DNA from: Cognaticolwellia mytili
GTDB lineage: Bacteria; Pseudomonadota; Gammaproteobacteria; Enterobacterales; Alteromonadaceae
Length of the DNA stretch: 64,000 nucleotides
Assembly: GCF_002104475.1 (NCBI RefSeq)
Contig: NZ_NBOF01000002.1
Location: forward strand, 496,001-560,000
Direction of reading: 5' to 3'
Shown: piece by piece, positions 1 through 64,000 of the stretch
Layout: each line of letters opens with the position of its first letter
How positions within the stretch are numbered: position 1 is the first letter of the stretch
Program-made: the position numbers and the translations under genes
Notes under the pieces: model-generated
The model's input: the letters and a program-made list of their open reading frames with translations, nothing else
What the model was told of the DNA's origin: nothing
The model's database searches: none

Positions 1-619
1 TCTTATTCGCTACGGGTAAATAAATAAGGTTAGCAAAACCGACACCATAAATAGTAGCAACAAAAGCCGTCGCAATACCTTGACCTAATAGTTGTGGATC
101 AGCCAAGTTAGACATAGCATGAATTAGGCCAAGAACCGCACCTAGGATACCAATGGTTGGGCTATAACCTCCCATCGACTCGTAAACATGAGCAGAACGC
201 AAGTTATGCTCTCGATATAAGTCCAAATCAAGCTCGAGAGAGTCCCTTAAGTTTTCAACTTCAGCACCATCAACTAAAAGGTTTAGGCCTTTACTAATAA
301 AAAAGTCACTCTCTTCTTCAGCAATATGCTCAAGCGACAAAAAACCTAGTTCTCGGGCTTTTTCGGCCCAAATAACAATCGACTCGATACCTTGTTCAAT
401 ATCATATTTAGGAGCCCAAAAAATCCATTTTAGCAATGACATTGCGTGCAAAAACTGGCTTTGTGATGATTGCAACATCACTGCACCAATAGTACCACCA
501 AAAACAATAATGAAAGCAGGGAACTCCAGTAAAGAAGTAATACTTCCACCGTCTATAACAAAACCAAGATAAATTGCTAATATGGCTATAATTAAGCCCG
601 AAATAGTCAATTTATCCAT
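1..619 (-). CDS. motC: Flagellar motor stator protein MotC (MotA/PomA family), 3' part outside the window
   Basis: I translated this by hand because the gene runs off the left edge; about 206 residues are visible. MotA/PomA-family proteins form the inner-membrane, ion-conducting stator with a MotB partner. The N-terminus [19 protein letters not shown] and the later segment [22 protein letters not shown], with its Pro, are the family's TM1 and TM3 signatures. The ATG at 617-619 overlaps the end of cheB by 8 bp, so the two are translationally coupled. In Pseudomonas and related marine bacteria the gene directly after cheB is motC, followed by motD, hence the name rather than pomA/motA. The family is usually about 245 residues, so some 40 residues lie outside. 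Confidence 0.9.
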
Positions 620-1733
620 GCTGTATTTCCTTGAGAATTGCAGATGGAAAACTTTCAATTGCCAAAGAGAGTGTAGATATGCCCGCTACGGCTACCGCTT
701 GCGGCATACCATAAACAACACAAGATTCCTCATCTTGAGCCCAAATAGTTGCGCCTTTATTTTTTAATAATTTAGAGCCGTCGCGTCCATCTGCTCCCAT
801 TCCTGTTAAAATAATAGCTAAAACGTTACCACCAAAAACTTTTGCCGCCGAACCAAAACTAATATCGACACTTGGCTTAAAAGCAATTCGTTCTGAATCA
901 TCTTCAAGTATCCTTAATTTTGCAGCGCTTTCTGTACCATCAATCACCATTTGTTTGCCACCAGGGGCTAAATAGGCACAACCAGGTTTAAGAACATCGC
1001 CAGCCTCAGCTTGCTTAACTTTTATTTTACAAAGAGTATTCAATCGATTAGCAAAGGCTAAAGTGAATGCAGCCGGCATATGTTGCACCATAATGATCGG
1101 TAGTGGAAAATCTTCAGGTAATTGGGTTAATAACTTTTGTAATGCGACAGGACCGCCGGTCGATGTCCCAATAGCTAATAATTTATACTGTTTTCCTGAG
1201 CTTTTCTTTGGTATGGCATGAGTTCGTTCACTTCGCGTTGCTGTTACTGTTTGTGAAACCTGTGGAGTAGTGTTACATGTTACATCATTGCGAGAGCGAG
1301 AACGAGAGGTTGAAATTCGCGGTGTTCTAACTGATTTCTTACGGGCTAATTGAATAACCCGTTGACGTAACAAGCTTCCAGCATCATCAGTATTCTTAGC
1401 AATCTCATTAAATTTTTTCGGCAGAAAGTCTAAAGCACCAGCATCTAATGCCTCCAGTGTTGCTTTAGCACCGTCATGCGTTAAAGAAGAAAACATAATA
1501 ATAGCAGTGGGGGTTTTAGCCATTATTTGCTTAACCGCTTCAATGCCATTTAACAATGGCATCTCAATATCCATGGTAATGACGTCAGGTTTCAAAGCAA
1601 TAGCTTTTTCTACTGCGTCAACTCCATTAATAGCGGTATCAATAACTTCAAGATTAGGATCTTTATTGAGAATATCCGTCACTCGGCGTCGAAAAAAACT
1701 GGAGTCATCAACCACCAACACTTTAAAGGACAT
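612..1733 (-). CDS. cheB: Chemotaxis protein-glutamate methylesterase CheB
   Basis: CheB removes methyl groups from chemoreceptor glutamates to reset sensitivity; CheA phosphorylates it. Residues 1-120 are a receiver domain (VVDDSS near the start, phospho-acceptor D55 in [10 protein letters not shown]106 in LPKK). Residues 185-373 are the methylesterase domain, with the expected catalytic triad S191 (GTSTGGP), H218 (VQHMP) and D315 (GMGADG). A basic, Ser-rich linker of about 60 residues joins them. At 373 residues it is a normal full-length CheB. It lies 31 bp after cheA and overlaps motC. The start [12 protein letters not shown] fits the family. Confidence 0.98.
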
Positions 1734-1764
1734 TTACAATCTACTTCCTATTATTATTATGTAA

Positions 1765-3894
1765 TTATGAACGTAGCTTTTTATTCACAGCTGCTTTCTT
1801 TGCGTAGTATTTCAACATATTAGGTACATCGATAATCAAGGCAATTCCACCATCACTAGTTATAGTTGCCCCTGCCATACCTGGTGTACCATGTAGTAAC
1901 CGATCTAATGGCTTAATAACCACTTCCTCTTGACCAATTAAGCTATCAACAACAAAGCCTACTTGTTGATTACCTAATTGCACAATCACTACATGACCAC
2001 GGTCACGTGGTTTATCAACATAGTTGCGTACTAGCCATTGATCTAAATAGAATAATGGAATAGCTTTATCTCGCACAATAATAGTTAACTGCCCATCAAC
2101 TACGTTCGTTGTTTTTAAGTTGAGATGAAAAATTTCATTAACGCCAGCCAATGGTAAAGCAAAAGTTTGCTTGCCCACAACGACCATCAGGGTCGGTAAA
2201 ATAGCTAAGGTTAACGGCACTTTAATTTCAAGTATCGTGCCTACGCCCATTTCTGAGTCAATATTAATCGTGCCGTTTAATTGCGCAATCTTAGTTTTAA
2301 CCACATCCATACCAACGCCGCGGCCAGAAACTTCAGAAATTTCTGTTTTGGTTGAAAAACCTGGCGCAAAAATCAAACTAAAAGCTTCTTTATCTGACAT
2401 GCGAGCCGCAGCATCAGTGTCGAGGACGCCACGTTCTATCGCAATATCTTTTAGTTTTTCAGCGTTCATACCTGCACCATCATCACGAATAGTTAGTAGG
2501 ATATGATCACCTTCCTGAGATGCAGATAAAACAACAACACCTTCTCTTGGCTTACCTGATGCTTCACGAGAGTCCGGAGCTTCAATACCATGGTCAACAG
2601 AGTTACGAACAAGATGGACTAATGGATCTGCTAAAGCTTCAACAAGATTTTTATCAAGATCTGTTTCTTCACCTTCTAAAATCAGTTTTATTTCTTTATT
2701 AAGGCTACGAGCTAAATCACGAACAACACGTGGAAAACGGCCAAAAACTTTCTTAATTGGCTGCATGCGGGTTTTCATTACCGCACCCTGTAAATCTGTG
2801 GTAACCGCATCCAAGTTAGACACAGCTTTGGTTAGCTCTTCATCTTCTTTTGTCATACCCAAACTGGTAAGGCGGTTTCGCACTAAAACTAGTTCACCAA
2901 CCATATTCATAATTTGATCTAATCGTTTAGTATCAACACGAACGGTGGTTTCAGCTTGCGGTGCAGCAGGTGCTGCTTTCTTATCAGCTGCTGGTGCAGC
3001 TTTTGCTACAACAGGTGCTTTAACAGGATCTTTTTTAGCTACAGCCTTTGGTTTTGCTGTAATTTTAGGCGTTGCTTTTACTGTTTCATTTACAGGTGCT
3101 GTAGGTTGTACTTTTGGTCCGTTACCTTTACCGTGTAACTCATCGAGAAGTGATTCAAAGTCATCATCATTGATTTCATTAGAATTATTCGATGCAATAG
3201 ATTGGCTCGCATTAGCAGCAACCTCAGGAGAAAATGCTCCCTGGCCGTGTAACTCATCTAATAGTGATTCGAATTCATCATCTGATATATCATTATTATC
3301 AGTGCTACTAGGTGCAGGTACGGCTTCTGAAACTGCAGGAGTGTTAGGCGCACCGCTACCATGTAATTCATCTAACAAGCGTTCAAATTCATCTTCGCTC
3401 ATTTCATCACTTGAAGAACCGGACGAACTCGCTTCAACAGTCTCAGCAACAGGTGTAACAGCTTCTTCAACAATAGCTGCAGGCGCAGAACTTTCAGCAT
3501 CAGGATCACATAGTCGATGTAATTCGGCTAATAAAGTTGGCTCTGCGGAATCAAGAGGTTCTCGATTTTGGACTTGTACAAACATGGCATTAATGGTGTC
3601 AAGTGCTTGTAGAATTACATCCATTAAATCTGAGTTAACAGTACGATCGTTATTGGTATTTCTTAAAATATCAAAAACGTTTTCTGCGCCATGACAGACA
3701 TCAACCAATTCAGTTAATGATAAAAACCCTGCGCCACCTTTTACGGTATGAAACCCTCTAAAAATAGCATTAAGTAAATCAGCGTTATCGGGATCGTTTT
3801 CAAGTTCGACTAACTGTTCAGACAAGGACTCAAGTATTTCTCCTGCTTCGATTAAAAAATCTTGAAGAATTTCTTCATCTTGTTCAAATGACAT
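1765..3894 (-). CDS. cheA: Chemotaxis histidine kinase CheA
   Basis: CheA reads chemoreceptor state and phosphorylates CheY and CheB. The N-terminal Hpt domain has the phospho-histidine H49 in GFHTVKGGAGF. Residues 130-320 are a long acidic, then Ala/Lys/Pro-rich linker. It carries a motif of the form DEFExLLDELHG three times, near residues 166-180, 205-219 and 243-257. The dimerisation helix pair (TTVRVDTKRLDQIMNMVGEL), the ATPase domain (N box LVRNSVDHGIE, G box DDGAGM) and the CheW-like C-terminal domain (GMAGATITSDGGIALIIDV) follow. I see no clear canonical P2 domain; the repeats occupy that place. It lies 13 bp after cheZ. Confidence 0.97.
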   Translation of the reverse strand: MSFEQDEEILQDFLIEAGEILESLSEQLVELENDPDNADLLNAIFRGFHTVKGGAGFLSLTELVDVCHGAENVFDILRNTNNDRTVNSDLMDVILQALDTINAMFVQVQNREPLDSAEPTLLAELHRLCDPDAESSAPAAIVEEAVTPVAETVEASSSGSSSDEMSEDEFERLLDELHGSGAPNTPAVSEAVPAPSSTDNNDISDDEFESLLDELHGQGAFSPEVAANASQSIASNNSNEINDDDFESLLDELHGKGNGPKVQPTAPVNETVKATPKITAKPKAVAKKDPVKAPVVAKAAPAADKKAAPAAPQAETTVRVDTKRLDQIMNMVGELVLVRNRLTSLGMTKEDEELTKAVSNLDAVTTDLQGAVMKTRMQPIKKVFGRFPRVVRDLARSLNKEIKLILEGEETDLDKNLVEALADPLVHLVRNSVDHGIEAPDSREASGKPREGVVVLSASQEGDHILLTIRDDGAGMNAEKLKDIAIERGVLDTDAAARMSDKEAFSLIFAPGFSTKTEISEVSGRGVGMDVVKTKIAQLNGTINIDSEMGVGTILEIKVPLTLAILPTLMVVVGKQTFALPLAGVNEIFHLNLKTTNVVDGQLTIIVRDKAIPLFYLDQWLVRNYVDKPRDRGHVVIVQLGNQQVGFVVDSLIGQEEVVIKPLDRLLHGTPGMAGATITSDGGIALIIDVPNMLKYYAKKAAVNKKLRS

Positions 3895-3907
3895 TCAGTA
3901 ACTCCTA

Positions 3908-4651
3908 TTAAAAACCTAAACTTGATAATAAGTCATCAACGTCGTCCTGATCAGCTACAACGTCAGTACGACTTTCAGTATTAACAATTGGACCTTCGAC
4001 TAAATTCTCACCGACTTTCGGTAAGCTAACTGTTTTAGCTTCTTCAGAAGATAAGCCGAAAACTGTCAACATATTAATTAAGCTTTCTTCTACTTCATGC
4101 ACTAAATCAATAACCTTCCGAATAACTTGGCCAGTAAGATCTTGAAAGTCTTGTGCCATTAAAACATCTGTCATCAAGCTATGCATATGACTAGTTTCTT
4201 TTTCCGTAGTTTTTAGCAAGGTATCAATATCTCGACATAGGGCTTTAAATTCACCAATATCGAGTTCGTTATGCATTAACTTTTTCCATAACGGATTTAC
4301 CGCACTAATTTGTTGCTGAATAGTATCAACAACTGGAAAAATAGACTCAACAGCGTCCATAGTTTTATTAGCGGCTTCTTCTGTTCGACTAATGACATAA
4401 TTCAAACGCTCTTTAGCGTCAGGAATATCTGCTGTCGCTAAATCGTTCAAACGGCTGTCAACTTGAAAGTTATTCAATGAGTCATGTAACTGACGTGTCA
4501 GCTTACCTATTTCAGCAAATAACTCGGTATTAATTGGGCTTTGAATTTCTGCGATCAGTTCATCAGCTTTTTCTTGTTGATCAGATTCAAGATATTCAAC
4601 CAACAATTTAGCCTGTTCCAAAGAAATATGGACACTCGTATTCATAGTCAT
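3908..4651 (-). CDS. cheZ: CheY-P phosphatase CheZ
   Basis: CheZ dephosphorylates CheY-P and so shortens reversals. The 247-residue protein is mostly helical. The conserved segment DVLMAQDFQDLTGQVIRKV contains the catalytic Gln of the family (D/Q in AQDFQDLTGQ). The C-terminus DDVDDLLSSLGF is the acidic CheY-binding tail. A GAGG ribosome-binding site lies 7 nt before the chosen ATG. The gene sits between cheY and cheA, 13 bp from cheA, the usual polar-flagellum order. Confidence 0.96.
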   Translation of the reverse strand: MTMNTSVHISLEQAKLLVEYLESDQQEKADELIAEIQSPINTELFAEIGKLTRQLHDSLNNFQVDSRLNDLATADIPDAKERLNYVISRTEEAANKTMDAVESIFPVVDTIQQQISAVNPLWKKLMHNELDIGEFKALCRDIDTLLKTTEKETSHMHSLMTDVLMAQDFQDLTGQVIRKVIDLVHEVEESLINMLTVFGLSSEEAKTVSLPKVGENLVEGPIVNTESRTDVVADQDDVDDLLSSLGF

Positions 4652-4681
4652 GTGACATCCTCGCGCAACAAAAATTAACGA

Positions 4682-5065
4682 TTAACCAAGACGTTGAAAT
4701 ATTTTGTCAAGTTTAGTGTTTAAAGTTGCAGCGGTAAATGGCTTAACAATATAGCCGTTAACGCCTGCTTGAGCCGCCATGACTATTTGCTCCTTTTTGG
4801 CTTCTGCAGTTACCATCAATACAGGGATATGAGACAATTTTGCATCAGCTCTGATTGCCTTGAGCAAATCAATACCTTGCATGCCAGGCATATTCCAATC
4901 AGTCACTACAAACTCAAAATCACCATCTTTTAACATTGGCAGAGCGGTACTACCGTCATCCGCTTCTGAAATATTAGTGAAGCCTATATCACGTAACAAA
5001 TTTTTTATTATACGTCTCATTGTTGAAAAATCATCAACAACAAGTACTTTCATATTTTTATCCAA
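4682..5065 (-). CDS. cheY: Chemotaxis response regulator CheY (probable TTG start)
   Basis: CheY-P binds FliM/FliN and switches motor rotation. It is a single receiver domain: [11 protein letters not shown], phospho-acceptor Asp in VVTDWNMPG, the T of MVTAEAK, and the K of VKPF. An in-frame ATG at 5084-5086 would give 134 residues but has no ribosome-binding site. I chose the TTG at 5063-5065, which follows GGAGG by 5 nt and gives an N-terminus [12 protein letters not shown]; Vibrio CheY-3 starts similarly a few residues before MK. An ATG at 5051-5053 is the third option, 15 nt from the same GGAGG. The gene lies between fliA and cheZ. Confidence 0.93.
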
Positions 5066-5115
5066 GGCACCCTCCGGTGAGAACATTTAAAATTCTAACA
5101 ATATAGCTATTCTAC

Positions 5116-5829
5116 TCAACTTTGCCAAGATTGCATACGTGCTTTTAATCGATGCATTGCTTGACTGTGTATTTGGCTAACTCTTGACTCACTAACATCA
5201 AGTACTTGGCCTATTTCCCTAAGATTTAATTCTTCATCGTAATATAGTGACAGTACTAGAGCTTCTCGCTCGGGTAAAGTAGAAATACATTCCGCTAAAG
5301 ATTTTTTAAAAATACTTTGTTCAATACTCGCGTAAGGATCATCATGGTGATGACTACCTGCGACATCAATAGCGTCTTCACTAACGCCTAAGTCTTCTAT
5401 ACCTAATATTTTACCTGAACTAACGTCATTAAGTATATGATGGTAGTCATTTAATGAAATTTCAAGTTTTTCAGCAACTTCAGTATCGGTTACATCACGG
5501 CCGAATTCTGCTTCTAAACTTTTAATCGCCTCGCTAATCAGTCGGCTATTTTTATGAACTGAGCGTGGAACCCAATCACCACGACGAATTTCATCTAGCA
5601 TAGCACCACGAATACGTATACCAGCAAAGGTTTCAAAACTAGCACCTTTACTATTATCAAAATTATTAGCCGCTTCAAGTAGCCCTATCATACCTGATTG
5701 AATAAGATCATCAACGATAACGCTAGCAGGAAGACGAGCAAGTAAGTGGTAGGCAATGCGCTTTACTAATACTGTATGCTGTTCCAATAAAGAAGACTTA
5801 TCAACATTATAAGTATGTAATTTAGCCAC
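5116..5829 (-). CDS. fliA: Flagellar sigma factor FliA (sigma-28)
   Basis: FliA directs RNA polymerase to late flagellar promoters of the form TAAAG-N15-CCGATAA. The 237 residues cover sigma regions 2 (LIQSGMIGLLEAANNFD, GIRIRGAMLDEIRRGDWVPRS), 3 and 4 (LPEREALVLSLYYDEELNLREIG then a helix-turn-helix VSESRVSQIHSQAM). Length is typical. The start codon is GTG at 5829, preceded by GAGTGAATTAGA. Two sigma-28 promoters that it should read are visible in this window, ahead of the flagellinolysin and the flagellin ending at 48830. It follows flhG by 21 bp, in the usual flhA-flhF-flhG-fliA order. Confidence 0.97.
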   Translation of the reverse strand: MAKLHTYNVDKSSLLEQHTVLVKRIAYHLLARLPASVIVDDLIQSGMIGLLEAANNFDNSKGASFETFAGIRIRGAMLDEIRRGDWVPRSVHKNSRLISEAIKSLEAEFGRDVTDTEVAEKLEISLNDYHHILNDVSSGKILGIEDLGVSEDAIDVAGSHHHDDPYASIEQSIFKKSLAECISTLPEREALVLSLYYDEELNLREIGQVLDVSESRVSQIHSQAMHRLKARMQSWQS

Positions 5830-5850
5830 TCTAATTCACTCGTTTACTGG

Positions 5851-6693
5851 TTAATGTTCTAATAACTGCTCAATAAAGAACTCTAAATGACCCGAAGGCT
5901 GCTGTGGAACTGGCCAACCGATTAAGCTGTTCGCAAGTGATTTAAAGCCGATAGAAGCAGGAGAATCAGGATAAGCTTCAACAATGGCTTGTTGTTTCCT
6001 AACAGATTTGCGAATATTTTCATCAAACGGTATCACTGCCACTAGCTCTAGAGCAACATCTAAAAACCTATCACTGACTTTCGAAAGCTTGGCAAACAGT
6101 TGTTGGCCTTCCTTTTCGCTACGTACCATATTAGCCACTACTTTAAACTTAAAAAGGCCGTGGTCACGACTTAAGAGTTTCATCAATGCATAACAGTCAG
6201 TAATTGAGGTTGGTTCATCACACACCACCAATAAAACATCTTGTGAAGCACGACAAAAACTTAACACCATATCGGAAATACCTGCAGCGGTATCAACAAT
6301 TAAGATATCAAATTTAGTTTGCATATCGCTAAAAGCTCGAATAAGGCCGGCATGCTCCGATGATGTTAAATCAACCATTGATTGCGTACCAGATGTTGCA
6401 GGAATGATATTCATACCAGCAGGGCCCTTAATAATGATGTCATCAAGTTCACATTCACCAGATAATACATGAGATAAGTTACGTTGTACGCGCAACCCTA
6501 GCATGACATCAACATTGGCAAGACCTAAATCCGCATCAAGTACTAAAACACGTTTACCCAACTGTGCTAAAGAAATAGCAGTATTTAGGGATACATTAGT
6601 TTTACCAACACCACCTTTACCGCCAGAAACGGCGATGACTTTTACTTGTTGAGAATCTTGCATTTTACGTAAACCACTCGCTTGATCTATCAT
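5851..6693 (-). CDS. flhG: Flagellar number regulator FlhG (FleN), MinD-like ATPase
   Basis: FlhG restricts the number of polar flagella. In Vibrio and Pseudomonas it antagonises FlrA/FleQ, and it stimulates the FlhF GTPase. The deviant Walker A motif SGGKGGVGKTNVS (KGGVGKT at residues 26-32), the DADLGLANVD switch region and IVDTAAGI are MinD/ParA features. The short N-terminal leader before the P-loop (MIDQASGLRKMQ) resembles the DQAxGLR motif known from FlhG as the FlhF-activating element. The 280-residue length is typical. The gene sits between flhF and fliA. Confidence 0.97.
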   Translation of the reverse strand: MIDQASGLRKMQDSQQVKVIAVSGGKGGVGKTNVSLNTAISLAQLGKRVLVLDADLGLANVDVMLGLRVQRNLSHVLSGECELDDIIIKGPAGMNIIPATSGTQSMVDLTSSEHAGLIRAFSDMQTKFDILIVDTAAGISDMVLSFCRASQDVLLVVCDEPTSITDCYALMKLLSRDHGLFKFKVVANMVRSEKEGQQLFAKLSKVSDRFLDVALELVAVIPFDENIRKSVRKQQAIVEAYPDSPASIGFKSLANSLIGWPVPQQPSGHLEFFIEQLLEH

Positions 6694-6734
6694 CTATGTA
6701 ACTTCTCTATATAACTTTACTACTTTCAAAGTAG

Positions 6735-8282
6735 CTATATTGCAACAGCAGTTACCGGTGTTCGCCATGAAACTGCTGTTGGTTGAGATTTCATTGCCAT
6801 TCTATCTGCAAGCGTAACTAATTTCTCAGCATTTGCAACCTTAATATCTTCTGGAACTCTTTGTCCATCAGTTAGATAGCCAATAGCCAATCCATTTTGC
6901 AATGACGTAGAAATAATTTCACCAACACTAAGGCTTTCGTCTAGCTTAGTATAAATACATCCAGCTAAAGGAATGCGCTTAAAACGCTCAACATTTTCTT
7001 GCATTACGCGTGGTTGAGTATTAGCGGATAAAACTAAGTAGTTTCGGATTCTAACACGAGCATTAGCGATTAAGGTAGTTAAATGCTCACTTAAACGCAG
7101 ATCTCGCTGGCCCATTCCAGCAGTATCGATCAAGATCAATTTTTTCTGAGAAAATTGCTGTAAAAGACTATCAAGTTCATTACCATCCTTGGCCAGTTTC
7201 ACCTGACAACCTATGATTCGGCCGTAAGTGGCTAATTGTTCAAAGCCCGCAATACGGTAACTATCAGTTGAAATTAGGACAACTTGCTCCGCGCCATGCA
7301 TTTGTGCAAAACGTGCAGCTAGCTTAGCAATAGTCGTAGTTTTCCCCACACCCGTTGGCCCAACAAGAGAAACCACACCACCACGTTGAATAATGTCATT
7401 ATTAGTGGTATTCAACTGCTGCGAAATCACTTGTTTAGCTTGTTGCCATGCATCATCTTCATTCGTGCTGGCAGGGATATAACTAGCCACTTGGTCAGCA
7501 ATTTGTTCTGTTAAACCCATCGCCATTAATCGATTAACTAATACTGCACGCATAGGATCTTTTTGTGCCATATCTTGCCACATCAATCCTGACATTTGAT
7601 GTTCAAGTAACTGACGAATGGAAGACATCTCTTTTTGCATACGGTCAAAATCACTGCTACTGACTTGATTTTGTTCTTGAGGCTGAACAACATTAGTCAC
7701 CGGTACTGCGGTCACAGAAGAGCTGTCATTTGGTGTAGCAAATTCTTGTTGAATTGATTGATGTTGTGGTGTTACTTGATTAGCAGGTGCACCACTAGTA
7801 TTTGATTGCTCTAAACGTGTGGTGAAATCTTTAAACTGCTGTTCAAGATCGGGTTGTTCAGCATCGTTTTTTTCTACTGCCTGGCGAGTAGATTGACTAG
7901 ATGAATTAGCAATTTGGCTATCAAACGCTCGCGTAGCTGGGGTTTTATCATAGCCATTTTGTTGAACTTGGCGATTAAGCAAAGCAGCTAAGCTGTCCAC
8001 AGGAGCTTCATTGGTTTGTTTGGTCGGCTCAGGGGTACTTGAAAAAGCAACAGTATCTTCAGCCATATCAATACGACTTGTCACTTTATTAGCTTCTGTT
8101 TGGTCTTCAGGCTTTGCAGCCTCAACTGGCTTGACATTTTGGTTATAGTCAACTGCCGCCATTAACTCGACACCTTCAGCAATTTTTTTATTTGACATAA
8201 TAACAGCGTCAGCACCCAACTCTTCTTTAATTTGTGCTAATGCTGTTCTCATATCTTTTGCTACGTAACGTCTAATCTTCAC
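6735..8282 (-). CDS. flhF: Flagellar positioning SRP-like GTPase FlhF
   Basis: FlhF places the flagellum at the cell pole and helps recruit early basal-body parts. It has three parts: a basic N-terminal B region (MKIRRYVAKDMRTALAQIKEE), a low-complexity Gln/Ser/Thr-rich linker (about residues 45-215), and the NG GTPase domain. G1 is GPTGVGKTTT near residues 308-317, G3 is DTAGMGQRD near 386-394, and G4 is TKLDE. The gene starts with GTG, preceded by GGTGGGTC. At 515 residues it is longer than enterobacterial-type SRP GTPases but normal for polar FlhF. It follows flhA by 46 bp. Confidence 0.97.
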   Translation of the reverse strand: MKIRRYVAKDMRTALAQIKEELGADAVIMSNKKIAEGVELMAAVDYNQNVKPVEAAKPEDQTEANKVTSRIDMAEDTVAFSSTPEPTKQTNEAPVDSLAALLNRQVQQNGYDKTPATRAFDSQIANSSSQSTRQAVEKNDAEQPDLEQQFKDFTTRLEQSNTSGAPANQVTPQHQSIQQEFATPNDSSSVTAVPVTNVVQPQEQNQVSSSDFDRMQKEMSSIRQLLEHQMSGLMWQDMAQKDPMRAVLVNRLMAMGLTEQIADQVASYIPASTNEDDAWQQAKQVISQQLNTTNNDIIQRGGVVSLVGPTGVGKTTTIAKLAARFAQMHGAEQVVLISTDSYRIAGFEQLATYGRIIGCQVKLAKDGNELDSLLQQFSQKKLILIDTAGMGQRDLRLSEHLTTLIANARVRIRNYLVLSANTQPRVMQENVERFKRIPLAGCIYTKLDESLSVGEIISTSLQNGLAIGYLTDGQRVPEDIKVANAEKLVTLADRMAMKSQPTAVSWRTPVTAVAI

Positions 8283-8328
8283 GACCCACCCCTTATAATT
8301 CAGTACAACTTACTTTGAAGTATTATTT

Positions 8329-10431
8329 TTACTGGCCGATAGCGCTAACAATCTTAATCTGCTTATCATCAGGAATTTCTTGATAGGAAATTACTCGTAA
8401 TCCTGGGATAGTGTATTTAACAAACTTAGCGAGCACTGAACGTAAAATACCTGACGTTAATAATATCGGGCTATCACCAGCCATTTCTTGCTGTTGCGCC
8501 CCGTCTGACAGTGATTTTTGTAACCTTTCTGCTAAGCCTGGTTCGATACCTGCGCCATCGTCTCCAGCCATTTGCATAGACTGATGCAACATTTGTTCCA
8601 ATTCAGGTGACAAAGTTATGACGGGTACTTCAGCCACGGGGCCAACCAATTCTTGGACAATAAATTTACGCAACGTAATGCGTACAGCTGCCGTTAATAC
8701 TTCCGGGTCTTGGCTCTTAGGTCCGTACTCAACTAGAGTCTGAATAATGCTGCGCATATCACGTACCGGAACACTTTCATTCATTAAGTTTTGTAGCACT
8801 TTAACAATACTGCCAAGAGGCAGCACATCGGGAATCAAGCCTTCGATAAGTTTCGGATAGCTATTCGCCAGCATATCCAACAAGTTTTGTACTTCTTCAT
8901 GACCAAGTAATTGTGATGCGTTGTTGGTCAATATTTGACTTAAATGCGTCGCTAATACGGTTGCAGAATCAACAACCGTATAGCCTAAAGACTGTGCATG
9001 CTCTCGCTGTTCGCTTTTTATCCATACGGCATCTAAGCCAAATGCGGGATCTTTAGTTGTTATACCGTCGAGCTTGCCAAACACTTGACCAGGATTTATC
9101 GCTAATTCATGGTCATGCCTGATCTCTGCTTCCCCAACAGTCACACCCATTAATGAGATTTGATAAGTATTGGGGTCTAAATCTAAATTATCTCGAATAT
9201 GTACAGCAGGTACTAAGAAACCAAACTCTTGTGATAACTTTTTCCGCACACCTTTAATACGGTTTAATAGTTCACCACCCTGAGCCTTGTCAACAAGTGG
9301 AATAAGGCGATATCCAATTTCAAGGCCGATAATATCAACATGGTTAACATCATCCCACCCCAAGTCTTTTACTTCAGCTTCCTGTTGTTGAGTTTCCACT
9401 TCTTCTGCTTGAGATTTCTCTGCCATTTCAGCTGCTTTTGCAATCTTATATTTACCACTAAAAAATGCGATACCACCAATCAAGGCTGCAAAAATCAAAA
9501 AGGCTAGATGTGGCATGCCAGGCACAATACCCATGACAAACATCACACCTGCAGCAATATAGAGTGATTTTTCTTGGCCAAGTTGGCTGCTGACCTGTTC
9601 ACCCATATCTTGTGCAGTGTTTTGACGTGTTACCACAATCGCCGTACCGATGGACAATAACAACCCAGGGATTTGCGCAACTAAACCATCACCTATGGTT
9701 AACAAAGTATAGATTTCTACCGCACTGTCAAAAGATAGATCATGCTGCACCATGCCAATAATTAGGCCACCAATAATATTAATAAATAAAATTAATATAC
9801 CGGCAATGGCATCACCTTTAACAAACTTACTGGCACCATCCATTGAACCATAAAAATCAGCTTCACTGGTTACTTCTACACGTCGCTCTCGTGCCTGATC
9901 CGCAGTAATAAAACCAGCATTTAAGTCAGCATCAATTGCCATTTGTTTACCAGGCATTGCATCTAAGGTAAATCGTGCTGTTACTTCAGCAATACGCCCT
10001 GCACCTTTGGTAACAACAACAAAGTTTATAATAATAAGAATCGCAAAAACTACTAAACCAACCGCGTAGTTACCACCAATAACAACCGAGCCAAAAGCTT
10101 CAATAACTTTACCTGCGGCTTCTGGCCCTTCATGCCCTTCGAGCAATACCACTCGGGTACTGGCAACATTAAGTGCTAAACGCAATATGGTGGCAATCAG
10201 TAATACCGCAGGAAAAGAACCAAACTCTAATGGCTTAAGGGTGTAGACAGTGATGAGTAGTACGACTAGCGATAAAGCGATATTGAATGAGAAGAGAATA
10301 TCAAGTAAAAATGCCGGCATCGGCAAAATAACCATACCGAGAGCTGCCATCACTAAAAATGGCGTTCCCAAGCCTGAAAAGACATTGAGTTTTTGTTGCT
10401 TTATTTTATTAAAAGTTGCGGCTAACTGCAT
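8329..10431 (-). CDS. flhA: Flagellar type III export gate protein FlhA
   Basis: FlhA forms the inner-membrane export gate whose cytoplasmic ring docks chaperone-substrate complexes. The N-terminal half has about eight membrane segments and the FHIPEP-type loop (TKGAGRIAEVTARFTLDAMPGKQMAIDAD is seen in part). The C-terminal half is the soluble ring domain. The open frame extends upstream to 10509, but the extra 26 residues (MNSDFILKWSNYCFF...) are not family-like. I therefore start at the ATG at 10429-10431, giving 700 residues with the N-terminus MQLAATFNKIKQQ, the usual FlhA length. A gap of over 400 bp separates it from flhB, so it probably heads its own operon flhA-flhF-flhG-fliA-che. Confidence 0.97.
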   Translation of the reverse strand: MQLAATFNKIKQQKLNVFSGLGTPFLVMAALGMVILPMPAFLLDILFSFNIALSLVVLLITVYTLKPLEFGSFPAVLLIATILRLALNVASTRVVLLEGHEGPEAAGKVIEAFGSVVIGGNYAVGLVVFAILIIINFVVVTKGAGRIAEVTARFTLDAMPGKQMAIDADLNAGFITADQARERRVEVTSEADFYGSMDGASKFVKGDAIAGILILFINIIGGLIIGMVQHDLSFDSAVEIYTLLTIGDGLVAQIPGLLLSIGTAIVVTRQNTAQDMGEQVSSQLGQEKSLYIAAGVMFVMGIVPGMPHLAFLIFAALIGGIAFFSGKYKIAKAAEMAEKSQAEEVETQQQEAEVKDLGWDDVNHVDIIGLEIGYRLIPLVDKAQGGELLNRIKGVRKKLSQEFGFLVPAVHIRDNLDLDPNTYQISLMGVTVGEAEIRHDHELAINPGQVFGKLDGITTKDPAFGLDAVWIKSEQREHAQSLGYTVVDSATVLATHLSQILTNNASQLLGHEEVQNLLDMLANSYPKLIEGLIPDVLPLGSIVKVLQNLMNESVPVRDMRSIIQTLVEYGPKSQDPEVLTAAVRITLRKFIVQELVGPVAEVPVITLSPELEQMLHQSMQMAGDDGAGIEPGLAERLQKSLSDGAQQQEMAGDSPILLTSGILRSVLAKFVKYTIPGLRVISYQEIPDDKQIKIVSAIGQ

Positions 10432-10864
10432 GAGCTCTAATGATAGTATTTTGACATATAGTACGAAAAAGCAATAATTAGACCATTTTAGAATGAAATC
10501 TGAATTCAAAGGCTTGTTTGGTTTTTATTTATACAAAACATGAGAGAAGTTAATCGTTTAAGATTGCTTTTACAGCAACTTGTTAGATATTTATACGAGG
10601 AAGAGTATCTATCATGTGGTTGTTCCACTTAAAAAGGTGATAACGCAGTAAAATGTCCAACAAGTATTATCCAAAGGGTTCTGCTAAAAGCATTTTACTC
10701 TCTATTACCTGCATAGAGGTAGATGCTTAGCGTAAGCCGGATACAGAGCCGTGATACGTATTTATATAGAATAACTAGGCTACGCACCACCCACCTTAAT
10801 TAAACGCTTTTACCTCGAACAAAGTTCAACTGAGCCTAGTTTATCCTATTTACCATTGCGTTAT
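10432..10864. other. Intergenic region between flhA and flhB
   Basis: No gene is supported here. The stretch should contain the end of the flhB transcript and the promoter of flhA. I see an inverted repeat AACTAGGCT (10773-10781) / AGCCTAGTT (10833-10841) with about 50 bp between the arms. A smaller TACCT...AGGTA repeat lies near 10705-10722. A candidate sigma-54 promoter lies at 10643-10660. The paired arms could be a hairpin at the 3' end of the flhB transcript, but neither arm is followed by a convincing T tract. Confidence 0.5.
10643..10660 (-). promoter_or_regulatory. Candidate sigma-54 promoter for flhA
   Basis: On the minus strand TTGGACATTTTACTGC has the essential GG-N10-GC spacing and the TTGG and TGC cores. 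The CAC of the -24 element is missing. It would give a leader of about 200 nt before the flhA ATG. flhA is sigma-54 dependent in Vibrio cholerae. This is a weak match resting on spacing and position. Confidence 0.4.
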
Positions 10865-11995
10865 TTAGTAGCGAAAATCATCAGGAATAGGCAAATTTTT
10901 AGCAATCGCCTTAGGTTTTTTCGCTTTACCCTTTTTATGGGCACTCAGCTGGAAAATAAAGGCAAGTATTTGTGCTACAGCAGCAAATAGCTGCTCAGGA
11001 ATTTCTTCATTTGGCTCTGTAGTGTAATACAGTGAACGAGCAAGCGCCGGTGAGCTAATGATTTCAACACCATGTTCTTTGGCAATAGTGCGAATATGAA
11101 GTGCCATTTCATCTATGCCCTTCGCTACTAGCATTGGCGCACCACCCGCTTCAGTATCATACTTAAGTGCCACAGAATAGTGTGTAGGATTGGTAATAAC
11201 CACATCAGAATTCGGTACTTCCTCCATCATTCTCCGTTGCGACGCTTCGTATTGCGCACGTCTTATACGCCCCTTGGTTTCAGGACTACCTTCTGAGCTT
11301 TTCATCTCGTCTTTAATTTCTTGCTGAGACATTTTTAATTGTCGATTATGATTCCAAACCTGATATGGCGCGTCGATTATAACAATAATGCCAATAGATA
11401 ATGCCAGCGCTAAAAACATCCATAGCAATAATGAAACGGAGTGAGCAATATTATGCGGAATATTTTCCGTACTTAAATTGATAATTTGATCAAATAAGCT
11501 ACTTAATAAGAGGAAGGCTGAAATAAATACCACAAAAAACTTTAAAATAGATTTAATCAATTCAACGTAAGACTGGACGCCAAACATACGTTTAAAGCCT
11601 GCCATCGGCGAAAGTTTACTGGCTTTCGGGGCCATGGCTTGCCAAGAGAAGCTCATACCTCCTAGTAAGGTATTACCAATAAAAGCAGCAAAAACAATAA
11701 TGAGATGAATCCAAATAAAAGGTATTAATATCGAGCCAACACTATCATTGGCGATCTGATATAAGGCATGGACATCCATCACTTCTTTGCGACTTAAACT
11801 AAACAACCGTTTCATCATTAGTGATAGTGCGTCAACCAAGGAGCTCCCCATTAAAAATAACGCAGCTGCACTACCAACAAGAACAAACATAGTCCCTAAG
11901 TCTTTCGAGCGTGCTATTTGACCCTTTTTTCTGGCATCGGAGAGTTTTTTTGCCGTGGGTTCTTCGGTTTTTTCACCACTATCTGACTCAGCCAT
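10865..11995 (-). CDS. flhB: Flagellar export apparatus protein and specificity switch FlhB
   Basis: FlhB belongs to the export gate and switches export from rod/hook to filament substrates after self-cleavage. The N-terminal basic segment (GEKTEEPTAKKLSDARKKGQ) and four membrane helices precede the cytoplasmic domain. The autocleavage motif NPTH is at residues 269-272 (VVITNPTHYSVALKY). The C-terminal tail is Lys-rich. At 376 residues it is standard. Its ATG overlaps the stop of fliR by 1 bp, so it is the last gene of the fliK-to-flhB block. Confidence 0.97.
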   Translation of the reverse strand: MAESDSGEKTEEPTAKKLSDARKKGQIARSKDLGTMFVLVGSAAALFLMGSSLVDALSLMMKRLFSLSRKEVMDVHALYQIANDSVGSILIPFIWIHLIIVFAAFIGNTLLGGMSFSWQAMAPKASKLSPMAGFKRMFGVQSYVELIKSILKFFVVFISAFLLLSSLFDQIINLSTENIPHNIAHSVSLLLWMFLALALSIGIIVIIDAPYQVWNHNRQLKMSQQEIKDEMKSSEGSPETKGRIRRAQYEASQRRMMEEVPNSDVVITNPTHYSVALKYDTEAGGAPMLVAKGIDEMALHIRTIAKEHGVEIISSPALARSLYYTTEPNEEIPEQLFAAVAQILAFIFQLSAHKKGKAKKPKAIAKNLPIPDDFRY

Positions 11996-12780
11996 TAAGG
12001 CGCTGCCCCACAGTCAATTAAGTAACAACTAAAATCTAAAGCCCGTTGCCACTGCAAAACAAAATGGTTATAGAAATTCCCCATGGTTAGCCACATAATG
12101 AGTAGACCTGCACACATGGTGACAGGAAAGCCAATAGCGAAAATATTCAACTGCGGCGCTGCTCGGGTCATAATACCAAACGAGAAGTTAATCAGTAACA
12201 TTGCTGTTAACGGTGCGATAGCCAATGAGAGTGCAGTCGCAAACATCCAACTGCCCCACTCGGCAATTTCTTTAAACTTTATACTGGAAAAGTCAGTTGC
12301 AGGAATAGGAATAGTATCAAAACTAGCAACAACAAATTGCAAATAAGCAAGATGCCCATCCATCGCCCAAAACAATAAAGAAGATAATATTAAAAAGAAT
12401 TGCCCAACCGCAGGAACACTAGTGCCACTTGTGGGGTCAACCAAAGAGGCGAAACCTAAACCTGTTTGCATTGCTATAACTTGTCCGGCAAGGGTAAATG
12501 TATTCACCACCATGATAGTGACAAAACCTAACATGATACCAATGAGTGTTTGCTCGGCAAGCAGTAATGTTGTCGCAAAAGAGAATAGATCGCCTACATT
12601 AGTTGGTGGTAATGCAGGCATTACCGCAGCCGTAACGGCAAGACAGAAAAATAATTTAACACGACCCGGAATCGATTTAGCGCCTAGGCCTATCATCGAC
12701 ATCACCATGGCCGAAATTCGTGTCAGTGGCAGTAAAAAGTCAGCCATACTTTGGTTGATAACTGACTCAGTAAACTCCAT
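11995..12780 (-). CDS. fliR: Flagellar export apparatus protein FliR
   Basis: FliR joins FliP and FliQ in the conical export-gate core. The 261-residue protein is almost wholly hydrophobic, with about six membrane segments. The signature FTLAGQVIAMQTGLGFASLVDP is conserved in FliR/SpaR proteins. It lies 1 bp from fliQ and touches flhB, so translation of the three is probably coupled. Confidence 0.96.
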   Translation of the reverse strand: MEFTESVINQSMADFLLPLTRISAMVMSMIGLGAKSIPGRVKLFFCLAVTAAVMPALPPTNVGDLFSFATTLLLAEQTLIGIMLGFVTIMVVNTFTLAGQVIAMQTGLGFASLVDPTSGTSVPAVGQFFLILSSLLFWAMDGHLAYLQFVVASFDTIPIPATDFSSIKFKEIAEWGSWMFATALSLAIAPLTAMLLINFSFGIMTRAAPQLNIFAIGFPVTMCAGLLIMWLTMGNFYNHFVLQWQRALDFSCYLIDCGAAP

Positions 12781-12781
12781 G

Positions 12782-13051
12782 CTAACTCACCACACTTGGA
12801 ATGCTACCAATTAAGCGAATAGCGTAATCCATCAATTTTTGTACTAACCAATGGCCACCAAAAATCAAAGAGAGTAAGGTAACAATCAAGCGCGGTAAAA
12901 AGCTTAACGTCTGTTCATTGATAGAAGTTGCTGCTTGAAATACCGCAACAATTAAACCGACAATAAGACTCGGGACAATAACTGCACTGACCAATACAAT
13001 AACTAAAAATAAAGCATCTCTTAATATATCAACAAATACCTCAGGACCCAT
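12782..13051 (-). CDS. fliQ: Flagellar export apparatus protein FliQ
   Basis: This 89-residue protein with two membrane hairpin helices is a component of the FliP-FliQ-FliR export gate. [20 protein letters not shown] and the segment VGLIVAVFQAATSINEQTLSFLPR are characteristic of FliQ. It is full length. Its start overlaps the stop of fliP by 1 bp. Confidence 0.96.
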   Translation of the reverse strand: MGPEVFVDILRDALFLVIVLVSAVIVPSLIVGLIVAVFQAATSINEQTLSFLPRLIVTLLSLIFGGHWLVQKLMDYAIRLIGSIPSVVS

Positions 13052-13848
13052 TACACGGCTCCCATACCATAGCTTGTTGCAAGCGTACCTATCACTAAGT
13101 TCCAGCCATCAATCAAGACAAAAAGCATCAATTTGAACGGCAGTGACACGATCATCGGCGAGAGCATCATCATCCCCATCGCCATCAAAATACTCGCTAC
13201 CACCAAGTCAATAATCAAAAAAGGAATAAATAGCATAAAACCAATTTGAAAGGCGGTTTTTAATTCACTGATAATAAAAGCCGGAATAATCACCGTCATG
13301 GGCAAATCGGTTGGTTGGTCAACATTCTCTATACCCGCCATATCAGCTAAAGTCCCCAAATCTTTCAGTCGAGTTTGCTCGAGCATGAAAGCACGTAACG
13401 GCACTTTCGCTTTACTAATGGCTTCAACAGAGGTCAATTGATCTTGCAAATATGGCTGAATGGCACGGTCATTAATTTCGTTATACACAGGCGTCATAAT
13501 AAATAACGTCATAAATAAAGTAATACCAATAATCACCTGATTTGACGGTGTTTGTTGCAGACCGAATGCTTGTCGTAAAATTGCCATCACCACGACAATG
13601 CGCGTAAACGAAGTCATCATAATCACCGCAGCTGGAATAAAACTCAGTGCGGTCATAAAGATTAATATTTGCAAGGTGACCGAGTATTCTTGTGAGCCAT
13701 CAGGATTGGTGGTTAATTTCAAAGCTGATAACGATAAATCATCAGCTGCAAAACTATAATTACTGAGCAATAAAAACGACAAAATCGTCACTAGTATTGT
13801 GACGATTTTTTTCGGCGATAAGAATGACTTTTTATTAAGGTTTATCAT
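13051..13848 (-). CDS. fliP: Flagellar export apparatus protein FliP
   Basis: FliP forms the pentameric core of the export gate. A cleavable signal peptide ([24 protein letters not shown]) precedes four membrane helices, and the segment [29 protein letters not shown], seen in part, is the family signature. The open frame runs up to 13947 inside fliO, but those residues are unlike FliP. I chose the ATG at 13848 (MINLNKKSF), which has GAG about 8 nt upstream and gives 265 residues. The ATG at 13860 (MRKKMINL) is the alternative. Either start overlaps the end of fliO by a few codons. Confidence 0.95.
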
Positions 13849-14287
13849 TTTTTTTCTCATAGCTTTTTGGCATTTTTTGTTTGAGGAGTTTTGCGATAGA
13901 TTCGACAAAATCAACCGACTTTTCTTGGCCTGCCACAATGGGCTCATCGAGTGTTTCTAATAAGGTGATCTGCTGCGTTGTCACACCAAGCAATAATTGC
14001 TTATCACCACTTTGTACTACAACTAATTTTTCTTTTGTGCCGAGGTGCAAACTCGTCACTATTTTAAGACCGTTATGGTTATGTTGAACACCTTGAAAGC
14101 GTTTTAATATTATCGCACTAACGACAATAACCACTAATACCATCAATAGTGATAATATCATGCTCATAGCATCCATATTAGCACCAACATATTTGCCAAC
14201 TTCAACAGGTTCAACACTGTCAGCCGCATCTACCGCATTGGCTAAACAACTGAACAATAACGAGCTTAAAAGTAGTAACTTTTTCAT
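13835..14287 (-). CDS. fliO: Flagellar biosynthesis protein FliO
   Basis: FliO assists assembly of the FliP ring. The 150-residue protein has an N-terminal signal-like segment ([23 protein letters not shown]), a membrane helix near residues 40-62 ([21 protein letters not shown]) and a small cytoplasmic domain with the typical [23 protein letters not shown]. It lies between fliN (8 bp) and fliP (overlapping). FliO is poorly conserved, so the position supports the name as much as the sequence. Confidence 0.93.
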
Positions 14288-14294
14288 TTTTATA

Positions 14295-14687
14295 CTATTT
14301 TAACTTTTTAATCCGTTCAACCTGACTAATAACATCAGTTAAACGAATACCAAATTTGTCATTAACCACTACCACTTCACCATGAGCAATTAGGGTACCA
14401 TTAACAAGTACATCTAGCGCTTCACCGGCAACTCGATCAAGCTCAACAACAGAGCCTTGGTTAAGCTGTAATAAATTGCGAATACTAATATGGCTGCGAC
14501 CTACTTCCATTGATATGGTGACAGGTATATCTAATATTGCGTCTAATTTACGTTTTTCTTCACCGGTGATCGGCTCATTATCTTCTTGTAAATCTTCTAG
14601 TTCAACAGTTTCTGCAGCTTCGGCGGCGGCTTGTTCATCCATCGCTTCGTCCCACATGCCTAAATCGCCTTCATTTTCTGTACTCAT
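14295..14687 (-). CDS. fliN: Flagellar C-ring switch protein FliN
   Basis: FliN forms the base of the C-ring and binds CheY-P and FliH. The C-terminal SpoA domain is intact (IPVTISMEVGRSHISIRNLLQL, then VNGTLIAHGEVVVVNDKFGIRLTDV). The N-terminal 50 residues are acidic. I start at the ATG at 14685-14687 (MSTENEGDLG), which has GAGG 9 nt upstream, rather than at 14702. Length is 130 residues. Confidence 0.96.
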   Translation of the reverse strand: MSTENEGDLGMWDEAMDEQAAAEAAETVELEDLQEDNEPITGEEKRKLDAILDIPVTISMEVGRSHISIRNLLQLNQGSVVELDRVAGEALDVLVNGTLIAHGEVVVVNDKFGIRLTDVISQVERIKKLK

Positions 14688-14808
14688 GTTTTTCAACCTC
14701 AATTTTCAAACTAGTTAGCACCAAATTAATCACGCTACTTAGTATTTGTTCCGTCTAATAAGCAATTAAGCTAGTTCTACACCACATTGATTAACATTAT
14801 CAACTGGC

Positions 14809-15870
14809 TTATAAATCGTCTTCTAATAGGTGAAGTTCTGCATCGCTATCCAAACGTTTACCGCCTTTGGTCAATATGGTCAATTCTGATTTCACTGACT
14901 CAGGACGCTTAATTTTAGACTCTATTTTCAAGGCTAAATTGTCACGACTACGACCAAGTTTAGCTCTAAATGACGGTAAATTTTCAACTAACACTGTTAT
15001 GTGATCTGGCATTTCAATAGGTATAATGTCACCGGCTTTAAAATCCATTATTTTTTGCAACGATAGCTCTACTTCTAAAAATTTAGTCGACAGTTCTACC
15101 GGCACATCCATAATTTCATCGCGCAGTGCCTTCGACCAACGCATATCAGTATCTTCTTTATCACTTTGTACACCGGCATCAAGTAATTCACGAATGGGCT
15201 CTAACATTGAATATGGTAAGGCAACGTGAAAATCTCCACCACCGCCATCGAGTTCAATATGAAAAGAACTGATCACCACCACTTCTGTGGGGCTAACAAT
15301 ATTTGCCATTGATGGGTTAACTTCAGAGTCAAGATATTCAAACGAAACATCCATCACTGGTGACCATGCTTCCTTATAATCTTCAAAGATTATTTTTAGC
15401 AACATTTGAACAATACGACGTTCTGTAGGGGTAAATTCACGCCCCTCTATTTTTGCATGATAACGCCCATCACCACCAAAAAAGTTATCAACTAAAATGA
15501 AAACAAGTCGTGCTTCCATGGTTATTAGCGCGGTACCTTTAAGTGGACGAAAACGAACCATATTCAAACTAGTTGGAACAAATAATGTATGTACATACTC
15601 GCCAAATTTAATCATTTGAATACCGTTAATCGATACTTCTGCGGTTCGACGCATCATATTAAATAGGCTAATCCGCATATGACGCGCAAAACGCTCATTG
15701 ACCATTTCCAGCGTCGGCATTCGGCCACGAACAATACGATCCTGCGAAGAAAAATCATAATCAGAAGTGCCTTCGGCCTGGGCATGGCTTTCCTCAACCT
15801 CCTCTTCTTCAACATCATCGACCCCATGTAGTAGCGCGTCAATTTCGTCTTGGGATAATAAGTCACTCAC
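14809..15870 (-). CDS. fliM: Flagellar motor switch protein FliM
   Basis: FliM links the C-ring to CheY-P. The N-terminus MSDLLSQDEIDALLHGVDD is the CheY-binding helix with the family LSQxEIDALL motif. A CheC-like middle domain (residues 50-230) and a C-terminal SpoA domain (PVELSTKFLEVELSLQKIMDFKAGDIIP) follow. The middle motif MRISLFNMMRR also fits. At 353 residues it is full length. It lies about 50 bp downstream of fliL. Confidence 0.97.
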   Translation of the reverse strand: MSDLLSQDEIDALLHGVDDVEEEEVEESHAQAEGTSDYDFSSQDRIVRGRMPTLEMVNERFARHMRISLFNMMRRTAEVSINGIQMIKFGEYVHTLFVPTSLNMVRFRPLKGTALITMEARLVFILVDNFFGGDGRYHAKIEGREFTPTERRIVQMLLKIIFEDYKEAWSPVMDVSFEYLDSEVNPSMANIVSPTEVVVISSFHIELDGGGGDFHVALPYSMLEPIRELLDAGVQSDKEDTDMRWSKALRDEIMDVPVELSTKFLEVELSLQKIMDFKAGDIIPIEMPDHITVLVENLPSFRAKLGRSRDNLALKIESKIKRPESVKSELTILTKGGKRLDSDAELHLLEDDL

Positions 15871-15919
15871 TCAATAATCTCTTTATCTAATATTAATATT
15901 CAGGTCCGCAGTAGGATAT

Positions 15920-16462
15920 TTATTGCATCACAAAGCCGGTAAATAACACTTTTTCAACCACCTTACTGCCTTCAACATCCTTCATCATTTTGTGTACTTC
16001 TGTTAGAGACTTCTGCTTTAATGCCGTTTTCCCTGCACTAGTTGCTAAATCATCAGCATTTGACTGTGAAAACACCGCCAATAGCGTACTTTCAATTAAC
16101 GGCAAATGCTTTTTCGCTACTTCTTCATTATCGGCACCACGTACGAGTAGCTGTACACGAATTTCAACAAATCGATCACGTGCTGCACCGGGTACATTAA
16201 AACGAAAAGGCCTTGGCATTGGTACATATAGCGCAGTGCCAAGTTCAGCGTTCCCATCTGCCGATTCATCACCAGCCATTTCAGCATCAGAACCAGAATC
16301 AAGCGTGGCATCAAGCTCTGCTTGGGTCATTTCATCTCCTGAGCCCATCATAAAAAATGCTGCAGCCCCCCCACCAATAAGCAAAATCGCAACAATAGCG
16401 ATAATAATTAGCTTCTTTTTCTTACCTGAATTATCCAATTCAAGCTCTTTTTCATCTGCCAT
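15920..16462 (-). CDS. fliL: Flagellar basal-body associated protein FliL
   Basis: FliL surrounds the stator and supports torque at high load. A cytoplasmic basic N-terminus, a single membrane helix (residues 18-38, LIIIAIVAILLIGGGAAAFF), an acidic linker and a periplasmic SPFH-like domain are visible. The C-terminus KVVEKVLFTGFVMQ fits the family. It is 180 residues long, slightly above the enteric protein. It lies between fliK and fliM. Confidence 0.95.
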   Translation of the reverse strand: MADEKELELDNSGKKKKLIIIAIVAILLIGGGAAAFFMMGSGDEMTQAELDATLDSGSDAEMAGDESADGNAELGTALYVPMPRPFRFNVPGAARDRFVEIRVQLLVRGADNEEVAKKHLPLIESTLLAVFSQSNADDLATSAGKTALKQKSLTEVHKMMKDVEGSKVVEKVLFTGFVMQ

Positions 16463-16540
16463 GATATTTACCTAGGAGAAGTTTATATTTATAGCTAGAC
16501 TATATCCTCGAATAGCAATGAATCCAATGAGTTTTATTCT

Positions 16541-18457
16541 TTATGCATAGTAATCAACACCAGTTGATGAAGCTTTAACCATATTGACAACTTGTTGATG
16601 GCTTTCATTAAACTCTTGTTCTGCATTATCATTGTTTTGGTCTGAAGCTCCATTTTCTCCAAACGATGTCTCTGACTGCTCACCAGGTTGACGTTGCTCA
16701 ATATTCGAGTCACCAACATCAACACCACTTTCTGCTAGCATATCACGCAACTTACCCATATTTTGCTCCAAGGCATCCTTAGCTTGTGGATTTTGTACAA
16801 TAAATTGCACTGCTGCTTGCTCATTTTGCAAATTAACACGCACATGAACATTGCCCATTTCAGGAGGATCCAACTGTATCTCTATTTGTTGAATTTTTTG
16901 ATTAATCATCACCATCACTTTGTCTTTCACTGCATTAGCAAAATCTTTACGATAAATGGCAATTGTTTCAGTATTAAGTGCGGTAATCGACTTCTGACTT
17001 TGCGCGGTGTCAGCACTAAGTCTATTCATCGTGCTTTCAAAACTTTGCTCTTGCTGTGCTACCATCTCTGCTGCACTCATGATTGGACGACCAACATCAA
17101 GCGCTTGGTTTATTATTGGTGCAACCTTATCAGGTAGCGGTGACAGCTTTTCGCTAGCCGCTTCTGCTAAGTTAATTTCTTCGTTAGCTTTAACAGTATT
17201 TTTATTCGAACTTTCATCGCTAGTACTAACATTTTTTCCATTCAACACCGCTTGTTGAACTTGCTCTTTTGTTACTGGCGTTGACGAATTTTCGCTATTT
17301 GGGTTTATCGTTTTAGCTTGTAAAGTATCATTAACACGCTCACTTTCTATTGCCGCCTGATTAGCTTGTACTTGGCTAGCACTTTGAACATTACTCTGAT
17401 TGGTTACTTGAGCTGCCGTCTTATCGATAACCTTTGCTTCATGTTCAATTAGCGGATTAACCGATATTTTCTTTTCAAGACTCGTTCTTTTATCACTTTC
17501 TGAGCTTGCACTACTAATAATTTTTTCACTTTCAAGCAAGGTATCACCACTACTATCTTCGCTAATATTTTCCGCTATTTCAGTAGACTTTGTCGCTATT
17601 TGCGCTAACGCTTTTTGTTCTGCAGTTGTCAGTGCTGACGAGGCGACTTCACTTAAATCATCAGTCAATGATGTCTTTACAATAGCTTGAACATCAGCTC
17701 CGTTATTTTTTACTATCTGGTCAAATTGCTTTGTAGTTGTTTGATTAACTTTATCATCATTAGATGCGACTTGCTTTTGTGCCAATGCATCACTACTAAT
17801 GCCTGCTGATTTGATGACTTTCTCAACATCTAGATTTTTTTCGATACCATTATTTGGTTGTTCACTGTCAGTATTATTCCCAGCATTAATGCGATGTTCA
17901 TCTGCAGTGGTTTTAGTAATTAGTTTTTCTGCAGCTCCTAGCATCTTCAGCAAATCTATCGCATCATCGCTATTGGTTTTCGTAGGTTGCATTTCAACCG
18001 TTTTGTTTTCATCGACCAATAAGCCATTGGCATCAGTGACATTGCTAACACTTGTTTTAACTTCCTTCGAGCCTGACTTGTTATTTTCTACTGACGACGC
18101 AGTCATAGATAAAACTTCAAGATTACCTTCAACATTGATTGCCTTTCCAGCATGCTCAGTTTCATAAATAATCGGCACCGGTAGCGTGTACTCTTCATCC
18201 TTAAGGGATTTATCTTCATTACCTTTAGAATCTTCAATAAGCTTTATACGGTCATCATTGACCGTTTCACCTTCATCATTGCCGCTACCATTAACTTTTG
18301 TAGTGGCCGAATCCGATTTTTGATGCTGATTGTGCTGCTCAATAATATCTGAAAATGCTGTTTCTGCACCTTTATTTTCAGCGGGTTTATTTGCATTACT
18401 GCCCTTAATATCAGTGCTTTGGCTAACTTCTACAGAGAGTAAACTTAACTTTGACAT
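16541..18457 (-). CDS. fliK: Flagellar hook-length control protein FliK
   Basis: FliK is exported as a molecular ruler and triggers the FlhB switch. The first 480 residues are low-complexity, Ser/Asn/Thr/Lys-rich and poorly conserved. The C-terminal Flg_hook domain (about residues 500-590) carries the family motif IEIQLDPPEMGNVHVRV, followed by an acidic Gln/Asn-rich tail. At 638 residues it is long; FliK length sets hook length, so a long hook is possible. A strong sigma-54 promoter lies about 60 bp upstream, so it probably heads the fliK-to-flhB operon. Confidence 0.95.
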   Translation of the reverse strand: MSKLSLLSVEVSQSTDIKGSNANKPAENKGAETAFSDIIEQHNQHQKSDSATTKVNGSGNDEGETVNDDRIKLIEDSKGNEDKSLKDEEYTLPVPIIYETEHAGKAINVEGNLEVLSMTASSVENNKSGSKEVKTSVSNVTDANGLLVDENKTVEMQPTKTNSDDAIDLLKMLGAAEKLITKTTADEHRINAGNNTDSEQPNNGIEKNLDVEKVIKSAGISSDALAQKQVASNDDKVNQTTTKQFDQIVKNNGADVQAIVKTSLTDDLSEVASSALTTAEQKALAQIATKSTEIAENISEDSSGDTLLESEKIISSASSESDKRTSLEKKISVNPLIEHEAKVIDKTAAQVTNQSNVQSASQVQANQAAIESERVNDTLQAKTINPNSENSSTPVTKEQVQQAVLNGKNVSTSDESSNKNTVKANEEINLAEAASEKLSPLPDKVAPIINQALDVGRPIMSAAEMVAQQEQSFESTMNRLSADTAQSQKSITALNTETIAIYRKDFANAVKDKVMVMINQKIQQIEIQLDPPEMGNVHVRVNLQNEQAAVQFIVQNPQAKDALEQNMGKLRDMLAESGVDVGDSNIEQRQPGEQSETSFGENGASDQNNDNAEQEFNESHQQVVNMVKASSTGVDYYA

Positions 18458-18484
18458 AATAAACCTTTCTAAAAACTGAATTTG

Positions 18485-18502
18485 GTAAGCCGTTGCGCTT
18501 AC
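18485..18502. other. Hairpin in the fliK leader
   Basis: GTAAGC (18485-18490) and GCTTAC (18497-18502) form a 6-bp stem around a 6-nt loop. It lies between the predicted sigma-54 start and the fliK ATG, so it would be in the 5' leader. There is no T tract, so it is not an obvious terminator for fliJ. Confidence 0.4.
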
Positions 18503-18519
18503 AATAATTTATTTTAAGC

Positions 18520-18537
18520 AAGCAAGTTTTATTCCAA
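18520..18537 (-). promoter_or_regulatory. Sigma-54 promoter for the fliK operon
   Basis: The minus strand reads TTGGAATAAAACTTGCTT, with exact GG-N10-GC spacing and a perfect TTGCTT -12 box. Expected transcription start is near 18511, about 54 nt before fliK. In Vibrio the fliK-to-flhB operon is FlrC/sigma-54 dependent, which agrees. Confidence 0.75.
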
Positions 18538-18585
18538 AGCTCAAGAAAAATAACCTGTCCAACTCTAATTTACCGTCCAATGGAA

Positions 18586-19023
18586 CTATTGACGTACACG
18601 TCGAACAAATTGCTGCGTCGCTATCTCATCAAACATTTTTTGTTCCTGTTTATTCGCCACAACGCGCAATGCCGCCAATTTCTTATCGCGTAACAACTCA
18701 ACTGCTTGTATTTTTTTTCGTTGCTCTAACCACTGCTTTTTTCGCGTTTCAACTAACGCCTGCGCTTGGTGCATTGCAACTTTAACTTGTAATGCCGCAT
18801 TATCTAACTTGGCGATAAAGGCGTGAAAATGACTATAAGTCGCACTATCAATGCCTTCAAGTGAACGCTGATTAAGACGGCGCATATACTCAAGTCGATA
18901 TTCGCTAACACCACTTAAACGTTCCTTATTTTGCTGATAATCGAGCTCTGCCGCTTTCAATGCTTGTGCCGATTTTTGCTCTTTATCAAGCTCAAATTTA
19001 TATAAGGTATTTAGCTGTTTCAT
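18586..19023 (-). CDS. fliJ: Flagellar export chaperone FliJ
   Basis: FliJ is the coiled-coil stalk of the FliI ATPase and escorts export chaperones. The 145-residue sequence is a charged antiparallel coiled coil throughout (LYKFELDKEQKSAQALKAAE, VEKRKKQWLEQRKKIQAVE-like segments), with little other signal. Its place between fliI (17 bp) and fliK fits. FliJ diverges fast, so the position carries part of the call. Confidence 0.93.
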   Translation of the reverse strand: MKQLNTLYKFELDKEQKSAQALKAAELDYQQNKERLSGVSEYRLEYMRRLNQRSLEGIDSATYSHFHAFIAKLDNAALQVKVAMHQAQALVETRKKQWLEQRKKIQAVELLRDKKLAALRVVANKQEQKMFDEIATQQFVRRVRQ

Positions 19024-19040
19024 CGTGTATTACCTTTAAG

Positions 19041-20405
19041 TTATTGTGCTTGCTGATTATTCTGTGCGTGTGCTTGTGCTGCTGTTAATATTTCCTGCAA
19101 TTGCGATAAACTTTGATCATAAGGGATAACTTCTAGCGTTTTCTGCTGTAAGAAAAATTGAATCACCGGTTGTAAATCTATTGCCTGATCAATTCGAGGG
19201 TCTGTTCCTCGAGTATAAGCACCAATTGAAATTAAGTCCTTGTTTTCTTGGTATAATGAATAAACTTGGCGTAACTGTCTTGAAAGTTGTTGATGTTCAT
19301 CACTCGTTACCATCGGCATCACACGACTAATGGAGCCTTCTATATCAACTGCAGGGTAGTGCCCTGCATCTGCTAATTTTCGAGATAGAACAATATGACC
19401 ATCTAGAATTGCTCGCGCAGCATCAGCAATTGGATCCTGTAGATCATCCCCCTCAGTCAATACGGTAAAAAATGCGGTAATTGAACCTTGGCCATCGCCA
19501 CCGTTTCCAGCCCGCTCTACTAGTTGTGGCAACTTAGAAAACACCGATGGCGGATAACCTTTTGTAGCTGGCGGCTCGCCAACTGCAAGAGCAATTTCAC
19601 GCTGCGCTTGGGCATAACGGGTAATTGAATCAATAAGTAAAAGAACATTCAGTCCTTGGTCACGAAAGTATTCAGCAATCTGCACCGACGTTTCACAGCC
19701 TTTTAGGCGCATTAAAGGAGAGTTATCAGCCGGTGCCGCAATAACTACCGAACGTTTCCGCCCTTCCTCACCCAGTATTTCTTCAATGAATTCTTTCACT
19801 TCTCGGCCACGTTCACCAATAAGGCCAACAACAATAACATCTGCTGTTGTTCCCCGAGTCATCATACCCAGCAATACACTTTTACCCACGCCGGAGCCAG
19901 CGAAAAGCCCCATGCGTTGACCAGTACCAACAGTAAGAAAGCTATTAATAGAACGTACGCCAACATCTAATGGCTCGGTAATAGCACGACGAGAAAGCGG
20001 GTTGATAGGTTTATTATCATATTTATAATTTTCAGTCGTTTTTATGGGCCCCTTGCCATCAAGTGGCTTGCCTGCTCCATTGACCACGCGGCCTAATAAC
20101 TCCATTGATAAGGGTAAACGAGCTTTCGATGATAGCGGTACAACCCGTGCACCAGGTAGCACACCTTGTAAACTTTGCTCTGGCATCAAAAACGTTATAT
20201 CTTGAGAGAAACCAACTATCTCAGCAATTAAATCTCCTTGGGCTGTTTCAACTAAACACTGACTTCCAACAGCAGCTTTAACACCAACAGCCTCAAGCGT
20301 TAAGCCAACTACACGCACTAAGCGTCCAGCAACCGAAATTCGGTGTGGATGGATGTACTGCTGACAGTTTTTTAAACGTTCATTAATGCGGCTTATATCA
20401 ACCAT
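19041..20405 (-). CDS. fliI: Flagellum-specific ATPase FliI
   Basis: FliI energises unfolding and delivery of export substrates and is homologous to F1-ATPase beta. The Walker A motif GSGVGKS lies at residues 170-176 ([16 protein letters not shown]). Walker B is [12 protein letters not shown], and [18 protein letters not shown] is the conserved loop typical of type III ATPases. At 454 residues it is full length. It lies between fliH (about 30 bp) and fliJ. Confidence 0.98.
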
Positions 20406-20434
20406 ATAAAATTTTGACGCTTTTTATGAGAAAC

Positions 20435-21229
20435 TTATTGGTGTAAGGCTTCTTGCAAAAAAGATTCCAACACCTCGTCCAAACGAGATTTTATATTGAG
20501 ATCTATATTTGAGGTGCTATTTTCAATTTGACAGCTGCCAACGGGTAGCTGGGGTGCAGCCAATAAACGCCACCCCTGCTTTTGAATATGTCCAGCACCA
20601 AACTGCTCTTCAATAATATGAATATCTTGTGGGTTAAGTAATATTTGTGTTTGAGACTCTTGTGCTGGTAAGGCTTTAATTCCTTCACTCACCGCTGATA
20701 CCAAGATATCAGGATTAGTTTTTGCTTCGTGCTTAGTTACCGCTTGCGTTAATTGCACCACAAGCTGTAAAAGTTGTGTTTCAACATTTTTTTCAACATT
20801 TGCTAGTGGCTGATGCAGTTGTTCGATAAGAGATTGCATTACGGCAGCTTGCTGCTCACTTGTTTCTTTACCTTCCGCTAAACCTTTACTGACACCTTCT
20901 TCATGGCCGGTTACTAAGCCTTCTTGATGCCCTGTCTCTTTACCTTCGTCAAAACCTTTCGCAAAGCCTTCCTCTTTGCCATGATTAAAGCCTTCATCAA
21001 AAGCAGCTTGACGAATTTCTTCTATTTCTTCTGCTGTTAACGGTATTGGCTCAGCAATTTCTGTTTCTTCTGGTGGCTCAAAACGCCAACGGCGAGACTT
21101 TCCTAGTGCATTGGTTTTCTCATCACTTTCATCAACTTCAGACTTAACATTAGGTAAAGACCAAGTATCAAGGTTATCAAACTCTTCAGGCGTCAACGCA
21201 GCTTGATTGGTTGGCGATAAAATTTTCAT
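20435..21229 (-). CDS. fliH: Flagellar export ATPase regulator FliH
   Basis: FliH dimers hold FliI and dock it to FliN. The N-terminal part is acidic. The middle (residues 85-130) carries the glycine-ladder repeats known from FliH, with GxxxG steps such as EGFNHGKEEGFAKGFDEGKE. The C-terminal domain (residues 150-264) resembles the F1 delta/V-ATPase E family. Length, 264 residues, is typical of marine Gammaproteobacteria. It lies 24 bp after fliG. Confidence 0.95.
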   Translation of the reverse strand: MKILSPTNQAALTPEEFDNLDTWSLPNVKSEVDESDEKTNALGKSRRWRFEPPEETEIAEPIPLTAEEIEEIRQAAFDEGFNHGKEEGFAKGFDEGKETGHQEGLVTGHEEGVSKGLAEGKETSEQQAAVMQSLIEQLHQPLANVEKNVETQLLQLVVQLTQAVTKHEAKTNPDILVSAVSEGIKALPAQESQTQILLNPQDIHIIEEQFGAGHIQKQGWRLLAAPQLPVGSCQIENSTSNIDLNIKSRLDEVLESFLQEALHQ

Positions 21230-21253
21230 AAACGTAAACTTAGTTTATTTGGA

Positions 21254-22309
21254 TTATAAGAAATCATCACCACCTCCACCGCCACCTAGCATAATTTCAC
21301 CTGCATCAGATAAGCGACGAGCAACTGATAATATTTCTTTCTGCGCAGCTTCCACCTCGCTAATACGTACAGGACCCATGGCTTCAAGGTCATCCGCTAA
21401 CATTTCAGCCGCACGTTTTGACATATTAGACATGATTTTTTCACTCAATGCTTCATCAGCCCCTTTAATTGCCTTCATCAAGGCATCTTGCTGAACTTCT
21501 CTTAGAATGGCTTGAATGCCTCTGTCATCAACATCTGCGAGGTTTTCAAAGACAAACATTAGATCTTGAATTTGTTGACTCATTTCTTCATCGTGCTCAC
21601 GAATTGAATCCATTAGCAAACCTTCAACATTGGATTCTAAGTAGTTCATAATGTCGGCTGCTGCTTTCAAGCCACCCATTTTCGCTGCTTGTGCACCAGC
21701 TTGACCAGCAAACTGTTTTTCCATGATTTCATTCAATTCTTGTAAGGCTGCCGGCTGTACTTCTTCTAGGTTTGCTATACGCATCATCAAATCTAGGCGG
21801 ACTTTATCGGCAAACTGCGTCATGATCTCGGCTGATTGCTCTGGTTCTAAATATGATAAAACAATAGTCTGAATTTGTGGATGTTCATTACGAATAATAT
21901 TAGCAACCTGCTTCGAGTCCATCCATTTCAATGAATCAAGACCTTTAGCACCACCACCCATAACAATTTGGTCAATCAAGTTACTGGCTTTATCCTCACC
22001 TAAAGCAGCCGTAAGTGCTTTGCGGACAAAGTCTTCACTTTGGAAACCAATGGTTGAGAAGTTTTGAATTTCATCAATAAATAGTTTATGTACTGCGGTA
22101 ATTTTTTGCTGAGTAAAGTCTTCCATTCCAGCCATGATCATACCAACTTGCTGGACTTGCTTTGGCTCTAAATGTTTCAGTATTTGGGCCGCATCTTCTT
22201 CAGACAAACTTAACAGTAAGATAGCTGCTTTTTCAGCACCATCAAGCTTATTAACATCAAATCCGCCCGCAGAAGATACTTCTGCTAATTCTTGGTTCTC
22301 ATCACTCAT
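21254..22309 (-). CDS. fliG: Flagellar motor switch protein FliG
   Basis: FliG transmits stator force to the rotor. The N-terminal FliF-binding domain (LDGAEKAAILLLSLSEEDAAQIL), the EHPQ motif (NEHPQIQTIVLSYL) in the middle domain and the C-terminal torque helix (MFVFENLADVDDRGIQAILREV) are all present. It is 351 residues long, with an unusual Gly-rich C-terminal end (MLGGGGGGDDFL). Its start overlaps fliF by 8 bp. Confidence 0.98.
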   Translation of the reverse strand: MSDENQELAEVSSAGGFDVNKLDGAEKAAILLLSLSEEDAAQILKHLEPKQVQQVGMIMAGMEDFTQQKITAVHKLFIDEIQNFSTIGFQSEDFVRKALTAALGEDKASNLIDQIVMGGGAKGLDSLKWMDSKQVANIIRNEHPQIQTIVLSYLEPEQSAEIMTQFADKVRLDLMMRIANLEEVQPAALQELNEIMEKQFAGQAGAQAAKMGGLKAAADIMNYLESNVEGLLMDSIREHDEEMSQQIQDLMFVFENLADVDDRGIQAILREVQQDALMKAIKGADEALSEKIMSNMSKRAAEMLADDLEAMGPVRISEVEAAQKEILSVARRLSDAGEIMLGGGGGGDDFL

Positions 22310-24059
22310 CTTCGTTCAACCAACTTTTGACTACTTGGGACGATAACTCTGGTTCATTTGCCACTAAGGCTCGTACCGCTTTTAAGACATCTTCATCACG
22401 GTGTAAATCAGGTAACTGTAAACTACCATCAGGCGCAAAACCGATTGCACCTGCATCAAACTCAGAGGTTAACATATCCATGGTTTCATCGCCTAAATCA
22501 ATATGACTATCGAGTGACTTATCACCGTAATCATCCGGCGTTTGATCTGGATAAATTAAACGTTTCAACATTGGACGAACCACAGCTAAAATTAGAATGA
22601 TGATAACTAATGCACCCATCACTAACTTTAAGACTTTCATAAACCACGGTTCTTGCCAAATTGGTACTTCCTTAACTTCACCAAAATCAATACGGGAAAA
22701 AGGTAAAGTCACGACTTCAAGTGCGTCGCCTCGTTGTAAGTCAAAACCAATGCTACCTTGCAGTAAACGGCGAATATTAGCCATTTCTTGTACGGAACGA
22801 GGAATAGCTGCTGGAGTAGGTACCGGTTCACCGTCTTCTCCCTCCCCAGTAGGAGTTGGAGGTCTGACGTAATCTAGCGCAACCGAAACACTGATACGGT
22901 GGATAACACCTGTTTGTTGCTTAGTATAACTAATAGCCTCATCTAGCTCATAATTACGGGTTGACTCACTATGCTTACGTCCTGGCATCGTTCTTTGCTG
23001 AGCACCACCAGTAGCATTTTCAGGTATATTACTTTCAAGTGGTGGTTGATTCGTTAGCGCACCAGGAATACCGCCAAGTAGGCCACCAATAGTGTTGTCT
23101 TCTACTTTCATTTCGCTACGAAGCGCTGGTAAATCAGAATTATAACGGCGCTGCGTTTCTTCAGAGTTAGTAAAGTCCATCGCCACATCAACTTGTGCGG
23201 TATAATTACCTAAACCAACAACTGGGATTAAAATCGAATCGATTTTATCCATATATTCTTTTTCGCGCTTTTGTTCAATTTCAAATTCTTTACGAGAACG
23301 AGATGATACCGAATCTTGTGAGCCCGAGTTTAACAGACGACCATTTTGGTCAGTAACTGTAACGCGGTTCGGCGTTAAACCTTGTACCGCAGAGGCGACA
23401 ACATCAACTACCGAGTCAACTTCTTCTTCTGACAATAGGCGACCCCGTTGCATAGTTAGTACGACCGTTGCAGAAGGGTTTTTTGCCCGTTTCGCGAAAA
23501 CATTTTCCCGTGGAATAGCGAGTAATACCCGAGCACGTGATATCGCTTGTAATTCTTCTATTGTACGAGCTAATTGTTGCTCTCTCGAATGCTTTAATCT
23601 TTCAGTTTCAACACGCTGACTAACGCCAAAGCCCATATCTTGCATTATTATTTCGGAGCCTTCAGATGGTGCATCACCTAAACCTTCGCGCGCCAGTACT
23701 AACTTAATTGCTTGATATTCATCAGTGTGCACAGAAATGGTGTTATTTTCCTGAAGATAAGCATCCTTATAACCATTAGCATCAAGCGTGTCCATGGTTT
23801 TAATCAGTTGTTCTGTTGATAGTTTCGCTAATACGCGATACTCAGGCTGATTAGCCCACATAATGACAAATATGGCGATAGCAAGACAAATAGCTAAAGC
23901 CATAACAATAGTAATTTGACGTAAAAAATCAACATTACCCATTACGCCAGCTAAGCCAGACTTTTGCTCGTCAACGACACCATCAGCGTTGTCGTTAGCA
24001 ACTAAATCATTGTTACCATCTGCCAGCACCATGCCTGTATTGTCTGTTGAATCTGCCAC
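22302..24059 (-). CDS. fliF: Flagellar MS-ring protein FliF
   Basis: FliF builds the inner-membrane MS-ring, the base on which the flagellum assembles. Membrane segments lie near residues 48-68 (IVMALAICLAIAIFVIMWANQ) and 475-497 (LKLVMGALVIIILILAVVRP). Between them are the ring-building motifs and the large periplasmic domain. The C-terminal FliG-binding tail (VRALVANEPELSSQVVKSWLNED) is intact. Length 585 is typical. It lies downstream of fliE and overlaps fliG. Confidence 0.98.
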   Translation of the reverse strand: MADSTDNTGMVLADGNNDLVANDNADGVVDEQKSGLAGVMGNVDFLRQITIVMALAICLAIAIFVIMWANQPEYRVLAKLSTEQLIKTMDTLDANGYKDAYLQENNTISVHTDEYQAIKLVLAREGLGDAPSEGSEIIMQDMGFGVSQRVETERLKHSREQQLARTIEELQAISRARVLLAIPRENVFAKRAKNPSATVVLTMQRGRLLSEEEVDSVVDVVASAVQGLTPNRVTVTDQNGRLLNSGSQDSVSSRSRKEFEIEQKREKEYMDKIDSILIPVVGLGNYTAQVDVAMDFTNSEETQRRYNSDLPALRSEMKVEDNTIGGLLGGIPGALTNQPPLESNIPENATGGAQQRTMPGRKHSESTRNYELDEAISYTKQQTGVIHRISVSVALDYVRPPTPTGEGEDGEPVPTPAAIPRSVQEMANIRRLLQGSIGFDLQRGDALEVVTLPFSRIDFGEVKEVPIWQEPWFMKVLKLVMGALVIIILILAVVRPMLKRLIYPDQTPDDYGDKSLDSHIDLGDETMDMLTSEFDAGAIGFAPDGSLQLPDLHRDEDVLKAVRALVANEPELSSQVVKSWLNEDE

Positions 24060-24112
24060 TTACTTTCTCCGCGTAACCTGTATTTTTGAGTATTTAATTA
24101 ACAACTGGACCA

Positions 24113-24454
24113 CTAAACTGGCATGCTCATAATTTCTTTATAGGCTTCAACAAATTTATTACGAACTTGAACCGTGGCATCAAACGCAACACCTGCTTTT
24201 GATGATGCAATCATAGTGTCGGCAAGTGTAACATTGCGATCACCCATTTCAAATGCCATCTTCTTTTGTCCGGCATCTTGTTGTATCTCATTAACGGTAT
24301 TTACTGCATCTTTTAACATACTACCGAAGTCACTACCTGCTTTACTAACCGCCGGCGTACCCATACCATTATCACCAATAGGTAAACGATTACCCATAGC
24401 TTCCATCGACATACTTTGCATTTGGGCGTATAGAGAATTGGTTTTGATGTCCAT
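24113..24454 (-). CDS. fliE: Flagellar hook-basal body adapter FliE
   Basis: FliE connects the MS-ring to the rod. The 113-residue sequence ends with the family signature (LADTMIASSKAGVAFDATVQVRNKFVEAYKEIMSMPV, shown only to locate it; the key part is QVRNKFVEAYKEIMSMPV). It heads the fliEFGHIJ operon and has an excellent sigma-54 promoter 50-70 bp upstream. Confidence 0.97.
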   Translation of the reverse strand: MDIKTNSLYAQMQSMSMEAMGNRLPIGDNGMGTPAVSKAGSDFGSMLKDAVNTVNEIQQDAGQKKMAFEMGDRNVTLADTMIASSKAGVAFDATVQVRNKFVEAYKEIMSMPV

Positions 24455-25235
24455 AATTAACTCACTTGCGTCAATTTCTTGTTATCTAATATGACTAAGA
24501 GACAAAGCAATCTTAGTGCCAAAGCAGGAATAGCCAATACAAATATAGGAAAGTAAGCCAACGGTATTGTGAATAAAAGATATAAATCAATAAGAAAGAT
24601 AATATCAATCTTGATAAAGAATTAGAGGAAGGAAACAAAAAAGCAACCTAAATAACCTGAGTTCGAGGTAAGCAAAGTGTCACAGCAGCACTATTAAAGC
24701 CAACTTCTACGTTGTGCAAGTTACCAATAGCTCGTTATTGGACACTCTTAAGCGCCTTGAGCTAGACATAAATACCACTACTGTAGTTAGAGACTTAGTA
24801 ATATCTTGAAATAATTATGTTTTTCATTATCATCACCCCAAGTTAGAGCTAAATAAGATTGTTTCTCTCTAAAAAACTCAATATCTCATTCACGTTTTCA
24901 ATAAAAACACAGAAATTTATCAATTAAGGTAACTAGGAGTTGTTGATCTTTATTTAGTAATTCACCTGAGAGATAAAGTCTGCTTAATTAAGACGAAATG
25001 GTGTAATTTATTCATCTAAATAAACTATTTTCAACACAGAGTCGGACGGCGACTTTAGCCTCAACCATTGGGCAATGGCTAATTTTAACGCTAGCTACAT
25101 TAGAATGTCACTGATTTGGAAAAACCAAACCTCACCCATTGTGCTTTACCAACATTAGAACCAGCCTATTGCTGAAAATATAAATGAAATTCAACAGCCA
25201 CTAAGAATAGTCCTTATGTTGTGCTCAATTATTAT
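24455..25235. other. Long intergenic region between flrC and fliE
   Basis: About 780 bp with no supported gene. The 60 bp nearest fliE hold its sigma-54 promoter. The rest shows several small inverted repeats: CCAATA...TATTGG near 24731-24748, AGTCG...CGACT near 25040-25054, and TTAGCC...GGCTAA near 25055-25082, the last followed by TTTT on plus. AGTGTC near 24677 and GACACT near 24749 could also pair. This may be a structured 3' end of the flrC transcript, a small RNA, or decayed sequence. I cannot decide. Confidence 0.5.
24505..24523 (-). promoter_or_regulatory. Sigma-54 promoter for the fliE operon
   Basis: The minus strand reads TTGGCACTAAGATTGCTT, nearly identical to the consensus TTGGCACG-N4-TTGCTT, with exact GG-N10-GC spacing. 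Transcription should start near 24496, about 42 nt before the fliE ATG. This is the best sigma-54 match in the window. Confidence 0.9.
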
Positions 25236-26576
25236 CTATAGTGGAATTTGAATGCCGCTATCACGCATACGCGCAATTTTATACCGCAATGTTCGAGGGC
25301 TAATACCTAGCCGCTCAGCCACATCTTTGCGACTGCCACGACAAGCTTGTAACGTATCAAGAATTATTTGATGTTCTTGCAATTTAAGCTCGCTACCTAA
25401 CTTATCATCTTTCGTCACGAGCGTGTTGTTGTCTTGCACTTGCGGCGGTTCAAAGTTTTCAATCAGTAAATCACCAACATCAATACAACGATCACTTTGT
25501 AAAATTAAAGCTCGTTGCACAACGTTATCTAACTCTCGTACGTTACCAGGCCAGTCATAAGCAAATAGCTTACTACGAGCTGCAGCCGTTAACTCAGGAA
25601 TAGCATTACCGTCTTTTTGACAAATACGTGCAATCAAATGTTGTGCTAATGGCAAAATATCATCCCTGCGCTTATTTAATGGCAGCCAGGTTAATGGAAA
25701 AACATTAAGACGATAGTATAAATCTTCACGAAATGCGCCTTCACTAACCGCTTCTTTCAAATCTCGATTGCTAGTAGCGATAACACGAACATCTAATTTA
25801 ATGGTTTTACGTCCTCCTAAGCGTTCAACTTCTCGCTCTTGCAGCACACGTAATATTTTTGCTTGTAAGCCAAGATCCATCTCAGTAATCTCATCAAGTA
25901 AAATAGTACCCGACTGCGCCTGTTCAAACTTACCTGGACATGCTTGAATAGCGCCGGTAAAAGCACCTTTTTCATAACCAAATAGTGTCGCTTCTAACAT
26001 ATTTTCCGGAATTGCCGCACAATTAATTGCAACAAATGGTGCTTGACTGCGTGGTGAACTTTTATGGATATATTGTGCTAATACTTCTTTCCCCGAGCCA
26101 CTAGGCCCTAAGACCATGACAGATGCTTCTGTATTCGCAACCTTTTCAGCTAACTTTAATAATTCAATACTACTCTCATCTGCCACGACTGGCTCACAAT
26201 CATCTTGTAGCTGTAACGGCACGTATTGATTAACCATATTCAATAATACTTCTGGAGCAAACGGCTTTGCCATGTAATTACAAGCGCCATCTTTCATCGC
26301 TTGTACAGCATCATCAATAGTACCATATGCCGTCATTATCAATACTGGCAATTTAGGATAAGTATGGCGAATACTTTTCAGTAATGACAAACCCGACATT
26401 CCGCCCATTTGAACATCACTGACAACAAGATCAACAGTTTGAGATTTGAGTTTTATCAACGCATCCTCACCTGAGTCAACTGGAATGCATTGATATCCAG
26501 CCAAAAGTAAAGTGTCGACAAGTGCCTCTCGTAAGCCATCATCATCCTCAACTACCATGATTTTACTGGAACTCAT
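25236..26576 (-). CDS. flrC: Sigma-54 response regulator FlrC (FleR)
   Basis: FlrC, phosphorylated by FlrB, activates class III sigma-54 flagellar promoters. The receiver domain (residues 4-120) has phospho-acceptor D54 (VVSDVQMGG) and K104. The AAA+ domain has Walker A GPSGSGKE (157-164) and the sigma-54-contacting loop GAFTGA (204-209). A Fis-type helix-turn-helix (RKDVAERLGISPRTLRYKIARM) ends the protein. Length is 446. It lies 2 bp after flrB. Confidence 0.97.
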   Translation of the reverse strand: MSSSKIMVVEDDDGLREALVDTLLLAGYQCIPVDSGEDALIKLKSQTVDLVVSDVQMGGMSGLSLLKSIRHTYPKLPVLIMTAYGTIDDAVQAMKDGACNYMAKPFAPEVLLNMVNQYVPLQLQDDCEPVVADESSIELLKLAEKVANTEASVMVLGPSGSGKEVLAQYIHKSSPRSQAPFVAINCAAIPENMLEATLFGYEKGAFTGAIQACPGKFEQAQSGTILLDEITEMDLGLQAKILRVLQEREVERLGGRKTIKLDVRVIATSNRDLKEAVSEGAFREDLYYRLNVFPLTWLPLNKRRDDILPLAQHLIARICQKDGNAIPELTAAARSKLFAYDWPGNVRELDNVVQRALILQSDRCIDVGDLLIENFEPPQVQDNNTLVTKDDKLGSELKLQEHQIILDTLQACRGSRKDVAERLGISPRTLRYKIARMRDSGIQIPL

Positions 26577-26578
26577 TA

Positions 26579-27772
26579 CTATACTCCTTCAACACAAACG
26601 GTTTTCTTGCCGGGCTCGTTACTACCGACATCGGATTTGCGATTACTTAGTTTTGGAATTTTTAAACAAAAATGTGCCCCTTCTCCGGGCTGGCTCAGCA
26701 AATGCACTTCACCTTGATGAGCACTAGTTACCGATTTAACTACCGCAAGCCCTAGGCCTGTGCCTTGACTTCTTGAGGTATAAAAAGGCTCAAATATTTT
26801 ATCAGCAAGATCAGCGCTAATGCCTTCTCCGTTATCCCGCACACTAATGTAGGTATTGTCGTCTTGGCAGTATGCGCTGATATCAACAACCGCACTTGAC
26901 TTAATTACCGCTAAACTATTATGAATTAAATTCTGAATGGCCCCTGATAAAGCAGTTATATTCCCTAAAACCTCGCAGTCTTCTTGACAAAAATGCAAGT
27001 TAACTGTTGCACCAGCCTGCAGTGTTTGTGGTTCAATAGCTTGCTTAGCATGTTCAATTAACTTATTTACATTAACGGGTTCAACTACCGCTTGTTTACC
27101 ACTTTTTGCAAATAACAACATATCATTAACTTGCTGCTCTAAATCTTGCAGCCGAGAAACTAATTTATTTTGAAAACTTTCGCGGGCTGTCTCCGTTAAT
27201 TTTTTATTGCACAGGTTTGCGCCATACAACATTGCCGCTGAAAGTGGTGTCCGAATTTGATGGGCCAACTTAGAAACCATACGACCAAGTGAAGATAAGC
27301 GTTGTAACTGTCCCAATTTGTCCTGCAATAAACGGGTTTCTGTCAAATCAGTTATCATAATAAGCTGACCAGGCTGATTGCCTAATGCCGTAATTTCTAA
27401 TTTAACACGACGACCATCGTTTAAAGACACCTCATGCCAATCATCAGCTCTAGGCTTGAATGAACGCTTTATGACATTAAACCAAGCTTGGCCTAAAATA
27501 GGCTCATCCAACAATTGCTGTGCCATGTTATTCATTTTTACCACAATGCCATTACCATCAAGCATGATCATTCCAGTAGGCATAACATCAATGACTTGTT
27601 GTATTTGTTGGTTCTGCTGACGTAAAAGCGCCAACTCACCGGGGAAACTTTCACTTTCTAAGTGCGAAGTTTTTTCTTGATGTGCATTAACATTATCAAC
27701 AGATGTAAACGCTCGACTCAGCATAGAATTGGCTGTGGAAGAATGACTTGATGTAGAAAAAGCTAGTGCCAT
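26579..27772 (-). CDS. flrB: Sensor histidine kinase FlrB (FleS)
   Basis: FlrB is the cytoplasmic kinase for FlrC. A PAS-like domain (about residues 55-145), a HisKA helix with H171 (KLAHQIRTPLSAA) and an HATPase domain (IQNLIHNSLAVI, RDNGEGISADLADKIFEPFYTSRSQGTGLGLA seen in part) are present. No membrane segment is visible. It is 397 residues long. A sigma-54 promoter lies just upstream, as expected for a FlrA target, and flrC follows by 2 bp. Confidence 0.96.
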   Translation of the reverse strand: MALAFSTSSHSSTANSMLSRAFTSVDNVNAHQEKTSHLESESFPGELALLRQQNQQIQQVIDVMPTGMIMLDGNGIVVKMNNMAQQLLDEPILGQAWFNVIKRSFKPRADDWHEVSLNDGRRVKLEITALGNQPGQLIMITDLTETRLLQDKLGQLQRLSSLGRMVSKLAHQIRTPLSAAMLYGANLCNKKLTETARESFQNKLVSRLQDLEQQVNDMLLFAKSGKQAVVEPVNVNKLIEHAKQAIEPQTLQAGATVNLHFCQEDCEVLGNITALSGAIQNLIHNSLAVIKSSAVVDISAYCQDDNTYISVRDNGEGISADLADKIFEPFYTSRSQGTGLGLAVVKSVTSAHQGEVHLLSQPGEGAHFCLKIPKLSNRKSDVGSNEPGKKTVCVEGV

Positions 27773-27806
27773 AGTGTTTCACCCGAATAAGAATATTACT
27801 CGAATA

Positions 27807-27824
27807 AAGCACTAATCATGCCAA
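27807..27824 (-). promoter_or_regulatory. Sigma-54 promoter for flrBC
   Basis: The minus strand reads TTGGCATGATTAGTGCTT with exact GG-N10-GC spacing; only the first T of TTGC differs from consensus. It is placed for a start about 25 nt before the flrB ATG. flrBC is the class II, FlrA-dependent operon in Vibrio. Confidence 0.8.
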
Positions 27825-27971
27825 TCAATTAAATCATTTAAATTCAAAAGCTAAGATGGGTTCTATTAAGCTGTAAGTGCTGTCAATAAAATGGCTGTCT
27901 TAAAAATAAAATATAATTCAGAGCCATTTCACATGAAGCTAAATTTTACTAGAGCGGAGTTTTAGTCAAAA

Positions 27972-29438
27972 TCAGCTATTTTTTTGTAGGCTGTATTTAC
28001 GCATTTTTTCAACTAGCGTTGTCCTGCGCATACCTAACAATTCAGCAGAACGTGCGACAACCCAGTCATTTTTATCTAGCGCTTGATTAATTAATGCGAC
28101 TTCTAAATCTGCTAAATACTCTTTCAAATTTAGTCCCTCTGCAGGTAATACATCTACAGCAGCATTATTATTTACTGACGATTCATTCTCAGATGATTCA
28201 TCGTCTTCGTCATATTCAAAGCCAGAAAAAAGTTCATTAATCGCTTCGCGTTCTTGTAGCTCCTCAGGGTATTCAGGCTGAAATTCTTCAACATCAATAT
28301 GGCGATATTTTAATGGTAATTGTCCAACATTAACTACTTGATCCGAATACATAATAATCATACGTTCAATTAGGTTAGACAACTCGCGAACATTACCTGC
28401 CCACGGGTGCTCTTTTAATGATTCAATAGCTTTATCAGTAAAACGTACCGATTTTCCTTGCTCCGAAGAGAAACGAGAAATCAGTTCTTGCAATAACAAA
28501 GGAATATCTTCTTTACGTTCCCTTAATGCAGGCGTTTCAATAGGAAATACATTTAACCGGTAGTACAAGTCTTCACGAAATTGGTTCGTTTTGATCATAT
28601 CTTCTAAGTGCTGATGCGTAGCTGCGACAATACGTACATTAGCTTTAAGGCTTTTTGCCCCTCCTACACGTTCAAATGTGCGTTCTTGCAATACACGCAA
28701 TAATTTTACTTGCATCGGTTGTGGCATGTCGCCTATCTCATCAAGAAATAAGGTACCACCTTCCGCCATTTCAAAACGACCTTTACGGGTTGAAATGGCA
28801 CCAGTAAAAGCCCCCTTCTCATGGCCGAACAATTCACTTTCAAGTAAATCTGGCGGAATAGCGCCACAGTTAACCGGTACAAAAGGCGCTTTGTGACGAT
28901 CAGACAAGTTATGAATGTTTCGTGCAACGACTTCTTTACCTGTACCCGATTCACCTAAAATCAAGACATTAGCAGCGGTACCGGCCACTTGTTCGATCAA
29001 AAAACGTACTTGTTGCATTGGCGCACTGGTGCCAACTAAAGAGCGAAATAAAGGATTCGGACCACTAACACTGCGCTTTGAGGGTAAATTGTTATGGTAT
29101 TGATGGCTATTATGTATTAGCTCAACTAATTGAGCATAATTGAGTGGTGTCGACAACTCACCAACAATATTTGCATAACCTTTAATGGTTTGTTTATCTA
29201 CAACATCATGATAAATAAATGGACAAGTAGGATTAGAAAGTATTATTCCTTGTAATTTAGTAGAAATATTACCGCTTAGGATAATTGTCAAAATGTCAGG
29301 AACTTCAGCTAAATGCTTATCGACTTCATCTTCAGGAAAAACAAAAAAATGTTCGCCAACAAAGGCTAAAACAGTTTCTATTTGATGACGTCTTGCGGCG
29401 TCATTATCGACGACTAGAATATGTTTTTGACCTTGCAT
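27972..29438 (-). CDS. flrA: Master flagellar regulator FlrA (FleQ family)
   Basis: FlrA is the top activator of the sigma-54 flagellar cascade and is inhibited by c-di-GMP and FlhG in relatives. The N-terminal receiver-like domain lacks the phospho-acceptor: the equivalent segment is LTIILSGNI, with Ser near position 55, as in FleQ. The AAA+ domain has Walker A GESGTGKE (162-169) and GAFTGA (209-214). A Fis-type HTH ([19 protein letters not shown]) is C-terminal, after an acidic linker. Length is 488. It is divergent from the flagellinolysin gene. Confidence 0.97.
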
Positions 29439-29502
29439 TTTTTATCCTTGCCCAGTGCTTTCTTAAGTCACTTTTAATTATTATCGTCATAATAGCTTGC
29501 TG

Positions 29503-29518
29503 TGTTGATTAATCAACA
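29503..29518. promoter_or_regulatory. Palindromic operator candidate between flrA and the flagellinolysin
   Basis: TGTTGATTAATCAACA is a perfect 16-bp palindrome, 65-80 bp upstream of flrA and about 95 bp upstream of the sigma-28 promoter of the divergent gene. Its core TGATTAATCA recurs in a longer perfect palindrome upstream of the flagellin at 52487-53917. This suggests a shared regulator site. Which protein binds is unknown. Confidence 0.5.
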
Positions 29519-29610
29519 AAAAATTGACGCTTTGTGCCATTTCTTTGACTAAAAACAAATGAATAACCTCTTTACAAAGCTGCTTTTTATTGGAAATAGT
29601 TAAAGTTAAT

Positions 29611-29637
29611 TAAAGAAAAATAAAGAACAACCGATAA
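29611..29637 (+). promoter_or_regulatory. Sigma-28 promoter for the flagellinolysin gene
   Basis: TAAAG at 29611-29615 and CCGATAA at 29631-29637 are separated by 15 nt, exactly the FliA consensus. The start should be near 29644, some 37 nt before the chosen ATG. Confidence 0.85.
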
Positions 29638-29680
29638 AGCACGTAATAACTGAATTATTTTCTCCATGGTATGGCATGAA

Positions 29681-31441
29681 ATGAACAGCATACTGACCAA
29701 TAGCACAAACTTATTTTTACAGCGTCAACTTAGCAGTAATTCCAACGGAATATCTGTTACCTTCACTCGTTTGTCTTCTGGTATGCGTATTAATTCAGCC
29801 GCTGATGATGCTGCTGGCCTACAAATATCGAATAGACTAACTTCACAAGTTAACGGACTTTCTGTTGCCCAGCGTAATGCCAACGACGGAATTTCTCTTG
29901 CACAAACAACTGAGGGCGCATTAGAAGAAGTCACAAATATACTATTTAGAATGCGCGACCTCTCTTTACAAGCTGGGAATGGCGCATTGTCAGCTGAAGA
30001 TAAAAATGCACTAAATAAAGAAAGCGAACAGTTAAAGCAAGAGTTAACCAGAATAAATGAAACAACAACCTTTGGTGGAAATAAGGTTTTTGATCAAACA
30101 GACCGTTTAGGTTTAGGCGGCGCAAATGAAGCAGAACGTAATATTTTAGGTGTATTACGAAGTGGCGTTTTAGCAGAGTCTGAAGACATTATTCAAAATG
30201 TGCTCGGTTTATCCGGTGATGGTGCAAAAATGAAAATTGACCTTGAGAATGTCGATGGTGCTGGCGGTAAATTAGCCTCTGTATCATATCTTGCGCCCGC
30301 AGGCTCTGAGCTAGTAATGACAATTGATTTAGATGATTTTTCTACTTTAGATTCCAGCAAAATCAAATCACTAAAGTCGACTATTTTACATGAGATGACA
30401 CACGCTGTGATGGCAAACCAAATGAACTTATCTGCAACGCCCACTTGGTTTGTGGAAGGAACAGCTGAAGCGGTCAGTGGCGCTGATGATAGGGTAGCAG
30501 CTGATGTTGCAGCCTTAGGTGGTATTGGGGCAATTAAAACTGAATTAAATAGTATATTCACTAGCACTGCAGGACTTCCCGCTACGCCAACTAGCCTTCA
30601 AGTAGCCGGAGTGTATTCTGGTGGCTATATCACTATGCGTTATTTAGAAGAGCAAGTAGGTGAAGCTGGCATTAAAGATATTATGACAAGTTTATCTGCA
30701 GGTAATACTTTTGACGCTTCCCTTGCTGCACAAGGCACTTTTGCCAATAACGCGGCCTTACAAACCACATTAATGGCTGGTACAACATTTGAAGACTTTG
30801 TGACAGCGAACATTAATACTGGCAATACCGACAATGGGGCTTTTGGTGGTTTAGATGCCGCAGGAGGTGCTAGCCGAGAAGAAACGATTGTTGGCGCTAG
30901 CAGCGCTAAAACGACCGCAAATTTTGATAGTTATTTTGTTAGTGGTGATAATAATGCAACCAACACTGATTTTGGTTCAGGCAATAATTGGGACCCAACA
31001 AGCTTTAATGAAGTTGCCCTAGAAGATTACAGTACATCTGTGAGCATTAGTGGGAAAACAACATCTTTTCAAATAGGTGCAGACGCAAACCAAACGCTAA
31101 ATATCAAAGTTGCTGGTTTTTCTAGCGATAATCTTGGTTTAGATGCACTAGATTTAAAAGATGATTATCAGCTTGCAATAGGCACGATAGATAGCGCATT
31201 ACAGTTTGTTGACAACCAACGTTCGCATTTGGGCGCTTTCGTCAACAGACTCGAGCACACAATAAGTAATCTTAATAATATACAAACTAATGTAACGGCC
31301 AGCCGTTCACGTATACAAGATACCGATTATGCTCAAGAGACAGCAACGTTAGTTTCTCAACAAATAAAAGCGCAAGCAACTACTGCATTGGCAAGCCAGA
31401 GTCAATCGATACCCGAAAGAATGCTGCAATTACTCGGCTAA
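29681..31441 (+). CDS. Proteolytic flagellin (flagellinolysin type) with inserted HExxH metallopeptidase domain
   Basis: Both filament-building ends are those of a flagellin: the N-terminal D0/D1 half ([36 protein letters not shown]) and the C-terminal D1/D0 half ([20 protein letters not shown]). Between them, replacing the variable surface domain, is a domain with the zinc motif HEMTH followed 18 residues later by [10 protein letters not shown]. That is the HExxH-N-E arrangement of gluzincins and of the published flagellinolysin family. In frame numbering from the upstream ATG at 29666 the ligands are H242, H246 and E264, with catalytic E243; subtract 5 from the chosen start. The ATG at 29681 ([10 protein letters not shown]) aligns with the [10 protein letters not shown] start of the other flagellins. 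It should be exported, assembled and proteolytic at the filament surface. It lies divergent from flrA and is followed by a 95-residue unknown, fliS and a FliT-like gene. Confidence 0.93.
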
Positions 31442-31508
31442 GCCGTTATTCTTGCCAGTATTAATATGTGCAGTCAATCCTCTGACAGGATAAATGGCAC
31501 GATTCATG

Positions 31509-31533
31509 AATACCTAGAAAACTTAGGTATTTT
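31509..31533 (+). terminator. Weak terminator or attenuator after the flagellinolysin
   Basis: AATACCTA (31509-31516) and TAGGTATT (31524-31531) form a perfect 8-bp stem with a 7-nt loop, followed by a short TT. The stem is AT-rich and the T tract is poor, so read-through into the next three genes is likely. It may set their lower expression. Confidence 0.5.
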
Positions 31534-31553
31534 AAATATGATAGGACAGATAA

Positions 31554-31841
31554 ATGTTAATATTAAATGGTAGTGCTGAATGTATCGCTGAAAGCAATGA
31601 ACAAACACTAGGAAATAGATATGCTTTTAATATGTTTTCAAGCAATGATAATTTAGATGAACAACTTGCTGAAATCGAGCAATATTTGGTTAGCCGAGGT
31701 TGGGATAACATAGAGATTACTGAAAATGGCCTTATTGACAATATTGAAGGTATTCAACATGCAACATTAATAAGCGCCTTTAAAAAAGCACAGAGTGAGG
31801 GTTTCTCTGTTGTTATCAATAATACGCTTGAACTAAAGTAA
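31554..31841 (+). CDS. Unknown 95-residue protein downstream of the flagellinolysin
   Basis: I do not recognise the family. The 95 residues are acidic, without signal peptide or membrane segment. They look like a small alpha/beta fold: a strand at the start, a helix (NDNLDEQLAEIEQYLVSRGW), strands, then a second helix (HATLISAFKKAQSEGF) and a final strand (SVVINNTLEL). An AGGA ribosome-binding site lies 8 nt before the ATG. Its place between a protease flagellin and fliS suggests a cytoplasmic partner, such as an inhibitor keeping the protease inactive before export, or a chaperone. That is inference from position only. Confidence 0.8.
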   Translation: MLILNGSAECIAESNEQTLGNRYAFNMFSSNDNLDEQLAEIEQYLVSRGWDNIEITENGLIDNIEGIQHATLISAFKKAQSEGFSVVINNTLELK

Positions 31842-31879
31842 TATATCGACACCAAGTAAGTGTTATTTTGGAGTAAAAA

Positions 31880-32278
31880 ATGGCTCATATATCGTTAAAG
31901 AAATATCAACAAACAGAAATGGGCAACGCAGGCGAAGCCTCCCCATATCGCCTAGTCGCGTTACTGTTTCAAAAACTGTTAGATAACATAGCAACCGCTA
32001 AAGGTGCTATCGCGCAAAAAAATTATGCTAAAAAAGGTTCTGAGCTATCCAATGCAATTGCCATTATTGGTGTATTAGAATCTTCTCTTGATTTTGAACA
32101 AGGTGGAGAAATATCAAAGAATTTATCTGATCTCTACCTATTTTGTTCTGAAAAATTACTTGAAGCGAGTACCGATAATGATATTGATAAACTTAATGAT
32201 GTGGCTCAAGTATTGATTCCAATAAAATCAGGCTGGGATGCTATCCCTATTGAAAATCAAACACAGGTCAGTTTCTAG
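31880..32278 (+). CDS. fliS: Flagellin export chaperone FliS
   Basis: FliS binds the C-terminal end of flagellin and prevents early polymerisation. The 132 residues match the family: LKKYQQTEMGNAGEASPYRLVALLFQKLLDNI at the N-terminus (key part SPYRLVALLFQKLLDNI), then four helices including GGEISKNLSDLYLFCSEKLLEAS. A GGAG ribosome-binding site lies 6 nt before the ATG. In relatives fliS usually follows fliD. Here it stands on the other strand, after the flagellinolysin, and is the only fliS in the window. Confidence 0.95.
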   Translation: MAHISLKKYQQTEMGNAGEASPYRLVALLFQKLLDNIATAKGAIAQKNYAKKGSELSNAIAIIGVLESSLDFEQGGEISKNLSDLYLFCSEKLLEASTDNDIDKLNDVAQVLIPIKSGWDAIPIENQTQVSF

Positions 32279-32637
32279 TGATTGACAGTGTGCAATCTTG
32301 CCTTTTAGCTATTAATAGCTTATCAAAACAATTGTTATCTCAATTAGAAGATAATAATAGTGAAGAGAGCCAGCAGAGCATCGTAACCAATGAAGAAAGT
32401 CAATTAACTGGCGAGCTGCTAGCAAATATAGCTGCAGAGCGTCAGTCTCTTATCGCCGAATTGTTTAAAGTTTACACACAAAAGCAACTTAGCACAGAGC
32501 TCCCTCTAGTTAATGAAATGGCTTCACTTGATCAGCAATTAACAGAAAAAGCACAACTAAGTAAACAAGCTATCGCTGAGAAACTTTTAAAGTTAAAGGG
32601 TCGCAAGAAAGTTACCAAATTATACCAAAAGTATTAA
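32278..32637 (+). CDS. FliT-like flagellar chaperone
   Basis: A 119-residue, almost entirely helical, charged protein. Its GTG start shares one base with the fliS stop codon, so it is translationally coupled. FliT, the FliD chaperone, commonly follows fliS and is a small helical protein poorly conserved in sequence, so the call rests on position, size and helical character. The Lys/Arg-rich C-terminus (LKLKGRKKVTKLYQKY) is notable. A different small chaperone for the protease flagellin is possible. Confidence 0.65.
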   Translation: MIDSVQSCLLAINSLSKQLLSQLEDNNSEESQQSIVTNEESQLTGELLANIAAERQSLIAELFKVYTQKQLSTELPLVNEMASLDQQLTEKAQLSKQAIAEKLLKLKGRKKVTKLYQKY

Positions 32638-35430
<2,793 letters not shown>

Positions 35431-36066
35431 CAATCTGCATGGGTATATATTGGAAAATGTCATTCACTAAAAGAGGTTGAAATGGCCACAGGGTATATAT
35501 GTTGGCATAGGGTTATAGAGGATAATCAATACTAGATATTGGACGCAACGTTTAGAGAAAATGAATGTCAGATTTATACAGGTGATGGAGCAATAAATTT
35601 ATCGATAATCAGTCATAGGTTACACTAAAAGAGCATTACTAATTTCACATAAATTCAATATAAAAATGACTTTTTCTGATATTCAATCAACAGAAATTTT
35701 TAAGATAAAGCATAAATATTTATAAAAAACACTAAACTTGATAATTATTCAATCGAATCGCAATATCAATACCATTTGCAAGACTATTACCAAGGTATAC
35801 GCCATTGAAAGAAAATAATTAGTGTCACAGGTAAAATGCAACACGCAAGTTGGGATACTAGTTTTAGGGCATAAATTTTATTTCGCGAAAAATCAATCAA
35901 AACATAATATCGCCTTACAACAATTCCACTCACACACAAAAAAAATTGAAAACCAGCCGTTAAAAGATATTAAACTTGATTTGATAAAAATTGAAATGAA
36001 GACAGCAATATCTTTCGCTATAATATATTTATTAATATTTTTCGATCTATTTAGGACCATTACTTT
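35431..36066. other. Intergenic region between pseC and the methyltransferase gene
   Basis: About 640 bp, AT-rich. The decamer GGGTATATAT occurs twice (35441 and 35491 area). A TATAAT box near 36019-36024 may promote the next gene; I see no good -35 at 17 bp. An open frame at 35822-36109 was considered and rejected. Confidence 0.5.
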
Positions 36067-37128
36067 ATGTTTGAATACCCAGAGTTGGCTGAATCTCGTT
36101 TGGCACTAGAGACACAAGATGAAATTTTTAAACCATCTTCTTTTTGGGAGAATGCCTCAGCAGAAATCGTTGAGGAGCTTTACCGTGAAGGTATTGAAAA
36201 ATTTAGATCATTGCCTTTACCTCTTTCATTTTTCGCTCCAACTTATGGTTCTCCAGGAGGAGGGTTTAGTCAAGAACAGGTAAAAGGATTGAAAAATTGG
36301 TTACTTGAAAATCACCCAAATGCTAAAAAACCTCAATTAGGCTTGGGGCTGTTTCTTGATGGACTTACTCAAGCACTTAGTGACTATAGAGTTTTAAAAG
36401 CATCTGATGATATCCGTTCTTTACCTGAGCTTCACCAATTTAGTGAAAGCAAAGAAGGAGATCCTATCGAGCACTTTGAGTTCGAAGGCAGATGGTTTAG
36501 CCGCTCTTCTTTAAACTATCTATTAGGGTTAGCTTTTTTGAAAAAGCATTTAAATGGCGACGTTCCAAGAGTAGTATTAGAAATTGGTGGTGGATTTGGA
36601 AGCTTGGGCGAGGTGCTAGCTTCTTCAAATATTGAAGGACTCAAATATATAGATGTGGATATCCCCCCAACAAGTTATATAGCCCAATATTATTTAAGTC
36701 AGGTTTTAGGTGAGGAGAACGTGAGCTCTTATCATAAAACAAAAGATCTAAAAATTATTAAGATTGAAGATTTACCACAGGCGTCTGTCTTCTGTTCATG
36801 GCAAATTGAAATGTTACAAGGTTCCGTTGACTTGTTTGTTAATTTTATTTCGTTCCAAGAAATGGAGCCAACGATAGTTCAAAATTATTGTAATCATGTT
36901 TCACGCTTAAATGCAAAATGGGTATTGTTACGGAATATGCGTGAAGGAAAACAAATTAAGACTAATGAAAATCCAGTAGGCGTTAAGACACCCATAAAAT
37001 CAGATGATTACAACTCAATGTTACCAAATTATGAATTAGTAGATTCCAGTATTATTCCTTACGGTTATGAAACAGTTGACGAGTTCAATTCAGAGCTTTT
37101 ATTATTCAAACGTAAAGCTAAAACGTAA
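36067..37128 (+). CDS. Putative sugar O-methyltransferase
   Basis: The 353-residue protein has an AdoMet-binding motif near residue 167 (VVLEIGGGFGSLGEVLA) and later an acidic strand end (LKYIDVDIPP), the layout of class I methyltransferases. The N-terminal half has the APTYGSPGGGFS segment seen in the putative sugar O-methyltransferase group found in surface-polysaccharide clusters. It probably methylates pseudaminic acid or another flagellar glycan sugar. It stands alone on plus, after a 636-bp gap, and converges with the minus-strand tailoring genes. Confidence 0.8.
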   Translation: MFEYPELAESRLALETQDEIFKPSSFWENASAEIVEELYREGIEKFRSLPLPLSFFAPTYGSPGGGFSQEQVKGLKNWLLENHPNAKKPQLGLGLFLDGLTQALSDYRVLKASDDIRSLPELHQFSESKEGDPIEHFEFEGRWFSRSSLNYLLGLAFLKKHLNGDVPRVVLEIGGGFGSLGEVLASSNIEGLKYIDVDIPPTSYIAQYYLSQVLGEENVSSYHKTKDLKIIKIEDLPQASVFCSWQIEMLQGSVDLFVNFISFQEMEPTIVQNYCNHVSRLNAKWVLLRNMREGKQIKTNENPVGVKTPIKSDDYNSMLPNYELVDSSIIPYGYETVDEFNSELLLFKRKAKT

Positions 37129-37589
37129 GGATTAAGAACAGGATGAAATACTTTCATCCTGTGACGTTACCACTTGACTAGCCCATTTAACTATAAAAAA
37201 TGATAAAACGTAAAAATATTCAAATTAGATGAGCAAGCCGCTGGTTTATTGATCTTCAATAATAGATAGCCATTGCTCTTGGCTACTCATCACTCTCATT
37301 ATTACCGCTTAAGAGGAAATAATGTCTTTGAAATCAAAGATAATACAGCTTTAGTAAACTACACGCTCTCCATTAAAAGTATTTCATCTACTTTCAAAAT
37401 TTTAGCGTTTATCAGCCCAGCTTTTAAAAAATATTTTGGAGGTTTTGTTTATAAGAATAAGCAATCGCAAGACCGCTTATTATGGGTAATTCAATTAACA
37501 GTTTCCAATCGGCTAATCTTGGTCGCTTCATCGTTCCCCCCAAAAAGTAAATCAATTTGCTTTTTGATTGTTAAGAGTGCGTATTATGA
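37129..37589. other. Convergent intergenic region
   Basis: It separates the plus-strand methyltransferase from the minus-strand WbqC-like gene. A strong hairpin lies at 37138-37162. A 35-codon minus frame (37424-37531) with GGGGGG just upstream and an overlapping plus frame (37273-37653) are present; neither is convincing. Confidence 0.5.
37138..37162 (+). terminator. Hairpin terminator after the methyltransferase gene
   Basis: ACAGGATGAAA and TTTCATCCTGT form a perfect 11-bp stem with a 3-nt loop, 10 bp after the stop codon. There is no clear T tract after it, so it may act as a 3'-end stabiliser as much as an intrinsic terminator. Confidence 0.65.
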
Positions 37590-38327
37590 CTATAGTTGTG
37601 CTGAGGTTAAGTTTGTCCCACGACCACTTCTAATAATATCCATAGAGCGCTGAAAGCCTTCATAAAAAAGTAAATCTATAACACTCATGTATGGTTCAAA
37701 CACCCCATAATTTTGAGTATACTCCGGGTGAGTATAATTTTGATATTGCAAATTTATATCATGTTCTGCGAATATTCCACCGGATTTTTCCGATTCGATA
37801 TATACCGATGAGCCTTTAGGAGAAAGGTAATTAGAACACTTCAATTCTTGGCATATATTAACCAGATTGCCATTACGCCCTCCATCTAAGGTAGCAAGAG
37901 AAGAGCTCAACTGTACATCAGTTTTAATTTCTAGCTTGCTTACTACCGCTAGAATAATTTCAATAGTTAATTCTGATAGTAGCAAATATTCTCGATGTCT
38001 AAAGATCTCTTCAATAAAACTATAAACCTCCTTAAAGAATGGTGCCTTTTGGTAGTTGTAAAATAATGTTTTTAGTAACTTAGATATCCATGGCCTGGAG
38101 TTATTTATTTCTACTTGATTAATTCTTTCAGCTAACGCATGTTTTTTCAGTGGCACCGTTAGCCATGTAATACCATTTGCAGTTTTTATGCGGTTTCTAC
38201 ACTGCCAACTTTGCTTGGTAAACTGAACATCATCATAAAATATAAATTTATCGGCCGTATCAATTAAATCAAAATAACCCACCCAAGGAATAAAGGTGGG
38301 CTGCATTATCGAACAAGTACCAATCAC
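37590..38327 (-). CDS. WbqC-like family protein
   Basis: The N-terminus MIGTCSIMQPTFIPWVGYFD and following FIFYDDVQFTKQSWQCRNRI are the hallmark of the WbqC family (245 residues, usual size). Members lie in O-antigen and flagellar-glycan clusters. Their reaction is not established to my knowledge; a role in transferring an acyl or amino-acid group to a sugar is often presumed. The GTG start overlaps the stop of the acyltransferase gene by 4 bp. It is the last gene of the maf-pse operon. Confidence 0.88.
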   Translation of the reverse strand: MIGTCSIMQPTFIPWVGYFDLIDTADKFIFYDDVQFTKQSWQCRNRIKTANGITWLTVPLKKHALAERINQVEINNSRPWISKLLKTLFYNYQKAPFFKEVYSFIEEIFRHREYLLLSELTIEIILAVVSKLEIKTDVQLSSSLATLDGGRNGNLVNICQELKCSNYLSPKGSSVYIESEKSGGIFAEHDINLQYQNYTHPEYTQNYGVFEPYMSVIDLLFYEGFQRSMDIIRSGRGTNLTSAQL

Positions 38328-38857
38328 CGCTCTCTTTCGCCTACACGTTTGGCGGGGCTACCGATATAAATACCCCATGGTTCACAGTCCTTTCCTACAA
38401 AACTACCTGCCCCGATAACACAACCTTCGCCTATTTTAACCGGCATAATTGTACTATTGGCACCAATATAAACATCATTACCAACTTCAAGTACACCGCC
38501 TAAAATTTCACTTTGCTCGTCTCCCATCCCGTCAACCATTTTTAGACCTGGCGTTTTGTGACTATAGGTTTGTGAGAGAAAAACTGTGCCCGGTCCAGTA
38601 GATACACGATCACCAATAATAGTTAGCCCTCCTCCCCATATAACGGTATGTGGCTGAATATCACTATACTCTCCTATTTTGACCCCTTCACCAGCAAAGA
38701 TGAATGCAAAATCCCTTACTTTCGCATTTGACGCAATCTCAACAGTATGTGGAAACGCAATCTTAGCCATTGGGTATATAGTTACATTTTCACCACACGA
38801 CTTTAATTTCGATTTAACATTTTCACCCATCAATTCAATACCATCGATCTCTAACAT
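38324..38857 (-). CDS. Left-handed beta-helix (hexapeptide) acyltransferase
   Basis: The 177-residue protein has rows of hexapeptide repeats (VEIASNAKVRDFAFIFAGEG, then VYIGANSTIMPVKIGEGCVIGAGSFVGKD in part) and ends with the usual IGSPAKRVGER. It probably acetylates an amino or hydroxyl group of a nucleotide sugar. It could replace PseH, the GNAT enzyme of the classical pathway that I do not find here, or act later in tailoring. It lies 9 bp after the epimerase and overlaps the WbqC-like gene by 4 bp. Confidence 0.88.
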   Translation of the reverse strand: MLEIDGIELMGENVKSKLKSCGENVTIYPMAKIAFPHTVEIASNAKVRDFAFIFAGEGVKIGEYSDIQPHTVIWGGGLTIIGDRVSTGPGTVFLSQTYSHKTPGLKMVDGMGDEQSEILGGVLEVGNDVYIGANSTIMPVKIGEGCVIGAGSFVGKDCEPWGIYIGSPAKRVGERER

Positions 38858-38866
38858 AATTTTTCC

Positions 38867-39916
38867 TTATTGATTATATTCATTTATATTAACTTGCCTT
38901 TTATCCACTAAGTGGCTAAATTTTTTAGCGCTAGATTCTTTAATAAAATCAACTAACATATCCTTGAAACTAAATGAAGGTGACCACCCTAACACTTCTT
39001 TTGCTTTACTTATGTCATAATAAAAAGAGTCAATATTATTGCTAATGTCAGGTCTTTTTATCAGTTCTGGCTTATTATTTTGCTCACTAAAAACATCAAT
39101 AATGGTTTCTACTTCTTCCATTAAAGTTAATTTTTTTCCTGACGTTATATTAAAAAGCCCCCTTGCATCTGGATGTTCAATGGCTAAAACAAAAGCATTA
39201 ATTACGTCCTTTATATAAATAATATCTCGACCAACATTAGTATCACCCCAAACCTCTATGGACTCACCAGTAATAGCTTTATCTATAAAGATTTGAAACC
39301 CTGTTTTAATAGGCTTGCCACCTTTAAATATTTCAGTATGTGGTCCATAACCATACACGGGAGGGAGTCTAAACGTAATACACTGGAGATCATGCTGCGT
39401 ATTGTAATATTCAACTAAATCTTGAGCTGCCGTTTCAGAAATACTAAATAAAGTGTACTCAGTATCAAATTTAATTGCACGCCCATCACTTTCTGACAAC
39501 GGCTTATTTGCAGGCCATAAGCCTTGAGTATTCCGATGAGAGCTGCCATAAATGACTTTTCCAACATGACTATTCTTACAATATTTAAGAATATTAAGAG
39601 TACCGATAACATTTACTTGCATGTAGCTTTCAGGATCATCATTTTTATCGCTAACATTTGCTGGCTGATGAGCTGCAAGGTGTACCACTACATCAAAAAA
39701 TTTTCCTTCCAACTTTAGAAAGTCATCCTGCTTAGTAATATCTATATTAATAAATGGAATATTTCGTTCTAGAAAATAATCTTCATTTGAAGCATCAATA
39801 TCTGACGCTACAACGTGATAATTTGAATTCAATAAGGCATCAATTAAGTATGTCCCCATGAATCCAGCAGCACCGAAAACCAACACTCTTTTTTTAGAAA
39901 AGCTACTTTTCATCAT
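38867..39916 (-). CDS. NAD-dependent epimerase/dehydratase (SDR family)
   Basis: A 349-residue extended short-chain dehydrogenase. The cofactor motif is VFGAAGFMGTYL near the N-terminus, and VYGYGPH with DIIYIKDV are typical of nucleotide-sugar epimerases. The canonical YxxxK is not obvious: the expected region reads FDTEYTLFSISETAA, with Ser-Glu instead of a clear YxxxK, so catalysis may differ or be lost. Substrate unknown. It overlaps the preceding beta-propeller gene by 14 bp. Confidence 0.85.
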   Translation of the reverse strand: MMKSSFSKKRVLVFGAAGFMGTYLIDALLNSNYHVVASDIDASNEDYFLERNIPFINIDITKQDDFLKLEGKFFDVVVHLAAHQPANVSDKNDDPESYMQVNVIGTLNILKYCKNSHVGKVIYGSSHRNTQGLWPANKPLSESDGRAIKFDTEYTLFSISETAAQDLVEYYNTQHDLQCITFRLPPVYGYGPHTEIFKGGKPIKTGFQIFIDKAITGESIEVWGDTNVGRDIIYIKDVINAFVLAIEHPDARGLFNITSGKKLTLMEEVETIIDVFSEQNNKPELIKRPDISNNIDSFYYDISKAKEVLGWSPSFSFKDMLVDFIKESSAKKFSHLVDKRQVNINEYNQ

Positions 39917-40838
39917 TATTTTCTTCTAGGACGGCAATCCCGAAGCCTTCACGACCATAGCCATTTCCGGAGTAAAGCATATATGTCTTATCATTATGCC
40001 TAAAGACATTAGGGTAACAAATCATTTCTGAGTCCCAGCCCGACTTTGAAACACTAATACCTACTTTGTGATCTAACCTTGTAAATTGATAGCCGTCTAG
40101 TGACTCTCCGTAGCCCATTTCATAGCCTCCTGCCCCTATAGCGTAGCAGTACCACATTCTGTATAGTCCGTTATCTTTTATAATGCTCGCTCTTGAAACT
40201 CGCGTTTCACGATCATCTTTATAATCAACAGCAACAATACCATCTCTTTTCCAATGAATACCATCAACAGATTCTGCATATTTGATGTTATATCTTGGTA
40301 GCTCTTCAGTTAACCAACAATCTGCAGAGTCATACCACATTCGCCAAATGCCATTTTCAATAATAATGCAAGATATAACCAAAATAGTATAAGGTTCAGC
40401 ATCTGTTCGATCTATAATGGGGGCTCGAGATAGTCGGCTAAATGTCTCACCATTATTTTCACTAATGGCCAATCCTGAAACTTCAGCCGCACGAACTTTT
40501 GAACCTTTGTTCCAGCCCATAAAATAAAAATATTTTTTATCGCCATCATTTACCATACACGTAGGCGAAACACCGTTATCATCAAAGCTCCCTAACTCAC
40601 CAATATCCAATACCGGTGATTCTGATAAGTGCAATATATCTAAGGGGGAATTAATATTAATTTCTACAAAGCCTGTTTTTGAAATGTTATTCACATCTCG
40701 ACCGGAGAAGTAAATACGAAAAACATCTCCCTCAACATGATCTACAGTTGGCAGCATGCCATGTGACGCTACCCAATCAAACTGGCCTTTAGGTTCAAAT
40801 ATTTGTCCTAGTTTTTTCCATGAAAAATTTGCTGACAT
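39903..40838 (-). CDS. Five-bladed beta-propeller glycosidase-like protein
   Basis: The sequence (about 311 residues) has regularly spaced blades with WYS/MWY-type motifs (RIYFSGRD, YFYFMGWNKGSK, IWRMWYDSADCW, LYRMWYCYAIGAGGYEMGYGES, TYMLYSGNGYG), as in GH43/GH32/GH130-like propellers. Such proteins recur in pse/leg-type clusters with unknown role. A TTG at 40853 extends the frame, but I start at the ATG at 40836-40838 (MSANFSWKKLG) with GGGA about 9 nt upstream. There is no signal peptide, so it is cytoplasmic and may act on nucleotide sugars. Confidence 0.8.
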   Translation of the reverse strand: MSANFSWKKLGQIFEPKGQFDWVASHGMLPTVDHVEGDVFRIYFSGRDVNNISKTGFVEININSPLDILHLSESPVLDIGELGSFDDNGVSPTCMVNDGDKKYFYFMGWNKGSKVRAAEVSGLAISENNGETFSRLSRAPIIDRTDAEPYTILVISCIIIENGIWRMWYDSADCWLTEELPRYNIKYAESVDGIHWKRDGIVAVDYKDDRETRVSRASIIKDNGLYRMWYCYAIGAGGYEMGYGESLDGYQFTRLDHKVGISVSKSGWDSEMICYPNVFRHNDKTYMLYSGNGYGREGFGIAVLEENNDEK

Positions 40839-40870
40839 TTTATCTATTCCCAACTTATATTTGATTGCTA

Positions 40871-41857
40871 TTAACTTGATAGTATTTCTTGAAGTATTTC
40901 ATTTTTTCCTTCGCCTATTGCCATTCTTTTGATGGCACAATTGTCGCTAAAAATAAAATTTTTATTAACCAATATTTTAGAGATGTTTTTAATATCTTTT
41001 TTGCCCAACGTTGGAAAAACATTTTGGTAAGCCTTTTTTTGCAATTCATTTTGATGAAATCCAACAACCGGTGTTCCAATTACTATCGACTCAAAAAATG
41101 ACAATCCAGGGGAAGCAAAAACAACATCATGCAATGACATCATTTCAGCGACATTTGAAATATTTTGATAAACAGATACATCTGAATTAGATTGATTGCC
41201 ATTAATAACTCGCTCAAGTTCAGCAGTATGTGCAAAACTACTCCCAATAACGAGTGTTACTTGAAAACTCATCGTCATCTTTAATATTTCCATTAATACC
41301 GCTGATGAGAAGTTTGATGGATCAGAGCCTCCAAATATCAGCATTATTTTTCGAACATCTCCAAGAGGAGTTTTTTTAGCTAACCTATAGCGATAAAATT
41401 CCGGGCGTAATATCCAATACTTAGGCCCAAAAAATTCAACCTTTCCAGAACGAGCATCCTTTTTATAAATATTTTTAAAGTTACTCCCAATATCAGCAAG
41501 TAGTGTGACATCAGCGTAATTATTTGCCTCTGTTAAGTTCGTAAAAATAAAAAGCTTCGCCGTTAATAGTTGCTTAATATTTTTTGCTAGCTCAGGAAAC
41601 ACATCGAGCTTATCGAAAATAATACGCTCAGCTTGTCGTTGTACAAGTAAATCCAATATTTCTCGATCATTAGAGCAAAAAGTAACCTCACAACCACTCC
41701 TTTTTAATAGAGATATAACTGAAGGCTCACTTTTAGTGTATAAGTTAATATCAAGCGTCGAATCCTGCTCTAACAAATAATCTATTAGTGTCAACGTTTG
41801 ATAAATATGCCCCAAACCCAATTGATTATTACCATCGGTTATTATATCGATCTTCAT
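40871..41857 (-). CDS. pseG: UDP-sugar hydrolase PseG (GT-B fold)
   Basis: PseG removes UDP from UDP-2,4-diacetamido-trideoxy-altrose before condensation by PseI. The N-terminus DGNNQLGLGHIYQTLTLIDYL carries the family GxGHxxR-like motif, with Tyr-Gln in place of the usual Arg. The C-terminal half has IFGGSDPSNFS and ASPGLSFFESIVIGTP, typical of PseG/MurG-like enzymes. At 328 residues it is normal. It overlaps pseF by 4 bp. The deviation at the Arg is worth checking. Confidence 0.85.
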   Translation of the reverse strand: MKIDIITDGNNQLGLGHIYQTLTLIDYLLEQDSTLDINLYTKSEPSVISLLKRSGCEVTFCSNDREILDLLVQRQAERIIFDKLDVFPELAKNIKQLLTAKLFIFTNLTEANNYADVTLLADIGSNFKNIYKKDARSGKVEFFGPKYWILRPEFYRYRLAKKTPLGDVRKIMLIFGGSDPSNFSSAVLMEILKMTMSFQVTLVIGSSFAHTAELERVINGNQSNSDVSVYQNISNVAEMMSLHDVVFASPGLSFFESIVIGTPVVGFHQNELQKKAYQNVFPTLGKKDIKNISKILVNKNFIFSDNCAIKRMAIGEGKNEILQEILSS

Positions 41858-42555
41858 TTAATCAGCCTCTCTCGGTTACACAGCTGAAATTTCATTTCTG
41901 CTAATAACCAATCTGTTTCATTATCAATATCTTGAGATTCAATTTCAGGTATTTCAATTGCCCCACAGTTAGTGGTTATAATATCCCCTGTCTCAAGGTA
42001 TTGATTAACAGAAAACCAATAAAACTGCCCCGAATCATAAAATGAAGGTTCAACGTCTTGTGTTCTAGCGTTCCTATATTCAGGCCAGTTCAATGCTAAT
42101 TTTCCATCAGTAAGCTTATAACTTCTCTGTATTGGCGTTGAAAACTGAACAACTGGAAACACTGAATCAAAATTATTACTAACTAAACTTCTAAGTCCAT
42201 CCTTTAATTTTTTTGGCGTCACTAGTGGCGCTGCAGGATATAAGCAACAAGCAATATCAAAATTTTTCCCTATAGCTTTGTAGGTTTGTATAACTTCAGA
42301 TAGAACATCTGCGGTGGTTGAAAAGTCATCAGAATTTTTTTTACTTCTCATAAATGGAACAATAGCACCAAAAGCCTTTGCAATATTAGCAATCTCTTCA
42401 CTATCAGTTGAGACCATGACCTCATCAAACAACTCTGACTTTATTGCCGCTTCAATAGAATAGGCAATAATAGGCTTCCCAAGAAAATCTTTAATATTCT
42501 TCTTTGGTATTCTTTTACTTCCACCTCTTGCTGGGATTATACAAATAGCACTCAT
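41854..42555 (-). CDS. pseF: CMP-pseudaminate cytidylyltransferase PseF
   Basis: PseF activates pseudaminic acid with CTP. The nucleotide-binding motif IIPARGGSKRIPKKNI at the N-terminus, VSTDSEEIA and the catalytic-region segment YDSGQFYWF define the acylneuraminate cytidylyltransferase family. The 233-residue length fits PseF. It lies between pseI (56 bp) and pseG (overlapping), which supports pseudaminate over neuraminate as substrate. Confidence 0.94.
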   Translation of the reverse strand: MSAICIIPARGGSKRIPKKNIKDFLGKPIIAYSIEAAIKSELFDEVMVSTDSEEIANIAKAFGAIVPFMRSKKNSDDFSTTADVLSEVIQTYKAIGKNFDIACCLYPAAPLVTPKKLKDGLRSLVSNNFDSVFPVVQFSTPIQRSYKLTDGKLALNWPEYRNARTQDVEPSFYDSGQFYWFSVNQYLETGDIITTNCGAIEIPEIESQDIDNETDWLLAEMKFQLCNRERLIK

Positions 42556-42611
42556 AATTTTTAACGGTAGTCCGTAAATAGATAATTGAATATTAATGAA
42601 GTCTGCATTTT

Positions 42612-43685
42612 CTAACTCACATCATCTGAAAATTTAAAGTCTATAAATTTTTTTGACAATGGAGTTCCTCTACAAACATCGGCATTACAAGTTTTCCCAA
42701 GTAGTTCGTCATAATACTTGGGTAGCAAACCATAGCCAGGTCGAATACTTCTTATATTTTGTGCTGTAAATTTCTCACCTTTCGCTATATCTTCAACTAT
42801 ATATAAAGATCTGCGTGCTTTGATGTGACTAAATTCACCTGATTCTTTTTCAAAAACTTCATCACCAAGAGCAAGCCACGCTGATTTGGTACTAGAACAC
42901 AGCTCTGTGAGTTCTTTAGGCTCTAATGAAAAGCTATCATCAGGTCCTCCACCAGATCTATCAAGTGTTACATGTTTTTCAATAACACATGCGCCCATTG
43001 CAACACTTGTAATCGCGGTGGTGTTATCTAAAGTATGATCAGATAAACCAGTAATAACATCAAACTTTTCTGCAAGGTATGGAATTAGTTTTAATTTGTA
43101 GTCTTCTGGTGAAGCCGGATACTCACTTACACATCTCAGTACAATTAATTCACTACAACCATTATCTCTTGCAGTATTTATTGCATCAGATATTTCATTT
43201 TCTGTCGCCATTCCAGTTGAGATAATCATTGGTTTTCCGCTTTTTGCGACATAAGCAATTAACGGTAAATCTATTAGCTCAAAGGATGCTATTTTATAAG
43301 CAGGAGCATCTAATGTTTGTAATAAATCAACAGCAGAGAAGTCAAAAGGGGAACTAAATATTGTTATGCCTAACTCTTTAGCTTTTTCAAAAAGAGGCTT
43401 ATGCCACTCCCAAGGCATATGAGCCTCTTTGTATAGCTGGTATAACGTCTTCCCTCCCCACATTTCCCCTTTTATTTGAAAGTCTTCAGAGTCGCAATCA
43501 ATCGTAATAGTATCTTGCGTATAAGTTTGAAGTTTAATAGCGTCTGCACCGGCCTTTTTTGCTGCTTCCATAATTTTAAAGGCGCGCTCAATATCCCCAT
43601 TATGGTTAGCGGATAGCTCTGCAATGATATATGGAGGATAATCCTTACCTATTTTCCGATCATCAATAATAATAAATTCATTCAC
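42612..43685 (-). CDS. pseI: Pseudaminic acid synthase PseI
   Basis: PseI condenses the 6-deoxy-AltdiNAc sugar with phosphoenolpyruvate. The N-terminal NeuB barrel shows YIIAELSANHNGDIERA and ADAIKLQTYTQDTITI. The ELSANHN and QTYT motifs separate PseI from sialic-acid synthases. IEKHVTLDRSGGGPDDSFSL follows (seen in part). The C-terminal SAF antifreeze-like domain (ARRSLYIVEDIAKGE, SIRPGYGLLPKYY) is complete. At 357 residues it is full length. Confidence 0.96.
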   Translation of the reverse strand: MNEFIIIDDRKIGKDYPPYIIAELSANHNGDIERAFKIMEAAKKAGADAIKLQTYTQDTITIDCDSEDFQIKGEMWGGKTLYQLYKEAHMPWEWHKPLFEKAKELGITIFSSPFDFSAVDLLQTLDAPAYKIASFELIDLPLIAYVAKSGKPMIISTGMATENEISDAINTARDNGCSELIVLRCVSEYPASPEDYKLKLIPYLAEKFDVITGLSDHTLDNTTAITSVAMGACVIEKHVTLDRSGGGPDDSFSLEPKELTELCSSTKSAWLALGDEVFEKESGEFSHIKARRSLYIVEDIAKGEKFTAQNIRSIRPGYGLLPKYYDELLGKTCNADVCRGTPLSKKFIDFKFSDDVS

Positions 43686-43779
43686 AATAATTTACCGATA
43701 GAATATTCACTGTAGCCTAGCATTCTTCTTCCCAATCTCAATTTTTATAATTACAAATCATAAACTTAAATCGTGTGCC

Positions 43780-45795
43780 CTAAACTTTCGACGGCATATT
43801 ATATCGCTCAGTTAATTCTTGATAAGTTACATAAAAGTGTTCCTTCATAATAGTAATAGCATCGTTAATATAAATATTTCTTTTATCTAAATTATTATAA
43901 TAATATGAGTTACTCATAATGACTGCGTGAAAATATTTTAAGCTCCCTTGCAAAAACAAACCTACAGCGCCTGCACTTTTTGTCAAACTTTTTATTTCTT
44001 TAAACAATGTTTGATATTGTAAAGAAAATAATAGACGTAATTCATCACGTGAACGAATATCTCTATCTGTAATAGCAAAGAGTTTATCTATAATGGACTT
44101 AATATCTCCAAATGATTTTAACGCTAAGGCTTCTATTTCGGAATAACTTAGCTGCTCAGAGCTAAAGGATATTTTTAACAAGTCTGTTAGGAACTCTTTT
44201 TTGCTGATCTTATTTTTAATCACGGGAATTTCATCGAATTCCAAAGGAGTAGTCCCTTTTATGGCGACACCATCTGAGCAGTTAAACGCAGTAACCGACT
44301 TATTTTTATCTAACAATAATTCAATATTTCCTTTTGATTGTTCAAACACCTTAGTGCTATATACCTTCCCACCGAAGTTACCTTTTAGTGTTAGTTCTTT
44401 TTTGAACATATCAAGGGATTCCTTGGTACTATATTTTTCTTCGTCATAATACATACTGTCTTTCGAATGATGGTGCTCTAAGCTCTTAAACCCTAAATCT
44501 GTGCCTATCAAATATATGTTTTTAAAACCTAAAGAAATCATTAATGTTAATGCACAATTAGTTACTGTAGGATTCATCTTGTCAGGCGATTCATATAAAT
44601 CTAACTTATCAAGCTCCTTAACTAAATACCCGCCATAGTCAAATAGTTTATTGATTATTTTTGGTGTTTTAAATTTATTTAGCACTTCATCACAAACAGG
44701 AGCTAAAGCAATAATCTGGATATTTTTTAATTGTTCTTGATTGGGAATGCTTTCAATCCAAGGTAATGTCGTTGATGTTCTTTCCATTTCAATGTGGATA
44801 TCAGGGGTTATACCATTTGCTAACAACGCCCTTAATGATGTGCCACAACTTAAAATTATAAACTCATTTTCTCTTTCTTTAATTATTTTAATTTTATTAT
44901 CTAGTGATGGTCCATTTCCAGCTATAAGAACAGGCCTATTTGGATTTTTATTAACAAAATATTCCTTCTTCATTAACAAAGGAAAGCCCGCTTCAATATT
45001 TGACAGCAAGTGCGAAAAACCAATCACTTCATCTTCCATGAAGCCAAATCCTTGGCTTAATCGATGTCCTATTTCTTGAATTAATGAAATCAATTTCTCG
45101 GTTGTTTCACTTTCATAATGCTTAAATACAAACATTCTAGCGATATTGAAATTACCTATTTCTTTAAGGTAGTCATTTAAGTTATTCAGCGCAGTTTCAG
45201 GTCCAAAGCCAATAGTAATTTTAAATTGCCCAGCCTTTGCAAAGCAATGCTCTATTAATGGTTTTAAATCAATGCAATGTAGCATTGCAAAGAACACTTC
45301 GGGCGATGGTTCAAATAAGAAGAAATTACAAACACGCTTTTGCTTGAATATCTCTTCTATTTGATACCCTAAACCCGATCCAATCATGAACATACAATCA
45401 ATCTGTTCCTCATTCCATGGGTTATTCGGCGTATCATAGAAAGTATCTTTCTTCCTTATTGTATCTAGCTTTTTGAGAGTTCTCTCATGCTCAAAGTTTA
45501 TTTCACTATCTTTTTGAGGAGCAATATCAAAAGTAAAGTAGTTTTGATAGTTTGTATTACTGCAAAAATTATCTACTTGGGATTTTGCAAAGAGTGCAGC
45601 ATCATCATAAACAAACTCTCCATTATTCAATAAATTAGGTTTTCCGTTATTATCAATGGAGATTTCATTTCCAGAGAGTTTATAGGTTTGATAAAACTGA
45701 TGAATTTCAGGGTAATAACATTTCAACGTAGCTAAATTTGACATTAACGTTGCTTGCATTAACATTTTTTGAATAGTATCTGATTGTTCTTCCAT
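43780..45795 (-). CDS. maf: Maf-type flagellin glycosyltransferase (MptE-like/DUF115 domain)
   Basis: Motility accessory factors transfer pseudaminic acid to flagellin Ser/Thr before export. The central MptE-like domain has the hallmark AGNGPSLDNKI (GNGPSLD near residues 293-299 from this start), followed by LSCGTSLRALLANGITPDIHIEMERT in part, and LIGTDLGFKSLEHHH. The N-terminal half has a Maf_N-like region (FMIGSGLGYQIEEIF, FLFEPSPEVF). The frame extends to a TTG at 45807, but the ATG at 45793-45795 has GGGA nearby. It leads the pse operon on minus and has its own sigma-54 promoter. Confidence 0.9.
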   Translation of the reverse strand: MEEQSDTIQKMLMQATLMSNLATLKCYYPEIHQFYQTYKLSGNEISIDNNGKPNLLNNGEFVYDDAALFAKSQVDNFCSNTNYQNYFTFDIAPQKDSEINFEHERTLKKLDTIRKKDTFYDTPNNPWNEEQIDCMFMIGSGLGYQIEEIFKQKRVCNFFLFEPSPEVFFAMLHCIDLKPLIEHCFAKAGQFKITIGFGPETALNNLNDYLKEIGNFNIARMFVFKHYESETTEKLISLIQEIGHRLSQGFGFMEDEVIGFSHLLSNIEAGFPLLMKKEYFVNKNPNRPVLIAGNGPSLDNKIKIIKERENEFIILSCGTSLRALLANGITPDIHIEMERTSTTLPWIESIPNQEQLKNIQIIALAPVCDEVLNKFKTPKIINKLFDYGGYLVKELDKLDLYESPDKMNPTVTNCALTLMISLGFKNIYLIGTDLGFKSLEHHHSKDSMYYDEEKYSTKESLDMFKKELTLKGNFGGKVYSTKVFEQSKGNIELLLDKNKSVTAFNCSDGVAIKGTTPLEFDEIPVIKNKISKKEFLTDLLKISFSSEQLSYSEIEALALKSFGDIKSIIDKLFAITDRDIRSRDELRLLFSLQYQTLFKEIKSLTKSAGAVGLFLQGSLKYFHAVIMSNSYYYNNLDKRNIYINDAITIMKEHFYVTYQELTERYNMPSKV

Positions 45796-46197
45796 CAACG
45801 TTCCCAATTTATAAGTTTTAAATATTATTATTAAGCAATAGCGGCAAGCTGACGTGCATACCCAATTTTAGCGATTGCTAAAGTCCACTATGAAATCAAC
45901 ATTTAGAGTTTTTAAATATATGTTACTTTACACAGATAATACATCAAGCAATAAAAGCGCCAACATTACAAACACTAGTGCCATCAAGTGGAAATAAATC
46001 AACACGATAGTAAGTAGTTTATCAGAAAATATTGAATTCTAATCAAGATTATTTCTTTTAGAAAAAGACTAGAAGTGTGCGTCAAAAAGATAGCACTATG
46101 TAACACTACAGAAAAGGTAAAGATCAATAAATTTAAAACATGACAAGCTTTTTATATTTAAAACAAGTTCACATTAATTTAAATTTTATTATCGATT
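45796..46197. other. Intergenic region between maf and fliD
   Basis: About 400 bp, very AT-rich. It holds the sigma-54 promoter of maf (45946-45964). No convincing terminator for fliD and no gene are seen. Confidence 0.6.
45946..45964 (-). promoter_or_regulatory. Sigma-54 promoter for maf and the pse operon
   Basis: The minus strand reads TTGGCGCTTTTATTGCTT, with exact GG-N10-GC spacing and a perfect TTGCTT. The start would be near 45937, about 140 nt before maf. Confidence 0.75.
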
Positions 46198-48294
46198 TTA
46201 ATTAGATTGCTTAACGACTCCAGGCATATTTGCGAGTTGCTGTGTTATATATGAGCCGGTATTATTAAGTTGAGCAACCAATGAGTCCATCGCATTGTAT
46301 TGAGCAAACAGCCTAGCTTCTAAAGAGGTCATTTTTATGTTGAAAGCCTCTAAATCCGTGTCTAATTTTTTAATTTGTGAGTTTTTACTGCTAACTCTTT
46401 GCTCAATCAGTCCATCTTTACCTGAATAGAAATCAATAAAATCTTTTATACTATTAACAAAACCCGACTTTTCATTTTCACCCAGAAAGAAATTTTGTAC
46501 TTTATCCGGATTAGATTCAATTAAATCATCTAAGGTTTCCTTTTCCAAACTTAGCTCACCTGAGCGCTCAGTACGTATGCCTAAATCAGATAAGCTAAGG
46601 CTTTCTCCATTGCCAATAGCAAATCCTTGCTGAAACTGATTTCTCATTTTACTCATCACACCACGAAGCAGAGAATCTCCAGCTAAGACCCCTGCGCTTT
46701 CAAATTCTCCATCGCTATTGTTACCTGATTTGCCTAATTGCTTACTTAAGTCAACTAAAGCGTTATAGCTAGTAATAAAGGCATTTAAGCCCTCAGCAAT
46801 ATTACTATTATTTTCAGCGATTGAAATTTTACTAAGATCGCCATCAGCAACATCTGCGGCATGTGCTTTATTAGCGGTGATCGTAACACCATCAATGACA
46901 TCTTTAAAAGTATTCGTGCTGTTTGACACTGTGATAGTACCGTCAATCGTAATTTTAGCATCTGTAGGTGCTGTCACTTGTGTCATATAGTCAATATTAG
47001 CTGTTGCGGTTTGATTCGCAGAACTAAATTGTGAGAGGCCCGTCATATCACTGTTGTTTCCATCGCTATCAACAGCCGCGACAGTAATTGCATGGGTATC
47101 ACCTGATAGCCTACTGCTAAAGACCAAATGTTCTCCCGCAGCATCATTGAAAATACTCGCTTTAACAGAACTGTTTTCACTATTTTCATTAATCGCTTTG
47201 ACAATATCGCTCAAATCAGAAAAAGCATCAACAGTGACGTCAAAATCATTACCATTAGAGCTAAATGATAATGTACCGGCACCAGGTGTTTCAGTTGAGG
47301 TAAACCCGTTTACCGATGTTAATTTATTATTGGCGCTAGAAGTTAATTGCGACAAGCCCGTATTATCATTATTGGTCGCAGCTGGAGGAAGGGTCATATT
47401 TACCGATGCAAACTGAGATATTCCTGATGTGTCGCCATTAGCTCCATCATCATCTGCTGCTGTGACTGTAACAGCATTATCCACACCAGGTTTAGTTGCG
47501 TTAAAGACTAAATGCTGGCCCGCGCTATCAGTCACAAGGCTTGCAACAACTGACTTATTCGCTGTACTGTCATTAATAGCTGTTACTATATCCGATAATG
47601 TATCTGTAGCATCTACAGCAATATCAAAATTATTGGTACCAGAGCCAAAAGACAAAGTACCCGAACCCACAGTATCAGTGGCAGTAAAACCGCTTGCTGA
47701 GGTTAATTTATTGCTCGATTCTGCAACCGAAATAGTAATACCATTATCTATCCCTGTAAGCTTACTGTTCAAAACCAAGCGCTGACCTGAAGCTTCAGTA
47801 ATAATAGTGGCACTAACAGAGGAATTATCACTACTATCATTTATTGCATCACGAATATCACTTAAAGTAGCGCTATCAGGTACAGATACATCAAACTCAC
47901 TATCACCCGACTTTATCGAAAGAGTTCCTCCTCCGAGCGTTTCTTTGGCATCAATAGCGGCAGACATTATTTTATGGGAAGTAGCTAATTCTTCAACTTT
48001 TACTGAGTATTTTCCTACCTCAGCATTACTATCAGACGACAAGCTGACAAAATCATCTCTCCCCGAAATAGTACGTTGCTGATATTTATCTATATCTGCT
48101 AAACCATCAAATGAAGACTGCACATCCACGAGTGCTGATTTTAAAGCACCAACTGCTGAGATATCGCTAGTATATGCTCCTTGTTGTCGGGTTACTCTTG
48201 ACTGATAAGGCACTTTTTGCGCATCAACAATTGCATTAACAATGTCAGTCACTTGTAGACCAGAGCCTATGCCGGTAAATGATATTGCAGCCAT
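46198..48294 (-). CDS. fliD: Flagellar cap protein FliD, enlarged
   Basis: FliD caps the filament tip and folds incoming flagellin. The N-terminal part (ISFTGIGSGLQVTDIVNAIV) and the C-terminal D0/D1 (LDTDLEAFNIKMTSLEARLFAQYNAMDSLVAQLN in part) are canonical. The variable middle has three Flagellin_IN-like modules, near residues 122-190, 211-280 and 339-408. Each reads TLSxxSGxxxFDVxVDxxxTLSDIxxAIN. At 698 residues it is about 230 longer than enteric FliD, mainly because of these copies. It lies 17 bp after flaG. Confidence 0.96.
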   Translation of the reverse strand: MAAISFTGIGSGLQVTDIVNAIVDAQKVPYQSRVTRQQGAYTSDISAVGALKSALVDVQSSFDGLADIDKYQQRTISGRDDFVSLSSDSNAEVGKYSVKVEELATSHKIMSAAIDAKETLGGGTLSIKSGDSEFDVSVPDSATLSDIRDAINDSSDNSSVSATIITEASGQRLVLNSKLTGIDNGITISVAESSNKLTSASGFTATDTVGSGTLSFGSGTNNFDIAVDATDTLSDIVTAINDSTANKSVVASLVTDSAGQHLVFNATKPGVDNAVTVTAADDDGANGDTSGISQFASVNMTLPPAATNNDNTGLSQLTSSANNKLTSVNGFTSTETPGAGTLSFSSNGNDFDVTVDAFSDLSDIVKAINENSENSSVKASIFNDAAGEHLVFSSRLSGDTHAITVAAVDSDGNNSDMTGLSQFSSANQTATANIDYMTQVTAPTDAKITIDGTITVSNSTNTFKDVIDGVTITANKAHAADVADGDLSKISIAENNSNIAEGLNAFITSYNALVDLSKQLGKSGNNSDGEFESAGVLAGDSLLRGVMSKMRNQFQQGFAIGNGESLSLSDLGIRTERSGELSLEKETLDDLIESNPDKVQNFFLGENEKSGFVNSIKDFIDFYSGKDGLIEQRVSSKNSQIKKLDTDLEAFNIKMTSLEARLFAQYNAMDSLVAQLNNTGSYITQQLANMPGVVKQSN

Positions 48295-48311
48295 ACTATA
48301 TCCCCTTAAAC

Positions 48312-48722
48312 TTATACTTCAGAGTTAATAAACAACCCTGTTACTTCCGATAATTTCGCGATTAACCCTAACACTTCTTCAGACGGGTATTGTTTTACTG
48401 TATCACCGCTTTCTCTATCAATAACTTTTATAACATCACGGCCGCTATCTTTATCAACAAGAAACTCTAAACCTTTATTCATGCCACCAACAAACTCCTG
48501 CAATTGTTGAGCCACTTTTTCTAATTGTTTAGAGGATATAGTCGTATTTTCAACATTATTTTGCTTACCTGTTATCGATTCAACTACTTTTTCATTTTTT
48601 TCAGCTTCTCCCACAAAAGTATTACTTACTTCTTTTGCAGATACTTCAGTCGCTTCTAACCGATTTAACTTGTCTATAGCAATATTTGGTGTATTCAGGT
48701 GATTTGTTAATATTTCACTCAT
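48312..48722 (-). CDS. flaG: Flagellar protein FlaG
   Basis: FlaG influences filament length in Vibrio, Aeromonas and Pseudomonas. The C-terminal half is the FlaG domain (GMNKGLEFLVDKDSGRDVIKVIDRESGDTVKQYP in part; the VIDRESGDTVKQYPSEEVL segment is diagnostic). The N-terminal half is variable and polar. An AGGAGG ribosome-binding site precedes the ATG. It lies between a flagellin and fliD, the standard order. I found no clear own promoter in the 53 bp after the flagellin terminator. Confidence 0.94.
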   Translation of the reverse strand: MSEILTNHLNTPNIAIDKLNRLEATEVSAKEVSNTFVGEAEKNEKVVESITGKQNNVENTTISSKQLEKVAQQLQEFVGGMNKGLEFLVDKDSGRDVIKVIDRESGDTVKQYPSEEVLGLIAKLSEVTGLFINSEV

Positions 48723-48775
48723 CAGTTCCTCCTTAGTTATCTAATCTTAATACATACCCAGTAGATTAAAAACAC

Positions 48776-48807
48776 AAAAGGGAAGGAATATAATATCCTT
48801 CCCTTTT
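48776..48807 (-). terminator. Intrinsic terminator after the flagellin at 48830-50260
   Basis: A perfect 12-bp stem, AAAAGGGAAGGA with TCCTTCCCTTTT, and an 8-nt loop. On minus it is followed by TTTTGTGTTTTT. It lies 23-54 bp after the flagellin stop, so it should end that transcript. Confidence 0.9.
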
Positions 48808-48829
48808 CACCTAAGCTAGCTTGGTTTCC

Positions 48830-50260
48830 CTAACCAATTAGGCTAAGTGCGGCTTGTGGTAATTGGTTTGATTGCGCCAAGATTGATGTACCTGCTTGTT
48901 GCAATATTTGATTTTTAGTCATCATTGCAGTTTCTGATGCAAAATCAGTATCTTGAATTCGACTACGTGAATCAGAAACGTTAGTCTGAACGTTAGACAA
49001 GTTACTAATAGTATGTGAAAAGCGGTTTTGCACGGCACCTAAATCAGCACGTTGACTATCAATTTGTGCTAACGCGGCATCTATTGCTTTAATTGCACTT
49101 TGTGCGCCATCGGAGTTAACACCAGAAATATCAATCGATTCTATTGATGTTAATTTACTACTTCCGCCTGTTGCAGCAGTTAGCGCAAGTACAATATCAG
49201 TAGCAGTTCCAGAAACACCAATTTTATTTGCAGAGCTTAAGTTAAGTTCAGAAGTAACTGTTTGAGTACTTGTAGCACCTACTGTCGCAGTTCCTATCTG
49301 AACCGTACCGGTAGTACCTGAAGTATCTGACATGCTGATACCGTCAACACCTTTCGCTTTAAAATTAATTTGACCGTTACCACCATTACCTGATGAATCA
49401 AATACAGCATCATAACCATCAGCAACCATATCTTCAGCTAAACGCTCCATGTCGCCACCATAGGTACCTAAGTCATAGCTGTCACTGCCAACTTCAATTA
49501 ACCCGTTATCTGCAGCCGATAAACTCTTTATTGTTGTGCTAACAGATGCCTCTGCTGTTACGCCTGAGCCCGAGTTGTTAATAGTATCAGCCACTGTTGC
49601 CGCACCATCGCCTGCAGCCATTTTAATATCAGTACCATTTAAGCTAAAAGTTGCAGCTAAGTTAAGCGCATTTTGCGCCGTCATAGCTAAATCAACAGTA
49701 GAGCCAAAAACAGAGCCTGCCGTTGTATTTGCACCACCAATCTCATGTGCGCCAATAGCATCTGCCGAGGTATCTTTTAATGTAACATTAATGGTTTCAT
49801 TAGCATTAGCACCAATTTGAAACTGTTTTGTACCAAAGTCTCCATCTAATAATGATGTTGAGCCAAATTTTGTGGTCTCAGCAATACGGGTAAGCTCTTG
49901 TTGCAATGCACCCACTTCTTTTTGTAGGGCAGCACGGTCATCCGCACCATTTGAGCCGTTAGCTGATTGCAGAGACAAGTCACGCATACGTTGCAATATC
50001 GCTGATGACTCTTGCATCGCACCTTCAGCAGTTTGTGCCATTGAAATACCATCGTTAGCATTACGCTGAGCTACACCTAAACCATTAACCTGAGAGGTTA
50101 AACGGTTTGCAATTTGCATACCCGCTGCATCATCTTTTGCGCTATTGATACGCATACCTGATGACAAACGTTCCATTGATGTTTGTAAACCTGAACTTGA
50201 TTTTGATAAATTACGCTGTGCATTTAGTGATGCTGTATTCGTGATAACTGATAAAGCCAT
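48830..50260 (-). CDS. Flagellin (third of the tandem set)
   Basis: A 476-residue filament subunit. The D0/D1 ends are canonical ([39 protein letters not shown]). The middle is about 200 residues of variable domain. The N-terminus [12 protein letters not shown] differs from the other two copies ([11 protein letters not shown]). The middle is nearly identical to the flagellin at 52487-53917, also at DNA level, a sign of gene conversion. A clear sigma-28 promoter precedes it and a strong terminator follows. Confidence 0.97.
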
Positions 50261-50704
50261 GGTAAACTCCTGATTACAAAATGTAATTGTTTAGTTAGTT
50301 ATATTAACCAGAAGCCGTTTAATTAACTGATAAACTAAAAATATATTTATCAAAGCAGCTCCGTTCTACACACCTTAACGGCAGCTACAAAATTAACTTT
50401 AATTATTTTTAGGGAAAAACTAAAGAATTTAAATATCACCTCTAAATCCTAAATATAAAAACCACACACAAAAGACAAAAACCCTTTAATTTTAATTAAC
50501 TACAGCCAACCCACATTGATTCTTGTAGTTTAAAAAAACTTTATATCAACACATCAAATTAGAAGGGCTAAAGAAATCATGTATTGCATCGATAAAATTA
50601 CAACCTACACTATTACAACGGTAATAGGCTCATCCAAGTGGTGTCCTTGTAACACCAGTGAGTGAGCCATTCAGATATACAACCATCTACCCTGAGACTT
50701 CTTA
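50261..50704. other. Intergenic region between the second and third flagellins
   Basis: About 440 bp. It contains the sigma-28 promoter of the downstream flagellin (50375-50401). TGGTGT...ACACCA near 50639-50657 pairs and may end the upstream flagellin transcript, but it lacks a T tract. Nothing else is recognised. Confidence 0.6.
50375..50401 (-). promoter_or_regulatory. Sigma-28 promoter for the flagellin at 48830-50260
   Basis: On minus, TAAAGTTA (from 50401), an 11-nt spacer and GCCGTTAA (to 50375) match the FliA consensus TAAAGTTT-N11-GCCGATAA at 14 of 16 positions. The leader is about 105 nt. Confidence 0.85.
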
Positions 50705-52138
50705 TTATCCACCCAATAAGCTTATCGCTGCTTGTGGTATCTGGTTCGCTTGAGAGAGAATTGTTGTTCCTGCTTGTTGTAATATTTGGTTTTTGGTCAT
50801 TACTGCTGTCTCTTTAGCAAAGTCAGTGTCCTGTATACGACTTCGAGACGCAGAAACATTTTCTGAAACATTAGATAAATTGCTAATGGTATGACTAAAA
50901 CGATTTTGTATAGCCCCTAAGCCAGCACGTTGATTATCAATTTGTGCAAGCGCGGCATCTATTGCTTTAATAGCGCTTTGTGCGCCACTTGAATTAACCC
51001 CTGATATATCAAGAGACTCTATTGATGTTAACTGACTACTTCCGCCTGCCGCAGCTGTTACAGCAAGTATTATATCTACGGCTGAACCGGAAACGCCAAC
51101 CTTATTTGATGAGCTTAAATTCAACTCTGATGTTATTGTTTGGGTGCTATTAGCACCAACAGTTGCACTTCCTATCTGAACCGTGCCCGTAGCACCAGAA
51201 GTATCAGTCATACTAATACCATCAACACCTGTCGCTTTAAAGTTAATTTGGCCATTGCCGCTATTGCCCGATGCATCAAATACGGCATCATAACCATCGG
51301 CGACCATATCTTCAGCTAAACGATCCATATCGCCACCGTAACTAACGAGGTTATAACTATCATCGCCAATCTCAATAATGCCATTATCAGCAGCAGATAA
51401 GTTCTTTATTGTTGTGCTAACAGAAGACTCAGCAGTAACACCTGACCCCGAACTATTAATCTTATTGGCAACAGTAGCTGCACCATCTCCAGCAGCCATT
51501 GTAATATCAGTGCCATTCAAACTGAAAGTTGCTGCTAAATTAAGTGCGTTCTGGGCTGTCATAGCTAAATTTGCAGTAGTTCCAAAAACAGCCCCCGCAC
51601 TTGTATTTGCTCCACTTATTTCATGTGCGCCAATAGCGTCTGCTGATATGTCACTCAATGTCACATTAATGGTTTCGTTGGCATTAGCACCAACCTGAAA
51701 TTGTTTAGTACCAAAACTACCATCGAGCAACGATGTTGATCCAAATTTGGTAGTTTCAGCAATTCGAGTCAGCTCTTGTTGAAGTGCACCCATTTCTTTT
51801 TGTAATGCCGCTCGATCTTCTGCACCATTTGAACCATTAGCTGATTGTAAAGACAAGTCACGCATACGTTGCAAAATAGAGGATGACTCTTGCATTGCAC
51901 CTTCAGCGGTTTGCGCCATCGATATTCCGTCATTAGCGTTACGCTGAGCAACCGCAAGGCCATTTACCTGCGAAGTTAGCCTATTTGCTATTTGCATACC
52001 TGCTGCATCATCTTTTGCGCTATTAATACGCATACCTGATGATAAGCGCGACATTGATGTCGCTAAGCCTTCGCCAGATTTTGATAGATTACGCTGAGCA
52101 TTCAATGACGCTGTATTGGTAATTACTGATAAAGCCAT
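50705..52138 (-). CDS. Flagellin (second of the tandem set)
   Basis: A 477-residue filament subunit with canonical ends ([39 protein letters not shown]) and an extra final Gly (ISLLGG). The variable middle aligns with its neighbours but has many synonymous changes at DNA level, so it is the copy left out of the apparent gene conversion. Upstream I see only a sigma-54-like site with a GA in place of the -12 GC, so it may be weakly expressed or differently regulated. Confidence 0.97.
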
Positions 52139-52204
52139 AATGAACCCCTAATTAATATTATTTAGAAGCCATTAAGATATAAAGCTTCACTTACTATTTA
52201 GTTA

Positions 52205-52221
52205 TTCAATAAACGAGCCAA
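52205..52221 (-). promoter_or_regulatory. Degenerate sigma-54-like promoter for the flagellin at 50705-52138
   Basis: Minus strand TTGGCTCGTTTATTGAA matches TTGGCACG-N4-TTGCA except for one -24 base and, more importantly, GA for GC at -12. The -12 GC is close to invariant, so activity is doubtful. Confidence 0.4.
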
Positions 52222-52373
52222 CAAAAAAATAAAATAAATAATCAATAAAAACAAAAAGATAAATGTTTAAGAAAGAGTTTTTAGTATGTACTTTATATAT
52301 GGTTGATTTTTAGTCAAACAATTGACATTAACAGTTGAACTAGGCATTTTAACCAGTTTGAAAAGAAATTAAA

Positions 52374-52409
52374 AAGGGAAACCACCAAGTATCTTGAGTG
52401 ATTTCCCTT
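52374..52409 (-). terminator. Intrinsic terminator after the flagellin at 52487-53917
   Basis: AAGGGAAA (52374-52381) pairs with TTTCCCTT (52402-52409). The inner CAC-CAAG and CTTG-A-GTG extend the stem with small bulges. On minus it is followed by TTTTTAATTT. It lies about 80-110 bp after the stop. Confidence 0.85.
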
Positions 52410-52486
52410 AAATATATACTTTACTTTTAGCCGTAGCTTTTATTGAATAAAAGCCTTATGTAAGGATAAAAAAACAGAAGTACAAA

Positions 52487-53917
52487 TTAACCCAGTAAAC
52501 TAACAGCTGCTTGCGGTATTTGATTTGCTTGTGACAATATTGTGGTACCCGCTTGTTGCAATATTTGATTTTTAGTCATCATCGCTGTTTCTGCTGCAAA
52601 GTCAGTATCTTGAATTCGACTGCGTGATGCAGAAACATTTTCCGCAACATTGGACAAGTTACTAATAGTATGGGAAAAACGGTTTTGCACGGCACCTAAA
52701 CTAGCACGCTGATTATCAATTTGAGCCAATGCAGCATCTATTGCCTTAATGGCACTTTGTGCGCCATCTGAATTAACACCTGAGATATCAAGCGACTCTA
52801 TTGATGTTAATTTACTACTTCCGCCAGCTGCTGCCGTTACAGCAAGTATAATATCTACTGCGGATCCAGAGACACCAATTTTATTTGAAGAGTTTAAATT
52901 AAGTTCAGAAGTAACCGTTTGAGTACTTGCAGCGCCAACCGTTGCAGTTCCTATCTGAACCGTACCGGTAGTACCTGAAGTATCTGTCATGCTGATACCA
53001 TCAACACCTGTCGCTTTAAAATTAATTTGACCGTTACCACCATTACCTGATGAATCAAATACAGCATCATAACCATCAGCAACCATATCTTCAGCTAAAC
53101 GCTCCATGTCGCCACCATAGGTACCTAAGTCATAGCTGTCACTGCCAACTTCAATTAATCCGTTATCTGCAGCTGATAAACTCTTTATTGTTGTGCTAAC
53201 AGATGCCTCTGCTGTTACGCCTGAGCCCGAGCCATTAATTTTATCAGCCACTGTTGCCGCACCATCGCCGGCAGCCATGGCAACGTCTGTACCATTTAAG
53301 CTAAAAGTTGCAACTAAGTTAAGCGCATTTTGCGCCGTCATAGCTAAATCAACAGTAGAGCCAAAAACAGAGCCTGCCGTTGTATTTGCACCACCAATCT
53401 CATGTGCGCCAATAGCATCTGCCGAGGTATCTTTTAATGAAACATTGATGGTTTCATTAGCATTAGCACCAACCTGAAATTGTTTCGTACCAAACGTACC
53501 ATCTAATAATGAGGTTGCACCAAACTTAGTGGTTTCAGCAATACGGGTAAGCTCTTGTTGTAATGCGCCCATTTCTTTTTGTAGTGCAGCTCTATCTTCT
53601 GCGCCATTTGAACCATTAGCTGATTGTAAAGATAAGTCACGCATACGCTGTAAGATAGCTGACGACTCTTGCATCGCACCTTCAGCTGTTTGCGCCATTG
53701 AAATACCATCATTGGCATTTCGCTGTGCTACACCTAAACCATTAACCTGAGAGGTTAAACGGTTAGCAATTTGCATACCTGCAGCATCATCTTTAGCGCT
53801 ATTGATACGCATACCTGATGACAAACGCGACATTGACGTTGCTAGGCCTTCGCCAGATTTTGATAAATTACGTTGGGCATTCAATGATGCCGTGTTAGTT
53901 ACTACTGATAAGGCCAT
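52487..53917 (-). CDS. Flagellin (first of the tandem set, sigma-54 promoter)
   Basis: A 476-residue filament subunit with canonical D0/D1 ends ([39 protein letters not shown]). It is the only one of the three with a consensus sigma-54 promoter, as for the essential flaA of Vibrio cholerae; that parallel suggests it is the core flagellin. The leader is long, about 190 nt, and contains a 22-bp perfect palindrome. Its middle is almost identical to that of the flagellin at 48830-50260. Confidence 0.97.
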
Positions 53918-53961
53918 GATAGACTCCTGGTAATTAAATTATTCTTGCATTAGTTTTGTTT

Positions 53962-53983
53962 ATTTACTGATTAATCAGTAAAT
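53962..53983. promoter_or_regulatory. 22-bp perfect palindrome in the leader of the first flagellin
   Basis: Centred on TGATTAATCA, with arms TTTAC/GTAAA outside the core. It lies 45-66 bp before the flagellin ATG and about 130 bp downstream of the predicted sigma-54 start. In Vibrio cholerae FlrC is known to bind enhancers downstream of the flaA start, so an activator site is plausible. A leader hairpin is the other reading. Confidence 0.5.
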
Positions 53984-54119
53984 TGTTCAAACCCACTTAT
54001 ACCTATTTGCTAAAACAACTTGTGCAATGTATTTGGGCTTCACTGGCCTTAACAGCCATATTAGGTAGATAAAGGTTTCACACCTAAAACTGCCAACTTT
54101 ATGTTTATCTATATTGATA

Positions 54120-54137
54120 AAGCAAAACTTGTACCAA
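54120..54137 (-). promoter_or_regulatory. Sigma-54 promoter for the first flagellin
   Basis: Minus strand TTGGTACAAGTTTTGCTT, with exact GG-N10-GC spacing and one mismatch in the -24 core (T for C). It lies 20 bp after the flgL stop. The start would be near 54111. Confidence 0.85.
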
Positions 54138-54156
54138 CATAAAAAACTAAATAGGA

Positions 54157-55365
54157 TTATCGAATATAGTTAAGTAACGACAAGCCTTGTACTTGAGTAA
54201 ATGTCTGCTGGGCTGCTTGTAGCGCTATTTTCGACTGCTCAAAAGTTGATATCGCTTTAGCAAAATCTAAGTCTTCAATCGCGGAACGACTTGAGGTTAA
54301 GTGCAATTCAGTATCTAGATGATTATTTTTTTGACCGTCAATAACTTGTAAGTTAATGCCTGATTGCGCTCTACGAGAGGTTAAATGGTTCATTGAGTCA
54401 TTTAATTGTTCTAATACATGGTTGTAATCAACTTGAACTTGCGGGTCTTCTCCGCGTACATCTTTAGTATTGATCCAGTCAATTGCCGATTTTATCGTTT
54501 CAAAAACACTAACGTCTTGATCAGGTTTTAACACAACTTCATCACCCGGCAATGGATTGCCGCTTAACGTTATCTCTATGCCAGGAATGGCAACAATAGG
54601 TTGCCCTGGTACGTAGCCTGCAACAGTTGTCACATTGGCTGCACCATCGGTAATAGTAAAGTCCGTTTCCGTCGTAAAGTTAATAGTGAAATTAGGTGGC
54701 GTAGTAGCACTATCATATAAACTAGGATTGGCTATTGTTGCACTGGTAACTTGAATGCCTGAGGTGTTCGTATTATATGTTGCTGAAAAATCACCAACAG
54801 CATTAGGTACTTTTTGAAAAACTTGTTCACCACTTTGATTGGTGACAACAGAAACGTTTTTAGCTATTTGCAGTTCTCTTGTACCGTTATCGCCGCGATA
54901 ATTCACGACATTATCAGCTTGTAGCACAAATGGCGCATCATCAATTTTATAACCAGAAAACACATAGCCACCGGTTTCATTTTGTGAATTGGCAATATCA
55001 AGTATTTGCTGCAAGTTTTGGTTTGCTTGGGCGGCAATAGAGGCTAAATCATCAGCAGAACGAGAACCACTGTTGGCCTGTAGCATCAAACTCTTGAGTT
55101 CGTCCATGATACCCTCAGCATTTTTTAATGAAGTATCAATTAAACCGTTGTGATTTTGTGCTTGAATGATATTTCGTTTGTACTTTTCAATACTAGCAAG
55201 ATCATCCTTATAGCCCGATAATGTTCCATAGGCAACGGCATCATCTTTTGCTGTCATCACTCGTTTTCCGCTAGAAATATAGCTGACTTGTTCGTTAACA
55301 CCGGCCTGCTGATTAGACATTTGCAAACCATTTTGGTTATAAAATTGGGTTGTAGAAACGCGCAT
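54157..55365 (-). CDS. flgL: Hook-filament junction protein FlgL
   Basis: FlgL (HAP3) joins FlgK to the filament. The flagellin-like ends are present: MRVSTTQFYNQNGLQMSNQQ, SYISSGKRVMTAKDDAVAYG, and the C-terminal LTSSRSAIEDLDFAKAISTFEQSKIALQAAQQTF in part. The middle is a variable surface domain. The 402-residue length is usual for Vibrio-type FlgL. It lies 8 bp after flgK. Confidence 0.96.
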   Translation of the reverse strand: MRVSTTQFYNQNGLQMSNQQAGVNEQVSYISSGKRVMTAKDDAVAYGTLSGYKDDLASIEKYKRNIIQAQNHNGLIDTSLKNAEGIMDELKSLMLQANSGSRSADDLASIAAQANQNLQQILDIANSQNETGGYVFSGYKIDDAPFVLQADNVVNYRGDNGTRELQIAKNVSVVTNQSGEQVFQKVPNAVGDFSATYNTNTSGIQVTSATIANPSLYDSATTPPNFTINFTTETDFTITDGAANVTTVAGYVPGQPIVAIPGIEITLSGNPLPGDEVVLKPDQDVSVFETIKSAIDWINTKDVRGEDPQVQVDYNHVLEQLNDSMNHLTSRRAQSGINLQVIDGQKNNHLDTELHLTSSRSAIEDLDFAKAISTFEQSKIALQAAQQTFTQVQGLSLLNYIR

Positions 55366-55373
55366 GCTAACTC

Positions 55374-57386
55374 CTATCTAGCGACCGATAACAAAGTATC
55401 GAAAATGGTATTGGCCACAGAAATTATCTGAGACGATGCTTGGTATGCTTGTTGAAACTTCAGCATATTGGCGGCTTCTTCATCAAGATTAACCCCTGAT
55501 GTAGATTGATTACGATTAAACGCTTGAGTAAATAGTGCTTGTGCCGTGCTAGCAACAAGCTCTGCAGAGCTTGCATTCGAGCCTACTTCGGAAGTCGCGG
55601 TTGCCAATGCTTGGCTAAAATTTTGCTTGCCTCCGCCAATAACTTGCTGTTCTTGAGTCGCAGCTAGTAATGTTGCATTACTAGCATTACCAGATGCAAA
55701 AGCGTCAGAGATAGTAAATTTTTCACGTGCTAACGTACCTTGCCCTGTCGGCAAACCTCCCACTTTTATTTGAAACGCAGGTGGCGTTGCCGCGGGCGGC
55801 ATATCTATTGTTGCGGATGCACCAGCGGCAAAGCTGCCATTAGCTAGTGTTGGTGCTGGCGGTGGATTAGCAGCATCATACACACGATAGTCAAAAATGC
55901 CTGGAGTTAGAGGGTTCTCATAAACATCAACTGTTAAGTTTGCATTGGTGACATCCGTATAAGATCTGGCTAGCTCTGGATCAGTTACATTCACAATACT
56001 TACGGAGCCACTACTAACATTATTATCATCAGCCTCAACTTCAATAGCAGAACTTGCAGCAATGTTTTTGGGATCTGTAAGCTCTACCTTCATTAAAGCC
56101 GCGCTATTTTCTGTTGGACGAATAGTAAAGCTATCTTCAGCAACGGGCGTACCCACATTCACTTTAAAATCAAAACCGTAATTTGTTGGGTAAATCCCTG
56201 ACAATGGAGGTGCAGCAACAAGTGTCGTCTTTTCACCATTAAGCTCATTAGTCATAATAAAATCAGTGCCATTATGTTTAATGGTAAATTCATTTGATGG
56301 CACTAAGGAAACATCATTAATAGTGACGCTGGTTTGCAGACCCGGTGAGTTTTTTGATGACGGTAGTGATCGAGCACTTTCTAACGCTGGCGTATTAATA
56401 TCTGTAAAAATATTTCGCCCTTGCTTTTCGTTTAAATCTAATCCTTGTGATTGTGCTTGATTCAATGTTTGTGAAATGGCCATGGCTAAACGATCTAAAT
56501 CACTGCGGGCTTTCGTCACATGCTCATCACGAAATTCAAATTTGGCCGCTAACGCCCCACCAACTTTTGATCCTTCTAATGCCACCGTACTCGCAGGGCC
56601 AACTAATCTTAATTTGGTTTGCATAGGATCAGGGTCTCCTGATACCACACCAACCGTTAATGCGGTGATGCCGGCAACCAGTGTCGCGCCATTACCGATC
56701 ATGACGGTCATCACACCATTACTGTCTTGAATCGTATTTACTGAGGTATACTCGCCAAGCTCTGTCACAAGTTGATCGCGCTTGTCCAATAAGTCGTTTG
56801 GCTGGCCAGTTAAGTTTGTACCTCTAGTTTGTAATATTTCTTCATTCATTTTTGCCAATTCACGAGAGATTTGTGAAATTTTGTCGGCAATTTTTTCAAT
56901 CTCTCCGTTGGTCGATTTTTCAATTTGATCTAAACTGTTGCTGATTTTACTAAAATTATTCGATAACACTCCTGCCTGACTTATCGCAATATTACGCAAG
57001 CCAATATCATCAGGTTTGTCAGCAATACCATTCATCGCTTGATAAAAATTATCGACGGAAGCTCCAATGGCTTTACCAGATAATGACATGGTTTGGTTTA
57101 ATTGATTGAGATCTAAATTAATTGAGGCTGCACCACCTAAATTACTTTTATTAAGTAGTTGTTCTTTATAGGAGAATTGATCATAGATACGGGTGATGTC
57201 TTGAACATAAGTCCCTGAACCAACATAGTTTCCACCGTTATAATTACCAACAGCAGCATTTTGTTCGGCGCGCTGACGGGTATAACCCTCTGTGTTGACG
57301 TTGGCAATGTTATGCCCTGTAGTTCCCAAGTGTTGTTGCGACGACAATAAGCCACTAACACCAGTTTGATACAGATTAATCGACAT
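55374..57386 (-). CDS. flgK: Hook-filament junction protein FlgK
   Basis: FlgK (HAP1) caps the finished hook. The N-terminus MSINLYQTGVSGLLSSQQHLGTTGHNIANVNTEGYTRQ (key part NIANVNTEGYTRQ) and the C-terminal helix VNLDEEAANMLKFQQAYQASSQIISVANTIFDTLL (key part EAANMLKFQQAYQ) are diagnostic. The 670-residue length reflects a large variable middle. flgL follows by 8 bp. Confidence 0.97.
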   Translation of the reverse strand: MSINLYQTGVSGLLSSQQHLGTTGHNIANVNTEGYTRQRAEQNAAVGNYNGGNYVGSGTYVQDITRIYDQFSYKEQLLNKSNLGGAASINLDLNQLNQTMSLSGKAIGASVDNFYQAMNGIADKPDDIGLRNIAISQAGVLSNNFSKISNSLDQIEKSTNGEIEKIADKISQISRELAKMNEEILQTRGTNLTGQPNDLLDKRDQLVTELGEYTSVNTIQDSNGVMTVMIGNGATLVAGITALTVGVVSGDPDPMQTKLRLVGPASTVALEGSKVGGALAAKFEFRDEHVTKARSDLDRLAMAISQTLNQAQSQGLDLNEKQGRNIFTDINTPALESARSLPSSKNSPGLQTSVTINDVSLVPSNEFTIKHNGTDFIMTNELNGEKTTLVAAPPLSGIYPTNYGFDFKVNVGTPVAEDSFTIRPTENSAALMKVELTDPKNIAASSAIEVEADDNNVSSGSVSIVNVTDPELARSYTDVTNANLTVDVYENPLTPGIFDYRVYDAANPPPAPTLANGSFAAGASATIDMPPAATPPAFQIKVGGLPTGQGTLAREKFTISDAFASGNASNATLLAATQEQQVIGGGKQNFSQALATATSEVGSNASSAELVASTAQALFTQAFNRNQSTSGVNLDEEAANMLKFQQAYQASSQIISVANTIFDTLLSVAR

Positions 57387-57426
57387 GACCTAAACTCCTA
57401 CAGTAACCCTAATTTCAACAGTGAAA

Positions 57427-57454
57427 TTATCGGTAAAGCTATTTATTTACTAAG
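57427..57454 (-). promoter_or_regulatory. Possible sigma-28 promoter before flgK
   Basis: Minus strand ACCGATAA (57434-57427) is a good FliA -10 box just inside the end of flgJ. The expected -35 position reads TTAGT rather than TAAAG, so support is partial. It would give a leader of about 30 nt before flgK. Confidence 0.3.
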
Positions 57455-58428
57455 CTCGTTACTGTCCGAAGCGTCGCCATTATCTTTTTGGCGTAATTAG
57501 GATCGGTTGCATAACCAGCTCCTTGTAGGTTATGCAGAAATTGTTCCACATTTTCAGCTTTTTCTAATGCGCCTTGATAACGTTCACTTTTGGTTAATAA
57601 ATCAAGGTAATCATTAACACTTTCACCGATAGAGTCGTAGACTCTAAATGGTTCACGTTTTTTCACCATCGCACCATTTTCAAACTCTAACGTTTCTTTA
57701 TGCGTTTTCTCGCCAGCCCAGCGCCTGTCGGCTTTAATGTTGAATAAATTGTTTGAACTTTCACCTGAATCGGTTTTTATAATCTTCTGGCCCCAGCCAG
57801 TTTCTAATGCAGCTTGTGCGATAACAACTTCAAAAGGTACATTAATTTTATCTTGCACACGCTTGGCATCTGCAGATAAAGCGCTAACAAAATCTTTTGG
57901 CTGATCAAAAGCAGGCGTTTGTAATAAACTTGCCATTTGTGCTGCTGCAGAGCCATTTGTTTGACGATCCTGTTTAGGATCTTGTTGTGCTGTCGGATCA
58001 TTGACGAGAGTAGTATTGCTTAATAAAGCAGATTGCGTGATTCGAACACTGCCGCGGCTATCAAGGTTACCGTCTGAGCGTAAAATACTTTGAGGTGTAA
58101 AGTTTTCATCGCCGCCAAGTTGACGAACAATCAATTCAGAAAGGCCCAATGAACCATTATTCGACATTTCAAGCGACATTTGTTGGTCGTGCATATCTCG
58201 ATAAAATTTGGTAGATTCAGAGTTAAATGGACTATCTGAGGCCAGCACATCTTGAGCTTTTCGCATGCTTTTCATCAGCATTTGCATAAAAATCGATTCA
58301 AATTGTTTAGCAGCCTGATCTAGCGCCGCTGCTTGGCTGGCTTTATCACCCGACTTCGCATCTCGGCGAATTGAGCTTAAGCCATTAACATCTAAAAAGT
58401 TTTGTGCGTCAGCAATTCGTGTAGTCAT
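57439..58428 (-). CDS. flgJ: Flagellar rod cap and peptidoglycan hydrolase FlgJ
   Basis: FlgJ caps the growing rod and opens the cell wall. The N-terminal rod-binding domain (AKQFESIFMQMLMKSMRKA) is followed by a linker and a C-terminal glucosaminidase domain with the catalytic Glu in AQAALETGWGQKI (about residue 209) and NLFNIKADRRW. The frame has an upstream TTG at 58440; I chose the ATG at 58426-58428 (MTTRIADAQN). Length is 329 residues. It lies 23 bp or less after flgI. Confidence 0.96.
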   Translation of the reverse strand: MTTRIADAQNFLDVNGLSSIRRDAKSGDKASQAAALDQAAKQFESIFMQMLMKSMRKAQDVLASDSPFNSESTKFYRDMHDQQMSLEMSNNGSLGLSELIVRQLGGDENFTPQSILRSDGNLDSRGSVRITQSALLSNTTLVNDPTAQQDPKQDRQTNGSAAAQMASLLQTPAFDQPKDFVSALSADAKRVQDKINVPFEVVIAQAALETGWGQKIIKTDSGESSNNLFNIKADRRWAGEKTHKETLEFENGAMVKKREPFRVYDSIGESVNDYLDLLTKSERYQGALEKAENVEQFLHNLQGAGYATDPNYAKKIMATLRTVTSLVNK

Positions 58429-58450
58429 AGTTAAGCCCAACGTTTGATCA

Positions 58451-59545
58451 TTAAATAATGATCAAATCTCCTCGTAGTGCACCCGCTTGATCTAATGCTT
58501 CTAATATTGCCATCACATCACCAGGGCCTGCGCCAACTTGGTTAATAGCACGTACTAAAGCATCGAGCGTAATACCGGGATTAAAAACAAACATTCTAGA
58601 ATCATCTTGCTTAACATCGATAATGGATTGATTTGTTGCCACAGTTTCGCCTTCAGAAAAGGCATTAGGTTGAGAAACATTTTCTATCTCATTGATGGTA
58701 ACCGTTATTCCACCATGAGTAATAGCCGCAGGCAGTAAGCGCACATCCGCACCAATAACAATGGTGCCAGTGCGTGAGTTAACAATAATTTTTGCTGAAG
58801 GCGAACCCGGTTCAAATTCTAAATTTTCTAATGTTGCTAAAAAACTCACTCGATCGGCCGCATCTCTTGGCGCGGTGACTTTTACCGAAGCAGCATCAAC
58901 TGCTCGTGCAGAGCCAGCAATTAAGTTATTAATGGTGTCAGATAAACGTTTAGCGGTAGTAAAATCAGCATTATGTAGATTAAAGGTAATAAAATCACCA
59001 GAGGCAAACGGCGAAAGTACTTCACGTTCAACCATAGCACCATTAGCAATACGGCCAACGGTCGGTGTATTAGCAATAACCTTAGAGCCGTCGAGTCCTT
59101 CAGCCCCTAAACCACTAACCACTAAGCTACCTTGTCCTACCGCGTAGGCATTACCATCAAGCCCCATTAGTATGGTTTGTAATAATGTGCCGCCACGTAA
59201 ACTTTGCGCACTGCCCATCGAAGATACAGTAATATCAATTTTTTGCCCTGGCTTAGCAAACGCAGGTAATTCGGCGTGTACCGCAACAGCAGCAACGTTT
59301 TTAATTTTTGGCTTTAGGTTGCTCGGCATGGTAATACCAAAGTTACTGAGCATAGTTTTAAAGCTTTGCTCAGTAAATGGACTTTGCTCACCCGTGCCGG
59401 GTAAACCAACTACTAAACCATAACCGATTAGTTGGTTACTGCGTACACCCGCAACATCAGCTAAATCTTTTATCCGCTGGGCTATAGCTTGATTAGCAAA
59501 TACCAATAGACTCAATAATAGAACGCTAAATAGACTTTTTTTCAT
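58451..59545 (-). CDS. flgI: Flagellar P-ring protein FlgI
   Basis: FlgI forms the periplasmic P-ring bushing. A Sec signal peptide ([23 protein letters not shown]) precedes the canonical mature start [26 protein letters not shown] (key part [14 protein letters not shown]). The frame extends to 59659 inside flgH, but the AGGGG box and the ATG at 59543-59545 define the real start, leaving flgI just after the flgH stop. The chosen protein has 364 residues, the family norm. Confidence 0.97.
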
Positions 59546-59555
59546 CATATTTCCC

Positions 59556-60263
59556 CTACAGAGGCCACCATGAACTACTGAAGAAGGCCGATAACCAGCC
59601 CTGCTCTTGAACGTCAGCAAAGGCACCTGTACCAGCATATTGAATGCGAGCATTAGCAACTTTACTTGAGGTAACTGTATTGTTTGAGTTGATATCTTGC
59701 GGACGAATAATACCGGTCAAACGAATATATTCATCGCCATTATTAAGTGACATCCATTTTTCGCCACGGATCATCAAATTGCCATTTGGCAAAACTCTTA
59801 GTACATGAACGGAAATATTACCCGACAAACTATTACCTTGATTGGCTTTTGAGTCTCCTTTAAAGTCAGACTCTTGGTCATAGCCAAATTGGATAGCATT
59901 ACCCTTAAAGTTCAGAGCTTTACCACCAAACCCTGTGATCGGATTCAATGTTGCACTGTTTTCTTTTTTAATTTCGGTCTTTGCATTTTTTTGTGCTTGT
60001 GTACTTTCGCTTAGTATCACTGAAATGATATCGCCAACACGGTGAGCTTTAGAGTCTGAATAAATATTGTTAACGTAATTCAATTTAAAAAGTGAACCAG
60101 TAGGTACTAAGGGCTCATCTTCCATTTCAGGTAATATTGGCGCAAAATCTGGGTCATCTGGTAATGTTTTAGCTTGATCAGTACTGGCACAGCCACTTAC
60201 TAACAGCACAACAGTGCTTATCATTAATAATGTCGACTTTAGCGATCTATTTACGATTCTCAT
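59556..60263 (-). CDS. flgH: Flagellar L-ring lipoprotein FlgH
   Basis: FlgH forms the outer-membrane L-ring. The signal peptide ends in a lipobox LVSGC with lipidated C25. The mature part has [32 protein letters not shown] in part, and [19 protein letters not shown], both typical. It is 235 residues long. It lies between flgG (16 bp) and flgI. Confidence 0.97.
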
Positions 60264-60279
60264 ATTAGCCCCTTAAACC

Positions 60280-61068
60280 TTATAATTGCTGATTGATGTA
60301 ACTCAGCATTTCATCGACTGCCGAAATAACTTTTGAGTTCATTTCATAAACTCGCTGACTTTCAATCAGGTTAACTAGTTCTTCGGTAGTATTTACATTC
60401 GACGTTTCTAACGCGCCTTGCACAATCATACCGTAGCCTTCTAAGCCAGGGGTTCCTTGCTGTGGTGTACCACTAACTGCCGTTTCAACATATAAGTTTT
60501 GACCAATAGGCTCTAGCCCCGTTGGATTAACAAAATTAGCGGTATTGATTTGACCAACCACCGAAGGCTCAGCTTGCCCTTGTAAAGTCACTGAAACTTC
60601 ACCATCTTGTGAAACGATAATACTCAGGGCGTCTTCAGGAACGGTTATTTGCGGCTGTAATAAATATCCTGCCCCTGGCGTTACAATATTACCTTCTTCA
60701 TCCATGGTAAATTGGCCATTGCGAGAATAAGCCGAAGAACCATCAGGCATCAGTATTTCAAACATGCCTTCACCTTGAATCATTAAATCCAAGGCATTAT
60801 CGGTATTTAACATATCACCTTGGGTATGAATTTTTTGTGTCGCGACTACTTTAGTACCTGCACCTAACATTAAACCTGAAGGCATTTCGGTGTCTTGCGC
60901 TGAGCGGCCTCCCGGTTGATTAATCGTTTGGTAAAGTAAATCTTCAAAAACAGCACGACTTTTTTTAAAGCCTACAGTACTAGCATTCGCTAAGTTATTA
61001 GAAATAACCGCGATCTCTTTTGTTTGTGCATCTAAGCCTGTTTTACTGATCCATAATGCTGGGTTCAT
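60280..61068 (-). CDS. flgG: Flagellar distal rod protein FlgG
   Basis: FlgG builds the distal rod. The N-terminus (MNPALWISKTGLDAQTKEIAVISNNLANASTVGFKKSRA; key part NNLANASTVGFKK) and the C-terminus (TSNVNTTEELVNLIESQRVYEMNSKVI) are canonical. The 262-residue length is exact for the family. It follows flgF by 22 bp. Confidence 0.97.
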   Translation of the reverse strand: MNPALWISKTGLDAQTKEIAVISNNLANASTVGFKKSRAVFEDLLYQTINQPGGRSAQDTEMPSGLMLGAGTKVVATQKIHTQGDMLNTDNALDLMIQGEGMFEILMPDGSSAYSRNGQFTMDEEGNIVTPGAGYLLQPQITVPEDALSIIVSQDGEVSVTLQGQAEPSVVGQINTANFVNPTGLEPIGQNLYVETAVSGTPQQGTPGLEGYGMIVQGALETSNVNTTEELVNLIESQRVYEMNSKVISAVDEMLSYINQQL

Positions 61069-61090
61069 ACATCACCTCGAAATAATTTAT

Positions 61091-61834
61091 TTAAAATGCG
61101 CGTAATAATGAAGATGCACTTGCGTCAACTTCTTCCGCGGTTTTCATCATTTTTAACTGCATTTCAAACTGACGTTGCAGTGCGATCATATCGGTCATTT
61201 CACCAATAGGATTTACGTTACTTGATTCTATTGTGCCACTGCCCACTCTTACCGTGATATCAGCCGGCTCAATGTTGCCATCTTTACGGCGAAATAAACC
61301 ATCGTTACCTTTTTCCATAAAACGATTATCAGGGTTGATCAGTTTAATACGTCCGACTTCTTCTTGAACTGAACTAGGCGCACCTTCAGGCTGAACCATA
61401 ATCGTACCATCTGCCGAAATATCGATATTCTTCACCGGTAGAGGCAAGAAAATTGGTCCATTTTCACCAATAACCAAGTCACCACCCGAGGTTTCTAAAG
61501 CGCCATTTTCACTTAATTTGAATTGGCCATTTCGGGTATATGCTTCACTGCCATCTTTAGTTTGAACCGCTAGCCAACCTTGCCCTTGAATAGCCACATC
61601 GAGATCACGTCCAGTAGTGAGCAAAGCGCCACTGTCAAAGTTTTGGCCTGCTCTTTCGGTCATAGAAAACACACGAGTGGGTAAACCTTCACCGAACGCT
61701 TGCATTGACCTGGCGTTAGCTAAGTCAGCTTTAAAGCCAGTTGTTTTAGCATTGGCAAGGTTATTGGCAGTTACTGATAAGGCGTGCATATTTTGTTTTG
61801 CACCACTCATAGCGATGTACAGCATCTTATCCAT
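61091..61834 (-). CDS. flgF: Flagellar proximal rod protein FlgF
   Basis: FlgF is a proximal rod subunit. The N-terminus MDKMLYIAMSGAKQNMHALS and NNLANAKTTGFKADLA are FlgF signatures; the end SSNVNPIGEMTDMIALQRQFEMQLKMM is also typical. I start at the ATG at 61832-61834, which gives the usual MDKMLY start, not the ATG four codons upstream. Length is 247. A consensus sigma-54 promoter lies about 40-60 bp upstream, so flgF probably leads flgFGHIJ(KL). Confidence 0.97.
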   Translation of the reverse strand: MDKMLYIAMSGAKQNMHALSVTANNLANAKTTGFKADLANARSMQAFGEGLPTRVFSMTERAGQNFDSGALLTTGRDLDVAIQGQGWLAVQTKDGSEAYTRNGQFKLSENGALETSGGDLVIGENGPIFLPLPVKNIDISADGTIMVQPEGAPSSVQEEVGRIKLINPDNRFMEKGNDGLFRRKDGNIEPADITVRVGSGTIESSNVNPIGEMTDMIALQRQFEMQLKMMKTAEEVDASASSLLRAF

Positions 61835-61874
61835 AATAAATTCCACTCAATATGATTTCTAATTGATTAGAACA

Positions 61875-61892
61875 ATGCAATTAAAATGCCAA
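61875..61892 (-). promoter_or_regulatory. Sigma-54 promoter for flgF
   Basis: Minus strand TTGGCATTTTAATTGCAT, exact GG-N10-GC spacing, close to consensus. The start would be near 61866, about 32 nt before the chosen ATG. Confidence 0.85.
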
Positions 61893-62191
61893 GCTATTAA
61901 TAGAGTTTGTTAAAGAGATGTTTGGTAGGTAGATGAATAGGTAAAGTAATATTAATCTCACGCAGAGATATACTGGTGCTTACATTGATGAAAAAATTTA
62001 AAGCTATGTAGAAGCAATGATAGCAATAGCTCGAATGGATCATAGCGGTCATATTATTCAGGTGGGTTCAAACAAGTAATTTAATCTGTAATACCAATTG
62101 AAATAAATAATCGCTCATTCTAAAGTGGCCTAATAAAGCTAGTCACGCTGATTAAAAAACATCGCCATTCCTTGCCGTTCATCCTAAACAT

Positions 62192-62227
62192 AAAAACCAG
62201 GTAATAATAAATATTTACCTGGTTTTT
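62192..62227 (-). terminator. Intrinsic terminator after flgE
   Basis: A 13-bp perfect stem, AAAAACCAGGTAA with TTACCTGGTTTTT, and a 10-nt loop, 23 bp after the flgE stop. On minus it runs into TTTTTATGTTT. It splits the flg genes into an upstream operon ending in flgE and a downstream one starting at flgF. Confidence 0.9.
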
Positions 62228-62249
62228 ATGAACGTAATTATTTAGATAA

Positions 62250-63938
62250 TTATCGGATTTGCAATATTGTTTGGTTCAATTGGTTATCAACTTCTAGTGC
62301 TCGCGAGTTCGCTTGGAAATTTCGTTGCGCTGAAATTAAGTCAATCAACTCGGTAGTCAAGTTAACATTTGATTGTTCAAGTGCTGATGAATTTATACTA
62401 CCAAAAGTTCCTGAGCCAGCTTCGCCCGCTAATGCACTGCCTGAAGTGATACTTTCTTTCCAACCAGTACCACCAACCTGCGCAAGGCCCTGCTCGTTAG
62501 CAAAGTTAACCAGTGCTATTCGCGCTAGTGGTGATGACGTACCATTACTGTAGGTCGCACGCACTAGACCATCAATACCGATATCAAGACCGGTTAATCG
62601 ACCAACCGCTAAACCATCTTGCTCTAAAGCTGTTACTTCAAAGTTAGAAGCGAATTGCGTTGGCTCATTGGGATTAGGTCCTGACGGGTCTAAATTGAAA
62701 TCAATTATTATGTTTTGCGTAGGATCCGCGCCATTAGGCAAGTGATCTGTAAAGGCTACCGTTCTAATCCCGCCATTGGCCAATGTCGGTGATTGACTGA
62801 TAAAGTCGCCTGAAGAATTATAGGTAAGTCTTGCACCTTTAACACCACCAGCACCAGCTAACGGACCCGATACCGCGCCCCCTTCTGGTGTTGTTTTTGC
62901 TATAGCTTCAGCTCCGATCGTTACCGCGGCAGCCAAAGCTGTCTCTGATACCGTATTCGCAGCACTAGCAGCATCTCTTGTAACTATTGCAGCGTCTCTC
63001 GTTGCTATAACTGCTGCCAATGTTGCCGTCTCTGCAGCCGTTGGAGCTACTATTGCATCATATGTAACTTGCGCTGCAACGGCCGCGGCCTCTGCAGTGC
63101 CTAAAGCCCCCTGTGCGGTATTTAATGCGGTTTGTGTCGTCACTAATGTAGCTTGAGCAGCAGTTACATTAGCTTTAGCCGTAACAACAGCGGCATCAGC
63201 AGCGGCTTGAATCGTTGGATCATCAGCTAAATCAATGACTTTACCATCAACGGCGGCAAACATCATCCACTGGTTGGGAGCGACTTCTGGATTATCTTTA
63301 ACAAAAAAGTAAGTCATGATATGACTTTGACCCAGAGAATCAAAAACAGTCACTGAGGTTGAATGGTTAAAGCTTAATGGATCTTCTGGATCAAAGTTAC
63401 CAGGAGCATCGGCAATATATGATGCGCCAGCCGGCAAGTTCATGCGAATATCAACTTCTGACGATTGCTTTGGCGCACCTGACTCGGTTGGAATTCGAAT
63501 CGGCTTTGCCGTACTTAAACTTACAGAGGCTGATGTACCATCGGCATTGGTAGGAAAACCTAATAAATGTCCTCCAGATGAATTTACAATAAAGTTTTCC
63601 TGATTGAGCTGAAACTGACCCGCACGAGTATAGGTTTTTTCTAAACTGTCGATCTCCGGAACGGTGGCAAAAAAACCATTACCAGTAATAGCTAAATCTA
63701 AAGAGTTATTAGTAAATTGAATACTACCTTGCGAAAACTGTTGCGCAACAACAGATGTTAAAACACCGTCGCCGACTTTAGTTTTATTCGACGATAAAAG
63801 AGAAGCAGCATAAACGTCAACAAATTCTGCGCGTGATTCCTTAAAACCTGCAGTGTTAACGTTTGCAATGTTGTTGGATGTTACATCCAAGTCTTTTTGA
63901 GCAGCGTTTAATCCGCTTAATGCGATATTAAATGACAT
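62250..63938 (-). CDS. flgE: Flagellar hook protein FlgE with Ala-rich helical insertion
   Basis: FlgE polymerises into the hook. The N-terminus (MSFNIALSGLNAAQKDLDVTSNNIANVNTAGFKESRAEF; key part NNIANVNTAGFKESR) and C-terminus (LEQSNVNLTTELIDLISAQRNFQANSRA; key part TELIDLISAQRNFQ) are canonical. Between DGKVIDL and ARLTYNSSGDFIS, which are adjacent in ordinary hook proteins, lie about 110 extra residues (238-350). They are Ala/Thr-rich, Pro-poor and Gly-poor. They look like two long helices broken at APTAAE, in other words a coiled-coil hairpin. The total, 562 residues, is well above the usual 400-450. Confidence 0.97.
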   Translation of the reverse strand: MSFNIALSGLNAAQKDLDVTSNNIANVNTAGFKESRAEFVDVYAASLLSSNKTKVGDGVLTSVVAQQFSQGSIQFTNNSLDLAITGNGFFATVPEIDSLEKTYTRAGQFQLNQENFIVNSSGGHLLGFPTNADGTSASVSLSTAKPIRIPTESGAPKQSSEVDIRMNLPAGASYIADAPGNFDPEDPLSFNHSTSVTVFDSLGQSHIMTYFFVKDNPEVAPNQWMMFAAVDGKVIDLADDPTIQAAADAAVVTAKANVTAAQATLVTTQTALNTAQGALGTAEAAAVAAQVTYDAIVAPTAAETATLAAVIATRDAAIVTRDAASAANTVSETALAAAVTIGAEAIAKTTPEGGAVSGPLAGAGGVKGARLTYNSSGDFISQSPTLANGGIRTVAFTDHLPNGADPTQNIIIDFNLDPSGPNPNEPTQFASNFEVTALEQDGLAVGRLTGLDIGIDGLVRATYSNGTSSPLARIALVNFANEQGLAQVGGTGWKESITSGSALAGEAGSGTFGSINSSALEQSNVNLTTELIDLISAQRNFQANSRALEVDNQLNQTILQIR

Positions 63939-63967
63939 AAATTCACCTCGTAAAAAATTCTGTTAAT

Positions 63968-64000
63968 TTAACCTTCAGTTACTTCAACAACATCCGATAG
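63968..64000 (-). CDS. flgD: C-terminal end of FlgD (partial)
   Basis: Only the last 10 codons (LSDVVEVTEG) and the TAA at 63968-63970 are visible. flgD normally precedes flgE, and FlgD proteins often end in a similar LSDV-type segment. The call is mostly positional. Confidence 0.55.
   Translation of the reverse strand, partial: LSDVVEVTEG

Follow-up and report, generated by a model that had tools for sequence, protein, structure and literature searches.

A putative flagellinolysin gene of Cognaticolwellia mytili beside flrA, in a block of filament genes that looks exchanged

The flagellinolysins, a family of proteolytic flagellins, were described in 2017 by Eckhard et al. (PMC5595980). For the flagellinolysin of C. 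haemolyticum that paper reports proteolytic activity as well as presence in the filaments. According to PMC7643111, the member from Hylemonella gracilis, FlaMP, requires the addition of calcium and zinc for its activity and cleaves itself; the proteolytic flagellin of Pseudoalteromonas tunicata (UniProt A4C6E0) is named there, too. By these two accounts two members of the family are active.

A flagellin of this kind appears to be encoded in the 64,000-nucleotide stretch of the Cognaticolwellia mytili genome that we analysed (the window). The gene at 29681-31441 on the plus strand encodes a protein of 586 amino acids which, judged from its sequence, is a true flagellinolysin and a member of this already known family. 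The whole protein matched the NCBIfam profile NF033876 (flagellinolysin) with 339 bits at a cut-off of 205. Its N-terminal end (residues 4-140) gave 132.5 bits with Flagellin_N of Pfam (profile positions 1-137 of 139) and its C-terminal end (residues 501-585) 70 bits with Flagellin_C (profile positions 2-86 of 86). Compared with the three ordinary flagellins of the same genome, there are 87-88 matches in 136-138 residues at the N-terminal end and 47-48 matches in 84 residues at the C-terminal end. The predicted peptidase insert spans about residues 145-400. It contains the putative catalytic motif HEMTH (residues 237-241, DNA 30389-30403) and a WFVEG motif with Glu259 as predicted third zinc ligand (both motifs within 30389-30457, plus strand). 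The original prediction of a flagellinolysin, in which a zinc-protease signature is inserted between two intact polymerising ends, is therefore borne out by the profiles and motifs. The Pfam peptidase families Peptidase_MA_2 (28.9 bits, cut-off 32.4) and Peptidase_M9 matched below their cut-offs. The pattern HExxH...WF.EG is retained in all 30 proteins of our flagellinolysin tree, a set made up of the window's own protein and its relatives, one of these being a free-standing protease of the genome G121. Among 295 genomes of the order, nine contain a match to NF033876 above the cut-off, counting our genome and G121.

A structure model calculated from 12 aligned sequences was weak (mean pLDDT 54.1), with a better-predicted core reaching means over ten residues of 69-84 at residues 231-260 and of 73-92 at residues 301-380. 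In this weak model HEMTH and WFVEG are predicted to lie in two successive helices of the core (residues 225-247 and 255-266). Two successive helices bearing these motifs are the arrangement found in gluzincins. In fold searches with the model the best 50 matches listed per search were all flagellins, so that the lack of gluzincins in these lists does not speak against such a fold.

The protease of G121 (locus L172, positions 4737-5912 of G121:C16) has 391 amino acids and reaches 238.7 bits with the flagellinolysin model (cut-off 205). No Pfam family was detected in it at E up to 0.001, and flagellin ends were not found. A sigma-28-like sequence, GCCGATAC, is located just upstream of the gene, and its neighbours do not look like flagellar genes. 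A search of 59 genomes of its genus brought up no other match at E up to 1e-10. Possibly this protease is exported although it is no flagellin.

Pseudoalteromonas tunicata is a marine gammaproteobacterium, as is the host of the window. The presence of a proteolytic flagellin (A4C6E0) in a species that also possesses a structural flagellin, as described in PMC7643111, is shared with our genome. With the family of Eckhard et al. (NF033876; PMC5595980) the C. mytili protein shares the flagellin ends and a gluzincin-type insert with HExxH and a distal Glu, and flagellar gene neighbours are reported for that family, too. FlaMP belongs to the same family and is reported to be zinc- and calcium-dependent, but it is encoded beside non-flagellar genes (PMC7643111), whereas our gene is part of a flagellar cluster. 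Furthermore, our gene differs from the described family in its site between flrA and a group of three genes, X-fliS-fliT, within a block that looks exchanged. A literature search yielded no paper joining flagellinolysin with Colwellia.

Transcribed divergently from the flagellinolysin gene, as had been claimed, lies flrA (27972-29438, minus strand), encoding a FleQ-type sigma-54 activator with the domains FleQ, Sigma54_activat and HTH_8; it marks the left boundary and is not itself part of the block proposed to be exchanged. Within the block, X-fliS-fliT is followed at 33272-45807 by genes for sugar-nucleotide and nonulosonate synthesis and for a Maf glycosyltransferase (PseB/PseC-like, NeuB, CTP_transf_3, WbqC, Maf); the family scan of this region left out the proteins at 38324 and 39903. 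Then follow fliD, flaG and the three ordinary flagellins (46198-53917, minus strand). About 17 kb separate these flagellins from the flagellinolysin, in agreement with the statement that it sits apart from them. At the right edge flgL and flgK (54157-57386, minus strand) are again like those of the own genus. The names FlrA/FlrB/FlrC and PseB/PseC are used here in their usual sense.

For the comparison with relatives we denote the window's genus as g1 and two other genera of the family as g11 and g115. Cognaticolwellia sediminilitoris (G366 = L194) probably belongs to g1, Colwellia psychrerythraea GAB14E (G593 = L199) and C. piezophila (G609 = L193) probably to g11, and Colwellia hornerae (G346 = L198) probably to g115. 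FlrA shows 82-91% identity to its counterparts in 11 genomes of the own genus, 68-72% to those in 19 g11 genomes and 76% to those in three g115 genomes. The highest identities of the flagellinolysin were found outside the own genus, namely 83% to G422 (g115) and 78-79% to G408 and G493 (g11). Four others at the same site reach 67-73%, and the two congeners having such a gene only 62-63%; these two carry it elsewhere, after fliT. For X the values are 80% for G422, 63-70% for six of the 20 g11 genomes and 51-58% for the congeners. The X proteins of the other 14 g11 genomes and of two of the three g115 genomes (49-54%) are no closer than those of the congeners. Because the closeness of X is limited to G422 and six g11 genomes, the match is, as far as these identities indicate, one to a cassette type present in some Colwellia and not to the whole genus.

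The neighbourhood was compared in fetched stretches, not whole genomes, of ten relatives, five of them from the own genus. In these stretches the genes from fliE to flrA, to the left, as well as flgL, flgK and the gene adjoining them, to the right, matched the own genus best. FlgL shows 73-79% identity to that of the five congeners but 46-56% to that of the five others. The ordinary flagellins, on the other hand, are 68-73% identical to those of four of the five non-congeners and 53-59%, over the full length, to those of congeners. FliD and the flagellins are nearer to the non-congeners with the exception of G609 (g11), whose proteins are no closer than those of the congeners. FlaG does not discriminate between the own genus and others. 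The same applies to the identities of FliS, which amount to 74-80% for all ten relatives, so that only the FliS tree discriminates. In the stretches of the five congeners there was no match to pseB and pseC, nor to the other glycan and Maf genes of 33272-45807, and for the genes at 36067-40853 a single weak match (37590, in G422) appeared in the stretches of all ten relatives.

The trees point in the same direction. In the flrA tree the three genera are apart and the own genus stands together at 100/99. In the X tree the own protein groups with G422 and six g11 genomes (100/99), in the fliS tree with G422 and five g11 genomes (100/95) and in the fliD tree with three g11 genomes (100/100). The fliD tree contains further mixing, with G535 placed with G574 (g11) and G366 inside a mostly g11 group, indicating that single genes may move too and that FliD may move alone. 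The frameshifted gene of G644, present in two pieces, was not used for the flagellinolysin tree, and L183 and L208 were left out of A4. The flagellinolysin tree unites the own protein with G422, G408 and G493 (100/100); G346, G478, G403 and G609 form a weaker neighbour group (84/76), and all eight stand together at 99/99.

Signs of decay were also detected. In L215 (Colwellia maritima) a deletion relic is found between flrA and X, with pieces matching flagellinolysin residues 114-155 and 519-586, and in the metagenome-assembled genome G644 the flagellinolysin copy is broken into two frames. From relics and trees we infer that the flagellinolysin predates the divergence of the two cassette types, that it moves along with its cassette and that it can disappear again. 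The block thus reads as an exchanged filament cassette with the flagellinolysin as optional cargo. The case for exchange is weakened because flaG, most X genes of g11 and the genes of G609 give no support.

Alternatively the gene might have been inherited vertically at its site in the own genus and have disappeared from most congeners, no cassette having been exchanged. The site is common to several genera, and the Colwellia maritima relic indicates that loss occurs there. However, for X, FliD and the flagellinolysin some genomes of other genera come nearer than the congeners do, which is not the case for flrA and flgL, and in the two gene-bearing congeners the gene is found after fliT, at 62-63% identity. 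Vertical inheritance therefore appears unlikely to us, and exchange of a filament cassette remains the preferred reading.

Promoter-like elements were searched with the sigma-28 and sigma-54 consensus sequences. A predicted sigma-28-type element, TAAAGAAA-N11-ACCGATAA, with 1 mismatch to the pattern, lies at 29611-29637 (plus strand), 43 nucleotides before the start of the flagellinolysin gene. With a score of 11.9 it lies above the 99% level (11.2) obtained from 500 mononucleotide shuffles of the same stretch of 250 nucleotides, among which the largest score was 12.2. The corresponding genes of 20 of 29 relatives also score above 11.2, the level given by the shuffles of the window's sequence; nine do not, for some of which the script had chosen a start codon too far upstream. 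The idea of an own sigma-28 promoter for this gene is thus supported by a predicted site. Among the three ordinary flagellins (48830-53917) a clear sigma-28-type site within 300 nucleotides was seen only for the gene at 48830-50260.

It had further been suggested that the protease gene leads an operon with the genes downstream. This is doubtful, since the 112-nucleotide gap between it and X holds a sigma-54-type -24/-12 element of its own, TGGCAC-N7-GA (31495-31509, plus strand). The pattern TGGCAY-N7-G[CA] occurs 53-130 nucleotides before X in 35 of 35 X-fliS loci, our own included, with or without a flagellinolysin gene. From mononucleotide shuffles 0.12 such loci would be expected, a rough yardstick given this type of shuffle and the relatedness of the 35 loci. 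The -12 GA instead of the usual GC is shared by our element with those of L130, L132, L137, L144, L145 and L153. The simplest reading of these elements would be two units, an early one comprising X-fliS-fliT and a late one comprising the flagellinolysin gene.

Upstream of X, sigma-28-type sites were also seen in four loci lacking a flagellinolysin gene (L103, L104, L109 and L153). They might be left over from a gene since lost, or might be independent promoters; searched at E up to 1, the stretches between flrA and X in these loci showed no match to flagellinolysin. In our sequence the gap between the flagellinolysin gene and X folds into a hairpin with T's behind it (z of -2.1 for the whole 112 nucleotides), which was set aside, as the relatives folded showed no clear counterpart.

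X (31554-31841, plus strand) is a protein of 95 amino acids for which Pfam, NCBIfam and PHROGs contained no match at E up to 1, and the 16 proteins of its alignment gave no Pfam match better than E 0.0065. Its predicted structure (pLDDT 87.6) has the order strand, strand, helix, strand, helix, strand. No Foldseek match was obtained at E up to 0.001, the best being NE1680 (2hfq) at E 0.02. The best VIA score of the model, a Z of 6.2 against one chain from an archaeal ribosome, is at the level which unrelated models usually reach, and the best sequence match to a solved structure had an E of 0.13.

Downstream of X the expected fliS gene was confirmed at 31880-32278 (plus strand), as its product matched PF02561 with 112 bits and TIGR00208 with 66.5 bits, both above the cut-offs. 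The gene at 32278-32637 (plus strand, GTG start) encodes a protein of 119 amino acids that had been called FliT-like. Its position after fliS agrees with this, but a family match is lacking: searches of Pfam, NCBIfam and PHROGs detected no family at E up to 1. Among solved structures its best sequence match was at E 1.2. We keep fliT as the presumed name, given for position and synteny only.

Together, X, FliS and FliT had been suggested to form a dedicated system for silencing the protease, exporting it and inserting it among the normal subunits. Our genome, however, contains five matches to Flagellin_N (the three ordinary flagellins, the flagellinolysin and FlgL) and a single match to FliS. 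This FliS has to serve all flagellins, and a separate FliS for the protease beside a general one was not found in the genome. By its families (PF02561, TIGR00208) the protein is thus a FliS, the only one found, and not a chaperone specific to the protease. Eight of nine relatives searched, i.e. eight with a flagellinolysin and G121 with its free-standing protease, possess one FliS as well, and only G302 has two.

In a sample of 395 genomes of the family X was found in 67 (E up to 0.001) and the peptidase insert in 31 (E up to 1e-8), with 17 genomes containing both. This co-occurrence is above chance (17/50/14/314, Fisher p 5e-7, the genomes being related). Relatedness and linkage may be behind it, although it is not zero evidence for a partnership. 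Loci with long flanks were fetched for 60 of the 66 other genomes with X (missing are G315, G343, G369, G637, G659 and G160), and the script, which calls genes solely by phmmer matches to proteins of the window, did not recover X in one of those fetched, G641 (L157). X adjoins fliS in 34 of the 60 loci, and 24 of these 34 belong to genomes in which a search at E up to 1e-8 did not detect the insert. Directly upstream of X lies the flagellinolysin gene in eight of the 34 (in seven with flrA beyond it; the eighth, L083, is on a short contig without flrA) and flrA in 25, two of which (L101 and L102) have the flagellinolysin gene after fliT; one locus is cut. In a second set of 36 loci, named ones and largely from the same genomes, the gene lies upstream of X in ten and after fliT in two, and is present as a deletion relic in one. 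In the other 23 no flagellinolysin was seen within the locus, one of them being cut upstream and two having no fliS.

On this distribution we reject X as an inhibitor specific to flagellinolysin, and no result of the analysis points to a silencing role of X. Partner genes confined to protease-bearing genomes were not found. X and the flagellinolysin gene are, nevertheless, adjacent on the same strand, they co-occur beyond chance, and in their trees the proteins of the window fall into matching groups. Against a dedicated system stand the single FliS, the 24 X-fliS loci from genomes in which no insert was detected, the failure to find X in 14 of the 31 genomes with insert, the own promoter-like element before X-fliS in every locus and 16 of 59 X loci in which no other reference gene was recognised nearby. 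We consider such a system highly improbable. Rather, X is, on the grounds of this distribution, part of the fliS unit and no partner reserved for the protease.

The 16 loci with X standing alone are L112, L113, L115, L118, L119, L123, L124, L126, L127, L135, L139, L142, L146, L151, L154 and L155. In five others (L121, L125, L129, L133 and L134) X lies between flrA and flrB, encoded on the opposite strand. Together these loci suggest that the role of the X family may be wider.

A peptidase that shows no catalysis once in the filament and serves only as a bulky surface domain would be compatible with the free variation of outer flagellin domains, but in view of the motif retained in every protein of the tree and of the two members reported to be active (PMC5595980 and PMC7643111) we see hardly any chance for this reading.

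Taken together, we favour an explanation that combines a flagellinolysin as minor flagellin, a general FliS, a separate unit with X and an exchanged cassette, and give the whole of it a probability of about 75%. The outer domain of this minor flagellin would be a zinc-dependent and probably also calcium-dependent peptidase. It would be made late, from its own sigma-28 promoter. Flagellins are exported in an unfolded state. Accordingly, the flagellar export apparatus would export the flagellinolysin chain unfolded with the help of the single general FliS, and the protein would be built in among the ordinary flagellins with the peptidase facing outward. A private silencing partner would not be needed, since the chain would be unfolded in the channel and the H. 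gracilis member needs added calcium and zinc (PMC7643111), which may keep the peptidase silent in the cell. X-fliS-fliT would form a separate unit with a sigma-54-type promoter and serve all flagellins. The flagellinolysin gene would have arrived as optional cargo of a filament cassette of roughly 24 kb, presumably in one event and in this direction, by exchange with Colwellia-like bacteria, the breakpoints lying in the gap between flrA and the flagellinolysin gene and in that between the last flagellin and flgL.

The less expected features of this locus are the proposed cassette exchange and the family of X, and a literature search found no paper obviously treating filament cassette exchange. 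We hold it for somewhat more probable than not, both that in Colwellia and its relatives the filament is swapped between genera as one flrA-to-flgL cassette (chaperones, X, glycan genes, cap and flagellins) with flagellinolysin as optional cargo, and that X constitutes a separate family of flagellar proteins, residing in the fliS operon under sigma-54 control. X would then represent a small protein family of the fliS operon that is absent from the family libraries searched. A known enzyme flagellin is now placed in relatives of Colwellia, with general flagellar genes as its neighbours. The cassette reading, if true, suggests that protease flagellins are scattered across species together with the filament genes and may be lost again.
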